Assembly: GCF_000328685.1 (NCBI RefSeq)
Contig: NC_019974.1
Location: 3,277,001 to 3,341,000, forward strand
Source: Natronococcus occultus SP4
GTDB taxonomy: Archaea > Halobacteriota > Halobacteria > Halobacteriales > Natrialbaceae
DNA length: 64,000 nucleotides
Direction: 5' to 3'
Shown: positions 1 to 64,000 of the stretch, piece by piece
Numbering within the stretch: position 1 is the first letter of the stretch
Layout: every line of letters begins with the position of its first letter
Translations under genes and position numbers: made by a program
Notes under the pieces: model-generated
Seen by the model: the letters and a program-made list of their open reading frames with translations, nothing else
Database searches by the model: none
What the model was told of the DNA's origin: nothing

Positions 1-75
1 ATCCGGCATCCATAGGGTGGACTCGGTCAGTTTAGTACATAAGACCTCTGCCGGAAACCGAGACTGTAGACGCGG

Positions 76-2901
76 TCAGTCCCAGAACGACTGGGTCCGG
101 GCGTACTCGCGTTCCTTCGAGAGGATATCTCGGTAGAAGTCGGCCTCGTCTTCGCGGAGCTTGCTGATGATCCGGGCCGCGTTGTGCGGGCCGACTCCGC
201 GGGCAGCCATCGCGATGACTGCCTGCTTCCCGTGGCTCTGGACCAGGCTCGCGCTGTGGAAGGCGCGCTCGGTCATCTCCTCCTGGTCCTCGTCTTTCTC
301 GTCGGCCCGGATCGCCTGCACGACCTCGTCGGCCCACGGGTTCAGCGACGCGATCCGGGTCGAGCCACACTCCGGACACTCGGGCTGGTCGGCGACCCGT
401 CGAACCTTCGTTTTCGCCTTCCAGCCGTGGCAGTGGGTACAGAACAGGATAACCCGGTCGTCCCGAATGCGTTCCTTGACCGTCTCGATAACGCTTGCGT
501 CGGCGTTTTCGGGCGCCAGCAGCTCCTTCCCCGAGGATCGTCCGCCGAGACCGACGGGCGTCCGACCGCGGTGGGTGATCAGCTCGAGCTCGCCGGACTG
601 GACGTCCTCGAGGACGCGAGCGGCGCGGTCGACGTCTAAGTCCTCGTGGAACACCTCCCGGATCGACTCGTCGTACATCGGGGTGTTCTCGAGCGCCGAG
701 AGGAGCCGTTCGTTGGACATCCGGCCCGACCCCTGCCAGCGCTTGAGCGCGCCGAACTTCGCGGAGACCTGCGCGAGCCGGAAGGCCAGCGCGTCCGACC
801 CCTTCAGCCCGAGTTCGACGATCGTCCCGACGTGGTCCGGGTCGGTGTCCTCGAGCACCGCTAGCACGTCGCTGGTCGCGATCGAGGTCGGTACCTCGAG
901 CTCGATCCGGTAGGGGTCGGTCTCGAGGCCGACGGAGCCGCCCGCCCGCTGGCCCAGAAGCGCCGACAGTACCCGTCCGAGCGTCTCGTTGACCTTGTGA
1001 CCGAACGGTGCGTTGAGTACGATCGTCCGTCCCTGCCGCTCGAGGACGAGTCGATCGGCCGTCGGCATCGGCGCCTCGCTTTCGACCTGATCTTCGAGCT
1101 GCGAGCAGGCCGCCGCGAGCGTCTCCGGAGCGGCGGGATACCGAGCTGCGAGCTCGCGGCCGACCGCGGCGGCGTCGGCACCCTGCTTCAGTTGCGGTTC
1201 GGCCACGGCACGGATCTCGCCGACCTCGCCGGCGACGGGCTCGGGAACGGGAATCTCCTGGCCGATCCAGGACGGCACTTCGCCCGCGGGGTCCTCGATC
1301 GGGCTCACTTTCACCCGGCCCTCCTCGTCGTCGATCTCGGCGATGCGCCACATCTCGCCCCGCTGGATGAACACCTCGCCGGGCTGGGCGAAGTTGACGA
1401 CGAACTGCTCGTCCAAGGTCCCGATCTGGCTCCCCGAGGCGATGTCGTGGACCTCGTAGGTCTCCTCGTCGGGGATCATCGAGAGATTCGCATAGACGTA
1501 CTGCCAGGTTCCCCCGGTCGTCTCGATGCGGTCCTCGCTCTCGTCGAACCAGACGATCCGGTTGCGGTGGAGCTCGCCGAGGATCTCCCGGATCGTCGCC
1601 TCTGTGACCTCCCGGAACGGGTACGCGCGGGTGATCGTCTCGACGGCGTCCTCGAGGCGGGTGTCGCCGCGACTCTGGACGAGCGCCGGCAGCTGGTTGG
1701 CGACGACGTCGAGGCTCCCCTCGTGGATCGCGGCGGGTTCGACCTCGCCGTCGCGGGCCCGTCGGGCGATCGACAGCGCCTCGAACGTGTCGTCGGGACG
1801 TGTCGTCACGATCGTCCCGCTCGAGACCTCGTCCTGGCGGTGGCCCGCGCGCCCGATCCGCTGGAGCAGGCGGGCAACCTGGCGCGGGCTCTGGTACTGG
1901 ATCACGTGATCGACTCGGCCGACGTCGATCCCCAGCTCCATCGAGGACGTACACAGCAGGCCGTCGAGCTCGCCGTCCTTGAACCGGTCCTCGACGTCGA
2001 TCCGGGCCTCCTTCGAGAGCGAGCCGTGGTGGACGCCGATCGGCAGCTCGAGCTCGGTGAACCGGGAGCCCAGCGCCTCGGCGGTCTGACGGGTGTTGAC
2101 GAAGATCAGCGTCGACTCGTGGTCGGCGACGAGATCCCGGATCAGTCGGACGTGGCTGGCCGTCGAGGCGTCGGTGACCAGCTTCCCGGAGAGCTCCTCG
2201 TCCTCGGGCGTGATCTCGGGGTTACGAACTGTCACGTCGACGTTGCTCCCGACGTCGATCTCGCGGATCTCACAGGCTCGACCGCCGGTGAGGAACTGTC
2301 CCACCGAGTCGGGATCGCCGACCGTCGCCGAGAGTCCGATCCGTTGCATCCGCCCCGCGAGGTCGTGCAGTCGCTCGAGGGCGATCGAGAGCTGGGCTCC
2401 GCGCTTCGAGGCCGCGAGCTCGTGGACCTCGTCGATCACGACGTGGGAGAGATCCGCAAGCGCCTCCCGGAGCCGCTCGCCCGTGAGCATTGCCTGGACC
2501 GTCTCGGGGGTCGTGATCAGCACGTCGGGCGGGTCTTCGGCCTGCTTGCTGCGCTGGTAGTCGGTCGTGTCGCCGTGGCGGACGTCGACCTCCAGATCAA
2601 GGTACTCACCCCACCACTCGAGGCGTTCGCGCATGTCGCGGTTGAGCGCCCGCAGCGGCGTCACGTACAGTGCACCCAGCCCCTCCGGTCGCCGCTCGAC
2701 CAGGTGGTCGAAGACGGGCAACATCGCCGTCTCGGTCTTGCCGCTCCCGGTCGGGGCGATAACCAGCGTGTTCTCGCCGGCCGACAGCGGCGGAATCGCC
2801 AGCCGCTGGGGCGCCGTCGGCGTCGAGAACCCCCGCTCGGAAAGCGCCCCGCGGACCGTCGACCCGAGGTGCGTGAACGCGGCGACGTCTCCCTCAGTCA
2901 T
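76..2901 (-). CDS. lhr: Lhr-type ATP-dependent DNA helicase
   Basis: Large superfamily-2 helicase of about 941 residues, expected to act in DNA repair or replication-associated unwinding. Visible in order are Walker A APTGSGKT (about residues 49-56), the DEVHE box (about 157), a RIGRAGHR motif VI (about 348), and a C-terminal region with two Cys pairs (CTHC and CPEC, about 820-850) that probably bind zinc. RIGRAGH and the overall length fit the Lhr family. I chose ATG at 2901 (MTEGDVAAF) over the upstream GTG at 2937 because a CTTATCC TATA-like element lies about 27 nt before 2901 and overlaps the longer reading. It is a single gene; a small membrane protein gene lies upstream on the same strand. 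Confidence 0.85.
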   Translation of the reverse strand: MTEGDVAAFTHLGSTVRGALSERGFSTPTAPQRLAIPPLSAGENTLVIAPTGSGKTETAMLPVFDHLVERRPEGLGALYVTPLRALNRDMRERLEWWGEYLDLEVDVRHGDTTDYQRSKQAEDPPDVLITTPETVQAMLTGERLREALADLSHVVIDEVHELAASKRGAQLSIALERLHDLAGRMQRIGLSATVGDPDSVGQFLTGGRACEIREIDVGSNVDVTVRNPEITPEDEELSGKLVTDASTASHVRLIRDLVADHESTLIFVNTRQTAEALGSRFTELELPIGVHHGSLSKEARIDVEDRFKDGELDGLLCTSSMELGIDVGRVDHVIQYQSPRQVARLLQRIGRAGHRQDEVSSGTIVTTRPDDTFEALSIARRARDGEVEPAAIHEGSLDVVANQLPALVQSRGDTRLEDAVETITRAYPFREVTEATIREILGELHRNRIVWFDESEDRIETTGGTWQYVYANLSMIPDEETYEVHDIASGSQIGTLDEQFVVNFAQPGEVFIQRGEMWRIAEIDDEEGRVKVSPIEDPAGEVPSWIGQEIPVPEPVAGEVGEIRAVAEPQLKQGADAAAVGRELAARYPAAPETLAAACSQLEDQVESEAPMPTADRLVLERQGRTIVLNAPFGHKVNETLGRVLSALLGQRAGGSVGLETDPYRIELEVPTSIATSDVLAVLEDTDPDHVGTIVELGLKGSDALAFRLAQVSAKFGALKRWQGSGRMSNERLLSALENTPMYDESIREVFHEDLDVDRAARVLEDVQSGELELITHRGRTPVGLGGRSSGKELLAPENADASVIETVKERIRDDRVILFCTHCHGWKAKTKVRRVADQPECPECGSTRIASLNPWADEVVQAIRADEKDEDQEEMTERAFHSASLVQSHGKQAVIAMAARGVGPHNAARIISKLREDEADFYRDILSKEREYARTQSFWD

Positions 2902-2973
2902 CGACGCTCCTACGGACGTAGGGCGGATAAGCGCCACGTTCTCCGTTCGACTCGCGGTCAGAAATTTCGACGG

Positions 2974-3369
2974 TTACCCCCCGCGAAGCTTCTCGGCGAC
3001 GTCCTCGTCGACGGTCATTTCACCCGGCGTCGCCGGCTCCGTCTGGACCTCGTCGGTCGCGCGTTCGTCGACCACTTCGGTCGACCGTGGCTCCGCTGTC
3101 ATGTCGGCGTTCAACCGCTCGTCGTCGATCGGCTCGTCGCCGTCGGCGGTCCGGTCCGGCCCTCGCGGCGTCGATTTTCCTCGACGCCGCCGCACGCTGT
3201 CTGCGACCGCGGACGGGCCGCTCGATTCGAGACGACGGCCGACCGCGTCGGCGACCAGGACGGCGCCGACGCCGACGATCGCCAGGCCGACGGCGCGAGC
3301 GCCGATCGATCGTTCCGTCGCGAGCGGTCGACGGTTCGACTGCTCCCCGTACAGGGTTCGAAGACGCAT
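2974..3369 (-). CDS. Small haloarchaeal protein with one N-terminal membrane segment
   Basis: A 131-residue protein I do not recognise. A hydrophobic stretch at about residues 24-42 (ARAVGLAIVGVGAVLVADAV) could be one membrane segment. The rest is polar and acidic with many Arg/Asp/Glu residues and ends in EDVAEKLRGG. It lies upstream of the Lhr helicase gene on the same strand, with about 70 bases between them that carry the helicase promoter, so the two are probably separate transcripts. No function can be assigned. Confidence 0.6.
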   Translation of the reverse strand: MRLRTLYGEQSNRRPLATERSIGARAVGLAIVGVGAVLVADAVGRRLESSGPSAVADSVRRRRGKSTPRGPDRTADGDEPIDDERLNADMTAEPRSTEVVDERATDEVQTEPATPGEMTVDEDVAEKLRGG

Positions 3370-3587
3370 CGTCCGTTCTATCCGCGGTACCGGTAAGTCG
3401 GTTCGGCCCGCGAGAGCAAGCCCACTAGTATCCAGCTAATCCGCTGTATCTGATCCCTAATGGCGCTTTAATAACCGAATAGTCTACAGTGACGTTCGTC
3501 TATATCATTTTAGATGAAATTCAGTAATATAGAACAATCTCGGTACTGGACTTGTTCTCGATCGATCGATCGAGGACGGAGGGAACC

Positions 3588-4610
3588 ATGAGCCGCGACA
3601 GCCGGCTTCTCGCCGTCGGTGCTCTCGTGGTGCTGGCGGGCGTCCTCGCGACGGCGTTTCTCGTCGGCGGGACCGCTGCCGTCGGCACCGACGACGCCTC
3701 GACTGGAGACGAGTTCGAGACGAACGCCGCGTCCTCGACGACCGTCTCCGAGCCCGCGGCCGAGGTTCCGGTCCCCGAACCGGGCGACGAGTACTACGAG
3801 GCGGCCGCACCCGACGGGAGCTGGATCAGCTACATCAATCCTCGAGACGAGTACCGGAGCCCCTACCTCGGCGACGGCTCCGGGAAGATCTGCGTGACAC
3901 TCGTCAACGAGGCGGGCGACCCGGTCGTCGGCGAGAGCGTCCCGAACACGACCGCGACGATTTCGACCGGGGAGGAGCTCGAGTGGCACCCCGACGCGGA
4001 TCCGATGACCGTCGAGTATCCCGTGACCGACAACTACGACCGTCCGCTCGACGCCGACCAGTTCGGAACGAGTGCGGAGCTCCCGCAGGGTGACGGCTAT
4101 ATGGACTCCCACTGCATCGAGATGCACGGCCAGCCCGAGGACGGAACGATCGAGTACGGCGAGGTCGAGCTCACCGGCGAGCACGCCGACGACATCGAGG
4201 TCGTCGGCTACATCCAGCAGGCACACGAGGCCTGGGACAGCGACGTCGACCCGATCGAGGACGCCGAGTCCTACGAGGACGCGGGCGGCGGCTGGACCTA
4301 CAAGACTGACGGGTCCCACGGCCAGGCCGTCGCCGTCCTCCAGCTGACCGGCGAAGCCGGCGAGTCCAAGGACGGGAACGAATCGACCGACGGGGACGAC
4401 GAGACGAGCGAGAGTGACGGAGCCGACGAGATCGACGCGAACGGCTCGAACGGCGATGACAGCGGCAGTGATGACGGAGCGACGAACGACAGTGAGAACG
4501 ACACCGGCTCGAACGACGATGGCGACGACGCCGACGGACTCCCAGGGTTCGGCACCGCGGTCGCGGTGATCGCGCTGGCTGCGGTCGCCGTCGGACTCTC
4601 CCGGCGCTGA
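3588..4610 (+). CDS. Secreted PGF-CTERM-type surface protein
   Basis: A 340-residue exported protein. The N-terminus (MSRDSRLLAV followed by a hydrophobic run to about residue 32) is a Sec-type signal or anchor. The middle is an acidic extracellular domain with few cysteines. From about residue 255 a low-complexity Asp/Ser/Asn/Gly linker leads to LPGFGTAVAVIALAAVAVGL and a terminal SRR. PGF, then a hydrophobic helix, then Arg residues is the tripartite PGF-CTERM signal processed by archaeosortase A and lipid-anchored in haloarchaea. I start at ATG 3588 because the longer frame adds only a charged stretch ahead of the signal. The ligand or function of the ectodomain is unknown. Confidence 0.75.
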   Translation: MSRDSRLLAVGALVVLAGVLATAFLVGGTAAVGTDDASTGDEFETNAASSTTVSEPAAEVPVPEPGDEYYEAAAPDGSWISYINPRDEYRSPYLGDGSGKICVTLVNEAGDPVVGESVPNTTATISTGEELEWHPDADPMTVEYPVTDNYDRPLDADQFGTSAELPQGDGYMDSHCIEMHGQPEDGTIEYGEVELTGEHADDIEVVGYIQQAHEAWDSDVDPIEDAESYEDAGGGWTYKTDGSHGQAVAVLQLTGEAGESKDGNESTDGDDETSESDGADEIDANGSNGDDSGSDDGATNDSENDTGSNDDGDDADGLPGFGTAVAVIALAAVAVGLSRR

Positions 4611-4674
4611 CCACCGTCCGTACCGGCGACGACTCCGAGCCATTTACCGCTCCGGCGATCGTACTCGGGAACCG

Positions 4675-4938
4675 ATGACCGACGACGACGCCGAATGGAT
4701 GGCTCCGATCGACGAGGAGCTCCTCGAGTTGCTTCGGGACGAGGAGCTTTTCATGCCCGACCAGCTCGCCGAGGAAGTCGAGCCCCGCGCTCCTCACGTC
4801 GCCTACCGGTGTCGCGAACTCGCGAAGTACGGACTCGCGACGAAACACGCGATGGGGATGTACGATCTCAGCGAGCTGGGCGAGCGATACCTCGCGGGCG
4901 ATATCGACCCGAGCGAACTCGAGCCCGAGGACGCCTGA
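4675..4938 (+). CDS. Small winged-helix DNA-binding protein
   Basis: An 87-residue acidic protein. The segment LLELLRDEELFMPDQLAEEV followed by RAPHVAYRCRELAKYGLATK and a short beta-like end (MGMYDLSELG) matches the helix-turn-helix plus wing layout of small haloarchaeal regulators related to phage-repressor or MarR-like wings. A TTTACCG element about 30 nt before the ATG suggests a leaderless transcript. Its 3' end overlaps, in antisense, the remains of a thioredoxin-like frame. The target is unknown. Confidence 0.65.
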   Translation: MTDDDAEWMAPIDEELLELLRDEELFMPDQLAEEVEPRAPHVAYRCRELAKYGLATKHAMGMYDLSELGERYLAGDIDPSELEPEDA

Positions 4939-5083
4939 CGGACTCTCCGTCCGCGACGGCCTGGAGAACGTGATCCTCGAGAAAGTCGATGACGGCGTCG
5001 GTCTGTGTGAACCCCTCGGCGAACCGACCGACCTCTTCGCCGTCCTCGAAGAGCACGAGCGTCGGGACCGGGCGAATGTCGAC
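4868..5083 (-). pseudogene. C-terminal remnant of a thioredoxin-like protein
   Basis: Reading the minus strand from about 5083 gives VDIRPVPTLVLFEDGEEVGR and then FAEGFTQTDAVIDFLEDHVL. This is the cis-Pro (RPVPT), beta strand and last helix of a thioredoxin fold. The upstream half, which should hold the CGPC active site, is absent: the in-frame sequence upstream is Arg-rich and unrelated. The frame runs on into the antisense of the winged-helix gene before stopping at 4868. I read it as a truncated gene. A GTG at 5056 could still start a 62-residue peptide, but it could not be a redox enzyme. Confidence 0.5.
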
Positions 5084-5287
5084 CGTCGGACTCGGTGTGT
5101 CGTCCGCACCCCGGCTACGGACCCAGAACAGAAACCGGTAGCGGCGGCTGCGGCGGGTCGCTCGTGGCCGCTCCGAGTCCGTGCCAGCCGAGACGACTGT
5201 GCGAAAAAATAACGAATTCGCCCGTCTCAGTCCGAGAAACGATCATTGAGAAAAGGGGCTTTACGGGTCGATCCCCTACGACCGCCG

Positions 5288-5596
5288 ATGACTCGTTCCG
5301 TCAGTCACGACCACGACGCACGCGAGGGGCTGAAGGCGACGCTGTACTGCTGGGGGTGTGACCACGCGAGCCCCGTCGACGGCGACTGGATCCGCAGGCC
5401 CCGCGGGAGCGAGGTGGCGTACGTCTGTCCCGACTGCGGGACGGTGATCGCACGGCGACGCCGCGAGGACGACGATCCCAGTCCCGGCGAGGCCTGGGGC
5501 CGGGTAGTCCGGACCTCAGTCTCGGTCTGGCAGGCAAGCGTCGGTTTCGGGTCGACGGCGCCCGTACGGGCGTCCCACCGCCGTGACAACCCGTGA
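5288..5596 (+). CDS. Small zinc-ribbon protein
   Basis: A 102-residue protein with two Cys pairs, CWGC at about residues 21-24 and CPDC at about 48-51, spaced as in a zinc ribbon. The wording around them (CWGCDHASPVDGDW, YVCPDCGTVIARR) is typical of short conserved haloarchaeal proteins of unknown function. The C-terminus is Arg/Ser-rich and probably disordered. The start is ATG 5288 (MTRSVSHDHD). It lies between the thioredoxin remnant and glnA and has no operon partner. Confidence 0.65.
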   Translation: MTRSVSHDHDAREGLKATLYCWGCDHASPVDGDWIRRPRGSEVAYVCPDCGTVIARRRREDDDPSPGEAWGRVVRTSVSVWQASVGFGSTAPVRASHRRDNP

Positions 5597-5675
5597 TGAA
5601 CGCTGCCGAGTCAACGTTCGGAGCTTTTCGAGCCGATTCGTCGCCGACTTTCGACCCAATCCCCGTCTGGCAGGA

Positions 5676-5704
5676 GATCGTATTTACGATCATCCAGTTC
5701 TGGA
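5676..5704. promoter_or_regulatory. Two adjacent palindromes upstream of glnA
   Basis: GATCGTATTTACGATC (5676-5691, 7-bp arms around TT) is followed one base later by TCCAGTTCTGGA (5693-5704, 5-bp arms around TT). They end about 34 bases before the glnA TATA-like element, a plausible place for a regulator such as an Lrp-family or nitrogen-control protein. The role is inferred. Confidence 0.4.
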
Positions 5705-5737
5705 CATGATCGAGTATATTCGCCCACAACAGTAGAG

Positions 5738-5746
5738 CTTTAATAG
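5738..5746 (+). promoter_or_regulatory. glnA TATA-like element
   Basis: CTTTAATAG lies about 30-38 nt upstream of the glnA start codon, the usual spacing in haloarchaea for a transcript with little or no leader. Confidence 0.45.
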
Positions 5747-5775
5747 TGGGATCCATTGGATAAGTCGAGTAGAAG

Positions 5776-7131
5776 ATGTCAGATGGGAACCTGACCACGA
5801 CAGAACAGGAGGTACTGGACGAGATCGAAACCGAGGGCGTCGACTTCCTTCGCCTGCAGTTTACCGACATCCTCGGAACCGTCAAGAACGTCTCGGTCCC
5901 GGCCCGGCAGGCCGAGAAGGCGTTCACCGAAGGGATCTACTTCGACGGCTCCTCGATCGAGGGCTTCGTCCGCATCCAGGAGTCGGACATGCGCCTGAAG
6001 CCCGACCCCGAGACGTTCGCCGTACTCCCCTGGCGGGACAAGGACGACAGTGCCGCCGCGCGGATGATCTGTGACGTGATCGACACCTCGACGGGAGAAC
6101 CGTTCGAGGGCGATCCACGATACATCCTCAAACAGGCACTGGATCGTGCCAAGGAGATGGGGTACACCGTCAACGCCGCTCCCGAGCCGGAGTTCTTCCT
6201 GTTCGAGGAGGACGAGGACGGCCACGCGACGACCGAAACCAATGACCACGGCGGCTACTTCGATCTCGCGCCGAAGGACCTCGCGAGCGACGTGCGCCGC
6301 GACATCATCTACGGGCTCGAGGACATGGGCTTCGAGGTCGAGGCCAGCCACCACGAGGTCGCCCAGGGACAACACGAGATCAACTTCGAGTACGACGACG
6401 CGCTGACGACCGCCGACAACGTCGCGACCTTCCGGACGGTCGTTCGTGCGATCGCGGCCCAGCACGACTACCACGCGACGTTCATGCCGAAACCGATCCC
6501 GAAAGTCAACGGGTCGGGGATGCACACTCACATCTCGCTGTTCACCGAGGACGGCGAGAACGCCTTCCACGACGACGACGACGAGTTCGACCTCTCGGAC
6601 GAGGCCCGCGCCTTTACCGCCGGGGTCCTCGAGCACGCCCCCGCGATCACCGCCGTCGCGAACCCGACGGTCAACAGCTACAAACGCCTGGTACCCGGTT
6701 ACGAGGCCCCGGTCTACGTCGCCTGGTCGGACCGTAACCGCTCGGCACTGATCCGCAAGCCTGCGGCCCGCGTCCCCGCAGCCTCGCGGATCGAGCTGCG
6801 CTCGCCCGACCCCTCCTGTAACCCCTACCTCGCGATCGCCGTCATGATCCACGCGGGGCTGGACGGGATCGAGAACGATCTCGACTGTCCCGATCCGGTT
6901 CGGGAGAACATCTACGAGTTCGACGAGCAGAAACGCGAGGAGTACGGGATCGACACCCTCCCCTCGAACCTCGGCGAGGCCGTCGACGCCCTCGAGGACG
7001 ACGAGGTCGTCTACGACGCGCTCGGCGATCACGTCGCCGAGAAGTTCGTCGAGGCAAAGAACCAGGAGTTCGAGGAGTACCTGATCGACGTCTCCCAGTG
7101 GGAGCTCGATCGCTACCTCGAGAAGTTCTGA
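5776..7131 (+). CDS. glnA: Glutamine synthetase, type I
   Basis: Makes L-glutamine from glutamate, ammonia and ATP in the cytoplasm and is the main entry of ammonium into organic nitrogen. The 451-residue length is normal for the family. FDGSSIEGF lies near residue 56, the glutamate- and metal-binding [11 protein letters not shown] segment near 250, and the C-terminal [20 protein letters not shown] followed by [11 protein letters not shown] near 300, with [16 protein letters not shown] after it. ATG 5776 follows a TATA-like element at the expected distance. Tandem palindromes further upstream may mediate nitrogen control. It is monocistronic here, and glutamine is also the amide donor for GlmS at the other end of the window. 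Confidence 0.97.
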
Positions 7132-7195
7132 ATCGGCCACCCGCTCGCAGTCGATCTGCCGACCTTTTTTGTTTCGCGGCCGTACCGTCGTGACG

Positions 7196-7480
7196 ATGCC
7201 ACCAGCCGACCGGCCGACCCCGCCCGACGAACTCGATCCGGAGCTGCGCGCCGTCCTCGAGGCGCTCGCCGACTGTGACCCCGGGACGATCCGGACGGTC
7301 GCCGACCACGCCGACGCGTTGGCGACGTGGGCCGAATCCCGGTCGACTGAGAACGACGGTCGTCCGGACGGCGTCCCGGAGGAGGCGACGGTCTCGACGC
7401 TCGAGGTCGACGGCGAGACGTATCGCCACTACCAGTGGCGAGAGGGTGACGCGATCAGATCGAAAACGGTGCGTCCGTGA
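7196..7480 (+). CDS. Small conserved haloarchaeal protein
   Basis: A 94-residue acidic protein of unknown function. The N-terminal half is helical and alanine-rich (DPELRAVLEALADCDPGTIR, ADHADALATWAES); the C-terminal part is beta-like and ends in TYRHYQWREGDAIRSKTV. The start is ATG 7196, preceded by a T-rich stretch. It ends at base 7480, directly against the stop of the convergent gene at 7481. Confidence 0.55.
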   Translation: MPPADRPTPPDELDPELRAVLEALADCDPGTIRTVADHADALATWAESRSTENDGRPDGVPEEATVSTLEVDGETYRHYQWREGDAIRSKTVRP

Positions 7481-7765
7481 CTACTCCTCGTCGTCGACCC
7501 GAATCGTCGCAAGCGTCTCCCGATCGCCCAGCAGCTCGAAGGTGAACGCGGTTCCGTCGCGCTGGACCTGGATGTCGACGTCGGTCACGTCGGCGGTGAC
7601 CGCTTCGTTTTTCGAAACTTCCGCGGCGCCTTCGGTCGCCGCGGCGTCGAAGTCCTCGTAGCTGACGTGGGTCGACTCCTCGATCATCTCCTCGTCGTCG
7701 TAGACGTCGGCGTCGAGCCCGGTCTCGGAGCCTTGGACCTCGAGTCGGTAAGTTTCCAGTGCCAT
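7481..7765 (-). CDS. Small acidic conserved protein
   Basis: A 94-residue soluble protein (MALETYRLEVQGSETGLDAD at the start, TLATIRVDDEE at the end) with alternating beta-strand-like segments and no Cys or membrane segment. The function is unknown. The start is ATG 7765; the longer frame upstream is Arg-rich and looks non-coding. It lies downstream of the molybdopterin-fold gene on the same strand with a 62-base gap, and may be co-transcribed. Confidence 0.6.
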   Translation of the reverse strand: MALETYRLEVQGSETGLDADVYDDEEMIEESTHVSYEDFDAAATEGAAEVSKNEAVTADVTDVDIQVQRDGTAFTFELLGDRETLATIRVDDEE

Positions 7766-7827
7766 ACGCCGTCGTTCCCGCGGCCGGAGCATTGGAATTG
7801 GGCCTCCATACGCCGGCCGCCTCGCAC

Positions 7828-8286
7828 TCACGCCGAGGGGCCGCGTCGCTCGCGGTCCTCGGGATCGACGCCGGGTGCAAGCGTGGTCGTCTCGATCCGT
7901 GCGACGCCTTTGACCGTCCGCACGCCGTCGATCCCGGGCGCCACGAACCGCGTTGCACAGTCGTCGCTCTCGGAGAGCGGGCGTCCGTCCTTCGTGACCG
8001 CGAGCAGGCCCTCGAGGGCGTCCTCGACGGAAACGCAGGCTCGCAGTCCGTCCCGGGAGTCGACGAGCAGGTGGGTCGTCTCCGGAGGCGCCGCCACGAT
8101 TTCGAGCAGCGATGGGATCGGAACGCCGCTCCAGCGCGCGGTGAACCGATCGCCGGTCGCACAGACGATCTCGATTTCGCGGCTCGCCCGCTCGAGGGCG
8201 GCGAAATCGGTTGCCTCGAGGCGTCGATCTCGGCTGCCGACGAGACGGATCGGTCGCTCGAGTACGGATGCGGGCGGAACGCTCAT
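7828..8286 (-). CDS. Molybdopterin-binding (sulfite-oxidase-fold) domain protein
   Basis: A 152-residue protein that matches the core of the oxidoreductase molybdopterin-binding fold: EIVCATGDRFTARWSGVPIP followed by SLLEIV, then TTHLLVDSRDGLRACVSVED and ATRFVAPGIDGVRTVKGVAR with IE. The Cys in IVCATG sits where the molybdenum-ligand Cys lies in sulfite oxidase and YedY. The protein is shorter than those enzymes and has no dimerisation domain or Tat signal, so it is probably a cytoplasmic stand-alone domain. The substrate cannot be inferred. The start is ATG 8286; the longer frame to 8469 overlaps the rpe 3' end. Confidence 0.65.
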   Translation of the reverse strand: MSVPPASVLERPIRLVGSRDRRLEATDFAALERASREIEIVCATGDRFTARWSGVPIPSLLEIVAAPPETTHLLVDSRDGLRACVSVEDALEGLLAVTKDGRPLSESDDCATRFVAPGIDGVRTVKGVARIETTTLAPGVDPEDRERRGPSA

Positions 8287-8354
8287 ACGCGTCGCTTGGA
8301 TCGGAGCACTCCTTTCCGTTCCGCCCGTTCCCAGCCACTGGGATCCCGCCGGCG

Positions 8355-9146
8355 CTACAGCTCTCGGTACGGACCGAGCCGCGTCCCGTCGAGCAGGTAC
8401 GCCTCGCCCGACGTCAACCCCTCCGGAAGGAACGGCGAGAGAAACGACTGCCCAGGGACGTTTATCCACGTCCCCCCAACGAGGTCGTTGAACGCCGGCA
8501 GGACGATCAGCCGGGGCGGATCACCGTCCGCAAGCCAGTCGACGTCGGCGTACTCGGGGCGGTCGCGAAACGGTTCGGGATCGATCCGTCCTCTGAGCCA
8601 CGCCGGTTCGACGCGGCTGCCGCCGACCTCGTCCTCGAGGCGAACGCAAGGATGTTCGTGACCGAGACAGAGGACGTCACTCTCGAGGACGTCGGGTGCG
8701 GGCCAGGTATGGCCGTGGCAGACGCCGATCGAGCCAAGCGTCGTCCCGTCGCCGGGGACGATCGTTGCGTCCGCGAGCCAGTCGGCGATCCCGCCGTCGT
8801 GGTTGCCCTTTACGACGGTCGTCTCGAGGGCAGAGGGCAGGGAATCGAACAGTACCTCGAGTTCGCCGCGTTCGGCGCCGCCGGGGTCGCCGATCGAGTG
8901 CATCAGATCCCCGAGGACGACCAGCCGGTCGACTCCGGTCCGTTCGAGCACCGCAAGCAGGCGGTCGCGGCGCTCCGGGGCTCGGCTCGGGACGTCGACG
9001 CCCCGCTCGTGGCGCAGCCCGGCCTCGTAACCGGCGTGGTAGTCGGCGACCAGCAGTGCACGTTCGTCGCCGACGGTCGCGACGGCTGCCGGTTCGTCAG
9101 GGACTGGCTCGACGGCCGGCGTCGGCCGGTTCGGGTCGGCGACCAT
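8355..9146 (-). CDS. rpe: RPA-associated metallophosphoesterase
   Basis: A 263-residue calcineurin-like phosphoesterase. The metal-binding motifs are DYHAGYE (about residue 54), GDLMHS (about 99), GNHD (about 138), CHGHTW (about 168) and GHEHP (about 187). It starts 7 bases after the stop of rpap1 and so is the last gene of the rpa1-rpap1-rpe operon. The same three-gene order is known in Haloferax volcanii, where rpe names the RPA-associated phosphoesterase. Its activity in single-stranded DNA metabolism is inferred from that association. Confidence 0.85.
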   Translation of the reverse strand: MVADPNRPTPAVEPVPDEPAAVATVGDERALLVADYHAGYEAGLRHERGVDVPSRAPERRDRLLAVLERTGVDRLVVLGDLMHSIGDPGGAERGELEVLFDSLPSALETTVVKGNHDGGIADWLADATIVPGDGTTLGSIGVCHGHTWPAPDVLESDVLCLGHEHPCVRLEDEVGGSRVEPAWLRGRIDPEPFRDRPEYADVDWLADGDPPRLIVLPAFNDLVGGTWINVPGQSFLSPFLPEGLTSGEAYLLDGTRLGPYREL

Positions 9147-9153
9147 CGCTCGC

Positions 9154-10857
9154 TCAGATCGCCTTCAGCGTTCCATCGGCGGGCTCGTAACACTGCCCGC
9201 CCATCAGCGCGTCCTCGATCGCGTCCTCGACGGCGTCCTCGTCGGCGCCGGTTTCGGCGGCGACCCGTTCGACGACCGTAGCCCGGTCGGCGCCGTCGCC
9301 GTCGTCGAGCTCCGCCATCGTCTCGACGACCGCCGACTCGAGGTCGACCGACGCGGGCTCGTCGTCCGCGTCGCTTTCCTCGGCGTCAGACCCGTCGGCG
9401 GCCGAGGGGGCATCGGCCTCCGGCTCGGTGTCCGGTTCGGCCGCCGAGCCGAGGGTCGAGTCCGCATCGAGTTCCTCGTCGACTCCGGCGTCGGCGTCGG
9501 TTTCGGGCTCCGGAACGTCGATGTCGTTCTCGCCGGGCTCGTCGACCTCGGTCCCCGTCGCGAACTCCGCACCGAACTCCTCCTCGATCTGCTCGCGCTC
9601 GTCGTCGTCCATCTCGTACATCCCGCCGCCGTCGAAGTCGCCGAGCTCCTCGTCGGCGCTCTCGTCGGTTTCGGGCGTCGCCTCGAGCGCGTCGTCGGCC
9701 TCGTCGTCGACGTCGAGTGCCGGTTCCTCGGTCTCGGGTGTCGCTTCGGGCTCCACAGCCGGCTCGTCATTACCGGTCTCGACGGTCGTCTCCGGGTCGC
9801 TCGGGACCTCCTCGCTCGCCGAGAACTCGTCGGCTGTCGCCGATGTCACCGACTCCGGCTCGTCCTCGCCCGCAGTTACCGCGGCGGGGTCGGGAGTCTC
9901 GTCCTCGGAAGCGGTCGCCGTGTCGGATTCGTCGGCGTCGAACGCCGGGTCCTCGCCGGCGGCGTCCGTCGGGACGTCCTCGCTCGCCGAGAACTCGTCG
10001 GCCGTCGCCGACGTCACCGGTTCCGGCTCGTCCTCGCCCGCAGTTACCTCGGCGGGGTCGGGAGTCTCGTCTTCTGACGGGGTCGCGGCGTCGGATTCGT
10101 CGACCTCGGTCTCGCCCAGCCCGGCCAGCGAGTCGAACGTCGCCCCGTACTCCGGGCTCGACTCGTCGGGCGCGAGCCCGAGTCCGCTCACCTGGTCGCG
10201 CTCGCCCGCGACGACCTCGCAGGCCTCGAGCGCGCAGTCCCGCAGGGCGGCGAGGTAGTCCGGCGTCGTCCCGTAGTGGTCCCGCGCGAGCGCGATTCCG
10301 TCCGCGAGGCCGGTTTCGACGCCGTTTTCGACGAGCGCACTCGCGAGGACGTCGCCGTCCGCGTCGAGAGCGTCGGCGGCCGCGTAGGTTCCGATCCGCT
10401 CGATCGTCCGCTCGGCGGCGCTGACGACCCAGCGGTCGCGCGTGTCGGCGTCGATCGTCGCGATCGACTCGGGACGGATCGAGGTGTAGACCCGATCGCC
10501 GTCCTCGGGCTCGAAGGTGCGGGCCTTCCCGGTGACGGCGACGAACTCCGGAACGTCGACGTTCTCGAGGTAAGCCAGTTCGTCGGGCTGGTACTGGCCC
10601 GCGTAGACGACGAAGGCGCCGGTCGGATCGACGACCCGGGCCCGGACCATCTCGTCGTTGACCGACGTGACCTCGGTGAGCGTGCCGGCGACGAACACGC
10701 GGTTGAGCCGCGCGCCCGTCGGCGTGACCACGTAGTTGGGCGCCCGCTCCTCGTCGCTTTCGGCGTACGAGAGCGAGGCGTCGTCGTACTCGGCCGCGAA
10801 CAGTCGGTAGGCGATCTCCCGTCCGGGGATCTCCTCGCCGTTCTCGTCGGCGCTCAT
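9154..10857 (-). CDS. rpap1: RPA-associated protein RPAP1 (COG3390)
   Basis: A 567-residue partner of the single-stranded DNA-binding protein RPA1. The N-terminal 200 or so residues form the conserved OB-fold-like domain (REIAYRLFAAEYDDA, VAGTLTEVTSVNDEMVRARV followed by VDPTGAFVVYAGQYQPDELA). The middle is a very acidic low-complexity linker with an internal duplication of about 56 residues. The C-terminal 70 residues form a helical domain (VVETMAELDDGDGADRATVV) resembling a winged helix. The start overlaps the rpa1 stop by 4 bases (ATGA), so translation is probably coupled. RPAPs act with their cognate RPA in haloarchaea. Confidence 0.85.
   Translation of the reverse strand: MSADENGEEIPGREIAYRLFAAEYDDASLSYAESDEERAPNYVVTPTGARLNRVFVAGTLTEVTSVNDEMVRARVVDPTGAFVVYAGQYQPDELAYLENVDVPEFVAVTGKARTFEPEDGDRVYTSIRPESIATIDADTRDRWVVSAAERTIERIGTYAAADALDADGDVLASALVENGVETGLADGIALARDHYGTTPDYLAALRDCALEACEVVAGERDQVSGLGLAPDESSPEYGATFDSLAGLGETEVDESDAATPSEDETPDPAEVTAGEDEPEPVTSATADEFSASEDVPTDAAGEDPAFDADESDTATASEDETPDPAAVTAGEDEPESVTSATADEFSASEEVPSDPETTVETGNDEPAVEPEATPETEEPALDVDDEADDALEATPETDESADEELGDFDGGGMYEMDDDEREQIEEEFGAEFATGTEVDEPGENDIDVPEPETDADAGVDEELDADSTLGSAAEPDTEPEADAPSAADGSDAEESDADDEPASVDLESAVVETMAELDDGDGADRATVVERVAAETGADEDAVEDAIEDALMGGQCYEPADGTLKAI
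9804..10102 (-). repeat. Internal 168-bp tandem duplication in rpap1
   Basis: Two copies with a 168-base period (about 9804-9934 and 9972-10102) encode near-identical acidic segments containing DETPDPA-VTAGEDEPE and SATADEFSASE. The period is 56 codons, so the reading frame is kept. It affects only the disordered linker. Confidence 0.8.
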
Positions 10858-12128
10858 GCGTCCACCTCCTCGAGGAAGGCCGTCGCACGCGCGGCCGGAT
10901 CGTCGTCGTTCTCCTCGAAGGCCTCTGCGTCGAGGTTCGCGCCGTACTCGTCGACCGAGAGGTGCCCCCGCACGCGGTACTCCCGGCCCACGATGTTCTC
11001 ACGGATCTCGTCGGCGACGACCTCCTGGTCCATCGCCTCGCGGGCGGCCTCGAGGGCGTCCTCGAGGTTGCCGCCGTAGACGTCCTCGGTCAGCTCGTCG
11101 TCGAGGATCGCCGTGACGGTCCCGGTGCCGTCGTCGATGATCGCCTTCACCCGCAGGTCGTCGATCCCGTCGACGTCGCCGTGGGTCCGGCACTGACCCT
11201 TCTGGATCACGCGGTAACACTCCGGACAGCGCTGGATCAGCCCCGAACCGTCCCGGACCGCGATCGCGTTGCCGACGAGTTCGACGTCGTAGATCCCGCC
11301 GGTGCGGACGGCCTCCCCGACGTCCATCGTCGTCGCGTCGCTGCCGACGTCGATCTCTCGGTCGATCGGGGTGACCCGCGAGAACTCCGAGACGTTCACC
11401 TCGGGAACGCCGCGGAACTCCTGGACGTAGGCGTTCTCGATACGAACCGGGCCGCCGTCCTCGATCTCGGGGGCCGGCTCCCAGTTCGTAAAGGGCAGGC
11501 GGCCGCTCTCGTCGCCGAGGACGCCGCTCAAAATCTCCGTCTCGCCGTCGCGGCCGTCGATCGTCCGGCGTTCGCACTCGAGGACGGCGACCTCGATCGT
11601 GCGCGCGCGGTCGCCCGTCTCGAGGTCGGCGAGCTGGGCCTCGCCGCCGATCTCGTCGGGCACCGCCAGGGAGTCGTCCTCGAAGGACAGCGCGGTGCTC
11701 TCGCCGAGGTTCAGTTCGGGCTCGCCGTCCCACTCGCGGACGCCGGCGTTGCCTGCGGTGATCGTGTCGCCGGGCTCGAGGCCGAACTCCTCCCAGGCGG
11801 TGTAGTCGATCCGCCCGGTCTCGTCGGCCAGCTGGCCCTCCACGATGACGTGGTCCGAGCCCTGGTAGCGGATCGACCGCTTCCCGGCCGTGAGGACGGT
11901 GGCGGTGACGGTGACCGAGCCGTCCTCGGGAGTGACGTCGGCGACGTTCTTCGCCGAGGGGGTTCCGCCCCCGCCGCTCGAGCCGTCGCCGTACTTCCGG
12001 CGCAGGCTCTGTTTGGCTTCGTCGACCGGGACGCTGTACTCCACTAAGTTCTGCAGGTCGGATTTGACCTCCTCTTTGTCGACACCGAGGTCGGAGGCGA
12101 GCTCCTCGGCATGATCGTCGAGTTCCAT
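10854..12128 (-). CDS. rpa1: Replication protein A, RPA1
   Basis: Single-stranded DNA-binding protein of 424 residues, close to the size of Haloferax RPA1. It contains repeated OB folds: one near 70-170 (DVTPEDGSVTVTATVLTAGK), one near 180-280 and one near 290-390. A zinc motif CPEC followed by CRTH lies near 305-320. It begins with an alpha-helical segment (DHAEELASDLGVDKEEVKSD). The start is ATG 12128 (MELDDH); an upstream extension would be Arg-rich. It is the first gene of the rpa1-rpap1-rpe operon, with a 4-base overlap to rpap1. Confidence 0.9.
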   Translation of the reverse strand: MELDDHAEELASDLGVDKEEVKSDLQNLVEYSVPVDEAKQSLRRKYGDGSSGGGGTPSAKNVADVTPEDGSVTVTATVLTAGKRSIRYQGSDHVIVEGQLADETGRIDYTAWEEFGLEPGDTITAGNAGVREWDGEPELNLGESTALSFEDDSLAVPDEIGGEAQLADLETGDRARTIEVAVLECERRTIDGRDGETEILSGVLGDESGRLPFTNWEPAPEIEDGGPVRIENAYVQEFRGVPEVNVSEFSRVTPIDREIDVGSDATTMDVGEAVRTGGIYDVELVGNAIAVRDGSGLIQRCPECYRVIQKGQCRTHGDVDGIDDLRVKAIIDDGTGTVTAILDDELTEDVYGGNLEDALEAAREAMDQEVVADEIRENIVGREYRVRGHLSVDEYGANLDAEAFEENDDDPAARATAFLEEVDA

Positions 12129-12253
12129 CACCGGCCCTTCGCGCGCGGGCCTGAAAAGCGTTCGCGGAATACGGTGAAAGTGAAACCGAGCGGGGCGGGC
12201 CCGAGGACGCGGGCGAACGGTACGTTCATCCCGCCGGTGGATCATGGTCGCGT

Positions 12254-12463
12254 ATGGAACGGATCAAGGCTGCGCTCGGCGGCCTGGCGTTCGTCGCCCT
12301 GATCTTCGGCGGCCTCGTCGCCGTGCGGATCGTGACGCGGGCGCTGTACGCCGTCATCTGGTTCGCCGAGACCGTCGCGACGTTCGCATTCGCCCTGCTG
12401 ATCGGCTATATCGTCTACCGAATCCTGCTCGGGTCGAGCGACGATCCGCGAAGAGGCGTGTGA
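12254..12463 (+). CDS. Small two-helix membrane protein
   Basis: A 69-residue protein with two hydrophobic segments (about residues 8-24 and 34-58) and a short charged tail SSDDPRRGV. It is divergent from rpa1. No family is recognised; such tiny membrane proteins are common in haloarchaea. Confidence 0.6.
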   Translation: MERIKAALGGLAFVALIFGGLVAVRIVTRALYAVIWFAETVATFAFALLIGYIVYRILLGSSDDPRRGV

Positions 12464-12683
12464 CCGACCGGTCACCAAAGGCGGTTGCCCCGTCGCCTCG
12501 GTCCCAGCTGTCGGCGTCGCCCCAGCGGCCGTCCTGTCGCTAACCGTGGATTTCCCCCGGTATCGGCGGATTGGGGCGCTTACGCCCCGAGGTCCCGGAA
12601 TCGGTCGCCACGGACCGGTCGTTTTCCGATCAGGTTCGCGTAAGTGAAAGATAACTAACGGGCTCGGCCGGCTGCGTTCCATC

Positions 12684-13037
12684 ATGATCGACAGCCTCGT
12701 CGTCTTCCTGGTCAGCCTCCTGATCGGCGCGTTCGGTATCTTCGTCGGCGCGAAGGTAGTCGTCGACACCGAGGACTACACCTACGCCCTGATCACCGCC
12801 CTCATCGGAGCGATCGTCTGGGCCGTCGTCGGGTTCTTTCTGGGATGGATCCCGCTGCTCGGTCCGATTCTGGTGTTTCTCGCCTACCTCGCAGTGATCA
12901 ACGCCCGCTACCCGGGCGGCTGGATCGACGCGCTCATCATCGCGATCATCGCCTGGCTGGCCGTGCTCGTCGTCCTTTATGTCCTCGCGTTCGTCGGTCT
13001 CACCGGGTTCGAGGCAGCCGGAGTTCCGGGGGCGTAA
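12684..13037 (+). CDS. Small membrane protein with three to four transmembrane segments
   Basis: A 117-residue integral membrane protein. Hydrophobic segments lie at about residues 3-25, 33-52, 54-75 and 84-107, separated by short loops (VDTEDYT, NARYPGGW). The function is unknown. A TATA-like AAGATAACTAA sequence lies about 30 nt upstream. No operon partner is seen. Confidence 0.7.
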   Translation: MIDSLVVFLVSLLIGAFGIFVGAKVVVDTEDYTYALITALIGAIVWAVVGFFLGWIPLLGPILVFLAYLAVINARYPGGWIDALIIAIIAWLAVLVVLYVLAFVGLTGFEAAGVPGA

Positions 13038-13245
13038 CGCCGAACTATCCACAGACATATCACATTTCACTATAGAAATCGGGACAAGCCAACTGTCGTT
13101 AGATAGCCTGATACTGGACTCTAAGTGATATACAGTGGGAGGGGTAACAATACATGATTTATAAAAAATACTTTGTGGAGTGGTGTCGACCGTTCAGCGT
13201 AAGACGGTCGTCCGTCGCTCGTCCGGACCGATCTCTCCAGCCACC

Positions 13246-13704
13246 ATGATGCCCACGTACCCCTCTTCCGTCGTGTTCGTCCCGTCGATCACCGAGGACG
13301 TCGTCCACGGCGAGGAAACGGTTCCCGGACTCGTCTGGGACCCACACCTCGCAGCCGTCGCCGGACTTGTCGCGCTGGTGATACTCGGCGGCGTCCTCGT
13401 CGTCCGGAACCAGCTGGTCGAAACGACGACGATCGGACGCGAGTCGGACCCGCGCCGGGAGGAGGAGTTCATGACCGACCGGGAGCGGGTGTGTGAGCTC
13501 ATCAAGGAGAACGGCGGTCGGATGAAACAGTCGAAGATCGTCGACTCCGTCGACTGGTCGAAAGCGAAGGTGAGCCGGCTGCTGGCAGAACTCGAGGAGG
13601 ACGAGCAGGTCACGAAGCTCCGGCTCGGGCGGGAAAATCTGGTCTGTCTGCCGGGTCACGAACCGACGGCCTCGAGGTCACCGGAGCGACCGCAAAACGA
13701 GTGA
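13246..13704 (+). CDS. Membrane-anchored winged-helix regulator
   Basis: A protein of about 152 residues. A short N-terminus is followed by a hydrophobic helix (HLAAVAGLVALVILGGVLVV, about residues 36-55), then a cytoplasmic winged helix: VCELIKENGGRMKQSKIVDS, with DWSKAKVSRLLAELEEDEQV as the recognition helix, and a wing with LRLGRENLVCLPGHEP. This looks like the C-terminal HTH domain of haloarchaeal membrane-bound regulators. ATG 13246 is my preferred start; a GTG at 13180 would add 22 residues. The target is unknown. Confidence 0.65.
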   Translation: MMPTYPSSVVFVPSITEDVVHGEETVPGLVWDPHLAAVAGLVALVILGGVLVVRNQLVETTTIGRESDPRREEEFMTDRERVCELIKENGGRMKQSKIVDSVDWSKAKVSRLLAELEEDEQVTKLRLGRENLVCLPGHEPTASRSPERPQNE

Positions 13705-13723
13705 TCGGCGGGTGTCGAGTCGG

Positions 13724-14224
13724 CTACCCCAGTAGCTGGTAGAGGCTGCTCGCGGCGACGACCAGTAACACGAGGACGCTCGTGAGAACGGGATCGAGAA
13801 CCGGGGCGACTCCGTCGAAGCCGGCAGCGGCGATGAGCAACAGCCCGGCCAGACAGACACCGAGATGGAGCCGAAGCGTCGACGAACGGTCGTTCATCTC
13901 CCCGTCGACGTAGCCCAGGACGTCCTCGAAGTTCGGTCCCGGACGGATCGTCTTCGACTCGGAGTCGTACTCGATGACGGCGTCCTCCTGGAGCTGCGGG
14001 AGGTGGGTCTGCTGGAGGGAGACGTAGACGCTCTTGTAGAGGTTGTTCGGGACCGACGACGAGTCCGATTCGGTCGACGCGATCTCGGTTGCAACGTCCG
14101 AGACGTCGATCTGCCCGGACTCTGCGGCGAGCAGCTGGACGATCGACCGTCTGCGATCGTTCCCCAGGATGTGAAAGACCTCGCTTTCCTCGAGGGTGTC
14201 TGTTCGGTTCGTCTGAACGGACAT
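13724..14224 (-). CDS. DUF7344-type winged-helix protein with C-terminal membrane hairpin
   Basis: A 166-residue protein. It has an N-terminal winged helix (VFHILGNDRRRSIVQLLAAE, DVATEIAS, YVSLQQTHLPQLQEDAVIEY) and two hydrophobic segments near the C-terminus (about residues 120-140 and 145-163). The family signature is the Y-V-S/A-L-Y/Q-QTHLP stretch shared with the genes at 17137 and 46048. These haloarchaeal proteins are thought to be membrane-tethered regulators; no ligand is known. The start is ATG 14224. It is convergent with the regulator ending at 13704. Confidence 0.75.
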   Translation of the reverse strand: MSVQTNRTDTLEESEVFHILGNDRRRSIVQLLAAESGQIDVSDVATEIASTESDSSSVPNNLYKSVYVSLQQTHLPQLQEDAVIEYDSESKTIRPGPNFEDVLGYVDGEMNDRSSTLRLHLGVCLAGLLLIAAAGFDGVAPVLDPVLTSVLVLLVVAASSLYQLLG

Positions 14225-14403
14225 TCTCAAGAATCGTCTGACGCCGTGCGGTTCTCGACCGGTCTACCACCCACTGCCATACGCGTTGCTTTCATCGACC
14301 ACCGACTTCAACCTGCGGTATTAATTCCCGATCTTCCGTTCCGGAAGGATTGTCTTCCATCCACTGGGACGGGAAACTAACACGGCGAAAACGGATCGGA
14401 CGG

Positions 14404-14592
14404 CTAGCGGGGAAGGTGGCCACCGGACTGCATCTCCCGATACGTCGTACAGGCGGGACAGCCGTGGACGACGTCGCCGTTGTCCCCGAAGACGCGGGCG
14501 AACTGCTGGGTGACGTGTGTCCCACAGTTTCGACAGCGAGCGCCTGCCGACGACGATTCCATCGGTTTCCAGCCGTGTTGTGTGGATTTCAT
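14404..14592 (-). CDS. DUF7563-type small zinc protein
   Basis: A 62-residue protein with CRNC and CPAC pairs (about residues 20 and 45), giving a zinc-ribbon-like pattern around THVTQQFARVFGDNGDVVHG. The same core recurs in the gene at 59033 (QVTRQFARVFGDNRDVVHAC), so these are paralogs in one conserved haloarchaeal family of unknown function. The start MKSTQHGW at 14592 is preferred; MESSSAG is a possible internal start. A strong hairpin lies in the presumed 5' untranslated region. Confidence 0.7.
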   Translation of the reverse strand: MKSTQHGWKPMESSSAGARCRNCGTHVTQQFARVFGDNGDVVHGCPACTTYREMQSGGHLPR

Positions 14593-14613
14593 GGGTAGGG
14601 GAAGGGGGGTTGT

Positions 14614-14637
14614 GGACGGCGCGGAACCGCGCTGTCC
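14614..14637 (-). promoter_or_regulatory. Hairpin in the presumed 5' UTR of the DUF7563-type gene
   Basis: GGACGGCGCGG-AA-CCGCGCTGTCC forms an 11-bp stem with one mismatch or wobble, about 20-45 bases before the start codon. A TTTTATTCAC TATA-like element at about 14663-14675 (minus strand) would put it inside the transcript. The rest of 14593-15072 shows no convincing gene. Confidence 0.4.
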
Positions 14638-15072
14638 AACCTCACTCCATGCAGGGAAGCAGATGTGAATAAAAGACACAGACCGTTCACTCCGTGACCG
14701 GGTCGACGGACACGGAAACCCGTCATTTCTGGGCGCATGAGGGCCTCAAACTCCGGTTAGGGGGCGTTCCCGTTCAGCGGTTCGGAACCGATCTCAAGGT
14801 GAATTCAGCCGCGTTCTTTCGCGTTCGCCAGCCGCTGCCGCGATGTCTCGATGTCGAAACTGTGCGTTTCTCGACCGAAAGCGGTAGTTTCTGTTGACGG
14901 CTATTTTGCAACTGCGTGTAAGGTCCACCGTTATCAAATACCACTATCGCTTACCGATCTACGTGTTGGAACGTGGCACCGCGGTCGTCGACCGTGGTCC
15001 GCCGCGGCTCTACGACCGGAGTTCGAACCGGTTACCGGCAGGCGACTCCGGTACAGCTGGGTGATCACAACT

Positions 15073-15402
15073 ATGTCAACGCAAGCGACCGAGACACGAG
15101 CGGAATCGGACTCGAACCCGTCAGTGCAGCTCAACGTCCTCGGGGACGACTGTGCACGAACGATCCTCGTTGCGACCAGCGACGGGCCGAAGACGGCCAA
15201 GGAGCTGACCGCCCGAACCGACAGCTCCTCGGCGACCGTCTATCGGCGCATCAACAACCTTCTGGAAAGCGAGCTCCTCGAGGAGTGTGTGCGCTTCGAG
15301 GAGAACGGGTCGCATACGACGGCCTACAGGGCGACCGTCGAGGGACTGCGTGTCCGAATCGATTCGAGCGGCATCGACGTCTCGCTGTCGAAAGCCGAAT
15401 AG
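15073..15402 (+). CDS. ArsR-like winged-helix transcriptional regulator
   Basis: A 109-residue cytoplasmic HTH protein. LGDDCARTILVATSDGPKTA followed by KELTARTDSSSATVYRRINN is a canonical HTH, then a wing (FEENGSHTTAYRATVEGLRV). The architecture is like that of haloarchaeal ArsR/HTH_20 proteins and close to the gene at 37115 (SEATIYRRLETL). The start is ATG 15073. It precedes PadR in a regulator-rich patch next to the glycan genes. Confidence 0.75.
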   Translation: MSTQATETRAESDSNPSVQLNVLGDDCARTILVATSDGPKTAKELTARTDSSSATVYRRINNLLESELLEECVRFEENGSHTTAYRATVEGLRVRIDSSGIDVSLSKAE

Positions 15403-15522
15403 CGGCGGAGTCGAACAACGGCGTTCGGGGGACGTGCTGGAACGAACGACCGTTCCGTGAGGGATCACTTTACTTCGAAGCTCCGGACCGGAACGAACTA
15501 CTACTGCGGCTGTATGATACGG

Positions 15523-15530
15523 ATAACAAA
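15523..15530 (+). promoter_or_regulatory. ATAACAAA element before padR
   Basis: GATAACAAAT, 43 nt before the PadR start. It is one of ten copies of the same motif, otherwise found before glycan genes. Confidence 0.5.
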
Positions 15531-15565
15531 TATCTACTCAGTGGAACGGTCAGTGTGATTGAGCA

Positions 15566-15841
15566 ATGCACGATCTGACCGGCTTCCAGCGTGACCTCCT
15601 GTACGTGATTGCGGGTGCCGATCGCCCGTCCGGACAGACGGTCAAAGACGAGGTCGAACAGTACTACAGCTCCGAGATCAACCACGGACGGCTGTACCCC
15701 AACCTCGACACGCTCGTCAACAAGGAACTCGTCGAGAAAGGACAGCTCGACAGGCGAACCAACTACTACGCGATTACCGACGCGGGACGCGAACAGATCA
15801 GCGAGCGCCGCGAGTGGGAACAACAGTACGTCGATCTGTAG
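15566..15841 (+). CDS. PadR-family transcriptional regulator
   Basis: A 91-residue compact PadR protein. It starts LTGFQRDLLYVIAGADRPSG and has the recognition region EINHGRLYPNLDTLVNKELV with the wing DRRTNYYAITDAGREQI, all hallmarks of the PadR winged helix. The DUF1616 glycan-associated gene lies downstream. Its promoter carries the same ATAACAAA element, so it could belong to, or control, that regulon (inference). Confidence 0.88.
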   Translation: MHDLTGFQRDLLYVIAGADRPSGQTVKDEVEQYYSSEINHGRLYPNLDTLVNKELVEKGQLDRRTNYYAITDAGREQISERREWEQQYVDL

Positions 15842-15907
15842 CCGAACGCTGACGATCCCGTCGGAGTCGGATCCGTGCATTTTCGCTCGCGAGCCAGTAA
15901 CCCGGCT

Positions 15908-15915
15908 ATAACAAA
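15908..15915 (+). promoter_or_regulatory. ATAACAAA element before the DUF1616 unit
   Basis: TATAACAAAGC, 39 nt before the mini-ORF ATG at 15947 and 98 nt before the DUF1616 start. Confidence 0.6.
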
Positions 15916-15946
15916 GCCCGCGAGCGAGGACGGCTGCAACGACTAC

Positions 15947-16009
15947 ATGGTCGTCACTCCCGTCTTCGTGCCGTCGACCGATCGCCCAGCCGTGGTGACC
16001 GCCGCATGA
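15947..16009 (+). CDS. Candidate 20-residue leader ORF overlapping the DUF1616 gene
   Basis: MVVTPVFVPSTDRPAVVTAA then TGA. Its stop overlaps the next ATG (ATGA, 4 bases), allowing termination-reinitiation coupling. Its ATG is the first start after the ATAACAAA element. It may be a translated leader or chance. Confidence 0.35.
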   Translation: MVVTPVFVPSTDRPAVVTAA

Positions 16010-17001
16010 GCCATCCGACGAGTGAGGGGGTGCGGTTCGGCTTCCTCCGGTGGTATCCGCTCGATCTGGCGGTGGTCTCGGTTGCGGCGGCGCTCTCGTA
16101 TTACGCCGTCACCGGTTTCGAACCCGGGTCGGTCCCACGGCTGGCTGCGACGCTCCCGCTCGCGCTGTTCCTGCCCGGCTACGCCCTCGTTTCGGTGCTT
16201 TTCCCGGCCGGAGAACGAGCCGCCCGGCAGACGGCGCCGACGGCGACCGACCGCCGTCCTCGCGGGATCGACACCGTCGAACGGCTCGCGCTCGCGTTCG
16301 CGCTCTCGCTCGCCGTCGGGCCGATCGTCGTGATCGCGCTTCCCCTCCTCGGCCTCGAGCTCGGGGCGGCGTCGGCCGCCGGCGGGCTGGCGGTCGTCGC
16401 GGTCGGGCTAGCCCAGCTCGGGGTCGTCCGTCGTCTGCGGACCCCTACAACTGCCCGGTTTACCGTCTCGATCCGGACGATCCGCGAGCGACTGGGCGGA
16501 GGCTTGCAGCTGTCGGCGATCGTCCTCGGCGTCGCGATCGCGCTGGCGGTCGGAGCCCTCGCCGTTGGCTTCCTGTTTCCTGCCTCCGCGGGCGGCTACG
16601 ATCAGCTCTCGCTGTACTCCGAGACCGAGGACGGCGACCTCGTCGCGGGGGAGTTCCCGGACACCGTCGCGCCCGGCGAGTCGGTGCCGGTGACGATCGA
16701 GGTCGAGAACGGCGGCGAGGAGACGCGTGAGTACGAGCTGGTCGTCCAGGAGCAACTCGTCGAGGACGGCGAGGTCGTCGACCGCGCGGAGCACGATCGG
16801 TTCGGAGCGACGGTCGGAGCGGGGTCGGCCGAGGACGGCAGCTACGAGGTGACGCCCGCGGCCGAGTCCGGCGAGACGGTCCGAATCAGCGTCCTGCTGT
16901 TTGAGGCGGGCGAGACGCCGGCCGTGCCGACGAACGAGGACGCCCTCGAGGAGACGTACTTCTGGGTGACCGTCACCGAGGAGCCGGAAGCCGGAGAGTA
17001 G
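16006..17001 (+). CDS. DUF1616 membrane protein
   Basis: A 331-residue protein. Four hydrophobic segments lie near residues 16-36, 44-66, 88-110 and 112-135, a further one is at about 170-195, and an extracellular beta-rich domain follows (ESVPVTIEVENGGEETREYE), ending EEPEAGE. This is the DUF1616 layout common in archaeal surface-polysaccharide and S-layer loci. The ectodomain resembles CARDB/NEW3-type cell-surface domains. Its promoter carries the ATAACAAA element. A role in glycan assembly or envelope organisation is inferred from context only. Confidence 0.8.
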   Translation: MSHPTSEGVRFGFLRWYPLDLAVVSVAAALSYYAVTGFEPGSVPRLAATLPLALFLPGYALVSVLFPAGERAARQTAPTATDRRPRGIDTVERLALAFALSLAVGPIVVIALPLLGLELGAASAAGGLAVVAVGLAQLGVVRRLRTPTTARFTVSIRTIRERLGGGLQLSAIVLGVAIALAVGALAVGFLFPASAGGYDQLSLYSETEDGDLVAGEFPDTVAPGESVPVTIEVENGGEETREYELVVQEQLVEDGEVVDRAEHDRFGATVGAGSAEDGSYEVTPAAESGETVRISVLLFEAGETPAVPTNEDALEETYFWVTVTEEPEAGE

Positions 17002-17023
17002 ACTGAGATACTGATAGCGCGGG

Positions 17024-17043
17024 CCCACGACTGAAGTCGTGGG
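17024..17043 (+). repeat. Orphan hairpin, IS200/IS605-end-like
   Basis: CCCACGAC-TGAA-GTCGTGGG, an 8-bp perfect stem, lies 22 bases after the DUF1616 stop. It is almost identical to the hairpin at 26002. Such hairpins resemble the imperfect-palindrome ends of haloarchaeal IS200/IS605 elements, but there is no transposase nearby. It may also act as a terminator. Confidence 0.5.
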
Positions 17044-17136
17044 AGGAGGTCAGCCCTGGCTGATCGTCACCGAGGTGATCGGGACACACCCTCGCGTCGC
17101 CACGGGAACGGGGGTTTCTCTCGGGACGGGATCGAA

Positions 17137-17673
17137 CTACCGTCCGATCGGTCCGAACGGCAGCGTCAGCTCCGGACGCCGGGAGACGTGTTGGACGATC
17201 GCTACCGCCAGCACCGCGAGACAGAGCGCGACTGCGACCGCCGGGGCCAGCGCCGTCGTGACGGGGCCGACCGACAGCCAGGCCAGGACGAGGCCCACGA
17301 CGCCGAGCGCCGTCACCGCGGCGTAGATCCGGTGCCAGGGTCGCTGGGAGCCCGGTCGCCTGTCGAGGTACGGCTCGAAGACGTCGGCGTTGGGGAGGAG
17401 CTCGATCGTGTGCGTGTCGGGATTCCAGTCGACGATGCCGTGATCTTCGAGCATCGGCAGGTGGGTCTGATACAGCGAGATGTAGACCCGGCGTCGCTGG
17501 GTTCGGGTCACGTCGTCGGTCCCGATCCCGTTCTCCCAGGCGGCGACCTGTTCGACCAGCGGTGCGAGATCGCAGGTGCCGCCCCGCCGTTTCAGATATC
17601 TGACGGCGTGGCGCCTGCGGGCGTTGCTGAAGACGTCGAACAGTTCGGCCTGGCCGAACTCGCGATCGGTCAT
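17137..17673 (-). CDS. DUF7344-type winged-helix protein with membrane hairpin
   Basis: A 178-residue protein. The N-terminal winged helix (ELFDVFSNARRRHAVRYLKR, EQVAAWEN, RRRVYISLYQTHLPMLEDHG) is followed by two hydrophobic segments (about residues 118-138 and 143-162). It is closely similar to the genes at 13724 and 46048. It is divergent from the glycan acyltransferase operon and is a candidate local regulator. The DNA target and any signal are unknown. Confidence 0.78.
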   Translation of the reverse strand: MTDREFGQAELFDVFSNARRRHAVRYLKRRGGTCDLAPLVEQVAAWENGIGTDDVTRTQRRRVYISLYQTHLPMLEDHGIVDWNPDTHTIELLPNADVFEPYLDRRPGSQRPWHRIYAAVTALGVVGLVLAWLSVGPVTTALAPAVAVALCLAVLAVAIVQHVSRRPELTLPFGPIGR

Positions 17674-17945
17674 GGTTTCCCTCGCGATTCCGTCTCCCGG
17701 TCCCGTCCGCGGGGGCTGATCGGATGACTCACACCACCGAGTGGCACGGAGTGGCCCTTTACTATCACTCGGCTACCCGATCGAAACCGCTATATACCGG
17801 TTAGAACCCGTGATTGACGTCAGAAGCGACGTTTCGGGAGCTCTCGAATACGGTCCGACGACGATCGGTCGCGCTGTCGGATCTCGGCCCGTTTCGTCCC
17901 CCGGGCGAGGACGTAGTACGGGACTACGGGGCCGTCAAGCCGGGG

Positions 17946-17953
17946 ATAACAAA
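17946..17953 (+). promoter_or_regulatory. ATAACAAA element before the acyltransferase operon
   Basis: GATAACAAAGC, 49 nt before the mini-ORF ATG at 17995 and 123 nt before the GTG of the acyltransferase. Confidence 0.55.
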
Positions 17954-17994
17954 GCCTCGCTGTCGGGTGTGTCCTGACGAGTACCCGAGTAGCT

Positions 17995-18072
17995 ATGAGA
18001 GAACACAGACACGACCGACGACTGCAGGGACGGGCTCGCATCGCCCCCTCGACCGGAGGCTGGTACCCGTGA
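17995..18072 (+). CDS. Candidate 25-residue leader ORF overlapping the acyltransferase gene
   Basis: Starts MREHRHDRRLQGR and ends GGWYP. Its TGA overlaps the GTG start of the next gene (GTGA). It is a basic peptide with no known family. Translational coupling is possible but unproven. Confidence 0.35.
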   Translation: MREHRHDRRLQGRARIAPSTGGWYP

Positions 18073-18647
18073 CGCGGTTCGTCTCGGGCGAGGACTGTAC
18101 GATCGCCGACGACGCGACGATCGACCACGGCGAGTTCGCGGAGCCGACGCGGATCGGCGCCGACGCGACGATCAGGGCCGGCTCGATCGTCTACGGCGAC
18201 GTCACGATCGGCGACGGGTTCACCACCGGCCACGACGTGTTGATCCGCGAGGGAACCACGATCGGCGACGACGTCCTCGTCGGTACGAAGACCGTCATCG
18301 ACGGCGAGACGACGATCGGCTCCCACGTCAGTCTCCAGACGAACGTCTACGTGCCGACCGAGACGACGATCGGTGACAACGTCTTCGTCGGCCCCGGGGC
18401 CGTCATGACCAACGACGAGTACCCCATCCGGACCGAGACCGATCTCGAGGGGCCGACCCTCGAGGACGGCGCCTCGGTCGGGGCGAACGCGACGATCCTG
18501 CCGGGCGTGACCGTCGGCAAGAACGCGTTCGTCGCGGCCGGCGCCGTCGTCGTCGAGGACGTCCCCGCCGACAGCCTCGCGGTGGGCGCACCGGCTGGAA
18601 CACAACCGCTTCCCGACCCCCTCGAGGGGCCGAACCAGCTCGAATGA
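18069..18647 (+). CDS. Left-handed beta-helix N-acetyltransferase (WbpD-like)
   Basis: A 192-residue hexapeptide-repeat acyltransferase with repeated I-G-D-D/I-G-S-H rungs (TIGDGFTTGHDVLIREGTTI) and the C-terminal APAGTQPLP cap. In the WbpD family the enzyme acetylates the 3-amino group of a UDP-2-acetamido-3-amino-uronic acid. The GTG start at 18069 (MTRFVSGEDC) fits family N-termini; an in-frame GTG at 17967 is too close to the promoter. It overlaps the next gene by 4 bases and is first in the four-gene nucleotide-sugar operon. Confidence 0.85.
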   Translation: MTRFVSGEDCTIADDATIDHGEFAEPTRIGADATIRAGSIVYGDVTIGDGFTTGHDVLIREGTTIGDDVLVGTKTVIDGETTIGSHVSLQTNVYVPTETTIGDNVFVGPGAVMTNDEYPIRTETDLEGPTLEDGASVGANATILPGVTVGKNAFVAAGAVVVEDVPADSLAVGAPAGTQPLPDPLEGPNQLE

Positions 18648-19822
18648 CCGATACCGAAACTGACGCCGACGCCGACAGCGGTATCGAACGCGTCTCCGAG
18701 GACTCGGAGATCGACGAGTCCGTTCCGATCGCCGACCCGTCGCTCGGCGAGGACGTGATCGACCGGGTCCGGGACGTCCTCGAGCGCGGCGCGCTCGCCG
18801 ACGGGCCCGAGGTCCGTGCCTTTGAGGAGGAGTTCGCCGCCTTCTGTGGCGCCGATCGGGCGGTCGCGACCTCGAACGGGACGACGGCGCTGGCAACCGC
18901 CCTCGAGGCGCTGGGTCTCGAGGACGGCGACGCGGTCGTCACCTCGCCGTTTTCCTTCGTCGCGAGCGCGAACGCGATCCGGCTCGCCGGCGGAATCCCG
19001 GTGTTCGCGGACATCGATCCCGAGACATACGCACTCGATCCCGACGCAGTCGAGCGGGCGGTCCGCGACCGCGAGGACGTCGTCGGTCTGCTCCCGGTCC
19101 ACCTCTATGGGCTCCCGGCCCCGATGCCCGCGCTGTGCGAGATCGCCGACGAACACGATCTCTTCGTCCTCGAGGACGCCTGCCAGGCCCACGGCGCGAA
19201 GTGTGAGGGGACGCGGGTCGGAACCTTCGGCGACGCCGCCTGCTTCTCGTTTTACCCGACCAAGAACATGACGACGGGTGAGGGCGGCATCGTCACGACC
19301 GACCGCGAGGACGTCGCCGAGCGGGCGGCCAGGTACGTCAACCACGGCCGCGGCGAGACCGGTACCGGAGGGTACGACCACCTCGAGCTGGGCCACAACC
19401 ACCGGATGACCGGGATCGCGGCCGCGATCGGTCGCGTCCAGCTCGAGCGACTGCCGGCGCACAACCGGGCCCGACGGGAGCACGCGGCCGCCTACGACGA
19501 GGCGTTCGCCGAGCTTCCCTTCGAGACGCCGACCGAGCCCACCCGGTACCGCCACGTCTACCACCAGTACACGGTGCGGGCGAGCGACCGGGACGCGCTC
19601 GCGGCGTCGCTCGCCGATCGAAACGTCGACACCGGGATCTACTACGAGCGACCGATCCACCGCCAGCCGGCCTACGACTCAGTGAGCACGGCCGCGGCGA
19701 CGTTCCCCGAGGCCGAGCGAGCCGCCAAAGAAGTCCTTTCCCTGCCCGTCCACCCGACGCTCTCGGCGGGCCAGCGACAAACCGTCGTCGAGGCGGTGCG
19801 GAACCACTACGATACGCAATGA
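18644..19822 (+). CDS. DegT/DnrJ/EryC1/StrS aminotransferase (WbpE-like)
   Basis: A 392-residue PLP-dependent sugar aminotransferase. The PLP lysine is in FYPTKNMTTGEGG (K about residue 207), with ATSNGTTAL near 75-83 and VLEDACQAHGAK near 175-186. In the WbpE reaction it transaminates the 3-keto sugar made by the neighbouring dehydrogenase, using glutamate. It overlaps the acyltransferase and the next oxidoreductase by 4 bases each (ATGA), so the operon is tightly coupled. An acidic N-terminal extension of about 25 residues precedes the conserved fold. Confidence 0.88.
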   Translation: MTDTETDADADSGIERVSEDSEIDESVPIADPSLGEDVIDRVRDVLERGALADGPEVRAFEEEFAAFCGADRAVATSNGTTALATALEALGLEDGDAVVTSPFSFVASANAIRLAGGIPVFADIDPETYALDPDAVERAVRDREDVVGLLPVHLYGLPAPMPALCEIADEHDLFVLEDACQAHGAKCEGTRVGTFGDAACFSFYPTKNMTTGEGGIVTTDREDVAERAARYVNHGRGETGTGGYDHLELGHNHRMTGIAAAIGRVQLERLPAHNRARREHAAAYDEAFAELPFETPTEPTRYRHVYHQYTVRASDRDALAASLADRNVDTGIYYERPIHRQPAYDSVSTAAATFPEAERAAKEVLSLPVHPTLSAGQRQTVVEAVRNHYDTQ

Positions 19823-20796
19823 CAGACCAACCACCCCTCAGAATCGGCGTCATCGGCGCCGGCTCGATGGGCGAGAATCATGCGCGGGTGTACAGCGAAC
19901 TGCGAACCGTCGATCTCGTCGGCGTCGCCGACCGCAACCGCGAGGTCGCCCGGCGGGTCGCCGCCGAGTACGGCACCGACGCCGTCGAGTTCGAGACGCT
20001 GCTGGATCGGTGCGACGCCGTCACCGTCGCGGTGCCGACCCACGCCCACGCCGACGTCGTCTCGCGGTGTCTCGAGGCCGACCTCGACGTCCTCGTTGAG
20101 AAACCGATCGCGGGCACGGTCGAGGAGGGCCGCGCCCTCGCCGAGCTGGCACGAGAGCGGGACCGCGTCCTCCAGGTCGGCCACATCGAGCGGTTCAACC
20201 CCGCGGTGGGGATGCTCGAGGAGCTGGTCGACGACCTCGAGATCATCGGCGTCGAGGCCGAGCGGCTCGGTCCCCCGATCAACCGCGACGCGCCCGGTAA
20301 CGTCGTCTTCGACCTGATGATCCACGACGTCGATGTCGTCGGCGCCGTCCTCGACCGGGAGCCGACGTCGATATCGGCGATCGGGGCGGCCGACGGCCGG
20401 TACGCGACGGCGACGATGGAGTACGACGACGTGGTCGCGACCCTGACCGCGAGCCGAGTCACCCAGAAGAAAGTCAGGAAACTCACCGTCACCGCCAGGG
20501 AGTGTCTCGTCGAGGTCGACTACCTCGAGCAGTCCGTGCTGATCTATCGGGACTCCTACCCCGAGTATCTCACCGACGACGGCCAGAACCGCTACCGCCA
20601 CGAGAGCGTGGTCGAACGTCCTCGGATCGGGACCGGGGAGCCGCTGCGTCACGAACTCGAGTCGTTCGTCGAGGCCGTCCGTACCGGATCCGAGCCCGAG
20701 GTGACCGCCGAGGACGGCGTCAGGGCCCTCGAGACGGTGCAGGCGATCGACTCGCGACTCGACCGACGACGACAGCGGGAGGTGAACGCCCGATGA
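19819..20796 (+). CDS. Gfo/Idh/MocA oxidoreductase (WbpB-like)
   Basis: A 325-residue NAD-dependent oxidoreductase. The Rossmann motif GVIGAGSMGENHAR lies at about residues 9-22, and the signature VLVEKPIA at about 93-100. By analogy with WbpB it oxidises the 3-OH of UDP-GlcNAcA to the 3-keto form. Position and 4-base overlaps on both sides place it between the aminotransferase and the UDP-sugar dehydrogenase, as the pathway predicts. Substrate assignment is inferred from context. Confidence 0.85.
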   Translation: MTDQPPLRIGVIGAGSMGENHARVYSELRTVDLVGVADRNREVARRVAAEYGTDAVEFETLLDRCDAVTVAVPTHAHADVVSRCLEADLDVLVEKPIAGTVEEGRALAELARERDRVLQVGHIERFNPAVGMLEELVDDLEIIGVEAERLGPPINRDAPGNVVFDLMIHDVDVVGAVLDREPTSISAIGAADGRYATATMEYDDVVATLTASRVTQKKVRKLTVTARECLVEVDYLEQSVLIYRDSYPEYLTDDGQNRYRHESVVERPRIGTGEPLRHELESFVEAVRTGSEPEVTAEDGVRALETVQAIDSRLDRRRQREVNAR

Positions 20797-22241
20797 GCGA
20801 TCGTCCGCCTGCACCGTACGACGACGACCTGACGGACGAGGCGTTCCGCGACCGGCTCGTCGGCGGCGAGATCCCCGTCGCCGTCTACGGGCTCGGCAAG
20901 ATGGGGCTCCCCCTTGCGGGCGTCTACGCCGAGATGACCGGCAACGTCACCGGCGTCGACGTCGATCCGGCGGTCGTCGAGAGCGTCGAAGACGGGCGGA
21001 GCCACGTCGTCGGTGAGCCCGGGCTCGACGTCCTCGTCGCCGACCAGGTCGAGCGCGGACGGCTCGGTGCGACGACCGACGGCGCCGGGGCCGCCGGCGA
21101 CGCTCGGATCCACGTGATCATCGTGCCGACGCTCGTCACCGAGGACGACGATCCCGACCTCGGGACGGTCGAATCGGTTGTCGAAGACATCGCCGCGGGG
21201 CTCGCGCCGGGCGATCTGGTGATCGCCGAGTCGACGCTGCCGCCGGGCTCCTGTCGGGACGTCCTGTTGCCACACCTGTGCCAGGAAAGCGGGCTCGAAC
21301 GGGGGACGTTCGGGCTCGCGTTCTGTCCGGAGCGCACGAAGTCGGGCAGGGCCTTGCAGGACATCCGCGGGGCGTACCCGAAGGTCGTCGGCGGCGTCGA
21401 CGCGGCCAGCACCCGCGCGGCCGAGCTGATCTACGGGGAGCTCACGAGCAACGAGGTCCACCCGGTCTCGGACGCGACGACCGCGGAGGCCGTGAAGGTG
21501 TTCGAGGGCGTCTACCGCGACGTCAACATCGCGCTGGCCAACGAACTGGGCCGGCTCGCCGACGAGCTGGGGATCTCCGTCCGCGAGGCGATCGACACGG
21601 CCAACGGGATCCCGGTCTGTCAGCTCCACGAGCCCGGCCCCGGGGTCGGGGGCCACTGTATCCCCTACTATCCCCACTTCCTGCTCTCGCGGCTCGAGGA
21701 GCCGATGCCGGTGATGCGGACGGCCCGGGAGCTCAACGACGCGATGCCGTCGGTCGTCGTCGACAGGCTCGCCGACGAGCTGGCGGCGACGGGAGTCGAC
21801 CTCGCCGAGGCCTCGGTCGCGGTGCTGGGAATCACGTACCGACCCGGCGTCGAGGAAACCCGCGCGTCGCCAGCGATCGGCGTCATCGAGGCGCTTCGGG
21901 AGGCCGGGGCCGACGTCGTCGGCGTCGACCCGCTCGTCGATCCCGCCGAGTACGGGGCTCGCCCGGTCACCATCGAGGACGTCCCCGAGAAGTCGTTCGA
22001 CGGCGTCGTCGTCGTCACCCCCCACGAGGAGTTCGAGGCGATCCCCTGGGGCGACCTCGAGCCGATGGTCGTCCTCGACGGACGGGACGCCATCGACCTC
22101 TCCGGGACGGGCCACCGCCAGTACACCCTCGCGGGAACGCACGCGGGGTCGTCGCCCGTCGTGAACGCGGGCGAACTCGAGGACGCGAGCGACGCGCCCG
22201 ACCCGGAGCCGACGCGAACGGACGGTGGGGGCGATGTATAA
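20793..22241 (+). CDS. UDP-N-acetylhexosamine 6-dehydrogenase (WbpA-like)
   Basis: A 482-residue nucleotide-sugar dehydrogenase. It has the N-terminal Rossmann fold VAVYGLGKMGLPLAGVYAEM, FCPERTKSG in the central region, the catalytic Cys in GPGVGGHCIPYYP, and a C-terminal UDP-binding domain (GITYRPGVEETRASP). It oxidises the C6 hydroxyl of a UDP-sugar to a uronic acid using NAD+. It is probably the first enzyme of the pathway encoded here, with UDP-GlcNAc as the likely substrate. The C-terminus has a non-conserved acidic tail. The stop overlaps the next start. Confidence 0.88.
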   Translation: MSDRPPAPYDDDLTDEAFRDRLVGGEIPVAVYGLGKMGLPLAGVYAEMTGNVTGVDVDPAVVESVEDGRSHVVGEPGLDVLVADQVERGRLGATTDGAGAAGDARIHVIIVPTLVTEDDDPDLGTVESVVEDIAAGLAPGDLVIAESTLPPGSCRDVLLPHLCQESGLERGTFGLAFCPERTKSGRALQDIRGAYPKVVGGVDAASTRAAELIYGELTSNEVHPVSDATTAEAVKVFEGVYRDVNIALANELGRLADELGISVREAIDTANGIPVCQLHEPGPGVGGHCIPYYPHFLLSRLEEPMPVMRTARELNDAMPSVVVDRLADELAATGVDLAEASVAVLGITYRPGVEETRASPAIGVIEALREAGADVVGVDPLVDPAEYGARPVTIEDVPEKSFDGVVVVTPHEEFEAIPWGDLEPMVVLDGRDAIDLSGTGHRQYTLAGTHAGSSPVVNAGELEDASDAPDPEPTRTDGGGDV

Positions 22242-23310
22242 GGGTCAGTCAGTCGCGGTCGTCGTCACCGCCTACGAGGAGGCGGCGTTCGTCGGTCGCG
22301 TCCTCGAGACGGTGCCCGACTACGTCGATCGGATCTACGCCGTCGACGACGCCTCGCCCGACGACTCCTGGGCCGTCATTCGGCGCGTCGCCGAGCGGAT
22401 CAACGAGTCCACCGAGCCGACGCGGACGGTCGCCGATGGCGGCGACGGCCGACGGGTCGTCCCGATCCGCCACGAGGAAAACAGGGGGTACGGCGCCGCC
22501 GTCAAGACCGGCTACGAGCGGGCCGTCGACGACGGGATCGACGTCGTCGCCGTGATGAACGGCGACGGGCAGATGGATCCCGCGATCCTCGACCGGATCC
22601 TCGACCCCGTCGTCGACGGCGAGGCCGACTACGCGAAGGGGAACCGGCTGCTCACGCCCGAGGACCGCGACTCGATGTCGACGTTCCGGTTCGTCGGCAA
22701 CGCCATGCTCACGGGGCTCTCGAAGTTCGCCACCGGCTACTGGACGCTGTCGGATCCCCAGAACGGGTACACCGCCATCTCCCGGGAGACGATCGAGCGC
22801 CTCGACCTCGAGGCGATCACGGATCAGTACGGCTTTCTCAACCACCTCCTGACCCACCTCAACGTCGCGGAGTGTCGGGTCGCGGACGTCCCCATGACGG
22901 CCGTCTACGGCGAGGAGGAGTCGAGCATCCGCTACCCGGCGTTCGTCCAGTTCGTCTCGCTACTCCTGCTCCGGAGTTTCTGCTGGCGGCTCAAGATCCG
23001 CTACGTCGTCCGGGGCTTTCACCCGGCCGTCGTCTTCTACGGCGCCGGCGCGACCGGGCTGGCCGGCGGGGTCGCGGGGCTGGTCGGCTCGCTCGCCCGC
23101 CACCTCCGGGGTGCCGAGAGCGTTACCGACGCGATCGCGTCCTTCGTCGCCGTGCTGGTCGGCACGACCGCGCTCGGGATCGGTATCTGGCTCGACCGCG
23201 AGGAGAACGCCGCGCTCGAGGTGGCCCCGTCCGACCGACTCGACGAGGACGTCACCGACGAAACGTCCTCGGAGCGACTCGGGGAGACGGCACCCCAGTC
23301 GGTCGACTAG
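22234..23310 (+). CDS. GT2-family membrane glycosyltransferase
   Basis: A 358-residue protein with a GT-A fold: VVVTAYEEAAFVGR, YAVDDASPDDS (about residue 35) and MNGDGQMDP (about 108), then two C-terminal membrane segments (about residues 265-285 and 300-325). This is the dolichyl-phosphate sugar synthase-like arrangement. It would transfer a sugar, perhaps the uronic acid made by the operon, to a lipid carrier or growing glycan at the inner membrane face. ATG 22234 is used; the gene overlaps the dehydrogenase end by 8 bases. Confidence 0.82.
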   Translation: MYKGQSVAVVVTAYEEAAFVGRVLETVPDYVDRIYAVDDASPDDSWAVIRRVAERINESTEPTRTVADGGDGRRVVPIRHEENRGYGAAVKTGYERAVDDGIDVVAVMNGDGQMDPAILDRILDPVVDGEADYAKGNRLLTPEDRDSMSTFRFVGNAMLTGLSKFATGYWTLSDPQNGYTAISRETIERLDLEAITDQYGFLNHLLTHLNVAECRVADVPMTAVYGEEESSIRYPAFVQFVSLLLLRSFCWRLKIRYVVRGFHPAVVFYGAGATGLAGGVAGLVGSLARHLRGAESVTDAIASFVAVLVGTTALGIGIWLDREENAALEVAPSDRLDEDVTDETSSERLGETAPQSVD

Positions 23311-23410
23311 GGAAGCGAGTGTCCCGTCCTCGGCGCCGGGTCGGGAGATCCGTTCCGCAAGACGAGCGAACGGGCTATCGAGCGCACGAACCACGCGTCC
23401 TCGATACACT

Positions 23411-23419
23411 ATATAAAGT
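23411..23419 (+). promoter_or_regulatory. TATA-like element before doxX-like gene
   Basis: TATATAAAG, about 75 nt upstream of the DoxX-like start. This is a canonical TATA box, unlike the ATAACAAA elements of the neighbouring glycan genes. Confidence 0.4.
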
Positions 23420-23490
23420 ACCCCTCAAATAACGGACGTCCACTCACCCGTGTTCGGCTCCTCCGTACAAATACAAGAGGTCAACTGATC

Positions 23491-24057
23491 ATGTCTACTA
23501 CTACTCGAAACAGACTCGAAAGCCGGTATGCGGGAATCACGCTCGAAGGACAACCCCACGCGCTGTCGGCGTGGTTCATCGTCGCCCTGCGGTTCGTGAT
23601 GGGCGCAATGATGCTGTTCGCCGGACTTGGCAAGTTCGCGTTCGTCAGCGGCGAGGCGTTCGATGCCAGCGGCTTCCTCGTCCACGGTATCGATCCAGCC
23701 AGCCCCGTCAGCGGTTTGTACGCCGCGATGGCGGGCAACGCGATGTTGCTCGAGGTTATCAACGTCGTCGTCCCGGTCACACAGGTGCTGATCGGCGTGG
23801 CACTGATCGCCGGCGCGTTCGTCCGGCTGGCCGCCCTCGGCGGCGCCATCCAGATGAGCATGTTCTACCTCGGCGGCTGGGAGGGCCAGTGGCTCGCACT
23901 GTTCGACTCGACGCTGATCTACGCCGTCGTCTTCCTGGCCATCGCGGCCTTCGGCGCCGGCCGGATCCTCGGGCTGGACCGCTACATCGCGCAGCTCCAG
24001 GTTGGCGGACAGGCGCTCGTCGAGCGCTTCCCGAAGCTTCGATACCTGCTGAGCTAA
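23491..24057 (+). CDS. DoxX-family membrane protein
   Basis: A 188-residue membrane protein with about four transmembrane segments (residues 27-50, 88-108, 110-128, 138-158). FVMGAMMLFAGLGKFAF near residues 35-51 is typical of the DoxX/quinol-oxidase-subunit-like family. Family members are implicated in thiosulfate:quinone oxidation or redox stress, but the exact role here is unknown. The gene stands alone after the glycan operon and has its own TATA-like element. Confidence 0.8.
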   Translation: MSTTTRNRLESRYAGITLEGQPHALSAWFIVALRFVMGAMMLFAGLGKFAFVSGEAFDASGFLVHGIDPASPVSGLYAAMAGNAMLLEVINVVVPVTQVLIGVALIAGAFVRLAALGGAIQMSMFYLGGWEGQWLALFDSTLIYAVVFLAIAAFGAGRILGLDRYIAQLQVGGQALVERFPKLRYLLS

Positions 24058-24315
24058 CTCCGGATCTTTTTTGGCTGAAAACTGGGAGAAAACCCACAGC
24101 TTCGGTCGTGCCGATTGACCCCGTCGAAACCCTCAGTCGGTGATCGATTTGGGGAGTCGTGCTGAACACACAGCCGAGCGTCACACGAACGATTCTCTAC
24201 CACTGATCGAGCGCAACCGTTGCCGAAGCAAACACCGAGATCTCCAGCAGCGGTCAAAACCAGGCTGCTGGACGCGGGGAACAACGTTTTCCCTGTCAGC
24301 CAACTACGGGCGAAT

Positions 24316-25401
24316 ATGGACGTCCGAGAGCCGGAGGCTCTCGTTCCAGCGGCTGTTGATACACTCCCGATCAACTTTGCAATCCTCGATAGTGAGGGGA
24401 CGATCCTGTATACGAATCACGCATGGCGAGCGTTCGGCAGGGCCAACGATATCGACCTTCGGCCGGATACGATCGGTACCAACTATCTCGAGATCACCGA
24501 ACAGGCGGAGACGGAAACGGCTCAAACTGCTGCCACCGGGTTGTCCGAAATTTTGACGGGTGAACGGGAACTCTTCGAGTTCGAGTACCCGTGCCACTCT
24601 CCCGACCAGCAACGGTGGTTCCTCATGCGGGCAGCACAGTTTACCGACGGTAATCGGAGATACGTTGCTGTCGCCCACTTCGATATCACCGACCGGTACG
24701 AGTACCAGCGTCGGCTGGAAGAATCCAACGAGCGCCTCCGACAGTTCGCCCACGCTGCCTCCCACGACCTCCAAGAGCCGTTACGGATGATCACGAACTA
24801 CCTGCAACTGCTCGAGCGCCGGTATAGCGACGAACTCGACGAAGATGCCGAAGAGTTCATCGAGTTCGCAGTCGACGGTGCCGAGCGGATGGAGGCGATG
24901 ATCGAGGGGCTTCTCACGTACTCCAGGGTCGAAACGCAGGAAAACTCCTTTGATTCGGTCGATCTCGAGGCAGTACTTGAGGATGTTTTGACCGACCTCG
25001 GCATCCGGATCGAGGAAACCGATGCTGAAATCACCGCCGAACCGCTGCCGACTGTCAGCGGTGACGCCAGCCAACTCCGCCAGCTCTTCCAGAACCTGTT
25101 GGAGAACGCTCTCCAGTACAGCGGCGAGCAGAAGCCTCGAGTGTCGATCGCTGCGACGCGTGACGAGGACGAGTGGGTGATTTCGGTCAGCGACGAGGGG
25201 ATCGGTATCGATCACGAAGAGGCAGACCGAGTTTTCGAGGTGTTCCAGCGGCTCCACAGCCACGAGGAGTACGACGGGACGGGGATCGGCCTCGCACTCT
25301 GTGAGCGAATCGTGGAACGACACGGTGGCGAGATCTGGGTTGCCGCCGACTCCGACGGCGGATCGACGTTCTCGTTTACGCTTCCGCGAGCTGACACCTG
25401 A
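24316..25401 (+). CDS. PAS-domain sensor histidine kinase
   Basis: A 361-residue soluble sensor kinase. A PAS domain spans about residues 10-125 (NFAILDSEGTILYTNHAWRA). The HisKA H-box FAHAASHDLQEPLRMI is at about 138-153, the N-box NLLENALQYS at about 260, and the G boxes VSDEGIGIDHEE and GTGIGLALCERIVERHGG follow. It lacks membrane segments and a receiver domain. No response regulator lies beside it, so its partner is elsewhere. The start is ATG 24316; an alternative upstream start at 24220 would add 32 residues. Confidence 0.88.
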   Translation: MDVREPEALVPAAVDTLPINFAILDSEGTILYTNHAWRAFGRANDIDLRPDTIGTNYLEITEQAETETAQTAATGLSEILTGERELFEFEYPCHSPDQQRWFLMRAAQFTDGNRRYVAVAHFDITDRYEYQRRLEESNERLRQFAHAASHDLQEPLRMITNYLQLLERRYSDELDEDAEEFIEFAVDGAERMEAMIEGLLTYSRVETQENSFDSVDLEAVLEDVLTDLGIRIEETDAEITAEPLPTVSGDASQLRQLFQNLLENALQYSGEQKPRVSIAATRDEDEWVISVSDEGIGIDHEEADRVFEVFQRLHSHEEYDGTGIGLALCERIVERHGGEIWVAADSDGGSTFSFTLPRADT

Positions 25402-25574
25402 GCCCGTTTTCGAGGGCTGCGGTCACCCGGTGTATTCGGCACGCAGTTTTGACAACGGTTGGATGAAAACGACGAACGCTCCGTTACCCTGCCTGGAACG
25501 CCATCACCGAGAAATTCGGCTACTGAAGAACTAGCTCCACCTCCGTTCGAGACGCTCACTCGATTCACCCGCCG

Positions 25575-25634
25575 ATGACGCTGGGCGTGCAGGCAGCACC
25601 ACTATTCGCGGGAGGAAACACGGGAAAGCTGTGA
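25575..25634 (+). CDS. Candidate 19-residue leader ORF overlapping the STAS gene
   Basis: MTLGVQAAPLFAGGNTGKL then TGA. The stop overlaps the GTG start of the next gene by 3 bases (GTGA context). It is one of several such mini-ORFs in the window. Confidence 0.3.
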   Translation: MTLGVQAAPLFAGGNTGKL

Positions 25635-25996
25635 TCGAGAAACTGCCACGGAGCGAGGGTAACAGCATCGGCTACGAAGCCACCGACGAACTGAGCGAGG
25701 ACGAGTACGCGGAGATCCTGGCCGACGTCGAAGCGGCGATCGACGAGTACGGTTCGGCGAAACTCCTGCTGGATCTCTCCGGCGTTTCCGACTCGTACGC
25801 CGAGTTCGACGCGTACGAGGAGGATTTCGGCTTCTACCTTCGACACGGGGAGGACATGGACTGTTACGCGGTCGTCGGCGACGACAGCGTCCTCGAGTGG
25901 GGAACGGAGCTCAGCGATCGAGTGACCGAGACGGATATCGAGTTCTTCGACGCGGAGGATCTCGACGACGCGTGGGAGTACGTCGAAGAACAGTGA
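25631..25996 (+). CDS. STAS/SpoIIAA-like protein
   Basis: A 121-residue acidic protein. Segments such as LLLDLSGVSDSYAEFDAYEE and CYAVVGDDSVLEWGTEL match the SpoIIAA-like (STAS-fold) family of small cytoplasmic or peripheral proteins. The biochemical role is unclear. The start is GTG 25631; the hairpin at 26002 lies just after the stop. It is downstream of the PAS kinase but separated by about 230 bases. Confidence 0.7.
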   Translation: MIEKLPRSEGNSIGYEATDELSEDEYAEILADVEAAIDEYGSAKLLLDLSGVSDSYAEFDAYEEDFGFYLRHGEDMDCYAVVGDDSVLEWGTELSDRVTETDIEFFDAEDLDDAWEYVEEQ

Positions 25997-26001
25997 CTCC
26001 T

Positions 26002-26021
26002 CCCACGACTGACGTCGTGGG
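26002..26021 (+). repeat. Orphan hairpin, IS200/IS605-end-like
   Basis: CCCACGAC-TGAC-GTCGTGGG begins 6 bases after the STAS gene stop. It differs by one loop base from the hairpin at 17024. No transposase is present; it may be an element remnant or terminator. Confidence 0.5.
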
Positions 26022-26211
26022 CGTTCTGTAGCAGGAGCACGCCGTTGAGAGACCCGTTGTCAGAAACGGAACAGTCAGTCGACACCGTCGGCTCGGCTAC
26101 GGGTCAGCCGCGTCCGAACCGCTCTTCGGACCGGACAGGGGGAAGTCGACTTCGATCGTGTCGTATTAGACTGGGGACCGTGAATCGCCAGTAACGACGG
26201 TTTTGTGCCGA

Positions 26212-27312
26212 CTACAGCGATTGCGAGCGGGGGCGAATCGCCTGCTTGGCCGGCGGACTGAGCCGATCGAGCGAGCCCCGCGCGGTCGCGATGTCGACGA
26301 GCAGGTCGGTCAGGTTCACCAGCTCGCCGACGTAGGCCTGCCGGCGCCGCTGCCAGCGAGCCGGGACGCCCTCGTCGCCGAGGACGTCGATCGCCCGATC
26401 CCGGAGGTTCTCGTAGGCGTCGAACTGTTCGGCGAGCCCGGCCCGCTCGAGGGCCTGGAACTCGCCGTACTCGTGGTCGTCGGTGCCCCGGTAGCGGAAC
26501 GCGGGGGTGCCAAGCAGGGCGGCCTCGGTGGCCATCGTTCCCGTGTCGGCGACGAGCAGCGAGGCCTCGGCCATCGCGTCGTGGATCAGTGCGGGGTGGA
26601 GGTCGTACGGCCGAGCCGGGGAGTCCCGGAGCTCCATCTCGCCGCGCTCGTCGGAGACGAAAACGGTTGCGTCCTCGCTCAGGCGCTCGATCAGGTCCCG
26701 GCGCTGCTCTGGCCGAAAGCCCTCGAGATCGGTATCGTGGAGGGCGTCGAGGGCGTTGAACCGCAGGAGGACGTACGGCTCCTCGGGATCGACCCCGAGG
26801 TACTCGCGGATCCGTCCGTCGGGCTCGAAAACGTCGGGGTGGAGGTAGGCACACTCCTTGAACCCCTCGAAGGTGTAGTGGTCCGGCCCCAGGTCTCGCC
26901 GGGTCACCGCCGGTGAGAGGATGCAGTCGGCGAACGGACGGGAGACGGTGTGGTTGAAATCGCCCGGCTCGTCGTCCAGCACGAGCACCGTCGGCGCCCG
27001 CGTCACCGTCCCCGCGAGGGCGGCGTAGGGCCCCCGTCCGAAGACGACGTCGGGGCGAAACCGGACCGACTCCCGGACGATCGTCCCGAGCTGGCCGCCC
27101 AGCTCGCGGGCGAACCGCAGCCGGGAGTAGGCGTCGGTACCGTGATCGCCGTACACCCGATACGGCATGCCGAAAAACTCGAGCAGGTCGGTCGTACAGG
27201 CGTACTCGCGGGTCAACACGAGGACGTCGTGGCCGGCGCGTTCAAGCCTGTTGACGGTGTGGCGGTACAGGTGGACGTGGGCGGGGGTGTTAGCGAAGAC
27301 GAGAATCCGCAT
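26212..27312 (-). CDS. DUF354 glycosyltransferase-like protein
   Basis: A 366-residue protein of the DUF354 family, which has a GT-B-like fold. It starts MRILVFANTPAHVHLYRHTV; it has FGRGPYAAL near residue 104 and a C-terminal nucleotide-sugar-like region (LVADTGTMATEAALLGTPAF). The family is archaeal and often sits in surface-glycan loci, and an epimerase or glycosyltransferase role is suspected. ATG 27312 lies 34 nt from an ATTACAAA variant of the shared promoter motif. It is divergent from the GT4 gene at 27515. Confidence 0.8.
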   Translation of the reverse strand: MRILVFANTPAHVHLYRHTVNRLERAGHDVLVLTREYACTTDLLEFFGMPYRVYGDHGTDAYSRLRFARELGGQLGTIVRESVRFRPDVVFGRGPYAALAGTVTRAPTVLVLDDEPGDFNHTVSRPFADCILSPAVTRRDLGPDHYTFEGFKECAYLHPDVFEPDGRIREYLGVDPEEPYVLLRFNALDALHDTDLEGFRPEQRRDLIERLSEDATVFVSDERGEMELRDSPARPYDLHPALIHDAMAEASLLVADTGTMATEAALLGTPAFRYRGTDDHEYGEFQALERAGLAEQFDAYENLRDRAIDVLGDEGVPARWQRRRQAYVGELVNLTDLLVDIATARGSLDRLSPPAKQAIRPRSQSL

Positions 27313-27338
27313 CGCCTCCCCGTAGCCGTCGATGACCC

Positions 27339-27346
27339 TTTGTAAT
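27339..27346 (-). promoter_or_regulatory. ATTACAAA variant element before the DUF354 gene
   Basis: On the minus strand, ATTACAAAGG lies 34 nt before the ATG. It has one mismatch from the ATAACAAA consensus and the same spacing. Confidence 0.5.
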
Positions 27347-27357
27347 AGTACAGCTAC

Positions 27358-27375
27358 CCGTGGACGAAGCCACGG
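27358..27375. repeat. Small hairpin between divergent glycan genes
   Basis: CCGTGG-ACGAAG-CCACGG, a 6-bp stem. It may be another remnant of an IS-end-like hairpin or a regulatory structure. The evidence is weak. Confidence 0.3.
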
Positions 27376-27480
27376 CAGGCGCCGCGAGCCGAACCGTTGT
27401 GGGCCGACGCGTCGCGGTCCGGCCGCGTTTCGCTCGCGTAGGCTCTCCGTACCGACCGCGATCGAGCGGTTTCCGGACCC

Positions 27481-27488
27481 ATAACAAA
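27481..27488 (+). promoter_or_regulatory. ATAACAAA element before the GT4 gene
   Basis: CATAACAAAC, 34 nt before ATG 27515, implying a leaderless transcript. Confidence 0.6.
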
Positions 27489-27514
27489 CCGTTGCGGACC
27501 GGTTGCCTCCGTCG

Positions 27515-28480
27515 ATGAACGTCCTCGTCGTGACGGCCAACGCCGACGCGCCGTTTCTGACCCAGCAGGTGGACGCACTCGAGGCGCGGGGCGTTGCCGT
27601 CCGGATCCTGCCGATCGCGGGCGAGGTCGGCGCCGACGTCGACCGGAGCCCGCTGGATTACGTCCGGACGGTCCCGCGGGTGCTCCGCGAGGCGGGTCCC
27701 GAGTACGATCTGGTCCACGCCCACTACGGGCTGACTGCGCCCGCCGCGCTGGCTCAGCTGCGACTGCCCGTCGTCCTCTCGCTGTGGGGCTCCGACGTCT
27801 ACGGCCCGGCCGCACCCGTGAGCAAGCTCTGTGCCCCGCTATGTGCGGAGACGGTCGTCATGTCGGACGCGATGCGGACCGAACTCGGTCGGGGGACGGT
27901 GATCCCCGACGGCGTCGATCTCGAGCGGTTCCGCCCCGAATCACGGGCCCGCGCCCGCGAGGACGTCGGGTGGTCGGCCGACGAGTACCACGTCCTCTTT
28001 CCCTATTCGCCCGCACGCACGGTGAAAAACTATCCGCGGGCCGAACGCGTCGTCGCTGCCGCCTCGCGACGCCTGGACAGACCCGTTCGACTGCAGACGG
28101 TCTCCGGGGTCGACCACGACGCGGTCTCGACCTATCTCAATGCCGCCGACGCCCTGCTTCTGACCTCCGATAGCGAGGGGTCGCCCAACTCAGTCAAGGA
28201 GGCCCTGGCCTGCAACGTGCCCGTCGTCTCGGTCCCGGTCGGGGACGTGCCCGAACGGCTCGGCGGGGTCGACCCCTCGGTCGTCGCGAGGACGGACCGG
28301 GCGCTGGTCGCGGGCCTGGTCGACGTCCTCGAGCGCGGCGAGCGCTCGAACGGGCGGGAGGCGGCTCGCGAGGTGAGCATCGAACGAACCGCCGACAGGA
28401 TGCTCGCGGTCTACGAGCGAGCGACCGGAACGCGGGTCGCCGACCGCGAGCGCGAGCGGGAGGCCGTCGCCTCGCGGTAG
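27515..28480 (+). CDS. GT4-family glycosyltransferase
   Basis: A 321-residue GT-B glycosyltransferase. It begins MNVLVVTANADAPFLTQQVD, has YDLVHAHYGLTAPAAL (about residue 67), VLSLWGSDVYG near 88-98 and IPDGVDLERFRP near 130, and the C-terminal donor site DALLLTSDSEGSPNSVKEAL followed by ACNVPVVS. It would transfer a sugar from an NDP donor onto a glycan intermediate at the cytoplasmic membrane face. The C-terminal 15 residues are highly charged. It is divergent from the DUF354 gene. Confidence 0.85.
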   Translation: MNVLVVTANADAPFLTQQVDALEARGVAVRILPIAGEVGADVDRSPLDYVRTVPRVLREAGPEYDLVHAHYGLTAPAALAQLRLPVVLSLWGSDVYGPAAPVSKLCAPLCAETVVMSDAMRTELGRGTVIPDGVDLERFRPESRARAREDVGWSADEYHVLFPYSPARTVKNYPRAERVVAAASRRLDRPVRLQTVSGVDHDAVSTYLNAADALLLTSDSEGSPNSVKEALACNVPVVSVPVGDVPERLGGVDPSVVARTDRALVAGLVDVLERGERSNGREAAREVSIERTADRMLAVYERATGTRVADREREREAVASR

Positions 28481-28496
28481 CTGGGCGATCGCGGGA

Positions 28497-28832
28497 CTAC
28501 TCACCGAAGACGGCAGCGACGTCCTCGAGCAACGCTCCGGCCGACTCGTGGCCCTCGTACCGGACGGTTCCAGTTCGCCGATCGAGCTCCAGCCAGCCCC
28601 GGGATTGCAGCTTCGGCAGCTGGTGGTGGACGATCGCCGACGACAGCTCCTCGCGGTCGCGCTCGGGAATCCGCCTGTCGAGGTGGACGACCAGTTCCTC
28701 GACCGTCGCGGTGGGGCCGCCGGCGTCGTTCTCGAAGTAGTGGACGATCTCTCAGCGAAGACTGTCACGCAGCGTGTCGAGGACCCTGTCCACCGCCGGT
28801 GCTTTCTCCGGATAGCAGGAACGAGCGACCAT
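28497..28832 (-). pseudogene. DUF7344-type protein broken by one in-frame TGA
   Basis: The minus-strand frame reads from ATG 28832 (MVARSCYPEKAPAVDRVLDT and LRDSLR), hits TGA at 28752-28754, and continues in the same frame with EIVHYFENDAGGPTATVEEL, SSAIVHHQLPKLQSRGWLEL and ALLEDVAAVFGE to a proper stop. The two parts make one short DUF7344-type winged helix of 111 codons. Relatives have Arg at the stop position (LRR-EIVHYF), and CGA to TGA is a single change. No good internal start rescues the second half. Confidence 0.75.
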
Positions 28833-28898
28833 AGGAATGGTACCATCTGACACAGTATAGCAATACCGGGGCGAGCGCTCGTGCCGTGCGAGGACGTC

Positions 28899-29867
28899 CT
28901 ATCCGAACTCCGTCCGGTACCAGGCGGCCGTCTCCGGAAGGTGGGCCTCGAGCGGGCGGTAGGTGTAGCCCAGTTCCTCGTGGGCCTTCCGGGAGGTGTA
29001 GAACAGCCGCTGGGTCGCGAGCCGAGCCATCCGGCGGTCGAAGGGGAACACGCGCCGACCGGTGGTGGCGTCGACGAGTTCGGCGACGGGACCCGCCGCG
29101 TGAATCGCAGTCGGCGGGACGGGCACCCGCGCGGGAGCGCCGTCGAGGGCGTCGCCGATCCGCGAGACGGCCCGGTCGTAGGTGAGGTTCTCGCCGCCGA
29201 GGATGTAGTGTTCGCCGCGCTCGCCGCGTTCGGCCGCGGCGACCAGCCCTGCGACGACGTCGTCGACGCCGACGATACTGAGTCCTCCGGGGAGGTAGGC
29301 CGGCATCGTCCGTTCGATCCCCATCGCGAGCAGCTGGGCGGTGAAGTTCCGATCACCGGGGCCGAAGATCGATGTCGGGTGCGTCGTCACCGCGTCGCCG
29401 GTTCGCTCGGCGTAGCGGTCGACGAGGCTCTCGGCTCGGGCTTTCGAGGCCTGATAGGCGCCGATCGGTTCGGCGACGTTGGTCTCGTCGGCGACGGGGT
29501 CGCTCCCGTTCGGACGGCGCGTCCCCGAGGTGCTCGTAAACACCACGCGCCCGGCGTCGGTCGCCGCACAGGCCTCGAGCAGGGTCGCGGTCCCGTCCCG
29601 GTTGACCCGGTGGACGGTCTCCGGGTCGGCGTTCCAGAGGCTCGCGCCCGCGAGGTGGAAGACGACGTCGGTGTCGTCGACCAGCGACTCGAGGACGCCC
29701 CGATCGAAGAGGTCGCCGACGTACCACTCGACGTCCTCGGGGTCGTCCCGACCGGGGCCCGAGCGGCTGAGCCCGCGGACCTCCCACCCCTCGGACCGGA
29801 GATGGTCACAGAGGTGGGTTCCCAGAAACCCCGTTGCGCCGGTGACTGCGGCGGTGTCCCCGGTCAT
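28899..29867 (-). CDS. NAD-dependent epimerase/dehydratase
   Basis: A 322-residue extended short-chain dehydrogenase. It starts with VTGATGFLGTHLCDHL (about residues 8-23), has VVFTSTSGTRRP and the active-site motif YQASK (about residue 145). Such enzymes epimerise or reduce NDP-sugars. Its start overlaps the DUF362 stop by 4 bases, so it is third in the Gfo/Idh-DUF362-epimerase operon, transcribed from an ATAACAAA promoter. The substrate is unknown. Confidence 0.85.
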   Translation of the reverse strand: MTGDTAAVTGATGFLGTHLCDHLRSEGWEVRGLSRSGPGRDDPEDVEWYVGDLFDRGVLESLVDDTDVVFHLAGASLWNADPETVHRVNRDGTATLLEACAATDAGRVVFTSTSGTRRPNGSDPVADETNVAEPIGAYQASKARAESLVDRYAERTGDAVTTHPTSIFGPGDRNFTAQLLAMGIERTMPAYLPGGLSIVGVDDVVAGLVAAAERGERGEHYILGGENLTYDRAVSRIGDALDGAPARVPVPPTAIHAAGPVAELVDATTGRRVFPFDRRMARLATQRLFYTSRKAHEELGYTYRPLEAHLPETAAWYRTEFG

Positions 29868-30784
29868 CGCTCGAGCTGGGGCGGGACGGCGTCGCCGCTG
29901 GTCGCCGCGTAGAGGCGGTAGGCAGTCGAGACGGCCGGATGGGTGTCCTCGGACGGCGGTAGTCGTCCGCCGGAGAGTCGCTCGCGGACCGCGTCGAGGT
30001 CGAGCTCGTCGAGGTTCTCGACGGCGACTGGACGGGTCGACTCGGGAACCAGTTCCGAGAGCGCCTCGTCGTCCCCGATCGCGCGACCGAGCAGGGAGGT
30101 GGCGACGGCGTCGACGGCCGGGGCCGACCCCGACAGCACCGCGTCGACCGCGGCGGGATCGTCCCCGTAGGCGACGACCCCGTCGAGGACGGCGAGGACG
30201 GGTTCGACCGCGCGGGTCACTGCGATCGCGATCCGTTCGGGTTCGGCGGTCGAGCGGACGAGTCGGGCGAGCGTTCGCGTCGCTCCGGCGACCATACCCT
30301 CGGCGGTCGGCCGCAGCGTCGGCACGACGATCGTCGGCGACTCGAGCAGCGGCTCCGGCACCGAGAGCGCGACCGATCGCCCTCCGGCGGATCGGTACTC
30401 GTTTCGTTTCGGGACGTCGGCCAGATCGACCAGCGCGGCCCCGACGCGCTCGGCCAGGCGGTCGTACCCCAGATACGACGCCGTCCGCTCGAACGCGATG
30501 CGGTCGTCGCTGCGCCCGAGGACGGCGACGTCGGCCCCGAGCTCGCGATCGAGCCACGCGGCGACCGCGCCGACGACCGCGGGATCGGTCACGACGCCCG
30601 TCGAGGGGTGGAACGGGTAGTGTGCGTCGGGCGCGATCGCGACCCGATCGGCGTCCTCGAGACGGTCTCGATGGGGAGCGAGGACGGTTCCGACGGCGTC
30701 CTCGAGGCGGGCCCGCCGGGTGTCGACGTCGGGCCGCCAGCCGCGGCCGTCGCGATCGACCGCGGCCAGGCGAACGGCGTTCAC
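29864..30784 (-). CDS. DUF362 domain protein
   Basis: A 306-residue protein matching DUF362, a family whose bacterial members often carry ferredoxin-like iron-sulfur domains. None is seen here, as there are almost no Cys residues. Recognisable parts are VAIAPDAHYPFHPSTGVVTD, the RSDDRIAFERTASYLGYDRL segment and VVPTLRPTAEG. It is flanked by, and overlaps by 4 bases, a Gfo/Idh oxidoreductase and an epimerase, a setting that suggests a role in sugar or glycan chemistry. The true reaction is unknown. Confidence 0.75.
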   Translation of the reverse strand: MNAVRLAAVDRDGRGWRPDVDTRRARLEDAVGTVLAPHRDRLEDADRVAIAPDAHYPFHPSTGVVTDPAVVGAVAAWLDRELGADVAVLGRSDDRIAFERTASYLGYDRLAERVGAALVDLADVPKRNEYRSAGGRSVALSVPEPLLESPTIVVPTLRPTAEGMVAGATRTLARLVRSTAEPERIAIAVTRAVEPVLAVLDGVVAYGDDPAAVDAVLSGSAPAVDAVATSLLGRAIGDDEALSELVPESTRPVAVENLDELDLDAVRERLSGGRLPPSEDTHPAVSTAYRLYAATSGDAVPPQLER

Positions 30785-31884
30785 GGGCGCACCTCCGGCA
30801 GCTCGATCTCGGTAGCTGTGGTCTCGGCTGCCAGATCGTACGCTCGCTCGGCGAGCGCGAGCGACCGCCGCCCATCGCGGCCGCTGACGGGCGGCTCCTC
30901 ACCGTTCCGGATCGCCCCGACGAAGTCCGCCAGCGCGTCGTAGTGGGCCTGCAGGTAGAACGTCGGCCCGAACACGGTTCGGTCGGCGGCGCCGACGCGG
31001 CTGGCGACGTTCTCGAGGGCGGCCCGGGCCGCGCTCGCATAGAAGTGCTCCGGGAGGTGCTCCTGGTTGGTGATCGTGCCCGTGATCCCCTCCAGGCGCA
31101 GCCGGGTGTTGACCTCGGGGAGCTCTTCCCACTGGTAGGAGCCACAGTGCAGCGTGACCGTCGTTCCCGTCTCGGGCGCGCGCAGCAGGACCGTCGCGGC
31201 GTCCTCGACGTCGATGTCGAGGGTGTGGCCCGTCGTCGCCGCGCGCACTTCTAGTTCGCCGAACAGCCACTCGAGGACGTCGAAACAGTGCACGCCGAGC
31301 TCGAGCAGGGAGCCGCCCCCGACGGCGTCGGAATCGAGCGGCCAGGAGGGGGGTGCGGCGTCGGCTGGGGGGCGCCCGAGCGGGCCGTCGTTGAGCCGGG
31401 TGATCGAGGCGTAGGGAACGTGACCGACGCTGCCGTCCTCGTAGGCCGACTTGACGCCGACCATGTCGGGCTGGTAGCGAAGCGTGTGGTCGACGCCGAC
31501 GGCGATCCCGGCCTGTGTCGCGGTCTCGAGCATCCGATCGGCTTCCTCCGTCGAACGGGCCAGGGGTTTCTCGACGAAAACGTCGACCCCGTGCTCGGCA
31601 GCTCGTTCGACGGCCTCCGCGTGGAGAAAGGGCGGGAGTGCGACGACGGCGACGTCGAGATCCTCGGCCGCGAGCAGCGCCGCGTAGTCGTCGTAGGTGC
31701 GCTCGACGCCGGCCCGTTCGGCCCGCTCGCGGTTCTCCGGAACCGCGTCCGCGGCCGCGACGACCGCGACGTCGGGCATCGCGAGCGCGGATTTCAGGTG
31801 CACCGTGCCGATGTTACCGACCCCGAGGACGCCGACCGAGAGCGCCCCGGAGTCGCTCGCTCGGCTGCGAAACTGTGAGAGCAT
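30781..31884 (-). CDS. Gfo/Idh/MocA oxidoreductase
   Basis: A 367-residue NAD(P)-dependent sugar oxidoreductase. It has the Rossmann motif GVLGVGNIGTVHLKSAL (about residues 18-34), VDVFVEKPLAR near 105-115 and VDHTLRYQPDM near 138. It is first in a three-gene operon with DUF362 and the epimerase. ATG 31884 lies 35 nt after an ATAACAAA element, which implies a leaderless start. It is probably an NDP-sugar dehydrogenase for glycan tailoring; the substrate is unproven. Confidence 0.85.
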   Translation of the reverse strand: MLSQFRSRASDSGALSVGVLGVGNIGTVHLKSALAMPDVAVVAAADAVPENRERAERAGVERTYDDYAALLAAEDLDVAVVALPPFLHAEAVERAAEHGVDVFVEKPLARSTEEADRMLETATQAGIAVGVDHTLRYQPDMVGVKSAYEDGSVGHVPYASITRLNDGPLGRPPADAAPPSWPLDSDAVGGGSLLELGVHCFDVLEWLFGELEVRAATTGHTLDIDVEDAATVLLRAPETGTTVTLHCGSYQWEELPEVNTRLRLEGITGTITNQEHLPEHFYASAARAALENVASRVGAADRTVFGPTFYLQAHYDALADFVGAIRNGEEPPVSGRDGRRSLALAERAYDLAAETTATEIELPEVRP

Positions 31885-31911
31885 TCGCTCGAGAAGGTGG
31901 TGTCAGCGGGC

Positions 31912-31919
31912 TTTGTTAT
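31912..31919 (-). promoter_or_regulatory. ATAACAAA element before the Gfo/Idh-DUF362 operon
   Basis: On the minus strand, GATAACAAAGC lies 35 nt before ATG 31884. Confidence 0.6.
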
Positions 31920-31977
31920 CGTCGCCGTACTCCGATATCTCGGAGAGTAGATCACCCATTCCGGTCGAACACGTGTC

Positions 31978-32946
31978 TTACTTTCCGTCGCCGAGTTCGG
32001 CGACGCGACGGTGACAGGGCGCGATCGTTCGACCGTCGACGCTGTTTGTGTTCCCGCCGATACCCTGAACGGCGACCCGGCGGGCGACGTCGGCCATCGT
32101 CTCGACGGTGAGGTCGGTCTCGGCGCGTCGTTTGTCGAGATACGCGAGGACGGCACGCATCCGTTCGTCGTCGCGCTCGTGGGTGAGGTTGTTCGGATGG
32201 AGCCACATGTGAAAGGTTCCGTCGCTCGCCGCGGCCTCGTCGATTCCGCGACGGGCCATCGTGACCATTGGATCGCTCCAGACGGATTCGGCGACCGTTC
32301 GCGCGGGCCCCTCGAACCCGAACAGGAACAGCGACGCCGGGACGTTCACCAGCCCGTACTCGTCGACTGCGGGCTCGACGAGCAGCGACCGGGACCGGAC
32401 GGTCGAATCGAAGAGTCCGCGGATCCCGTCGGGAGTCGGCGACCGCCCCCGGTAGGCGGCGACGCCGTACTCCGCGAGGACGTCGCGGTGGCCGATGTCG
32501 TTTCGGGGGTAGATAAACGAGTCGACGGTCTGATTCCATTCCCGGGCCAGTTCGACGCTTCGCTCGAGTTCGGCCGCGGCGAACTCGTGGTCGGTCTCGG
32601 GACGGCCGAACAGCGCGTGGGAAAACGAGTGGCTGGCGAACTCGTGGTCGACGTCGGACTCGAGGATCGCGCGGACGAGCTCCGGACAGTACCGGAGGTC
32701 CTCGCGGTCGCGCCAGGCGCCCCGCTCGCGGTCGAACCAGCCGTCGGGGGCGGGGTGGTCGGCGTGGCGCCCGTCACAAGAGTCGAGCATGAGGTGGCCG
32801 ACGACCGCCCAGGTCGCCGGCACGTCGTACTCCGCACACAGCTCGAGCATCGTCTCCCAGCCGCGTCGTCCGGCCTCGACCCGGTCGGTCGGTGCGGGAT
32901 CGAGGTCGTGGAATCCCCATCCCAGCTCGGCGTCGAGCGAGATCAC
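31978..32946 (-). CDS. Polysaccharide deacetylase
   Basis: A 322-residue NodB-fold carbohydrate esterase. It begins MISLDAELGWGFHD (the catalytic D is in SLDAELG), with VPATWAVVGHLML near 45, the metal-binding EFASHSFSHALFG near 105 and FIYPRNDIGH near 150. It has no signal peptide, so it may act on lipid-linked or nucleotide-linked sugars in the cytoplasm. GTG 32946 is used because it overlaps the stop of a mini-ORF that starts at the leaderless position after the ATAACAAA element. Confidence 0.8.
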   Translation of the reverse strand: MISLDAELGWGFHDLDPAPTDRVEAGRRGWETMLELCAEYDVPATWAVVGHLMLDSCDGRHADHPAPDGWFDRERGAWRDREDLRYCPELVRAILESDVDHEFASHSFSHALFGRPETDHEFAAAELERSVELAREWNQTVDSFIYPRNDIGHRDVLAEYGVAAYRGRSPTPDGIRGLFDSTVRSRSLLVEPAVDEYGLVNVPASLFLFGFEGPARTVAESVWSDPMVTMARRGIDEAAASDGTFHMWLHPNNLTHERDDERMRAVLAYLDKRRAETDLTVETMADVARRVAVQGIGGNTNSVDGRTIAPCHRRVAELGDGK

Positions 32947-32987
32947 CACGCTTCCCACAGCGTCCACCACCGTTGGGGCATACTCAT
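32943..32987 (-). CDS. Candidate Trp-rich leader ORF before the deacetylase
   Basis: MSMPQRWWTLWEAW then TGA. There are four Trp in 14 residues. The stop overlaps the deacetylase GTG by 3 bases, and the ATG is 34 nt from the promoter motif, exactly the leaderless spacing seen at other sites. Confidence 0.4.
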   Translation of the reverse strand: MSMPQRWWTLWEAW

Positions 32988-33013
32988 GTTCGAGCCGATA
33001 GCGGCTGTATCGT

Positions 33014-33021
33014 TTTGTTAT
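33014..33021 (-). promoter_or_regulatory. ATAACAAA element before the deacetylase
   Basis: On the minus strand, CATAACAAAAC lies 34 nt before the mini-ORF ATG at 32987. Confidence 0.6.
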
Positions 33022-33166
33022 GGGCGCCGTTCCGCGCCCGTCGCCGTCCTGACGAGTCAGTAAGCGATCGATACCGGTTGCCGGTAGCAGGGAGACGACG
33101 AACCCGACCGTCGGTAGGGACCGACAACGCCTCGCGGGTCGGCGTCGAGCCCGCTGAAGCGGATCT

Positions 33167-33174
33167 ATAACAAA
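33167..33174 (+). promoter_or_regulatory. ATAACAAA element before the phosphodiesterase
   Basis: TATAACAAAGC, 65 nt before ATG 33232, so this transcript probably has a short leader. It is divergent from the deacetylase element at 33014. Confidence 0.6.
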
Positions 33175-33231
33175 GCGGTCGTCGGCGCACCTCCACCACA
33201 GTAGACGTTTCGAACGTCCCGATACCCACCC

Positions 33232-34818
33232 ATGAGCCCATCTTCCACCCCATCGAAGCGAGCGTTCGTCCTCGGACTCGACGGCGTACCGTGGCGGCTG
33301 ATCGAGCGATGGAGCGACGCCGGCGAGCTCCCGAACTTCGCCCGCATGCGCGAGGAGGGAGCCTCCGGCGTCCTCGAGAGCACCCGTCCGCCGACGACGC
33401 CGCTCGCCTGGCCCTCGATCGCCACCGGCGTCTGGCCGGACAAACACGGGCTCTACGGCTTCCAGCGACTCTCGAGCGAGTACTCCCAGCGGATGTATAC
33501 GAGCCACGACCGGCGCCAGCCGGCCCTCTGGGACCAGCTCTCGCCGGCCCACGTCGGCAACGTTCCGATGACCTACCCGGCGAGCGAGCTCGACGGGACG
33601 ATGGTGACGGGGATGATGACTCCCTCGACCGAGCGGGAGTTTACCTATCCGCCCGAGCTCCGCGCGAAACTCGAAGAGCGGATCCCGGAGTATCGGATCA
33701 GCCTCGACTACCCAGACTACGCCGACCGCCTCGAGGCGTTCCCCGCCGCTGTCGACGACATGCTCTCGAAACGCCGCGAGCTGATGCGCCTCCAGATGGA
33801 GGAAGCCAGCGACGACTGGCAGCTGTTTTTCTTCGTCTACACGGCGCCCGACCGGTTCCAGCACCTCGTCTGGGAGATGGACCAGCTGCTCGAACACTAC
33901 AGGCGGCTCGACGAGATCCTCGGGGAGGTCATCGAGTACGCCGACGATCACGTCGCCGACCTCTATGTTGTCTCCGACCACGGGTTCGGGCCGATCGAGA
34001 CGCTCGTCTACGTCAACCGGATCCTCGAGCGCGAGGGGTATCTCTTCCGGCAGGAAAACGAGGGCACCCGCGGCGCGCTCGCGAGCCTGGGGATCTCCCG
34101 GGACACCATCACGAACACGCTCGAGCGGGTCGGCATCTCCGAGGACGTCCTCGTCTCGACGCTCCCCCGCCGGCTCGTCGACTCGGTCGCCGAGCAGATC
34201 CCCGGCGACCACGCCCTCTACGACGTCGACTACGAGCGTACCGTCGCGTTCGTCCACGGGGCGGGCAACTGTTACATCAACGACGCCGAGCGCTTCGAAC
34301 ACGGCGTCGTCGACCCCGGCGACGTCGAGCGGATCAAGGCCGAACTCGTCGACGTCTTCGAGTCCGTCACCGACGACGGCGACCGCGTCCTCGAGGTCTT
34401 CGACGGCGACGAGCTGTTTCCGACCGACGAGCGGTCGCCGGACCTGGTCGTCAACGGCACGGACGGCTATGACTCGCGAAACACCATCTCCGACGAGACG
34501 TTCGGCGAGACCGGGACCTACGCCGCCAGCCATCGCAGCAAGGGGATCGTGCTCTGTCGGGGCCCCTCGATCGACGCCGGGGCGACGCTGCGGGGTGCCC
34601 GCGTCGTCGATATCGCACCGACGCTGCTGCACGGGATCGGCGAGCCGATCCCCGAGAACACCGACGGCCGCGTCCTCTTCGACGCCTTCGACGAGCGGGC
34701 GACACCCTCGCGGACGAAAGTCGAGCGAACCGCGGTGTCGGGCGGCGACGGCGGCGAGGTCGAGGAGGACTTCTCCGACGTCGAGGACCGGCTGAAGGGG
34801 CTGGGTTACATGGAGTGA
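33232..34818 (+). CDS. AlkP-superfamily phosphodiesterase/nucleotide pyrophosphatase
   Basis: A 528-residue cytoplasmic protein of the type I phosphodiesterase family. FVLGLDGVPWRLI (about residue 11) holds the first metal Asp, TTPLAWPSIATGVWPDKHGL (about 60-79) the nucleophile region, FVYTAPDRFQHLVW the middle and VVSDHGFGPIE the second metal site; SHRSKGIVLCRG and EDRLKGLGY end it. It resembles the protein at 54468, including the C-terminal EDRL--LGY. The substrate could be a phosphorylated or nucleotide-linked glycan intermediate. No membrane anchor is seen. Confidence 0.82.
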   Translation: MSPSSTPSKRAFVLGLDGVPWRLIERWSDAGELPNFARMREEGASGVLESTRPPTTPLAWPSIATGVWPDKHGLYGFQRLSSEYSQRMYTSHDRRQPALWDQLSPAHVGNVPMTYPASELDGTMVTGMMTPSTEREFTYPPELRAKLEERIPEYRISLDYPDYADRLEAFPAAVDDMLSKRRELMRLQMEEASDDWQLFFFVYTAPDRFQHLVWEMDQLLEHYRRLDEILGEVIEYADDHVADLYVVSDHGFGPIETLVYVNRILEREGYLFRQENEGTRGALASLGISRDTITNTLERVGISEDVLVSTLPRRLVDSVAEQIPGDHALYDVDYERTVAFVHGAGNCYINDAERFEHGVVDPGDVERIKAELVDVFESVTDDGDRVLEVFDGDELFPTDERSPDLVVNGTDGYDSRNTISDETFGETGTYAASHRSKGIVLCRGPSIDAGATLRGARVVDIAPTLLHGIGEPIPENTDGRVLFDAFDERATPSRTKVERTAVSGGDGGEVEEDFSDVEDRLKGLGYME

Positions 34819-34902
34819 GCCGCGCCGTCGAACCCGTCGGGAGCGTCGAGCCTACGGTTTGCAAGCACAGCGACTACCCTCCGTCGGTCCGCATTCTCAC
34901 GT

Positions 34903-35295
34903 ATGGTCGACGAGGACCTCGAGCTCGAACGCGACATCGGCGAAGCGACGATCGTCTACGACGAACCAGACGAGGGCGTCGCCAGGAAGACGGTGCCCAA
35001 CGAACACGTCGCGTACTTCCAGGACCACTGGATCATCAAAACCGACGAGGACGAGGAGGGCCACGACATCGTGCGACGGATCCCTGCCAAACGAGTCCAC
35101 TACGTCGAGCGCTCCGTCGAGGAGTTCGAGGAGGAGGTGAGCACGCTCGTGGATCAGGTTCAGTCGTTCGCCTCCGACCTCCGGACGAAGATCCCGGTCG
35201 GCGGCGGCCCCTCGGGCGGTCGCGGCGAGGGCGAGGACGTCGAACCGATCAACGTCGACATCGACGAACCCGACGACGAGACGCCCGGTCGGTAG
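34903..35295 (+). CDS. Small acidic conserved protein
   Basis: A 130-residue protein of unknown function. It is beta-rich at the N-terminus (ATIVYDEPDEGVARKTVPNE, VAYFQDHWIIKT, IPAKRVHYVERSVEEFEEEV), has a helical middle and a disordered Gly/Asp-rich tail. Similar haloarchaeal proteins exist, but I cannot name a family. It lies 84 bases downstream of the phosphodiesterase on the same strand. Confidence 0.6.
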   Translation: MVDEDLELERDIGEATIVYDEPDEGVARKTVPNEHVAYFQDHWIIKTDEDEEGHDIVRRIPAKRVHYVERSVEEFEEEVSTLVDQVQSFASDLRTKIPVGGGPSGGRGEGEDVEPINVDIDEPDDETPGR

Positions 35296-35514
35296 CTGGA
35301 GGCGATCTCGCTACCGCGTCTCGGACGCCGAACCGTCGTGCGCGCTTCGGGGCCGGGACAGGCCATCCGTCACGTGGTGGGGCGTACTGACCGCCAACGA
35401 TTCTGCCAGCTTCGCCAGCTGGTCTTCGCAGGGCGCGTTTGGATCACGACGGTCATCCGAGGACACATCGCGTCACAGGGTGATCTCGTCGCCACTGCAC
35501 CGAGTGGCCGTTGA

Positions 35515-36180
35515 TCAGTCTGGCTTTTCGCCGTCATCCATGAGGGAAGAAACGATGAGTCGTTTGGTCCCACGCCGAAGGAGACCACTGGCTGCAGGTT
35601 GAGAGATATCCAGAGTAGCGGCGACTTCGCTGAGAGTTGCGTTCCGCGGGTCTTCGAAATAGCCTGCGTCGAGTGCGACGAGGAGTGCCTCTCGTTGGCT
35701 ATCGGTCAACCCTGCGTCCGTCTTCCCCAAACTAGCGTACTCGTTTACGCGCAGTAACTCGATCTCGATGCCGTTCCGTTCTGCATAGTCCCAGAGAGGA
35801 GCCAGATTCGTCCGGTCGGGCAGCCACACTGTTAGCACCCAACCGTTTCCGTCGTTTTTCATATCGAGTATGACACCGTTCGCGGTCGAAATGATCGGTG
35901 AGATGACCTTCGCTTCGTCCGTGTACTCGAAGCTATAAATCGCCTTCTCGTCTCTGGTTTCGATGACTCGTTCGAACTCGCCGATGGTGTGATCGTTCCG
36001 CAATCCGTCTTCGAACCGGCGGAAATCAGATGACCGTATGCGATAGAAGAACTTCCCCGATGTCGGGTCAGTTCCTGCCTCTAGCACCGACCTGACGGTC
36101 GCACTCTGGTCGTGAGTGACTGTCTTTGTGAGCACGATGTCAGGGTGCTCGACTCGGACGACTGCTTTGATATCAGTCAC
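35515..36180 (-). CDS. Bat-like HTH_10 transcriptional regulator
   Basis: A 221-residue protein with the bacterio-opsin-activator-like N-terminal domain and the C-terminal HTH_10: LTDSQREALLVALDAGYFED, with PRNATLSEVAATLDISQPAA and a final recognition helix. This pair is the standard layout of haloarchaeal Bat-type regulators. It is divergent from the EamA-family gene and its upstream small ORF. GTG 36180 (MTDIKAVVRVEHPD) is the family-like start; the upstream extension is not conserved in character. Confidence 0.82.
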   Translation of the reverse strand: MTDIKAVVRVEHPDIVLTKTVTHDQSATVRSVLEAGTDPTSGKFFYRIRSSDFRRFEDGLRNDHTIGEFERVIETRDEKAIYSFEYTDEAKVISPIISTANGVILDMKNDGNGWVLTVWLPDRTNLAPLWDYAERNGIEIELLRVNEYASLGKTDAGLTDSQREALLVALDAGYFEDPRNATLSEVAATLDISQPAASGLLRRGTKRLIVSSLMDDGEKPD

Positions 36181-36432
36181 TGTTCTACGGGGTAGGTGTC
36201 TGTAATATATGAGCATGTATATCTGGCAAGGTCCTGCGCAACTAGCAGAACCGGTTCGGTGCATACTGAGGATAGTAACGCATTGACGGCACGTGCCGAA
36301 CCGGCGTCGGCGAAACGCGACAGCCAGCGTCTGCGTTCAGCAGCCGGGAACGCACGAATCATCTAGACCCATATAAATGGATTATTCGATTAAGGGAGAG
36401 ACCAATTCGGACACGGTCGGTATACAGTATGT

Positions 36433-36579
36433 ATGGCACGGAGAGACCATCCCGGTGACCGAGGCAGCGCCAGTGAACCGAAATTCTACCTCCCCGGCGG
36501 GGACACCCCACCGTTCTATGCCGGTCGCTTCGAACGTCTCTGGGCGTCGCTGTTCAACTACGACGTTGAATCACGATAA
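36433..36579 (+). CDS. 48-residue ORF coupled to the EamA transporter
   Basis: Starts MARRDHPGDRGSASEP and continues with KFYLPGGDTPPFYAGRFERL, then WASLFNYDVESR. Codon use and amino-acid makeup look protein-like. Its TAA overlaps the ATG of the transporter (TAATG). A TATA-like CATATAAAT lies near 36369. I do not recognise a family; it may be a real small protein or a leader. Confidence 0.45.
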   Translation: MARRDHPGDRGSASEPKFYLPGGDTPPFYAGRFERLWASLFNYDVESR

Positions 36580-37004
36580 TGGGTTTTCCTGAGATCGATT
36601 CGGCTGTGTTCTTTGGTTCGATCACGATGATAACGTGGGGTATCTGGGTAGTCTTGGGGAACGCTGCCTCGGAGTCTATCGACCCGAGGACGGCCGCCGC
36701 GATCTCCTATCTCGTTGCGGGACCGCTTGCACTCGGATACATCCTCGTTTCGGACGCATCGCTTGCCATTACTGCGAGGGGCGGCCTGCTCGCCGGCGTG
36801 GCCGGATTGTTCACCGGAATCGGCCTGATTTCGATGTACATCGGACTTTCCGGAGGGTCGACGACGGTCGTCTCTACTCTCGGTGCGATGTACTTCGTCG
36901 TTGCGGCGCTCATCGGAATGGTTATCCTCGGAGACGAAGTGACGATAACGAGGTTTGCTGGGATCGCGTTCGCAATTCTCGGGGTCGTCCTGGTTTCACA
37001 GTAA
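36579..37004 (+). CDS. Small EamA-type membrane transporter
   Basis: A 141-residue membrane protein with five hydrophobic segments, matching a single EamA/DMT repeat (FFGSITMITWGIWVVLGNAA at the start; TRFAGIAFAILGVVLVSQ at the end). Such half-size DMT proteins work as dimers and move small metabolites. The substrate is unknown. It is divergent from the Bat-like regulator at 35515, a common regulator-transporter arrangement. Confidence 0.78.
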   Translation: MGFPEIDSAVFFGSITMITWGIWVVLGNAASESIDPRTAAAISYLVAGPLALGYILVSDASLAITARGGLLAGVAGLFTGIGLISMYIGLSGGSTTVVSTLGAMYFVVAALIGMVILGDEVTITRFAGIAFAILGVVLVSQ

Positions 37005-37114
37005 ATCACCCTCCGAGGGTACGTAACGCGAATCCGGAACGGATCTGCCGACCCCGGTTTCAGTTCCTGCAGGTGCGGGTATCAGCTTACGTCGCGTGAC
37101 CACGAGGGACGGCC

Positions 37115-37456
37115 ATGGGCGAGGACGTCGACGTCGACACTGTCGGGAGCGTCCTCGAGGACGCGGTCGCTCGCTCGATCCTCGTCCAGACCACCAGGGA
37201 ACCCATGTCTGCCAGCACACTCGCCGAACGATGCGGCGTCTCGGAGGCGACGATCTACCGGCGTCTCGAGACGCTTCGGGCGTCCGATCTGGTCGCGGAG
37301 ACGACCGTCCCCGATCGCGACGGCCACCACTACAAGGTGTATCGATCGAACCTGCACCGGCTGACGGTCGATCTCACCGAGGACGGGTTCGACCTGACGA
37401 TCGAGCGCAAGGAGACCGCAGCCGATCGGCTCACCAGGCTGATCGAGGAGCTGTGA
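37115..37456 (+). CDS. Winged-helix regulator, ArsR-like
   Basis: A 113-residue HTH protein. DAVARSILVQTTREPMSAST followed by LAERCGVSEATIYRRLETLR is the HTH; the wing is DRDGHHYKVYRSNLHRLTVD. It resembles the regulator at 15073. The downstream DUF7521-type membrane gene starts 2 bases after its stop, so the pair is an operon, a recurrent haloarchaeal two-gene unit. Confidence 0.75.
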   Translation: MGEDVDVDTVGSVLEDAVARSILVQTTREPMSASTLAERCGVSEATIYRRLETLRASDLVAETTVPDRDGHHYKVYRSNLHRLTVDLTEDGFDLTIERKETAADRLTRLIEEL

Positions 37457-37458
37457 CG

Positions 37459-37767
37459 ATGGCCGACCGCTCACTCCCCGCAGGGGTTTCGATCGAGGCG
37501 GTCGTCCAGGGGGGCCTGTTCGTCATCCTCACCGTCCTCGGGCTCGCGATCATCGCGATCGCCATCCAGGGGTATCGACGGAACCGGAGCCGACCGATGC
37601 TGTTTCTGGCGCTTGGCTTTGCCGGAATCATCTTCCCGGAGCTCATCGTGGCGGGGGTCACCCAGTTCGTCACCGAGCTCTCCCAGTTCTGGATGGTGAC
37701 GTTCTTCCAGGTGACCAACGTGTTCGCCTTCCTCTGTATCCTCTACGCGATCACGATGGAGCCGTGA
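37459..37767 (+). CDS. DUF7521-type small membrane protein
   Basis: A 102-residue protein with three hydrophobic segments (about residues 15-35, 44-65 and 76-98) separated by short basic loops (YRRNRSRP). The DUF7521 family typically follows an ArsR-like HTH gene, as here. The function is unknown; a membrane-signal partner of the regulator is plausible. A hairpin follows directly after the stop. Confidence 0.7.
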   Translation: MADRSLPAGVSIEAVVQGGLFVILTVLGLAIIAIAIQGYRRNRSRPMLFLALGFAGIIFPELIVAGVTQFVTELSQFWMVTFFQVTNVFAFLCILYAITMEP

Positions 37768-37775
37768 CATCCTCG

Positions 37776-37793
37776 CCCGCCGTAAACGGCGGG
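37776..37793 (+). repeat. Orphan hairpin, IS200/IS605-end-like
   Basis: CCCGCCG-TAAA-CGGCGGG, a 7-bp stem, starts 9 bases after the DUF7521 stop and is followed by AATCTCT. This wording is typical of IS200/IS605-type element ends in haloarchaea. No transposase is found in the window. Confidence 0.5.
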
Positions 37794-37934
37794 AATCTCT
37801 CGCTGCTCAAAGATAGCTCGGAGACGACGCCCGACACTCGCCGCGTGTGGCCTCTTCTCGAACTAGCCGGGCACAGCTTCGGATCCTGAAGCTGTGGCTC
37901 CGCGCCTTAGTGTACTGGTGTGGTTTCTCTTTGC

Positions 37935-38915
37935 ATGGCACGCTCGACGATCGACGGCGACTCCCGATCGGGGGTCGCCGACCGACTCCTGTACGGACGA
38001 ACCGACGCCCGTCTCCGCGCGGTCTGGCGGGTCCTCGCGCCGCTTGCAGTCGGCCTCGGGATCTACGTCCTCGCACACGCGGCGGTGGAACTGTACGGCG
38101 GCGACGTCCTCGCTCCGCTTGCCGATGAGTCGGCAGTCCTCGGTGCCGCGGTGATCTTCGCCGCGCTGGCGGTCGCAGTCGCCGCGGCCGGCCTCGCAGC
38201 ACTTGTCGTCGCCGCGAAACTCGATCGGCGTTCGATCGCCGACTACGGGTTCGACCGCTCCCGACGGTGGCGCCGGGACTTCCTCGCGGGCGCAGCGATC
38301 GGTGCCGCCGCGGGGCTCGGCACCGTCGGCTACCTGGCAGCGCGGGGATACGCGACCCTCACCGTCGAGCTCACGGGCGTCGGCGCCGACTCCGCGCTGG
38401 TCGGCACCGTTGTTCTCGTGGCGATGCTCGCTTTCCTCCTCGCGAACACCGCCTTCGAGGAGATCGTCTTCCGGGCGATCCTCGTCACGAACGCGGCCGA
38501 GGGCTTTCGCTCCCGATCCGTCGGCGCCGCGACAGCCGTCGTCGGCGCAGTCGCGGTCAGCGTCCCGGTGTTCGGCGCGTTGCATCTCCTCGGCGGCGGG
38601 ATCGGGGCCGTCGTTACGAGCGCGATCGGGGGGATCCTGTTCGCGGCCGCGTACGTTCTCACGGGGCGACTGGCGCTGCCGATCGGCGTCCACTTCGGCG
38701 GAATCGTCTTCGTCAGCGCCACCCAGTCGCCGCTGTCGGCCGAGCCGGAGCTCACCCTGCCGTCGCTCGTCGCGATCACGGACGTCCTCGAGCCGTCGCT
38801 GCTCGCCGGCGTCGAGCTGTGGCTCGTCAGGCTGGCGATCGGCCTCGCGCTCGTCTGCGTCTGGGTTCGGTTCGCCTACGGGAAGCTCTCGATCACCGAG
38901 CGAGTGATCTCCTGA
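37935..38915 (+). CDS. CPBP-family intramembrane metalloprotease
   Basis: A 326-residue polytopic membrane protein (about eight hydrophobic segments). The CPBP motifs are visible: EEIVFR (about residue 178), FGALHLLGGG (about 219) and HFGGIVF (about 255). CPBP proteins are the Rce1/CAAX-type protease family and are often of unknown substrate in prokaryotes. It is a single gene with a highly charged N-terminus of about 30 residues. Confidence 0.82.
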   Translation: MARSTIDGDSRSGVADRLLYGRTDARLRAVWRVLAPLAVGLGIYVLAHAAVELYGGDVLAPLADESAVLGAAVIFAALAVAVAAAGLAALVVAAKLDRRSIADYGFDRSRRWRRDFLAGAAIGAAAGLGTVGYLAARGYATLTVELTGVGADSALVGTVVLVAMLAFLLANTAFEEIVFRAILVTNAAEGFRSRSVGAATAVVGAVAVSVPVFGALHLLGGGIGAVVTSAIGGILFAAAYVLTGRLALPIGVHFGGIVFVSATQSPLSAEPELTLPSLVAITDVLEPSLLAGVELWLVRLAIGLALVCVWVRFAYGKLSITERVIS

Positions 38916-38921
38916 GTCTCG

Positions 38922-40229
38922 TCACCGATCGGAACGAACCAGCCTGAGCCCCGCCCTGGCCGCCGTCCAGGCGGGATACAGCCTGTTGTAGACGCTGCTG
39001 GGCGCGTTCCGGGCACCTGCACGGAGGAGGCGGTGGGACAGCGGCGGTCCCGACTCCGAGACGAGATCGTCGAGGTCGACGTCCTCGAGCCACTCGAAGA
39101 ACGCCCGTTCGGTCGCCGACTCGGGTTCGACCTCGCGGGCGCGCTCACGGATGTCTTCCCACATGTACCGCTCGTCCTGGCCCAGTACCCACTCGCCGTC
39201 CTCGAGAGCGACCCGGAGGCGCTCGTACTCGTGGTCGGCAAAGGAGTAGCCGTGGTCGGTCGGCTCGAGCCCCGCAAGCCGGAGGCCGACTGCGGTCCGG
39301 TAACACTTCTCACAGCGTCCGCAGTTACCGTCCATCCGAACGTTGCAGGTCTGGAGCTCGAGATCGGGGGCGTCGCTGCGGACGTAGTCGGCGAGGACGT
39401 CGAGTCGCTCCTGTCGGGTGAGCTCGTAGCCGTCGTGGTGACACCGGGTGCCGGCCCAGCGGACGCTGTCGTCGATATCGGGACGGGAGCCCCACTCGAG
39501 CTCGATCCCCTCCCAGTGGGTAGCGGCGACGTAGAGGTCTTCCATCCCGCGGGCGGCGGCCAGCGGGGCACAGAGCCCGAGCAGACCGAGCCCGTGGCCG
39601 ACGGAGCTGTACCAGGCGCCGTCGACGTAGCGCTTGTAGTGGGCAAGCAGCATGGGGTGATCGAGGAACGAAAGCATGTTCGACTCGAGGAAGGCCGTTT
39701 CGAGTCCCCGTTCTGCCGCGAACGCCTCGACGCGATCCGTGAGCTGGCGCCACTTCTCGTCGTCGTCGGGGTCGGGCGTGATCGTCCACCCGCGGATGCT
39801 GATCAACGTGGGCTCTTCCTCGCGGTGGCGGACGTACGAGCACGTCGAGTCGACGCCCCCCGTGAACAGCAGCCCGCTCTCGCCGTTCGCCGGCGGGTTG
39901 GGATCGATCGTTCGGCGGGCGTAGAGGGTCCCACCTTCCAGAAAGTCGTACATCCCGCAGAGAGTCTCCCGAACGTCTTCGAGCGCGCGGGCGAAGGTCG
40001 CGTCGACCTCCTCGACGTAGACGTCCGCGCCGCTGGCCCACGCGACGGGACAGACCTGCGCGAGGACGGGGATCGCCAGCACACCTTCGGGGACGTCCTC
40101 GATCGGGACGTCGTACTCGGTTCGGAACGGCTCGCCGGTCAGGAACCGCTCGAGGTCAGCGGTGGCACGCGCCTCGCACTCGAGGACGGTGCCGTCGGCG
40201 GTCGGCCGGTCGATGATGATGGCGCTCAT
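38922..40229 (-). CDS. QueC/ExsB-like PP-loop ATPase of unknown reaction
   Basis: A 435-residue cytoplasmic protein. The PP-loop LLFTGGVDSTCSYVRHREE lies at about residues 118-136, and a four-Cys zinc site CNVRMDGNCGRCEKC (C-x7-C-x2-C-x2-C) near 300-315, the same pattern as QueC-type ligases. It is longer than QueC (about 220-240 residues) and has extra N- and C-terminal domains. PP-loop enzymes activate a carbonyl or hydroxyl by adenylation. Its glycan-gene neighbourhood suggests modification of a sugar or lipid carrier (for example amidation or thiolation), but this is inference. The start is ATG 40229. Confidence 0.7.
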   Translation of the reverse strand: MSAIIIDRPTADGTVLECEARATADLERFLTGEPFRTEYDVPIEDVPEGVLAIPVLAQVCPVAWASGADVYVEEVDATFARALEDVRETLCGMYDFLEGGTLYARRTIDPNPPANGESGLLFTGGVDSTCSYVRHREEEPTLISIRGWTITPDPDDDEKWRQLTDRVEAFAAERGLETAFLESNMLSFLDHPMLLAHYKRYVDGAWYSSVGHGLGLLGLCAPLAAARGMEDLYVAATHWEGIELEWGSRPDIDDSVRWAGTRCHHDGYELTRQERLDVLADYVRSDAPDLELQTCNVRMDGNCGRCEKCYRTAVGLRLAGLEPTDHGYSFADHEYERLRVALEDGEWVLGQDERYMWEDIRERAREVEPESATERAFFEWLEDVDLDDLVSESGPPLSHRLLRAGARNAPSSVYNRLYPAWTAARAGLRLVRSDR

Positions 40230-40482
40230 ACACGTGGTCGTCCCGCGATCGACACCGCGAACGTACAAAAACAGTGACCGTCGTTGATCCGCTGCGGTTT
40301 CGGAAACCGGTCCGTAGCTCCCCTACCGTCGTCGACAGGGACGGCATACTCGGATCGGAACCGAACGAGTCCCCCGTTCGGGTTCGCGCTGGAGTTCCGT
40401 CGAACCGGCGTTTCAACCTGTTTCGCCGGTCAGGACGGAACCGAACCCGAGACGCGGTCGACCCCGAATCGATAGGTTCCCT

Positions 40483-40490
40483 ATAACAAA
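40483..40490 (+). promoter_or_regulatory. ATAACAAA element before the large membrane protein
   Basis: TATAACAAAC, 38 nt before the mini-ORF ATG at 40521. Confidence 0.6.
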
Positions 40491-40520
40491 CCCCGCCGTC
40501 GACGACGCTCGCGCCAGGAT

Positions 40521-40568
40521 ATGTGTACCGAGACACCACCGGGAGGCCGTCGGAGCGCGAACCGATGA
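40521..40568 (+). CDS. Candidate 15-residue leader ORF before the membrane protein
   Basis: MCTETPPGGRRSANR then TGA. The stop overlaps the ATG of the main gene (ATGA). It is the first start after the ATAACAAA element. Confidence 0.35.
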   Translation: MCTETPPGGRRSANR

Positions 40569-42361
40569 GCCGGCGCGTCCTCGACTGGCTGTTCGCCGTC
40601 GGCTTTCTCGCGCTCGCGGCCGGAATCGCACTCGCGCGTGCGTCCCCCGCAAGGACGTACGAGGCCTCGGTCTATGCCGGAACGCCGACGCCGGTCTGGA
40701 TCGGGGTCGCGCTCGCGCTGGCGATCGCGGTCGCGACGGCGCTTACCTGTCGCGGTCGCGAGCAGGCGGTCGGGATCGGTCTCGGAGCGACCGCGGTGAC
40801 CACGATCGTGAGTCTGCCGGTAGTTCGGGGGTATCACTTCTACGGGATGGGCGACGCGCTCTCGCATCTGGGCTGGACCAGGGACATCGTCGAGGGCGAG
40901 ATGGCGGCCTACGAGCTGTTTTACCCCGCCGTTCACTCGCTGGGCTCGCTCTTTTACGTTCTCGGGGGGATCCCGATCGAGCGCGGGTTGCTCTTCGCGC
41001 TCGTGGTCACGTTCGTCCCGTTCTTGCTTTTCGTCCCGCTCGTCGTGCGTGATCTGAGCGGGAACGGTCTCGCGGTCGGCGTCGCGGCGATCGTCTCCTG
41101 GATGGTGTTACCGATCAACAACATCGCGACCCACATGGGCGTCCACACGAACTCGAACGCGCTGTTTCTCGTCCCCGTCGTCGTCTTCGCCGTCGTCGCC
41201 TACCTGCGCCGTCGCGCGACGATCGAGCGGCTCCCCTTCGGCCTGTCGCCGTTTAGCGTCCTCGTCTATCTCTCGGCGATCACGCTCCTGCTCGTCCACC
41301 CCCAGCAGATGGTCAACGTCGTCGTCCTCGTCGCGGCGATCAGCGCCCTCCAGTGGATCGTGAGTCGACGGAGCGTCGATCACCCGATGCTCGAACAGCC
41401 GACGCTGCACACCCAGACGGTCGTCCTCGGGACGATCTTCGGCGCCTGGGCGGTGACCAACCAGCGGTTTCGCGACGCCGCCGAGGGGTTCGTCACCGGG
41501 ATCTTCGCGGCAGACGTCGGCGCGGGCGAGGAGATCGACCAGCAGGGGGGATCGCTCACCGAGATCGGCGGGAGCCTCGCGGAGCTGTTCGTGACGATGT
41601 TTCTCGACGCCGCGGTCGTCGGCCTGCTCGTCGGCTGTTTCCTGCTGTTGGTCCTGCTCGGACGAACGCGACTGGACACGGAGGGGCGCGCGCTCGTCAC
41701 CTACTTCGTCGCCGCGCTCGTCCCGCTGGGCGGCATGTTCTTGCTGTACTTCCTCGGAACCCCGAACATGGCGTTCCGGCAGATGGGCTTTATTTACGTC
41801 GTGTTGACGATCCTCGCCGGCGTCGCGATCGCACACGGGCTCGGCGGGCTCTCGCGGTTCGTTTCACGCCCGGGCGCGACCGGCGTCGCGGCGGTAGTGC
41901 TCGGTGCCTGTCTCGTCCTCGGGCTGTTGACCGTCTTTGCCTCGCCGATCATCTACAGCCCCGGACAGCACGTCTCCGAGTCGACGTTCAACGGGTACGA
42001 GACCGGGATGGACCACGGCGTCGGGGACAGACCGTACGCGGGTATCGGGTACGATCCGTACCGGTTCGATCACGGAATCAACGGGCTCGAGGGTGAGGAG
42101 TCGCTGACGGCGGGAACCGCAGCGAGTGGCGAACTCGACGCCGAGGCGTTCAACGAGGGTGAGTACGGCGGTGCATACAACGACGCCGACCACTACCTCG
42201 TCGTTACCGCCTTCGACGAGACCCGCGAGTTCGACGTCTACCAGGGGCTGCGTTACGAGGAAGCCGCCTACCGTGGCCTCGCCTACGACCCGACCGCAGA
42301 CCGGGTGATCTCGAGCGACGACTTCCGGATGTACGACGTCACGGGTGACGGGGAGGAGTAG
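40565..42361 (+). CDS. Polytopic membrane protein, GT-C-like
   Basis: A 598-residue protein with about 11-13 membrane segments in the first 470 residues and a soluble C-terminal domain of about 130 residues (DRPYAGIGYDPYRFDHGING, ADHYLVVTAFDETREFDVYQ). Near residue 97 the loop YHFYGMGDALSHLGWTRDIV has acidic residues in the first extracytoplasmic loop, as in GT-C glycosyltransferases and oligosaccharyltransferase-like proteins. I do not recognise a named family. An ATAACAAA promoter and neighbours suggest a role in exporting or transferring a surface glycan. Confidence 0.7.
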   Translation: MSRRVLDWLFAVGFLALAAGIALARASPARTYEASVYAGTPTPVWIGVALALAIAVATALTCRGREQAVGIGLGATAVTTIVSLPVVRGYHFYGMGDALSHLGWTRDIVEGEMAAYELFYPAVHSLGSLFYVLGGIPIERGLLFALVVTFVPFLLFVPLVVRDLSGNGLAVGVAAIVSWMVLPINNIATHMGVHTNSNALFLVPVVVFAVVAYLRRRATIERLPFGLSPFSVLVYLSAITLLLVHPQQMVNVVVLVAAISALQWIVSRRSVDHPMLEQPTLHTQTVVLGTIFGAWAVTNQRFRDAAEGFVTGIFAADVGAGEEIDQQGGSLTEIGGSLAELFVTMFLDAAVVGLLVGCFLLLVLLGRTRLDTEGRALVTYFVAALVPLGGMFLLYFLGTPNMAFRQMGFIYVVLTILAGVAIAHGLGGLSRFVSRPGATGVAAVVLGACLVLGLLTVFASPIIYSPGQHVSESTFNGYETGMDHGVGDRPYAGIGYDPYRFDHGINGLEGEESLTAGTAASGELDAEAFNEGEYGGAYNDADHYLVVTAFDETREFDVYQGLRYEEAAYRGLAYDPTADRVISSDDFRMYDVTGDGEE

Positions 42362-42692
42362 CGCGCAGGACGTCCTCGTCGAACGCCGACCGCGCCGATA
42401 ATCCTCCCTTGCTGGCCGAGTAACGACCGTCGGTGTGACGATCCGTTCCGAACGCCACGATTACTCGATCGAATTAGGTCGGCGCCGTCCCCGGAAACGG
42501 CTCCCTTATCGCGACAACTCAATGCTAACCGTCGTCCTCGCGATACAGAGTCCACCAGAATACTTTCGTAAGTTCGTGAACGGTACTCCATACATTCTGA
42601 CCATATCTGTGCTGTCACCAATATTCTCTGTAGATTTAACCCAAGATAACAAGAAAAGGTTTATGGGTCGTAAGGACAGGTTACGAAACTGT
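42362..42692. other. Non-coding region, AT-rich in its second half
   Basis: About 330 bases between the membrane protein and the first beta-helix gene. The second half is AT-rich compared with surroundings and holds TTTATGG at about 42660, 33 nt before ATG 42693. It also has a near-match ATAACAAG at 42646, with spacing unlike the other elements. No gene is seen. Confidence 0.5.
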
Positions 42693-43631
42693 ATGGCGCA
42701 GAATCCCCGTACGGCCGATGCGAGTAACACGACGAATACCGGCAGTAAGAAGTCGTTAACGCGTCGTAACTACGTGCAGTCGCTCGCAGCGGTCGCCACG
42801 GCAGCGGTCTCGGTTGGTGCAACGGGCACCGCCGCTGCCGACGAGGAGTACGAGGTTATCGAAGCCGACGGCCAGACCGTCACGATCAGCGACGGCGAGA
42901 CCTGGGAGAACAAGCTGATCGACATGACCACCGGCGGTGATATCATCATCAACGCCGAGGGGACCGACTGGACGATCCGCAACGTCGGGTTCCACGGCGA
43001 GAACACCTCCGGTGCCGGCTCCGCGACGTTCGGCGTTGCCGACACGGGCGGGGGAACGAGCACCGTCGAGAACGTCTACCTCGGTGACGGCTCGGACGGT
43101 CGAAACGGCTCCGGAACCGGGCACGGCCAGACCGCCTTCTGGGTCAACCCCGACCACTCCGGTCACATCGACTTCCAGAACCTCAACATCCAGGGGTTCG
43201 CCGACAACGCGATCTATGCCTCCGCGCCCGGAAACGGCGGGGGCGGCACCGTCCACATCGACAGCTGCTTCGCCGCGAACTGTTACGTCTCCCACTTCCG
43301 GATCGCCACCGAAGGGAGCCGCGTCACGAACTCGAGCGTGCTGGTCGACCAGGACGGCTTCGAGGGTCGCGGCATCTGGGCGTGGGCGCCCGGGACCGTC
43401 GAGGTCGAGGGCTGCCAGATCGAGATGAACGGCGCGAACACGGCGATCGACGCCGGCGCGAACGGGAACGGAACGGACGTCGTCGTGAGCAACACCGACT
43501 ACGACGAGGGGGCGGGGGTTGCCGAACACGACGGCTCGACGGTCCAGCTCGAGGACGACGTCGGCACCGATCCCGAGGCGTTCGTGCCCGAGGGCGTCCC
43601 GAGGAGTGCCGAAGAGGCGGCCGGCGAGTAA
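42693..43631 (+). CDS. Tat-exported right-handed beta-helix protein
   Basis: A 312-residue secreted protein. The Tat signal reads SLTRRNYVQSLAAVATAAVS and ends near ATGTAAADEEYEV. The mature part is a right-handed parallel beta-helix with repeating short strands (TIRNVGFHGENTSG, GHIDFQNLNIQG, NTAIDAGANGNG). Such folds bind or cut polysaccharides, as in pectate-lyase-like proteins. No catalytic residues are certain. It is paralogous to the gene at 44037 (both have EEYEVIEA, TIRNVGF, ENVYLGDG). The start is taken from the TATA spacing. Confidence 0.82.
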   Translation: MAQNPRTADASNTTNTGSKKSLTRRNYVQSLAAVATAAVSVGATGTAAADEEYEVIEADGQTVTISDGETWENKLIDMTTGGDIIINAEGTDWTIRNVGFHGENTSGAGSATFGVADTGGGTSTVENVYLGDGSDGRNGSGTGHGQTAFWVNPDHSGHIDFQNLNIQGFADNAIYASAPGNGGGGTVHIDSCFAANCYVSHFRIATEGSRVTNSSVLVDQDGFEGRGIWAWAPGTVEVEGCQIEMNGANTAIDAGANGNGTDVVVSNTDYDEGAGVAEHDGSTVQLEDDVGTDPEAFVPEGVPRSAEEAAGE

Positions 43632-43668
43632 CGACGGCAATCGATTCGGCTCGACAGCGCGAGTCCAC

Positions 43669-43728
43669 CGCTGACGCAGCCTTCCACCCGCTGACGCAGC
43701 CTTCCACCCGCTGACGCAGCCTTCCACC
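43669..43728. repeat. Three-copy 20-bp tandem repeat
   Basis: CTTCCACCCGCTGACGCAGC repeats head-to-tail with a 20-bp period, about three copies, directly downstream of the first beta-helix gene. There are no spacers, so it is not a CRISPR. It was probably produced by replication slippage. Confidence 0.8.
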
Positions 43729-43748
43729 GGCGTACCGACTCGCCGACG

Positions 43749-43958
43749 TTACCCTCTTTCTTCCGACGGGTCGTCCTCGTTCGACGACTTCGCCGTCGAC
43801 GACCGCAACGCCGCCGATAACGAGTTCTTATTTCGACTGGTTCCGTGACGACCGAAACGTCTTGCCCCGAGAATCGACGGCTCTCGGAGAGCCGTCGGAA
43901 TTTCGTGTATATAATATTCCATGGGATAAAATAGAAAATCTACGTAACTAACCAACAC
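43749..43958 (-). pseudogene. Possible inverted N-terminal remnant of a beta-helix paralog
   Basis: The minus-strand frame includes LREPSILGARRFGRHGTSRN, which resembles the start of the protein at 44037 (AREPSVLDTERFGGDGDEPS): REPS, L, RFG and G align. The frame then degenerates and has no Tat motif or beta-helix. It may be an inverted, decayed duplicate of the N-terminal coding region. Confidence 0.35.
43875..43897. repeat. Perfect palindrome between the beta-helix genes
   Basis: CGACGGCTCTC and GAGAGCCGTCG form 11-bp arms around one central G. It lies within the inverted remnant. It could be a hairpin terminator or a DNA-binding site. Confidence 0.5.
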
Positions 43959-44036
43959 CTCCGATTGAGTGTCTGTTAATTTTAGACAAGCTAGAAGAGA
44001 AACTTTATACCGGTAGTGTGGAATTACTCGGTTGCA

Positions 44037-45782
44037 ATGGCACGCGAACCTTCGGTACTTGATACGGAGCGGTTCGGCGGTGACGGCGACGAGCCGTCGG
44101 AAACGGGCAGTAATACCGGATTACTGGATCGACGGAGCTACATGAAACTGGCCGGAGCGACCGCCGCTGCGGCTGCCTTCACTGGCACTGCGAGCGGTGA
44201 CGAGGAGTACGAGGTCATCGAGGCCAGCGGCCAGACGATCCAGATCGGCGAGGGCGAGACCTTCGAGAACACGCTGATCGACGTCTCGACCGGGAACGGA
44301 ATCCTGCTGAACGTCACCGGCTCCGGCGCCACGATCCGAAACGTCGGCTTCTCGGGGCTCTATCAGGGTGGAGACTTCGCGATCACGATCAACGTCCCGT
44401 CCGGCGACGTCCTCGTCGAGAACGTCTACCTCGGCGACGGTGCGAACAAAAGCGGCGCGAGCTTCGTTCACGGACCCGGCGCGATCTTCCTGCACCGGGA
44501 CAGTAACGCCGACGTGACCTTCCGGAACTGCAACGTTCAGGGATGGCCCAACAACGGCTTCTACTGTTCGAACACGGCCAACGGCGGCAGCGTTCGCTTC
44601 GAGTCCTGTTACGGCAAGAACAACGGCGTCTCGACGTTCCGAGCAGCGAGCGCCGAGGACGTCATCGTCGACTGTGTCGCGTACAACGACGACACCGACT
44701 ACTCCACCGAGAACGGGAGCTGGGGCGGGTACACCGAACAGCACGGCCGTCCCGTCTGGGCCTGGTCGCCCGGTCCGGTGACGATCGAGAACTCGGAGTT
44801 CGCGGCCGGCCCGTACGCCGCGGCACTGCTCACCCACGAGGGCGGAACGATCGACTTCCGGTCGGGCGCCTACAGCGGCGACACCCAGGGCCAGGTCCAG
44901 CTCGGCGACGTCACCAACGGTCCCGCCCTCTCGGTTCCCGAGGGCGTTCCGACCTCCGCGGAAGAGGCCGCGTCCGGAGGGAGATCAAGACGTTCACCGG
45001 ACCCCGCGACCGACGAGGAGACCGAGCTGCCGACCGAGATCCGCTTCGAGGGCGAGGACTCGACCGCGACCCGCTACGAGTTCGCCGTCGACGGCGAGGT
45101 CGCCCCCGCGGGCGAGGACCCGATCGACGACGGGACGGTCCACGGAATCGTCGGCAACTGGACGGACGTGTTCCGGTTCGACGGCGACCTCGAGCTCGTC
45201 ACCGCCGACGGGCCGGCCGCAGTGGTCCTCGACGGGGAGGCGGTTGATCCCGACGAGTACGGGCCGGCGCTCCCCCACGTCCTCGAGGTCGAGGGGACCG
45301 GCGAGCCCGCGAGCTACGAGATTACGGTCGACGGCACGATCGAGGCCGCCGACGAGGCCGACGCGCCCTCCACGTCGGGCTCGACCGTGCAGGATTCGGT
45401 GACCGACGACAGCCAGCGGTTCCGGTACTCGGGGGTGCTCACCGACGTCACGTTCACCGAGGGCGAAGCGCGCGTCCTCGTCGACGGCGGGGAGGTCGAC
45501 CCCGACGAGTACGGCGACCAGGAGCTGCTCTCCCACGCACTGGTGATCGACGGTACGGAGGCCGACGGGCCGAGCACGTACTCGTTTACGATCGACGGCG
45601 AGGTCGTCAAATCGGAGTACCGCGACGCCTCGATCGACGACGGAGACGTCATCGAGGGCGCGACGGTTCGGGGCAGCGTCGCCGACTGGATCGACGCCTA
45701 CTGGTTCGAGGGCGAGATCACGGCGTTCCAGCTCGACGGCGACGCCGACGTCGACGTCCAGTACAACGCCCGCAATCAGTGA
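44037..45782 (+). CDS. Tat-exported beta-helix protein with three C-terminal repeat domains
   Basis: A 581-residue secreted protein. The Tat signal is LDRRSYMKLAGATAAAAAFT. Residues about 50-315 are a right-handed beta-helix paralogous to the protein at 42693. From about residue 335 come three repeats of about 80 residues, each with a YEF/SFTIDGEV-like strand, a DDG---G-V--W or similar turn, and VDPDEYG in two of them. A linker rich in Glu/Asp joins the parts. The repeats may be a surface- or glycan-binding module. A TTTATACC element lies 35 nt before the start. Confidence 0.82.
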   Translation: MAREPSVLDTERFGGDGDEPSETGSNTGLLDRRSYMKLAGATAAAAAFTGTASGDEEYEVIEASGQTIQIGEGETFENTLIDVSTGNGILLNVTGSGATIRNVGFSGLYQGGDFAITINVPSGDVLVENVYLGDGANKSGASFVHGPGAIFLHRDSNADVTFRNCNVQGWPNNGFYCSNTANGGSVRFESCYGKNNGVSTFRAASAEDVIVDCVAYNDDTDYSTENGSWGGYTEQHGRPVWAWSPGPVTIENSEFAAGPYAAALLTHEGGTIDFRSGAYSGDTQGQVQLGDVTNGPALSVPEGVPTSAEEAASGGRSRRSPDPATDEETELPTEIRFEGEDSTATRYEFAVDGEVAPAGEDPIDDGTVHGIVGNWTDVFRFDGDLELVTADGPAAVVLDGEAVDPDEYGPALPHVLEVEGTGEPASYEITVDGTIEAADEADAPSTSGSTVQDSVTDDSQRFRYSGVLTDVTFTEGEARVLVDGGEVDPDEYGDQELLSHALVIDGTEADGPSTYSFTIDGEVVKSEYRDASIDDGDVIEGATVRGSVADWIDAYWFEGEITAFQLDGDADVDVQYNARNQ

Positions 45783-46047
45783 GTGCGGCCGGCCCGTCCT
45801 CGCCGGTGCAATGAGCCTGTGACGGACACAGCGGCGCCGTCGCTCACGACTCGGTCGGCTGACGAATGGCCCCCACGCCAGGAACAGCAGCTGGCACGCG
45901 AACTGTTCCGGTACTGGATCGACGTCGGGAGCCAAATATGAGTACGAGATCCGTGAACAAAAGTCCTTCTCGAGCGTCGATCGCGGCTCGCAGTCTTCCG
46001 ACTCCGCTCGCGACGTTCGACGAGTCGAGAGAGGGATCGCGATCGGC

Positions 46048-46644
46048 TCACTCGATTCGTGAGAGCTTCCCGTTGACGGACTGTTCCTCCTGACGGTTCG
46101 TGACGACGTGGGCGACCGTCAGCAGGGAGAACGCGCCGACGACGGCGCCGGCGAGTGCCAGTGTCGGCACGGCCGCGAGCGGCGGCACGCCGACCGTCGC
46201 CGCGGCGACGACAGCGATCCCGGCGACGCTCAACGCGGCGTACCACCGGTCCCACCGATCCTGCTGGTGGGTGTCGGTGTCGAGATACATCATGAGCAGA
46301 TCGGCGTTGTCGGCCAACGTGATGAGCCCACGGTCCTGATCGTATTCGACGATCCCGGCGTCGTCCATCTTCGGCAGGTGAGTCTGGTAGAGTGCGACGT
46401 ACACCCGCTTTCGCTGGTCGGAGCTCAGGGCGTTGACGTCGGTGTCGTTTTCCCAGGCGGCGATCTGCTCGGCGAGCTCGCCGAGTGTGACGGTCTCGTC
46501 GGCCTCGAGGAGGTAGGTTAGTACCTCCCGTCGTCGACGGTTTTTCAGCAGCTCGAAGATGATGTCTTTCGAGAGTCGGCCATCCTCGTCGGTCTCTGCG
46601 ACCGACGCGATTTCGTCAGGCAGTGAGCTGTCGATCGAGGACAT
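46048..46644 (-). CDS. DUF7344-type winged-helix protein with membrane hairpin
   Basis: A 198-residue protein. The N-terminal acidic 25 residues precede a winged helix (IIFELLKNRRRREVLTYLLE, LAEQIAAWENDTDVNALSSD, YVALYQTHLPKMDDAGIVEY), and two hydrophobic segments lie at about residues 137-155 and 160-180. It is closest to the protein at 17137. It is divergent from tfb, and a palindrome nearly identical to one before tfb lies 39 bases upstream of its start. Confidence 0.8.
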   Translation of the reverse strand: MSSIDSSLPDEIASVAETDEDGRLSKDIIFELLKNRRRREVLTYLLEADETVTLGELAEQIAAWENDTDVNALSSDQRKRVYVALYQTHLPKMDDAGIVEYDQDRGLITLADNADLLMMYLDTDTHQQDRWDRWYAALSVAGIAVVAAATVGVPPLAAVPTLALAGAVVGAFSLLTVAHVVTNRQEEQSVNGKLSRIE

Positions 46645-46682
46645 TACGGGACGCCTCCACCACCTTTCCGTTCGGCTCCTGT

Positions 46683-46700
46683 CGGTTTCGCGCGAAACCG
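46683..46700. promoter_or_regulatory. Palindrome upstream of the DUF7344-type gene
   Basis: CGGTTTCGCGCGAAACCG, an 18-bp perfect palindrome whose near end is 39 bases before the gene start. It matches the tfb-side site at 15 of 16 core bases. Confidence 0.55.
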
Positions 46701-47311
46701 GTAGTCGTCCGGTCGGTCGGCCTGTCGCGCCGACAGCGACCGCTGTCGATTCGGGGGGGACGTTGCGATCACGATTGACACACCAGGTTGTACGCCAACA
46801 CTGATTCTCTTAAGCACAACTACGTTTCGCACCGTCTGCAAAGTCCGGACGGAGCGGCGACCGATCGGTCGCCGCGGCGCTTTCGAGAACCGACAGCAGG
46901 CGGCCCGATCCGCTTGCCCGAGCACGCGTGGTATCGATCGATTGGCGACCTGTAGTGACCACGTACACCGAGCGAAGGGATGTCGACGGTGAAGACGAGT
47001 AGGTCGGTAACGCGACACTGGATCCAACCCTTCGACTGCAAGTCTATAAAGTCGACCGACGGTTCGAACGCGCAAACGGGGGTTACAGAATGAACGTGGG
47101 ATTTACCATCTGTCCCCGGCGAAACGATAGAATCGGCACGGTTTCGGCGAACGCGCCCTCCGGCCCGCCACCGTTGCGACAACCAGTATCGTCAGTTGAC
47201 GTCCCTCGAGGGCCGCCGTTGTCGTCGTCGCGAATCCACAGTCGGGCGAGTCGGTCGGCGAGCCGCCGGTGGATTCGCGGGGGGTGGGACCGAGCCGAAT
47301 CAGTAAGTCGC

Positions 47312-47327
47312 GGTTTCTCGCGAAACC
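47312..47327. promoter_or_regulatory. Near-palindrome upstream of tfb
   Basis: GGTTTCTCGCGAAACC, with its near end 44 bases before the tfb start. It is a likely binding site for the same regulator as the site at 46683. Confidence 0.55.
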
Positions 47328-47370
47328 ATGTGAACCCCTTACAGTGTCGGGACGGCTTCTCTCGGTACTG

Positions 47371-48330
47371 ATGACGCGGTCCATCATCGATCACGCCAGA
47401 GCTGAATCGGAGTCGCGCGGTCGAGAGGCAGGCCTGTGTCCCGACTGCGAAACCGAGACGATCGTCCACGATCCGGACCGCGGCGAGCGGGTCTGTGAGG
47501 AGTGTGGACTCGTGTTGACCGAGGACCCGATCGACTACGGGCCGGAGTGGCGGGCGTTCAACGCACAGGAACACGACGAGCTCTCGCGGGTCGGCGCGCC
47601 GCTGACCCAGTCGATGCACGACCGCGGACTGACGACGACGATCGACTGGCGCAACCGCGACGCCAACGGCCACTCGATGTCGGCCGACAAGCACGGTCAG
47701 CTCCACCGGCTCCGGGTCTGGCAGGAGCGCATCCGGACGAAAAACGCCGGCGAACGAAACCTCAAGTACGCACTCTCGGAGATCGATCGGATGGTCAGCG
47801 CCCTCGGGGTTCCGAAACCCGTCAAGGAGACCGCCAGCGTCATCTACCGCCAGGCGCTCGACCAGGACCTCATTCGGGGGCGCTCGATCGAGGGCGTCGC
47901 GACCAGTGCTCTCTACACCGCCTGTCGAAAGGAGGGCATTCCGCGCAGCCTCGAGGAGGTGACGGCCGTCTCCCGGGTCGACCAGCGCGAGATCGGGCGC
48001 ACCTACCGCTACGTCGCCGACGAACTCGACATCAACCTCGAGCCGACCAACCCCCGCCAGTTCGTTCCGCGGTTCTGCTCGGAGCTCGACGTCGACAAGG
48101 ACGTCGAGTCGAAGGCGATCGAGATCATCGATGAGACGACGAATCAGGGGCTTCACTCCGGCAAGTCGCCCACGGGGTTCGCGGCCGCGGCCATCTACGC
48201 CGCAGGGTTGCTCTGCGAGGAGACGATCCCCCAGCGGGCGGTCGCCGACACGGCACAGACGACCGTCGTCACCGTCAGAAACCGGTACCGCGAGCAGCTC
48301 GAGGCTATCGACCAGCAGCCGGCTACATGA
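47371..48330 (+). CDS. tfb: Transcription initiation factor IIB
   Basis: A 319-residue archaeal TFB. The N-terminal zinc ribbon CPDCETETIVHDPDRGERVC has its second pair in CEECG (about residues 23-45). The B-finger/linker region GPEWRAFNAQEHDELSRVGA is followed by two cyclin-like repeats (about 120-205 and 215-305; YTACRKEGIPRSLEEV, IYAAGLLCEETIPQRAVA). TFB binds TBP-TATA/BRE and recruits RNA polymerase. Haloarchaea have several TFBs with distinct promoter preferences. The start is ATG 47371. Confidence 0.95.
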   Translation: MTRSIIDHARAESESRGREAGLCPDCETETIVHDPDRGERVCEECGLVLTEDPIDYGPEWRAFNAQEHDELSRVGAPLTQSMHDRGLTTTIDWRNRDANGHSMSADKHGQLHRLRVWQERIRTKNAGERNLKYALSEIDRMVSALGVPKPVKETASVIYRQALDQDLIRGRSIEGVATSALYTACRKEGIPRSLEEVTAVSRVDQREIGRTYRYVADELDINLEPTNPRQFVPRFCSELDVDKDVESKAIEIIDETTNQGLHSGKSPTGFAAAAIYAAGLLCEETIPQRAVADTAQTTVVTVRNRYREQLEAIDQQPAT

Positions 48331-48499
48331 TCGACCGCTCGTTCTCGCTGTAGACGTCGTCGTCCAGCAACGCGTGGAGGTTCTCGTAGGGGACGAACGC
48401 GACAAACTCGTCGTCGGCGTTGTACAGCTCGAGGCCGTCGTCGGTTCGGTCGTACCGTTCGCAGACGACCTGTCCCTCGGGCAGAATCGCGCGGAACAT
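48323..48499 (-). CDS. 58-residue conserved-looking acidic protein
   Basis: Starts MFRAILPEGQVVCERYDRTD and continues with DGLELYNADDEFVAFVPYEN. The composition is protein-like and it resembles small haloarchaeal proteins I cannot name exactly. Its 3' end overlaps the tfb 3' end by 8 bases in the convergent orientation. Confidence 0.6.
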   Translation of the reverse strand: MFRAILPEGQVVCERYDRTDDGLELYNADDEFVAFVPYENLHALLDDDVYSENERSIM

Positions 48500-48598
48500 G
48501 CGGCGTGTATTACGGTGTCAATCCGCATATAGTGTGGGGACCGGTTCGGGGCCGCGTCGAACGCAACCGGTTTATCCGCACTCCTGCTAGGCCCGCCA

Positions 48599-50539
48599 GT
48601 GACCGACGACTCCTCGAGCGACGCCGACGATCGCACCGAGCGCGAGGTGACCGACGAAACGGACGACGCCCCGAGCAGCGCAGCCGACGAAGCGTCGACC
48701 GATTCGGAGCCGACGCCTCTCGAGGACGACGAGCCGACGATCGCGGAGTTCCACGACGCCTCCCAGCGGGAGGGGACCCCGGTACTCACCGCGGCCGCGG
48801 TCGCCCGTGCCCTCGAAATTCCCCACGAAGACGCGAGCGAACGGCTGGAACTCCTCGCCGACCGGGGCGAACTCGAGCGCCTCTCGGTGTCGACGGATCC
48901 CGTCGTCTGGTACCCGAGCGAGTTCGAGGACCTCACGGACCGCGAGCGGGTCGTCGTCTTCCCGAAGCGCCGCGAGATCGTCGTCGATCGGCCCGATCAG
49001 TTCACGCGGGCGCAGCTCTCGCAGTTCGCCCACCTCGCCGACGCCAACGGCGAGCAGGGATACCGCTACGTCGTCCGACCCGAGGACGTCTGGGGAACGC
49101 CCCACGACTCCTTCGAGGAGCTGGCCCGAACGATGCGCCAGGCGCTCGGCCAGCGCAACGAGGATCTCGAGGACTGGGTCGAGAGCCAGTGGGATCGGGC
49201 CCACCAGTTCCGGCTGACGACTCACGAGGACGGCTACACCGTCCTCGAGGCCCAGACCCCGGAGATCATGGGCAACGTCGCCCGCCAGAAGTTAGACGAG
49301 GAACACGTCCACGCGCCGATCTCCGAGACCGAGGACTGGGTCCGCGAGGGATCCGAGGCCGCGATCAAACGCATTCTGTACGAGGCGGGCTACCCGGTCC
49401 AGGACCACCGCGAGCTCGAGTCCGGCGAGGAACTCGAGATCGACCTCGAGGTCTCGCTGCGGGAGTACCAACACGAGTGGGTCGATCGGTTCGCCGAGGC
49501 CGGCGAGGGCGTGTTCGTCGGCCCGCCGGGCAGCGGGAAGACCGTCGCCGCGATGGGGGCGATGGCCCACGTCGGCGGCGAGACCCTCGTCCTCGTCCCG
49601 AGTCGCGATCTGGCCCGCCAGTGGGCCGAGACGATCGCCGAGTACACCTCGCTTTCCCCCCACCAGATCGGCCAGTACCACGGCGGCCAGAAGAACGTGC
49701 GGCCGGTGACGATCGCGACCTACCAGATCGCGGGGATGGATCGCCACCGCTCGCTGTTCGACGACCGCGAGTGGGGACTCGTCGTGTTCGACGAGTGCCA
49801 GCACGTTCCCTCGGACGTCTATCGTCGCAGCACGCACCTCCAGTCTCGACACCGCCTGGGCCTGTCAGCGAGCCCGATCCGCGAGGACGACCGCCAGACA
49901 GAGATCTTCACGCTGGTCGGCCCGCCGATCGGCACCGACTGGGAGGCGCTGTTCGACGCCGGCTTCGTCGCCGAGCCCGAACTCGAGATCCGCTACGTCC
50001 CGTGGGGCGACGAGGAGCAGCAGAACGCCTACGGCTCCGCCGAGGGCCGCGAAAAGTACCGCATCGCGGCTCAGAATCGCGGAAAGATCGACGAGATCCG
50101 ATACCTGCTGTCGGCCCATCCGGGCGCGAAGTCGCTGGTCTTCGTCGACTACTTGGAGCAGGGTCGAGAGCTCGCCGCGGCGCTCGACGTCCCCTTCCTC
50201 AGCGGGGAGACGCCCCACCACGAGCGGCGCCGGCTGCTCGAGGAGTTCCGCCGGGACGAACGCGACCTGCTGGTGATCTCCCGGGTCGGCGACGAGGGGA
50301 TCGACCTCCCGACCGCGGACATGGCGATCGTCGCCTCCGGGCTCGGGGGCTCGCGCCGACAGGGAACCCAGCGGGCCGGCCGCACGATGCGACCCGCGGG
50401 CGGGGCGCTCGTCTACGTGCTCGCTACCCGCGGCACCCGAGAGGAGGAGTTCGCTCGCCGACAGCTCCAGCACCTGGGTCGGAAGGGGATCACGGTCCGC
50501 GAGCAGAACGTCGACGCGGCGGGAACCGACGAGGAGTAG
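48599..50539 (+). CDS. XPB/Rad25-like DNA helicase
   Basis: A 646-residue SF2 helicase. An acidic N-terminus (residues 1-60) leads to a helical domain, then the helicase core: VGPPGSGKTVAAMGA (Walker A, about residue 302), VVFDECQHVPSDVY (about 398), LGLSASPIREDDRQ (about 423), SLVFVDYLEQG (about 514) and QRAGRTMRPAGG (about 590). XPB-like helicases work in nucleotide excision repair or transcription-coupled repair in archaea. The GTG start at 48599 follows TTTATCC at leaderless distance. Confidence 0.88.
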   Translation: MTDDSSSDADDRTEREVTDETDDAPSSAADEASTDSEPTPLEDDEPTIAEFHDASQREGTPVLTAAAVARALEIPHEDASERLELLADRGELERLSVSTDPVVWYPSEFEDLTDRERVVVFPKRREIVVDRPDQFTRAQLSQFAHLADANGEQGYRYVVRPEDVWGTPHDSFEELARTMRQALGQRNEDLEDWVESQWDRAHQFRLTTHEDGYTVLEAQTPEIMGNVARQKLDEEHVHAPISETEDWVREGSEAAIKRILYEAGYPVQDHRELESGEELEIDLEVSLREYQHEWVDRFAEAGEGVFVGPPGSGKTVAAMGAMAHVGGETLVLVPSRDLARQWAETIAEYTSLSPHQIGQYHGGQKNVRPVTIATYQIAGMDRHRSLFDDREWGLVVFDECQHVPSDVYRRSTHLQSRHRLGLSASPIREDDRQTEIFTLVGPPIGTDWEALFDAGFVAEPELEIRYVPWGDEEQQNAYGSAEGREKYRIAAQNRGKIDEIRYLLSAHPGAKSLVFVDYLEQGRELAAALDVPFLSGETPHHERRRLLEEFRRDERDLLVISRVGDEGIDLPTADMAIVASGLGGSRRQGTQRAGRTMRPAGGALVYVLATRGTREEEFARRQLQHLGRKGITVREQNVDAAGTDEE

Positions 50540-50571
50540 CTCGAGACGTCGGTGCCGATACCGGCGAGCCG

Positions 50572-50928
50572 TCAGTCGGCGGGAATCTCCTGGGCCGACG
50601 ACCACTCGAGTATCGGCTCGAGCGCCGCCCGGAGTTCGTGGCCGCGCTCGGTCAGTTCGTACTCGACGCGCGGGGGGATCTCGTCGTACTGTGTCCGCGT
50701 CGCCAGCCCGTCGTCGACGAGTTCGTGCAGCCTGCTCGAGAGCGTCGAGCTGCTCGCGTCCGGGAGGTGCGTCTCGAGCGTTGCGAACCGCATCGGCCCG
50801 TGCGCGTCGATGACGCTGATCGTCTCGAGGGCGTACTTGTTCGCGAGGATCCCGAGCGTGTCGACGAGCGGGTCGTAGTAGGCGACTTCGGGCTCGTCAC
50901 AGCCACATCCACATTCGGTGGCGGTCAT
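50572..50928 (-). CDS. HxlR-family regulator
   Basis: A 118-residue winged-helix HxlR protein. The N-terminus has a Cys cluster (TECGCGCDEPE), then LGILANKYALETISVIDAHG, the HTH TLETHLPDASSSTLSSRLHE and the wing IPPRVEYELTERGHELRAAL. The CxCxC motif suggests metal or redox sensing. It is divergent from the chromate transporter gene with 137 bases between starts, a likely regulator-target pair. The start MTATECG is preferred. Confidence 0.8.
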   Translation of the reverse strand: MTATECGCGCDEPEVAYYDPLVDTLGILANKYALETISVIDAHGPMRFATLETHLPDASSSTLSSRLHELVDDGLATRTQYDEIPPRVEYELTERGHELRAALEPILEWSSAQEIPAD

Positions 50929-51065
50929 GCACTGACCAACAGCGGCCGGGAGCATACCTGTTTTCCATCCCTCGCTTCGGGAGATCGAAGCGGCTGTCGG
51001 CTCCCGAACCGACTATGGAACGGCGGACTTGAGCTTATACTTCGGTCCGTGATCGATAGTGACTG

Positions 51066-52574
51066 ATGACGGACGATCCGGTTCGCTCGAACGAACCAAC
51101 CGACACGGTTTCTCCGACCGAGGACGCCGCCTCGGGCCCCGACCACGACGTTTCGTTTCGCGAGGCGTTCTGGGTCTGGGTACAGGTCGCCGCTTACAGT
51201 TTCGGCGGCCCCGCCGGGCAGATCGGCGTGATGCACAAACTACTCGTCTCGCAGAAGCGCTGGATCAGCGAGCGGCGGTTCCTCCACGCGATGAACTACA
51301 CGATGTTGCTCCCGGGACCGGAAGCACAACAGCTCGCGACGTACATCGGCTGGTTGTTGCACAAGACGAAAGGCGGGATCGTCGCCGGGACGCTGTTTAT
51401 CCTCCCCGGGTTCGTCTCGATCCTCCTCCTCAGTATCCTCTACGCGGAGTTCAGGGAGGTGACGATCGTCGAAGCGATTTTCTTCGGCCTGCAGGCCGCC
51501 GTCCTCGCGATCGTCGTCGAGGCCCTGCTCAGGATCGGCTCTCGAGCGCTGGCGAACGCGGCGATGGTCGCTATCGCCGCGGGCGCGTTCGTCGGGATCT
51601 TCGTCTTCGACGTCCTGTTTCCGATAATCATCCTCGCCGCAGGGCTCGTCGGCTTCCTTGGCCACCGGTACGCCCCAGAGGTGTTTACCGTTATCACGGG
51701 ACATGGTGGCGACGAGAGCGACGAGGACGTGGCGGCCGAAACGCCCGACGAGGATGAAGCGAGTCCGGACGACCGGGGCGAAGCGATCGCGAGCGACGAA
51801 AGCGAGACCGAGGCCGTCATCTCGGACGAACTCGTCGCGGATCACGAACGACCGTCCGGGTGGCGGGCTGCCCGCGTCGCCGCCCTCTGGGGGACACTCT
51901 GGTTCGGCCCGCTACTGGGGCTCTACCTCGTTCTCGGCGCCGGCCACATCTTTACCCAGGAAGGGATCTTCTTCAGCCAGGTGGCGGTCGTCACCTTCGG
52001 CGGCGCGTACGCCGTGCTCGCCTACATCGCTCAGGAGGCCGTCGCAACCTACGGCTGGCTCAAGCCGGGCGAGATGATCGACGGCCTGGGGATGGCCGAG
52101 ACGACGCCCGGCCCGCTCGTGCAGGTCGTCCAGTTCGTCGGATTCATGGGGGCCTACAGAAATCCAGGAACCCTCGAGCCGCTCGTTGCCGGCATTCTGG
52201 GTTCGGTCGTCGTCACCTGGGTGACGTTCGTTCCCTGCTTCCTCTTTATTTTCCTCGGCGCGCCGTACATCGAGTACCTCCGCGGCAAAGAATCGCTGAC
52301 GGCGGCCCTGTCGGGGATCACCGCCGCCGTCGTCGGCATCATTCTCAACCTCGCCGTCTGGTTCGGCCTGCACGTCCTCTTCGAGGATCACTGGACGTAC
52401 GACGCGTACGGGATGGACCTCCTCGTCCCCGTCTTCGGGACGCTCGACGTCGCCGCGCTGGTGATCGTCGTCGGCTCGTTCGTGATGATCTTCCGGTTCG
52501 AGCAGGGAATGCTCCGAACGCTCGCCGCGGCGATGGCCGCCGGGCTGTTCTACCACCTCGTGGTGCTCGCGTGA
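51066..52574 (+). CDS. chrA: Chromate transporter, double-domain CHR family
   Basis: A 502-residue membrane protein with two CHR domains. The N-terminal half has SFGGPAGQIGVMHK (about residue 45) and LPGPEAQQLATYIG (about 82); the C-terminal half has TFGGAYAVLAYIAQEAVATY (about 315) and ETTPGPLVQVVQFVGF. About 11 membrane segments are visible. An acidic linker of about 40 residues separates the halves. Two-domain CHR proteins export chromate or related oxyanions. The divergent HxlR gene probably controls it. Confidence 0.88.
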   Translation: MTDDPVRSNEPTDTVSPTEDAASGPDHDVSFREAFWVWVQVAAYSFGGPAGQIGVMHKLLVSQKRWISERRFLHAMNYTMLLPGPEAQQLATYIGWLLHKTKGGIVAGTLFILPGFVSILLLSILYAEFREVTIVEAIFFGLQAAVLAIVVEALLRIGSRALANAAMVAIAAGAFVGIFVFDVLFPIIILAAGLVGFLGHRYAPEVFTVITGHGGDESDEDVAAETPDEDEASPDDRGEAIASDESETEAVISDELVADHERPSGWRAARVAALWGTLWFGPLLGLYLVLGAGHIFTQEGIFFSQVAVVTFGGAYAVLAYIAQEAVATYGWLKPGEMIDGLGMAETTPGPLVQVVQFVGFMGAYRNPGTLEPLVAGILGSVVVTWVTFVPCFLFIFLGAPYIEYLRGKESLTAALSGITAAVVGIILNLAVWFGLHVLFEDHWTYDAYGMDLLVPVFGTLDVAALVIVVGSFVMIFRFEQGMLRTLAAAMAAGLFYHLVVLA

Positions 52575-52688
52575 TCCGACGCATCCCTCGGGCTCGTGGG
52601 GCTGTCCGTTTGGGTCACGGCGACGAGTCGAGTAGCCGACCCCGTCGTGAAGAAAGTATTCAAGGTCTCGCCGTCGAACACAGTGATC

Positions 52689-52724
52689 ATGAGCGAGTCG
52701 CGTCCGCGGGTGGTCGGTCGGTGA
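52689..52724 (+). CDS. Candidate 11-residue leader ORF before herA
   Basis: MSESRPRVVGR then TGA. Its stop overlaps the GTG start of the helicase (GTGA). Its ATG lies about 35 nt after AGTATTCAAG, a TATA-like element. Confidence 0.3.
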   Translation: MSESRPRVVGR

Positions 52725-54304
52725 GCGACCAGCGGGAGGTCCTCGTCGGCGAGACCGCCGACGGTACGGAGCTGACGCTGCCGGTGATCGAGCTGCTGAC
52801 GGGTCGCGGGTTCGCGACCGGAAAGTCGGGCTCAGGGAAGTCGAACACCGCCTCGGTGATCGCCGAGGAGCTCCTCGAGGCGGGCTTTCCCCTGCTGATC
52901 GTCGACACCGACGGCGAGTACTACGGGCTGAAAGAGGAGTACGAGATGCTCCACGCCGGCGCCGACGAGGAGTGTGACGTCCAGATCGGTCCCGAGCACG
53001 CCGAGCAGATGGCGACGCTGGCCTTAGAGGAGAACGTCCCGATCATCCTGGACGTCTCGGGCTACCTCGAGGACGACGCCGCCGACGAGCTGTTGCGAGA
53101 GGTCGCCCGCCAGCTGTTCGTCAAGGAGAAAAAGCTAAAAAAGCCGTTCCTGCTGGTCGTTGAGGAGGTCCACGAGTACATCCCCGAGGGCGGCGGCGTC
53201 GGCGAGACGGGGAATATGCTGATCAAGATCGGCAAGCGCGGGCGGAAACACGGCCTCGGAATTCTCGGCATCAGCCAACGGCCCGCGGACGTCAAGAAGG
53301 ACTTCATCACGCAGGCCAACTGGCTGGTCTGGCACCGCCTGACCTGGGACAACGACACGAAGGTCGTCGGCCGCATCATCGACACCGAGTACAAAGAACG
53401 CGTCTCGGAGCTCGACGACGGCCAGGCGTTCGTCCAGACCGACTGGACCGAGACCGACGTCCGGAAGGTCCAGTTTCGCCGCAAGCGCACCTTCGACGCC
53501 GGCGCGACCCCCGGGCTCGAGGAGTTCGAACGGCCCGATCTCAAGTCGGTCTCCGATACGCTGGTCGGCGATCTCCAGGCGATCTCCGAACGGGAGCAAC
53601 GGGAGGAAAACCGGGTCGCCGAGCTCGAGGACGAACTCGAGAAACGCGAGCAACGCATCGCGACCCTCGAGGACGAGCTCGAATCCGCGCGGGACATCTC
53701 GACGGCCGCCCAGCAGCTGGCCGACGCCGTCGCCGGGGTCGAAACGACCCAGACCCAGCTGCCGGGCAACGACGAGGAGCGCCGCCGACTCCACGAGGAG
53801 GTCGTCGAGCTCGAGTCGAAACTCGAGGACCGCGAGGAGCGCATCGAGGAGCTGACCGAACGGGTCGCCGACCGGACCGACGAGCGGGATCGGCTGCGCG
53901 AGGAGGTCCAGCGGCTCCGCGAGCGCGTCGCCGAGCTCGAGGACGAGAGCCGGGAGCTCAGCTACGCCGAGTTCGACGACGAATCCGACCCGGCCCCTGC
54001 GGACCGGGACGGCGACGCCGACGGCGTCCTCGCGAACGACTCGGTTGCCGATTCGCTCGAGCGGGCCTGCGACGGCTCGCTGTGCTCGCTCGAGACTGGG
54101 GAGCGCGTCCTCGAGACGCTGGCTCGCGAGGGGCCACTCGCGACCGAGGCGCTGGCGACGCGGGTCGATCGCTCGACGATCGCTGTCCAGAGTCTCGTCT
54201 CGGAGCTTCGGACCAGGTCGGTTCTCGAACGAACTGCCGACGGCGCCTACACACTCGAGGACGGCGGCCGAGCGACTGCGGTCGACGCGTCGGCAGACGA
54301 CTGA
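52721..54304 (+). CDS. herA: HerA-like ATPase/helicase
   Basis: A 527-residue ATPase. It opens REVLVGETADGTELTLPVIE with Walker A TGKSGSGKSNTASVIAEELL (about residue 36-55) and Walker B LLVVEEVHEYIPEGGG (about 138). LGILGISQRPADVKKDF is the sensor region. From about residue 295 a long coiled coil (ELEDELEKREQRIATLEDEL) leads to a C-terminal winged-helix-like domain (LETLAREGPLATEALATRVD). HerA-type proteins pump or translocate DNA, usually with NurA; no nurA lies in this window. The GTG start is supported by homologous N-termini. Confidence 0.8.
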   Translation: MSDQREVLVGETADGTELTLPVIELLTGRGFATGKSGSGKSNTASVIAEELLEAGFPLLIVDTDGEYYGLKEEYEMLHAGADEECDVQIGPEHAEQMATLALEENVPIILDVSGYLEDDAADELLREVARQLFVKEKKLKKPFLLVVEEVHEYIPEGGGVGETGNMLIKIGKRGRKHGLGILGISQRPADVKKDFITQANWLVWHRLTWDNDTKVVGRIIDTEYKERVSELDDGQAFVQTDWTETDVRKVQFRRKRTFDAGATPGLEEFERPDLKSVSDTLVGDLQAISEREQREENRVAELEDELEKREQRIATLEDELESARDISTAAQQLADAVAGVETTQTQLPGNDEERRRLHEEVVELESKLEDREERIEELTERVADRTDERDRLREEVQRLRERVAELEDESRELSYAEFDDESDPAPADRDGDADGVLANDSVADSLERACDGSLCSLETGERVLETLAREGPLATEALATRVDRSTIAVQSLVSELRTRSVLERTADGAYTLEDGGRATAVDASADD

Positions 54305-54434
54305 ACGCCCGCCGTCGAACCGTGCCGGTACGGCACCGTTTCCGGCTGCAGGCGGTTCTTACCGCCGAGAGATCGCGTTCGGCCCGGGCCGGCGAAGGGG
54401 CGAAGCGACAACCTACAGTCGACCCAGCGGTTGC

Positions 54435-54442
54435 ATAACAAA
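54435..54442 (+). promoter_or_regulatory. ATAACAAA element before the second phosphodiesterase
   Basis: CATAACAAAGC, 33 nt before ATG 54468. Confidence 0.6.
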
Positions 54443-54467
54443 GCCCGGACGGACACAGCAGTCGCCT

Positions 54468-56093
54468 ATGGATGGTTCGAACGACGGAGACGGGCTTCGA
54501 CTACTCGTCATCGGACTCGACGCCGGCTGTCGGCCGATCCTCGAGCCGCTGTTCGAGGCGGGGAAGACACCGACGTTACGGCGGCTGTTCGAGACGGGGA
54601 CGAGCGGGACCCTCGAGTCCCAGATTCCGCCCTGGACGGCCAGCGCCTGGCCGTCGCTGTACACCGGGAAAAATCCCGGCAAGCACGGCGTGTTCGATTT
54701 TCTCTCCTTCGACGGCTACGACTGGACCGTCGTCAACTCGACCCACGTTCGCGAGCGTCCCGTCTGGGAGCTGCTGAGCGACCACGGGTTCACGAGCGTC
54801 GTTGTCAACCTCCCCGTGACTCACCCGGCCCGAGCGTTCGACGGCGCGTTGATCCCGGGGATGACCGCGCCCGAGGATCCGGCCTGTCACCCCGAAGGGA
54901 TCCTCGAGGACGTCGAGAAGGCCTGCGGGGAGTATCGGATCTACCCGCAGAACGGGGCCGAGTCTGCGGCGTCGATCGAGGGGTACGAACGGGTGACCGA
55001 ACTGCGAGGGAAGGCGTTTCGCTACCTCTGCCGGCGCTTCGAGCCCGACTTCGGTTTCCTGCAGTTCCAGCAAACCGACTCGGTCTTTCACGAGCGCGGG
55101 GGCGAAAAGCGGGCGGTCGAGTCCGTCTACCGCGAGGTCGATCGACAGATCGAGGCGACGATCGAGCGACACGATCCCGAGAACGTGTTGGTCGTCAGCG
55201 ACCACGGGATGGGGCGGGTCTCGGGCCACGAGTTTCGGCTCAACGAGTACCTCCGCGAGGAGGGACTGGTCGCCGCTCGCCAGGGTGGCGAGGGGATGCC
55301 CGACTGGTCGCGGGCCTGGGAGAACGACCTGCTCGCCGGCGAGGACGCCGCCGACCACGAGGCCGGGCCGCTCGAACGGGCGTTGAACGCCGCCGCGACG
55401 GTCGGATTGACGACCCAGCGGATCGCCGCCGCACTCGATCGGATCGGGCTCGCGGAGCCGATCGGCAGCCGCGTTCCAAACGACCTGCTCCGGGCGGCGA
55501 GCACCCAGGTCGATTTCCCCGTGTCGGAGGCCTACGTCCGCTCGAAGAGCGAGCTCGGGGTCCGGATCAACCTCGAGGGGCGCGAGCCGAACGGCCAGGT
55601 TTCCCCCGCGGAGTACGAGACGGTTCGGGCCGAGCTCATCGCGGCGCTGTCGGCGGTTCGTACCCCCGACGGGGAGCCGATGTTCGAGGCCGTCGAACCC
55701 CGGGAGCGGTACTTCGACGGGCCGTATCTCGATAACGGCCCCGACATCGTCACCGTCCCCGCGGGGTTCGACAACGCGATCGGCGCCGATCTCGATCGGT
55801 CCCAGTTTGGCGAGCCGATGGAGCCCTGGAACCACAAGCGAACCGGGGTCGTTGCCGCTACGGGCTCGGCGTTCGACGAGTCGGTGCCCCTCGAGGGGGC
55901 GACGATCTTCGACATCGCGCCGACGATCTGTTCGCTGTTCGACGTGCCGATCGACGCCGACATGGACGGCACCGCACTGCCGATCGTCGAGGAGAGCGGC
56001 GTCGCCGACTACCCGACCTACGAACCGGCGGCGATCGCCACCACCGACGACGGCGTCGTCGAGGACCGCCTCTCGGATCTCGGGTACCTATGA
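54468..56093 (+). CDS. AlkP-superfamily phosphodiesterase, second paralog
   Basis: A 541-residue cytoplasmic protein. LLVIGLDAGCRPILEPLFEA holds the first metal site, PPWTASAWPSLYTGKNPGKH (about residues 55-75) the nucleophile region and VVSDHGMGRVSGHEFR the second metal site; it ends EDRLSDLGYL. It resembles the protein at 33232 (EDRLKGLGYME) in layout. Transcription starts at the shared ATAACAAA element. Its stop overlaps the FemAB-like gene by 4 bases, so the two are an operon. The substrate is unknown; a phospho-glycan is plausible. Confidence 0.82.
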   Translation: MDGSNDGDGLRLLVIGLDAGCRPILEPLFEAGKTPTLRRLFETGTSGTLESQIPPWTASAWPSLYTGKNPGKHGVFDFLSFDGYDWTVVNSTHVRERPVWELLSDHGFTSVVVNLPVTHPARAFDGALIPGMTAPEDPACHPEGILEDVEKACGEYRIYPQNGAESAASIEGYERVTELRGKAFRYLCRRFEPDFGFLQFQQTDSVFHERGGEKRAVESVYREVDRQIEATIERHDPENVLVVSDHGMGRVSGHEFRLNEYLREEGLVAARQGGEGMPDWSRAWENDLLAGEDAADHEAGPLERALNAAATVGLTTQRIAAALDRIGLAEPIGSRVPNDLLRAASTQVDFPVSEAYVRSKSELGVRINLEGREPNGQVSPAEYETVRAELIAALSAVRTPDGEPMFEAVEPRERYFDGPYLDNGPDIVTVPAGFDNAIGADLDRSQFGEPMEPWNHKRTGVVAATGSAFDESVPLEGATIFDIAPTICSLFDVPIDADMDGTALPIVEESGVADYPTYEPAAIATTDDGVVEDRLSDLGYL

Positions 56094-57100
56094 GTATCGA
56101 CGTCACCACCCTCGATCCGGTCGAAGACGCCGACGAGTGGAACCGGTACGTCGAGCGCTCGGACGGGACGAACCCGTTCAGTCGAGTCGAAGCGATCCGG
56201 CTGCAGGCCGAGGACACCGACACGACGCCACATCTGCTTGCCGGATTCAAGGGCCAGGAGGCCGTGGGCATCTTTCCGGTGTTCGAGTACACGAAGGGGC
56301 CGATCACGGGGGCGTTCTCGCCGGCGCCACGGGCGTGGTCGTGTTATCTCGGGCCGTCGACGCTGAACGTCGACAAGCTCAAACAGCGAAAGGCCGACAG
56401 ACGGATCCAGCGGTTTCTCGAGGGCTGTTTCGAGTGGATCGACCGCGAACTCTCCCCGCAGTACTCCAAGTTCGTCGTCGCGGAGTTCGAGGACGTCCGC
56501 CCGTTCGTCTGGAACGAGTACGACGTCGAGCCGGGGTACACCTACGTCGTCGACCTCGATGGCAGCGAGGACGATTTACTGGATCGGTTCAGCAGCGACG
56601 CCCGGAACAACGTTCGCAACGCCGATCCCGACGCCTACGTTATCGAGGAAGGCGACACCGACGACGTCGAGCGGATCGTCGACCAGGTCGCCGCCCGCTA
56701 CGAGAGCCAGGGCCGATCGTTTCAGCTGAACCCCGCGTTCGCCCGGGCGGTTCACCGCGAGCTCCCCGACGGCGCGATCCGCCCCTACGTCTGTCGGGTC
56801 GACGGCGAGTTCGTCGGGGGCATTCTGGTCGTCGAATCACAGACGACCCGGTACCGCTGGCAGGGCGGGGTGAAACCGAACACCGACGTCGAGCTTCCGA
56901 TCAACGACCTGCTCGACTGGCACGTAATGCGCGACGGGCTGCGGGCGGGGCTGGATCGTTACGACCTCGTCGGGGCCGGCGTCCCGAGTATCAACCGCTA
57001 CAAGGCGAAGTTCAACCCCCGACTCGAAACCAACTACACGATCACTGCGGGCTCGTTCGGCCTCGATCTGCTGGTCGATCGGTATCGAAAGCTCAGGTAA
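56090..57100 (+). CDS. FemAB/GNAT-like peptidyl or acyl transferase
   Basis: A 336-residue protein with the FemAB-type double-GNAT look: LAGFKGQEAVGIFPVFEYTK and YLGPSTLN in the first half; DLLDRFSSDARNNVRNADPD followed by YVCRVDGEFVGGILVVESQT in the second; and the ending VGAGVPSINRYKAKFNPRLE. In bacteria FemAB enzymes add amino acids to peptidoglycan precursors; archaea lack peptidoglycan, so here it probably modifies a surface glycan or lipid-linked sugar. It is coupled by a 4-base overlap to the phosphodiesterase upstream. Confidence 0.8.
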   Translation: MSIDVTTLDPVEDADEWNRYVERSDGTNPFSRVEAIRLQAEDTDTTPHLLAGFKGQEAVGIFPVFEYTKGPITGAFSPAPRAWSCYLGPSTLNVDKLKQRKADRRIQRFLEGCFEWIDRELSPQYSKFVVAEFEDVRPFVWNEYDVEPGYTYVVDLDGSEDDLLDRFSSDARNNVRNADPDAYVIEEGDTDDVERIVDQVAARYESQGRSFQLNPAFARAVHRELPDGAIRPYVCRVDGEFVGGILVVESQTTRYRWQGGVKPNTDVELPINDLLDWHVMRDGLRAGLDRYDLVGAGVPSINRYKAKFNPRLETNYTITAGSFGLDLLVDRYRKLR

Positions 57101-57135
57101 GGGGTCCCAAACGAACTGTTTCTGAACCGAAACGG

Positions 57136-57378
57136 CTAGTCCGGGATCCAGTACTTCGACTGTCTGGCGTCGGCGAGGCAGGCCCGACTGTCGATCACGT
57201 CGTGATCGGCGAGCGTCCCCAGCGCGTACCTGACGGTTCGAGGACAGAGCCGCGACTCGGCGGCGATCTCCTCCTGGGTCATCGCGCCCTCGTACTCGAG
57301 GACCTTGTAGACGAGCTTCGAGCTGGGCGGCAGCTCCGAGACGACGGTCTCAGTACCGTCAGACTCCGTCGCGCTCAT
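57136..57378 (-). CDS. Small MarR-like winged-helix regulator
   Basis: An 80-residue HTH protein: SKLVYKVLEYEGAMTQEEIA, AESRLCPRTVRYALGTLADH and a short wing ending YWIPD. It is a minimal winged helix of the kind used as haloarchaeal regulators or in DNA-binding partners. ATG 57378 (MSATESDGTE) is preferred over a longer frame rich in Arg. It lies between the FemAB-like gene and glmM. Confidence 0.7.
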   Translation of the reverse strand: MSATESDGTETVVSELPPSSKLVYKVLEYEGAMTQEEIAAESRLCPRTVRYALGTLADHDVIDSRACLADARQSKYWIPD

Positions 57379-57653
57379 CGGGGGTCGCGACGACCGGGCT
57401 CGGTGGCCCGGTCGCACTCGTCGGCGATCGTCTCGGAGCGAACGATACGGATCGGTTCCTGATCGGTCGAACGTGAACCCATCTCGTCCGGAGCGCCACC
57501 GAGCGGACCTATATACGATGGTGACGGTTCACGCGGATAGGGTGTGACTACCGAACCGAACCCGGGCTCGAGCGCCGACAATCGATCCCGAGGACGTCGT
57601 CCGGTCTTCGGAAGTCGACACATATTAACTCCGGGCCCGCCGTCACGAACTGT

Positions 57654-58988
57654 ATGTTCGGGACCAGTGGTATCCGTGGAACCGTCGGAACGGACGTGAC
57701 GGCCGCGCTCGCGCTGTCGGTCGGCCGTGCGGTCGCCTCCGACGGCTACGAGCGCGTCGTCGTCGGGCGGGACGTCCGCGACAGCGGCCGCACTCTCGTC
57801 GACGCGATCGCCGCGGGACTCCAGGAGTGTGGCGCTGACGTCCTCGAGGTCGGCGTCGAGGCGACCCCCACGGTCGCCCGATCGATCGACCACCTCGACG
57901 CCGACGCGGGGATCGTCGTCACGGCCTCGCACAACCCCAAGACCGACAACGGGATCAAACTCTGGACGCCCTCCGGCAAGGCCTTCGGTCCCGAGAAGCG
58001 GGAATCGATCGCTCGCCGTGTCGACAAGGGCGACTACGAGCTGGCCGATTGGGATGGCCAGGGGAACCGAGAGCGCCGCGATCGTGTCCGCGAATACCAC
58101 GCGAGCGCGCTTGGCGACGCGGTCGAACTCGATGACGTCCTCGAGGTCGTCGTCGACATCGGCAACGGCGCCGGCGCCGTGACCGCCGAAGTCCTCGCCG
58201 ATCTCGGCTGTACAGTCCGGACGCTGAACGGCCAGCCCGACGGCTCGTTCCCGGGCCGACCCAGCGAGCCCAACCGGGAGACCCTCGGCACGCTCATGAC
58301 CGTCCTCGCGGAGACCGACGCCGATCTGGGGATCGCCCACGACGGCGACGCCGACCGGATGATGGCCGTCGACGAGACCGGTGAGTTCGTGCCGAAGGAC
58401 GCACTGCTCGCGCTGTTCGCGCGGAACGCGGCCGGCGAGGGCGATCGGGTCGCCGCTCCCGTGGATACGAGCCTTGCGGTCGACGACGCGCTGGCCGCGG
58501 TCGGGGCCACCCTGACCCGGACGCAGGTCGGCGACGTCTACGTGGCCGAACGGACTACCGGGGACGACGTCGTCTTCGGCGGCGAGCCCAGCGGGGCATG
58601 GATCTGGCCGACCGAGACCCGCTGTCCGGACGGCCCGCTCGCGGCCTGCAAGCTCGCTGAACTGGTCTCTCGGGAGGGGCCGCTCTCGAAGCTGGCCGGC
58701 GAGATCGATCAGTACCCGATCCGGCGGACCTCGATCGAGGTCGAGGACAAAGAGACCGTTATGGCGAGCGTCGAGACGACCGTCGAGGAGGAGTACGCCG
58801 ACGTCGACACCCTCGACGGCGTTCGAGTGGAGACCGAGGACGGCTGGTTCCTGATCCGTGCGAGCGGGACCGAGCCGGTGGTCAGAGTGACTGCAGAAGC
58901 ACGCGCGGAAACCGACGCGGACTCGGTGTTCGCGACCGCGACGGGGATCGTCGAGCGAGCGACCGAAGCGACGAACGCGCTGGAATAA
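57654..58988 (+). CDS. glmM: Phosphoglucosamine mutase
   Basis: A 444-residue alpha-D-phosphohexomutase that converts glucosamine-6-phosphate to glucosamine-1-phosphate on the way to UDP-GlcNAc. The active-site loop TASHNPKTDNGIKLW (about residue 95) has the phosphoserine; the metal loop DGDADRMM lies near 228; the sugar loop GGEPSGAW near 307; and the phosphate loop RASGTEPVVRVTAEAR near 402. A TATTAAC TATA-like element lies 30 nt upstream. It is near, but not in an operon with, glmU and glmS. Confidence 0.88.
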   Translation: MFGTSGIRGTVGTDVTAALALSVGRAVASDGYERVVVGRDVRDSGRTLVDAIAAGLQECGADVLEVGVEATPTVARSIDHLDADAGIVVTASHNPKTDNGIKLWTPSGKAFGPEKRESIARRVDKGDYELADWDGQGNRERRDRVREYHASALGDAVELDDVLEVVVDIGNGAGAVTAEVLADLGCTVRTLNGQPDGSFPGRPSEPNRETLGTLMTVLAETDADLGIAHDGDADRMMAVDETGEFVPKDALLALFARNAAGEGDRVAAPVDTSLAVDDALAAVGATLTRTQVGDVYVAERTTGDDVVFGGEPSGAWIWPTETRCPDGPLAACKLAELVSREGPLSKLAGEIDQYPIRRTSIEVEDKETVMASVETTVEEEYADVDTLDGVRVETEDGWFLIRASGTEPVVRVTAEARAETDADSVFATATGIVERATEATNALE

Positions 58989-59032
58989 GGGTCAAGGCCG
59001 AAGCGGTACGGAGACGGCGACAGAACGGACGG

Positions 59033-59242
59033 TTATCGTCGCTCCTCGGGGATGAAGTCGGAGGTCTTCATCTCTCGGTAGGTCGCACACTCGGGACAGG
59101 CGTGCACGACGTCCCGGTTGTCACCGAAGACGCGAGCGAACTGCCGTGTCACCTGGTTGTCGCAGTTGATACACCGCGGCGAGGTCGTTTGCTTCCCGGA
59201 CGACATCGGCGTCCACTTCACGTCGGTTGGTTCCGTCGACAT
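59033..59242 (-). CDS. DUF7563-type small zinc protein, second copy
   Basis: A 69-residue paralog of the gene at 14404. It has CINCDNQVTRQFARVFGDNR and CPEC, with a C-terminus EMKTSDFIPEERR. The two Cys pairs probably bind zinc. ATG 59242 is preferred; a TATATTAAATA element lies about 25-35 nt upstream on the minus strand. The function is unknown. Confidence 0.7.
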   Translation of the reverse strand: MSTEPTDVKWTPMSSGKQTTSPRCINCDNQVTRQFARVFGDNRDVVHACPECATYREMKTSDFIPEERR

Positions 59243-59610
59243 CACCAGCGGCTAATCATAGAACGGTATTTAATATAGGCAGCATAACGATCGAACTGAA
59301 ATTTAGTCCGGTATTTCGCGGTCGATCGCTCCGCTACGGGGGTCGACAGGGGGTATCCCGATATCGGCAGCGTCGTGCGCTGCAGCTGCGGAAATTACGA
59401 ATTTCTGAACAGTAATTGCCCGGTTAACCGAACGTGAACAACGGTTTCGGCCGATCGGAGTCGTCCGTTTCGGCCAGTTCATGGAGTGTGCCGCCCAAGC
59501 TACACACCACGCCGATCGATTCAACCGTTCGAGGGGTTCTGTCGGCCGATCGAACCGGCCAACGATTATCGGCCGTATATTAATCGGGGGGATCGAACAA
59601 TGCGATCGTA
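59243..59610. other. Intergenic region, AT-rich in its first part
   Basis: About 370 bases with the promoter of the DUF7563-type gene at one end and, near 59575, TATATTAAT before glmU. AT-rich compared with surroundings; no gene or repeat is seen. Confidence 0.5.
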
Positions 59611-60792
59611 ATGAAAGCTGTCGTGCTTGCAGCCGGAGAAGGAACGCGGATCCGACCGCTTTCCTCGTCAGTGCCGAAACCGATGTTGCCCGTCGCCGAC
59701 CGACCGCTCGCTGCCCACACCGTCGACGCCGCGGTCGACGCCGGCGCGAACGAGGTCGTTCTGGTCATCGGCTACGAGGCCGAAACGGTCCGGGAGTACT
59801 TCGGCGAGGAGTACCGCGGCGTCCCGATCTCGTACGCCGTCCAGGAGGAGCAGGCCGGGACGGCCCACGCCGTCAACGCTGCCAGCGACCATCTCGAGGG
59901 GCCCTTCGCAGTTCTCAACGGCGACAACCTCTACGACCAGGACGCGATCGATCAGCTCTTCAGCGAGTGTCCGGCCGTCTGTGCGATCGAGGTCGAGGAC
60001 CCGCGCAACTACGGCGTCCTCAGCACGACCGACGGCGCCGTCACCGACATCGTCGAGAAACCCGAAGAGCCGCCGACGAACCTCGCGAACGCGGGTGCCT
60101 ACGCGTTCCCCGAGGAAGCCATCGAGTGGCTCGACGTCCCCGCCAGCGAACGCGGCGAACACGAGATCACCGACGTCCTCGCACAGGTGATCGATCGGTT
60201 CACCGTCACGCCCGTCACGCTCGAGCGCTGGATGGACGTCGGTCGCCCCTGGGAGCTGCTCGAAGCCAACGAGTGGAAGCTCGGCGAGCTCGAGGGCCAC
60301 GTTGCGGGCGACGTCAGCGAGGACGCCCACCTCGAGGGAACGGTCGTCGTCGAGGAGGGCGCGACGGTCAAACCCGGCGTCGTGATCGAGGGGCCCGCGC
60401 TGATCCGCTCGGGCGCGACGGTTGGACCGAACGCTTACGTTCGCGGTGCGACGCTGATCGACGAGGACGCGAAGGTCGGCAACGCCGTCGAGGTGAAAAA
60501 CAGTGTCCTCTCGCGGGGGGCGACCGTCGGCCACCTTTCCTACGTCGGCGACAGCGTCCTCGGCCGCGACGTCAACTTCGGCGCGGGGACGACCGTCGCG
60601 AACCTCCGCCACGACGGCGGGGACGTCCGATTTACCGTGAAAGGTGACCGTGTGTCGACGAACCGACGGAAGTTCGGCGTGGTCGTCGGCGACGACGCCA
60701 AGACCGGGATCAACACGAGCCTGACCCCGGGGCTGAAGCTGGATACGGGAGCGACGACGACGCCCGGCGAGGTCGTCGAGCGGGATCGGTAG
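59611..60792 (+). CDS. glmU: Bifunctional sugar-1-phosphate nucleotidyltransferase/acetyltransferase
   Basis: A 393-residue protein. The N-terminal nucleotidyltransferase has VVLAAGEGTRIRPLSSSVPK and PMLPVADRPL (residues 4-33) and LNGDNLYDQDAI (about 107). The C-terminal left-handed beta-helix acetyltransferase (about residues 240-380) has hexapeptide rungs such as TVKPGVVIEGPALIRSGATV and the end KTGINTSLTPGLKL. It makes UDP-GlcNAc from GlcN-1-P, acetyl-CoA and UTP. A TATATTAAT element is close upstream. It is convergent with glmS. Confidence 0.85.
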   Translation: MKAVVLAAGEGTRIRPLSSSVPKPMLPVADRPLAAHTVDAAVDAGANEVVLVIGYEAETVREYFGEEYRGVPISYAVQEEQAGTAHAVNAASDHLEGPFAVLNGDNLYDQDAIDQLFSECPAVCAIEVEDPRNYGVLSTTDGAVTDIVEKPEEPPTNLANAGAYAFPEEAIEWLDVPASERGEHEITDVLAQVIDRFTVTPVTLERWMDVGRPWELLEANEWKLGELEGHVAGDVSEDAHLEGTVVVEEGATVKPGVVIEGPALIRSGATVGPNAYVRGATLIDEDAKVGNAVEVKNSVLSRGATVGHLSYVGDSVLGRDVNFGAGTTVANLRHDGGDVRFTVKGDRVSTNRRKFGVVVGDDAKTGINTSLTPGLKLDTGATTTPGEVVERDR

Positions 60793-60810
60793 CGACGAGT
60801 TCGTCGACGC

Positions 60811-62625
<1,815 letters not shown>

Positions 62626-63172
62626 CGGCGAATCACCGTCCCCCGTCGCGCGCGCTCGAGCTGGCACGGCGACCGATACGGCGTCCTCGCGGCGGCTGTT
62701 CGTTCGCGGGAACTGTTCGAGAGAACGAACGGTACGTGAACATGAGACACGCTAAGAGCTCCGGCACCCATTACTATAGACGGACTATCGGATCCCGTAG
62801 TAGACGGATACTCGAGCCGACTCCCGTAACGGCTCGGTCCGGACGAACCGACGGAGCGATCGGTCGCAGATGGAAGCGTAGTCGCGGGATACCGCCACGG
62901 TCCGTTCGGGCCGGACCGGAGCGGACCTGCGAGAAGGGAGCCCCTTCAGTGCTGTTGGTCTTCGATAACCGACCGATCGATCATATACGAGGAGAGAACT
63001 CAACCGTTTGTTGACTGCTCTCCGACCGCCCGGTAGCCGGAATCAGGCGTTTTATTACCCAGCCATACCATCACCAGCCCACGATTGTCTCCGTTCGAAC
63101 AACGCCCGTTCGCTCCTCGTTTCGTTCACTAATGTGCTTTCGATAGCCGATGTCGACCGAAACTTATCGCTC
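62626..63172. other. Divergent intergenic region
   Basis: About 545 bases between glmS and the antiporter. An AACTTATCGC TATA-like element lies about 15 nt before the antiporter ATG. No gene, palindrome or repeat of note is seen. Confidence 0.5.
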
Positions 63173-64000
63173 ATGAACTGGATTCCACTCTTCGTCGTCG
63201 ACGGGGTCGGATTACCGCTCGACCAGCCGGTGCTGATTTTCGCGCTCGCGATGATCGTCTTCCTGGTCGGACCACTACTGGTCAAACGGCTCGGCCAGCC
63301 CGGGATCGTCGGGATCGTTATCTTCGGCGCAATCATCGGCCCCGGCGCGCTCGGCGTCGTCGAACACTCCGACGCGATCGAGCTGCTCGGCGAGGTCGGC
63401 CTGATCTACCTGCTGTTTACCGTCGGCCTCGAGGTCGACCTGCGCGGGTTCAAGGAGGCGCCGGAGAACGCGGCGCTGTTCGGACTGATGAGTTTCTTCC
63501 TCCCGTTTATCGTCGGGACTCTCGCGACCTCGACACTGCTCGGTCTCGACATCTGGGCGGCGCTGTTGCTCTCGGCCGTCTTTGCTTCTCACACCCTGCT
63601 TGCCTACCCGATCGTCAATCGGTTCGGCGTCACAAAAAACCGCGCCGTGACCGCGGTGTTCGGCGGGATCCTCTTTACCGACACGCTCGCGCTGGTCGTC
63701 CTCGCGATCGTCACCGGGGCGGTCGACGAGGGCCTTTCGGCGCTGTTGTTCGGTGACGTTGCGCTCTCGCTTGCGATCCTCTTTGCCGGCGTCTGGTTCC
63801 TGGTTCCGCCCGCGTCGCGGTTGTTCTTCCAGAACTTCAGCGAGGAGAGCTACTTCGAGTTCCTGTTCGTGATGGTCGGTATCTTCGCCGCGGCCAGCCT
63901 CGCCGAAGTCCTCGACCTCGACCCCATCCTCGGGGCGTTCGTCGCCGGGCTGGCGCTGAATCAGCTCATCCCGCAGGGCGGAACCCTGATGAACCGCATC
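63173..64000 (+). CDS. Cation:proton antiporter, CPA2 family (partial, runs off the end)
   Basis: At least 276 residues, open to the end of the window. It starts MNWIPLFVVDGVGLPLDQPV. Helices such as VLIFALAMIVFLVGPLLVKR, the motif LGQPGIVGIVIFGAIIGPGA (residues 41-60), VGLIYLLFTVGLEVDLRGFK (about 76-95) and the metal/proton site FTDTLALVVLAIVTGA match the KefB/CPA2 sodium- or potassium-proton exchanger family. The C-terminal helices and any regulatory domain lie beyond the window. It is transcribed away from glmS. Confidence 0.85.
   Translation, partial: MNWIPLFVVDGVGLPLDQPVLIFALAMIVFLVGPLLVKRLGQPGIVGIVIFGAIIGPGALGVVEHSDAIELLGEVGLIYLLFTVGLEVDLRGFKEAPENAALFGLMSFFLPFIVGTLATSTLLGLDIWAALLLSAVFASHTLLAYPIVNRFGVTKNRAVTAVFGGILFTDTLALVVLAIVTGAVDEGLSALLFGDVALSLAILFAGVWFLVPPASRLFFQNFSEESYFEFLFVMVGIFAAASLAEVLDLDPILGAFVAGLALNQLIPQGGTLMNRI

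Follow-up and report, generated by a model that had tools for sequence, protein, structure and literature searches.

QueC-type enzymes and a proposed role in the amidation of surface sugars

Two roles are known for enzymes of the QueC fold: synthesis of a tRNA base and, described from 2025 onwards, the tagging of immunity proteins. Nitrogen is put on surface sugars, e.g., by WbpS/AsnB-type amidotransferases, built on an asparagine-synthase scaffold with a glutaminase domain, and by the PP-loop ATPase family of the N-acetyl-sugar amidotransferases WbpG/PseA, the partners of WbpG being HisH and HisF. In the first half-reaction of QueC (7-cyano-7-deazaguanine synthase, PF06508; PDB 3bl5, 2pg3), a carboxylate activated with ATP is converted into an amide with ammonia (PMC13279940, PMC13329287); Cap9 of type IV CBASS (PDB 9nto) employs the same activation, its amine being a protein N-terminus (PMC11996544, PMC13279940). 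The outcome is described as variable among asparagine-synthase-like and QueC-type enzymes: amide, nitrile, or lactam (PMC13060819). In QueC and Cap9, the deazaguanine base is read by a Tyr and an Asp of the YPDC motif, and QatC of the qatABCD anti-phage defence (PDB 9y01, 9y02) has two Thr in their place (PMC13279940). Residues Y35, R99, Y131, and Y189 are given as essential in E. coli QueC (PMC13329287). As to surface sugars, a wbpS/asnB gene directly downstream of wbpE and wzx is reported as needed for uronamide formation (PMC7468200).

The accessible text of a 2026 survey of PF06508 makes no mention of polysaccharide, glycan, or flippase, and WbpG figures there in one cluster; the protein considered below lies beneath the detection level of the PF06508 profile used for that survey. 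A literature search retrieved no described polysaccharide-linked relative of QueC, a weak negative given the few subscription journals covered.

A QueC-like gene of Natronococcus occultus

The DNA analysed (hereafter, the window) is a stretch of 64,000 nucleotides of Natronococcus occultus SP4 (contig NC_019974.1, positions 3,277,001 to 3,341,000 of the forward strand). The gene in question and its features are as follows:

38922-40229, minus strand: QueC-like PP-loop ATPase gene, 435 aa from ATG (translation, model, homologue searches)
39903-40229, minus strand: N-terminal extension domain, residues 1-109, absent from QueC (AlphaFold, alignment)
39846-39863, minus strand: PP-loop TGGVDS, residues 123-128 (read in the translation)
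39480-39497, minus strand: E245-W-G-S-R-P250, at the place of the QueC substrate motif YPDC, without its Tyr and Asp (hand-anchored)
39303-39347, minus strand: four-cysteine, putatively zinc-binding site C295/C303/C306/C309 (C-x7-C-x2-C-x2-C, residues 295-309; zinc by analogy with QueC/QatC)
38925-39242, minus strand: C-terminal helical extension, about residues 330-435, beyond the QueC core (AlphaFold)

The TGGVDS loop and the C-x7-C-x2-C-x2-C site are present exactly as originally predicted, and of 342 frames in the 64-kb window that run from stop to stop for 100 aa or more, 38922-40229 alone combines both motifs. The predicted near-doubling of length is likewise borne out (435 aa against a QueC median of about 222 aa; PMC13329287); the excess over QueC consists of N- and C-terminal extensions, as in QatC. 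A single-sequence search with the protein gave zero Pfam or NCBIfam matches even at E 10, and a search of PDB sequences returned one irrelevant weak match and nothing else. Its nearest named relatives in the tree are Natronococcus proteins.

Fold and structural relatives

The AlphaFold2 model, built with 26 aligned haloarchaeal sequences, reached a pLDDT of 91.2 and a pTM of 0.88, its confidence dropping past about residue 390 in the C-terminal extension. Foldseek placed QatC first (E 1.2e-6) and QueC next (4.6e-4). In VIA-align comparisons, the model matched QatC with Z 14.8 (rmsd 4.8 over 297 residues, model residues 1-381), QueC with Z 12.3 (rmsd 3.4, 186 residues), Cap9 with Z 10.3 (rmsd 3.4, 170 residues), and LarE with Z 10.0, other PP-loop enzymes being lower; QatC and QueC thus score above the field of other PP-loop enzymes. 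The TM-score to QatC is only 0.38 over the full length, which speaks for kinship of the core and not for close similarity. Profile-profile comparison with 14 canonical QueC proteins aligned 119-335 (E 3.5e-6 for a single comparison, probability 88) and with QatC a short stretch only, and the family profile run against PDB sequences found just QueC 2pg3 (E 0.24). The SGGxDS-type loop lies between a strand and a helix of a Rossmann-like core, as in the PP-loop superfamily, and a site of the QueC type, C(x)8CxxCxxC, follows the core, with x7 in this protein. Judging from the model and the sequence, the protein belongs to the PP-loop ATP-pyrophosphatase superfamily and, within it, to the QueC superfamily.

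The N-terminal domain folded alone gave a pLDDT of 96.4; Foldseek then returned zero matches under E 0.03, and VIA gave Z of at most 5.5 with unrelated chains, mostly RNase H-type domains, with no QatC row. These Z values are below the stated noise level; hence, no fold kinship is claimed for this domain.

QatC, the best structural match, shares with the protein a QueC core with what may be comparable N- and C-terminal extensions, a length of about 430 aa, the PP-loop, the four cysteines, and the replacement of the deazaguanine Tyr/Asp. The two differ in the zinc motif (CEKCxRT here, CGxCxxRR in QatC), the QatC profile (NF041925/PDLC02214) gave 0 matches to the window protein at its cut-off, and, unlike for QatC, no qat genes were seen among the annotated neighbours (five records) or the Pfam-scanned neighbour clusters, a scan limited by QatB having no Pfam model (PMC13329287). 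Cap9 has a QueC-like core as well; unlike the window protein, it keeps the deazaguanine Tyr/Asp and is of minimal length (PMC13329287), its chain of about 185 aa comparing with 435 aa here, and no CD-NTase partner was found among the annotated or Pfam-scanned neighbours.

Among the enzymes acting on surface sugars, WbpS/WbqG/AsnB would resemble the family in forming a uronic-acid amide at the expense of ATP, with the gene beside wzx (PMC7468200), but the window protein starts M-S-A and has no Pfam match, so the N-terminal glutaminase with its Cys nucleophile, typical of the WbpS/AsnB type, is absent. WbpG/PseA are similar as a PP-loop ATPase family; their CxxC(x)6CxC and the core motifs are arranged in reverse order (PMC13329287), whereas the four cysteines of the window protein follow the core.

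A further protein of this kind was noticed on the Priestia plasmid that carries a family member: a DUF6395 protein (L033:18585-19901, minus strand) contains SGGVDS and a C-terminal C-x11-C-x2-C-x2-C, so that DUF6395 (PF19932) appears to be a further PP-loop family of the QueC type. The PF19932 model matches only residues 231-403 of it. Unlike the window family, DUF6395 is a separate Pfam family; its profile was weakly touched by 6 of 24 relatives (best E 0.023), and a literature search on it found no paper.

Separation from canonical QueC

The host genome encodes a separate canonical QueC (C1:889788-890414, E 1.7e-75), and a strong canonical QueC (E below 1e-60) was found in 12 of the 24 carrier genomes searched. 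While sharing with QueC the core fold, the SGGxDS-type loop, and the C-x7-9-C-x2-C-x2-C site, the window protein is twice as long, below Pfam detection, and not beside que genes. Neither PF06508 nor TIGR00364 reached its cut-off with the window protein (0 matches at E up to 10); PF06508 was touched by 8 of 24 relatives with a best E of 0.0011, three of them scoring 12.0, 14.2, and 15.9 bits at a cut-off of 22.

At the place of YPDC the family reads xWGS, with Tyr at 245 or Asp at 247 in none of the 127 unique relatives; this register (EWGSRP/YPDC) was set by hand on Pro250 and the start of a model helix, the profile alignment having put a gap there. YPDC is intact in all 14 canonical QueC controls (L140, L146-L157, L167). 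The loss of the deazaguanine-reading Tyr/Asp throughout the family fits a different substrate. The places of VPxRN and YxQxHxxE, also positioned by hand, differ too (V-G/Q-H-G and G-W/A), Y35, R99, and Y131 of E. coli QueC have no counterpart in the hand-placed alignment, and the residue after the first zinc Cys (Y189 in E. coli) is Tyr in only 23 of 127 relatives.

Replacement of a missing QueC by the flavobacterial members was considered and rejected, since most sampled Flavobacteriaceae lack both: a strong QueC (E below 1e-30) occurs in 2 and the window-gene family in 7 of 120 genomes, with one additional weak partial match. QueD-family genes were present in 9 of 9 flavobacterial carriers checked, despite the near-absence of canonical QueC. 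In the search for QueE-like genes, carriers matched TIGR03365 at about 1e-19, but our own QueE profile found nothing in three regions surrounding matches of this kind, two from Flavobacteriaceae and one from Geothrix. That the protein is simply a canonical QueC or archaeosine enzyme is extremely improbable, the shared PP-loop and four-cysteine motifs being outweighed by the separate QueC of the same genome, the missing YPDC Tyr/Asp, the absence of que neighbours, and the fact that in Flavobacteriaceae the two genes are not exchanged for each other.

Conservation within the family

In the alignment, the PP motif is found in 127 of 127 unique relatives, as is the Cys at each of the four cysteine columns, the first spacing of which is 7 in 66, 8 in 29, and 9 in 27 of them. 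The PP motif and the four-cysteine site are under selection. Invariant in all 127 are also R272, P222, and D76, the last in the N-terminal domain; W206 (126), T312 (126), E307 (124), G247 (120), and S248 (119) come close, together with P47, P54, W64, and F79 of the N-terminal domain. No conserved Cys outside the four-cysteine site appears in the listed alignment columns. The last residue of the PP-loop is Ser in 99, Ala in 27, and Gly in 1 of the 127 relatives; SGGVDA instead of SGGxDS was seen in 27 members, 26 of them bacterial (among L060-L138).

Distribution and tree

A family match was found in 104 of 391 genomes of the class sample; as read off the match listing, these comprise 92 of the 101 genomes from Natrialbaceae, the family of the host, and 12 of the 290 from elsewhere in the class. 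In the phylum sample, the count is 23 of 392; plasmid records add Priestia and Pseudobutyrivibrio as carriers. A scan of named genomes gave 148 relatives, of which 80 were retained, from Cohnella, a metagenome-assembled genome (MAG) of a soil Bacillota, many Flavobacteriaceae, Geothrix, Natrialbaceae, and Haloarculaceae. The family hence spans haloarchaea, Bacillota, Flavobacteriaceae, and one acidobacterium. In a quick tree of the 127 unique proteins, the haloarchaeal members group together (support 83), as do Flavobacteriaceae with Geothrix (99) and Cohnella with Priestia (92); the deep joins are uncertain because long branches meet there.

The search of phage records gave no match. IMG/VR held nine relatives, of which only L246 (IMGVR_UViG_3300025735_000053) is clearly close (38% identity over 360 residues); this contig is classed as viral and could be host DNA. 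Another contig, L100, is titled an Algicola MAG and filed under Pseudomonadota by the tree tool; its protein is almost identical to Allomuricauda members, and it is probably a mislabelled flavobacterium. A second family copy occurs in the same locus in L033, L060, L065, L041, L079, L127, and L139 (Priestia, Cohnella, and Halosimplex among them), as if two related reactions or a heteromer were involved.

Genomic neighbourhood

The neighbours of the gene in the window are as follows:

26212-27540, minus strand: DUF354/glycosyltransferase-4-like protein (Pfam)
27503-28480, plus strand: GT4 (Pfam)
29864-30784, minus strand: DUF362 protein, conserved island, neighbour cluster 11 (Pfam)
30781-31884, minus strand: Gfo/Idh/MocA oxidoreductase, conserved island, cluster 6 (Pfam)
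33232-34818, plus strand: phosphodiesterase/alkaline-phosphatase-type protein, conserved island, cluster 5 (Pfam)
37920-38915, plus strand: convergent Rce1/CPBP-like membrane protease, 6 bp from the gene stop
40565-42361 (scanned as 40523-42361), plus strand: divergent membrane protein, distantly DUF6541-like (25.5 bits, Pfam cut-off 29)
42435-43631, plus strand: protein with a Tat-like signal by eye and no Pfam match; cluster 2, recurs in the same place
44016-45782, plus strand: protein with a beta-helix match of low significance (E 0.0086, short of the cut-off); cluster 3, also recurrent at this position

The gene had been predicted to lie next to surface-glycan genes and not beside those for queuosine or archaeosine. 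Both parts hold in the window: Pfam recognises the distant DUF6541, Gfo/Idh, phosphodiesterase, DUF362, GT4-type, and DUF354 proteins within about 15 kb, and there is no queC, queD, or queE within about 10 kb. The gene is oriented against its direct neighbours, and the Rce1/CPBP-like protease gene (37920-38915) stands outside the recurring neighbour clusters. The island is flanked at 47269-50539 by a TFB transcription factor gene with an XPB-type helicase gene beside it; TFB and a 198-aa gene recur beside the island in many Natrialbaceae. At 16006-23310 lies another glycan block, whose genes include DUF1616, hexapeptide transferase, DegT aminotransferase, Gfo/Idh, and GT2.

Across the family, the survey of homologs was clearly negative for the archaeosine or queuosine neighbours that would have spoken against the prediction: queC, queD, and queE were near none of 105 loci (30 bacterial, 75 haloarchaeal) and likewise none of the 101 non-redundant ones. 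Canonical queC loci passed through the same scan gave QueC in 14 of 14, QueE in 13 of 14, and QueD in 6 of 14, so the QueD profile is the least sensitive. The 6-kb locus L108 was left out before counting, and the duplicates L042, L043, L044, and L052 were left out of the non-redundant counts.

The genes found instead are those of glycan assembly. The 21 Flavobacteriaceae loci contain a pyruvyl-transferase-family gene in 21, a Wzx-like flippase in 20, GT4 in 20, an NAD-epimerase in 19, and a UDP-Glc/GDP-Man-type dehydrogenase in 18; the five Cohnella loci, pyruvyl-transferase, flippase, and GT4 in 5 each, NAD-epimerase in 2, and the dehydrogenase in 3; the four loci of Priestia, Pseudobutyrivibrio, soil Bacillota, and Geothrix, pyruvyl-transferase in 2, flippase in 2, GT4 in 3, and NAD-epimerase and dehydrogenase in 1 each. 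The 71 non-redundant haloarchaeal loci have the DUF6541-like gene in 48, Gfo/Idh in 38, GT4 in 37, NAD-epimerase in 33, flippase in 15, sugar dehydrogenase in 10, and pyruvyl-transferase in 0. These statistics are weighted toward the many close Flavobacteriaceae and Natrialbaceae. Control windows were taken from the host genome (20) and from ten bacterial carrier genomes (19, of 20 kb each): the bacterial ones contained flippase in 2, NAD-epimerase in 2, and otherwise 0, including pyruvyl-transferase, GT4, and dehydrogenase, and the host ones GT4 in 1, NAD-epimerase in 2, Gfo/Idh in 1, and otherwise 0, a comparison that favours the loci, since the neighbour profiles were built from the loci's own clusters.

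The gene order flippase - family gene - pyruvyl-transferase-family gene is nearly fixed in Flavobacteriaceae, with gaps of 0-155 bp to the flippase and 0-87 bp to the pyruvyl-transferase gene, and in Cohnella the gap to the flippase is 0-56 bp in 5 of 5 loci; such short gaps imply one operon. In Natrialbaceae, the family gene mostly faces the DUF6541-like gene, the commonest haloarchaeal neighbour (in 46 of 70 haloarchaeal loci no more than 1.5 kb away), and two recurring genes come next; on the other side there are often phosphodiesterase, polysaccharide deacetylase, Gfo/Idh, DUF362, and epimerase genes. Five annotated records agree, showing glycosyltransferases, flippases, polysaccharide deacetylase, and pyruvyl transferases. 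The family, so far without a name, is a widely distributed branch of the QueC superfamily with ties to surface-glycan operons, and the prediction of a QueC-like fold with a non-QueC role in a glycan context is well supported by the model, the structure search, the neighbourhood, and the residues.

A candidate function in polysaccharide assembly

With its fold, family, conservation, and operon context computed, the family probably spends ATP on attaching an amide-type group to a sugar, an activity that QueC-type enzymes have not so far been assigned. The foremost reading, held tentatively, is that of an ATP-dependent ligase of surface-polysaccharide assembly turning a sugar carboxylate, probably of a uronic acid, into an amide. 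ATP bound at TGGVDS would activate the carboxylate as an acyl-adenylate with release of PPi, ammonia or an amine would attack the latter to give the amide and AMP, and the four-cysteine site would carry a structural zinc; the retained PP-loop and four-cysteine site argue for this QueC class of chemistry, and the lost base-reading residues for a different acid. UDP-Glc/GDP-Man-type dehydrogenases make uronic acids. Because the gene lies between a flippase and sugar genes, and dehydrogenases of this type accompany it in most bacterial loci, the simplest candidate for the acid is a sugar carboxylate. The likeliest substrate, at the level of a guess from context, would be a uronic acid carboxylate in a nucleotide- or lipid-linked sugar or repeat unit prior to flipping; the product, guessed in the same way, would be a uronamide, i.e., the job done by WbpS with an asparagine-synthase-type scaffold.

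Several findings count against the uronamide. A sugar dehydrogenase accompanies only 10 of the 71 haloarchaeal loci, a GT4-type match is missing from 34 of the 71 scanned stretches, SGGVDA replaces the usual loop in 27 of 127 relatives, and the window gene is opposed to its direct neighbours. Polysaccharide loci also often carry uronic-acid genes whatever else they encode. Beyond the loop and the zinc site, residues essential to QueC are not retained, and its second step, perhaps also its first, may therefore differ here; with Y35, R99, and Y131 lacking a counterpart, even the amide step is uncertain. A Pfam search of the window protein found no glutaminase domain to supply ammonia.

The wall polymer of Natronococcus occultus is polyglutamine. 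Its wall is reported to contain L-glutamate (PMC10897055). Amidation of a poly-gamma-glutamate wall polymer was dropped as the main reading, because CapC has no match in the host genome and family members occur in bacteria as well.

Alternative readings

The adenylation and the glycan role may be as proposed and the partner larger than ammonia, an amine or amino acid being joined to a sugar carboxylate or an acid to an amino sugar. QueC relatives are described as accepting bulky amines, e.g., a protein N-terminus in Cap9 (PMC11996544, PMC13279940); DegT aminotransferases and hexapeptide transferases, typical of amino-sugar chemistry, occur in the clusters, and the paired copies per locus in Priestia, Cohnella, and Halosimplex would fit two acceptors. 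No dedicated amino-acid activation or carrier gene was recognised among the recurring neighbours, however, and such a ligation appears rather unlikely. Taken jointly, the two amide readings, amidation of a sugar carboxylate or amide ligation in glycan assembly, are fairly probable.

Conjugation of 7-carboxy-7-deazaguanine to a glycan amine or a partner protein, in the manner of Cap9, is disfavoured as improbable. The fold match to Cap9 and QatC agrees with it, as do QueD-family genes in 22 of 24 carrier genomes and QueE-like matches in 14 of 15, but the base-reading Tyr/Asp are absent in 127 of 127 relatives, no que genes lie nearby, and, of ten gene clusters checked, no neighbour cluster typically begins with MG, the QatB acceptor motif (starts from a simple gene-caller).

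It is very doubtful that the family performs both steps of QueC, so that a surface-polysaccharide sugar receives a nitrile, or that it joins the activated acid of such a sugar to an unusual amine. An equally slight chance is given to sulfur transfer, in which the cysteines would hold a cluster or a persulfide and yield a thio-sugar, as TtuA or LarE yield thio-compounds. The PP-loop thiolases TtuA, MnmA, and LarE are in the structure list at Z 8-10, yet QatC and QueC score higher, the Cys spacing and position are those of QueC, and the listed alignment columns hold no extra conserved Cys. The original prediction had proposed that the protein amidates or thiolates a sugar or a lipid carrier; sugar amidation, we infer, stands as a class of chemistry, whereas neither thiolation nor a lipid carrier received specific support.

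Surface islands are hot spots, which, along with QatC being the nearest solved structure, would suit an anti-phage protein of the Qat kind that is located in them by chance. Such a role is highly improbable, as the window protein has no PADLOC match, only 1 of 24 relatives matches QatC (E 0.00084), the gene has a fixed place in glycan operons across phyla, and 92 of 101 host-family genomes carry it, unlike a patchy defence gene.

Significance for the family

If the amide reading is true, the QueC-type core with its four-cysteine site would gain another job, in archaeal and bacterial surface polysaccharides, and a testable function would fall to a gene that has no name although nine in ten sampled Natrialbaceae genomes carry it. 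Should the nitrile or unusual-amine version hold, the unnamed QueC-fold family would represent a new class of glycan decoration common to archaea and bacteria. Together with QatC, the family provides a second natural QueC-like enzyme without the deazaguanine-reading residues, and this bears on the role of QatC itself.
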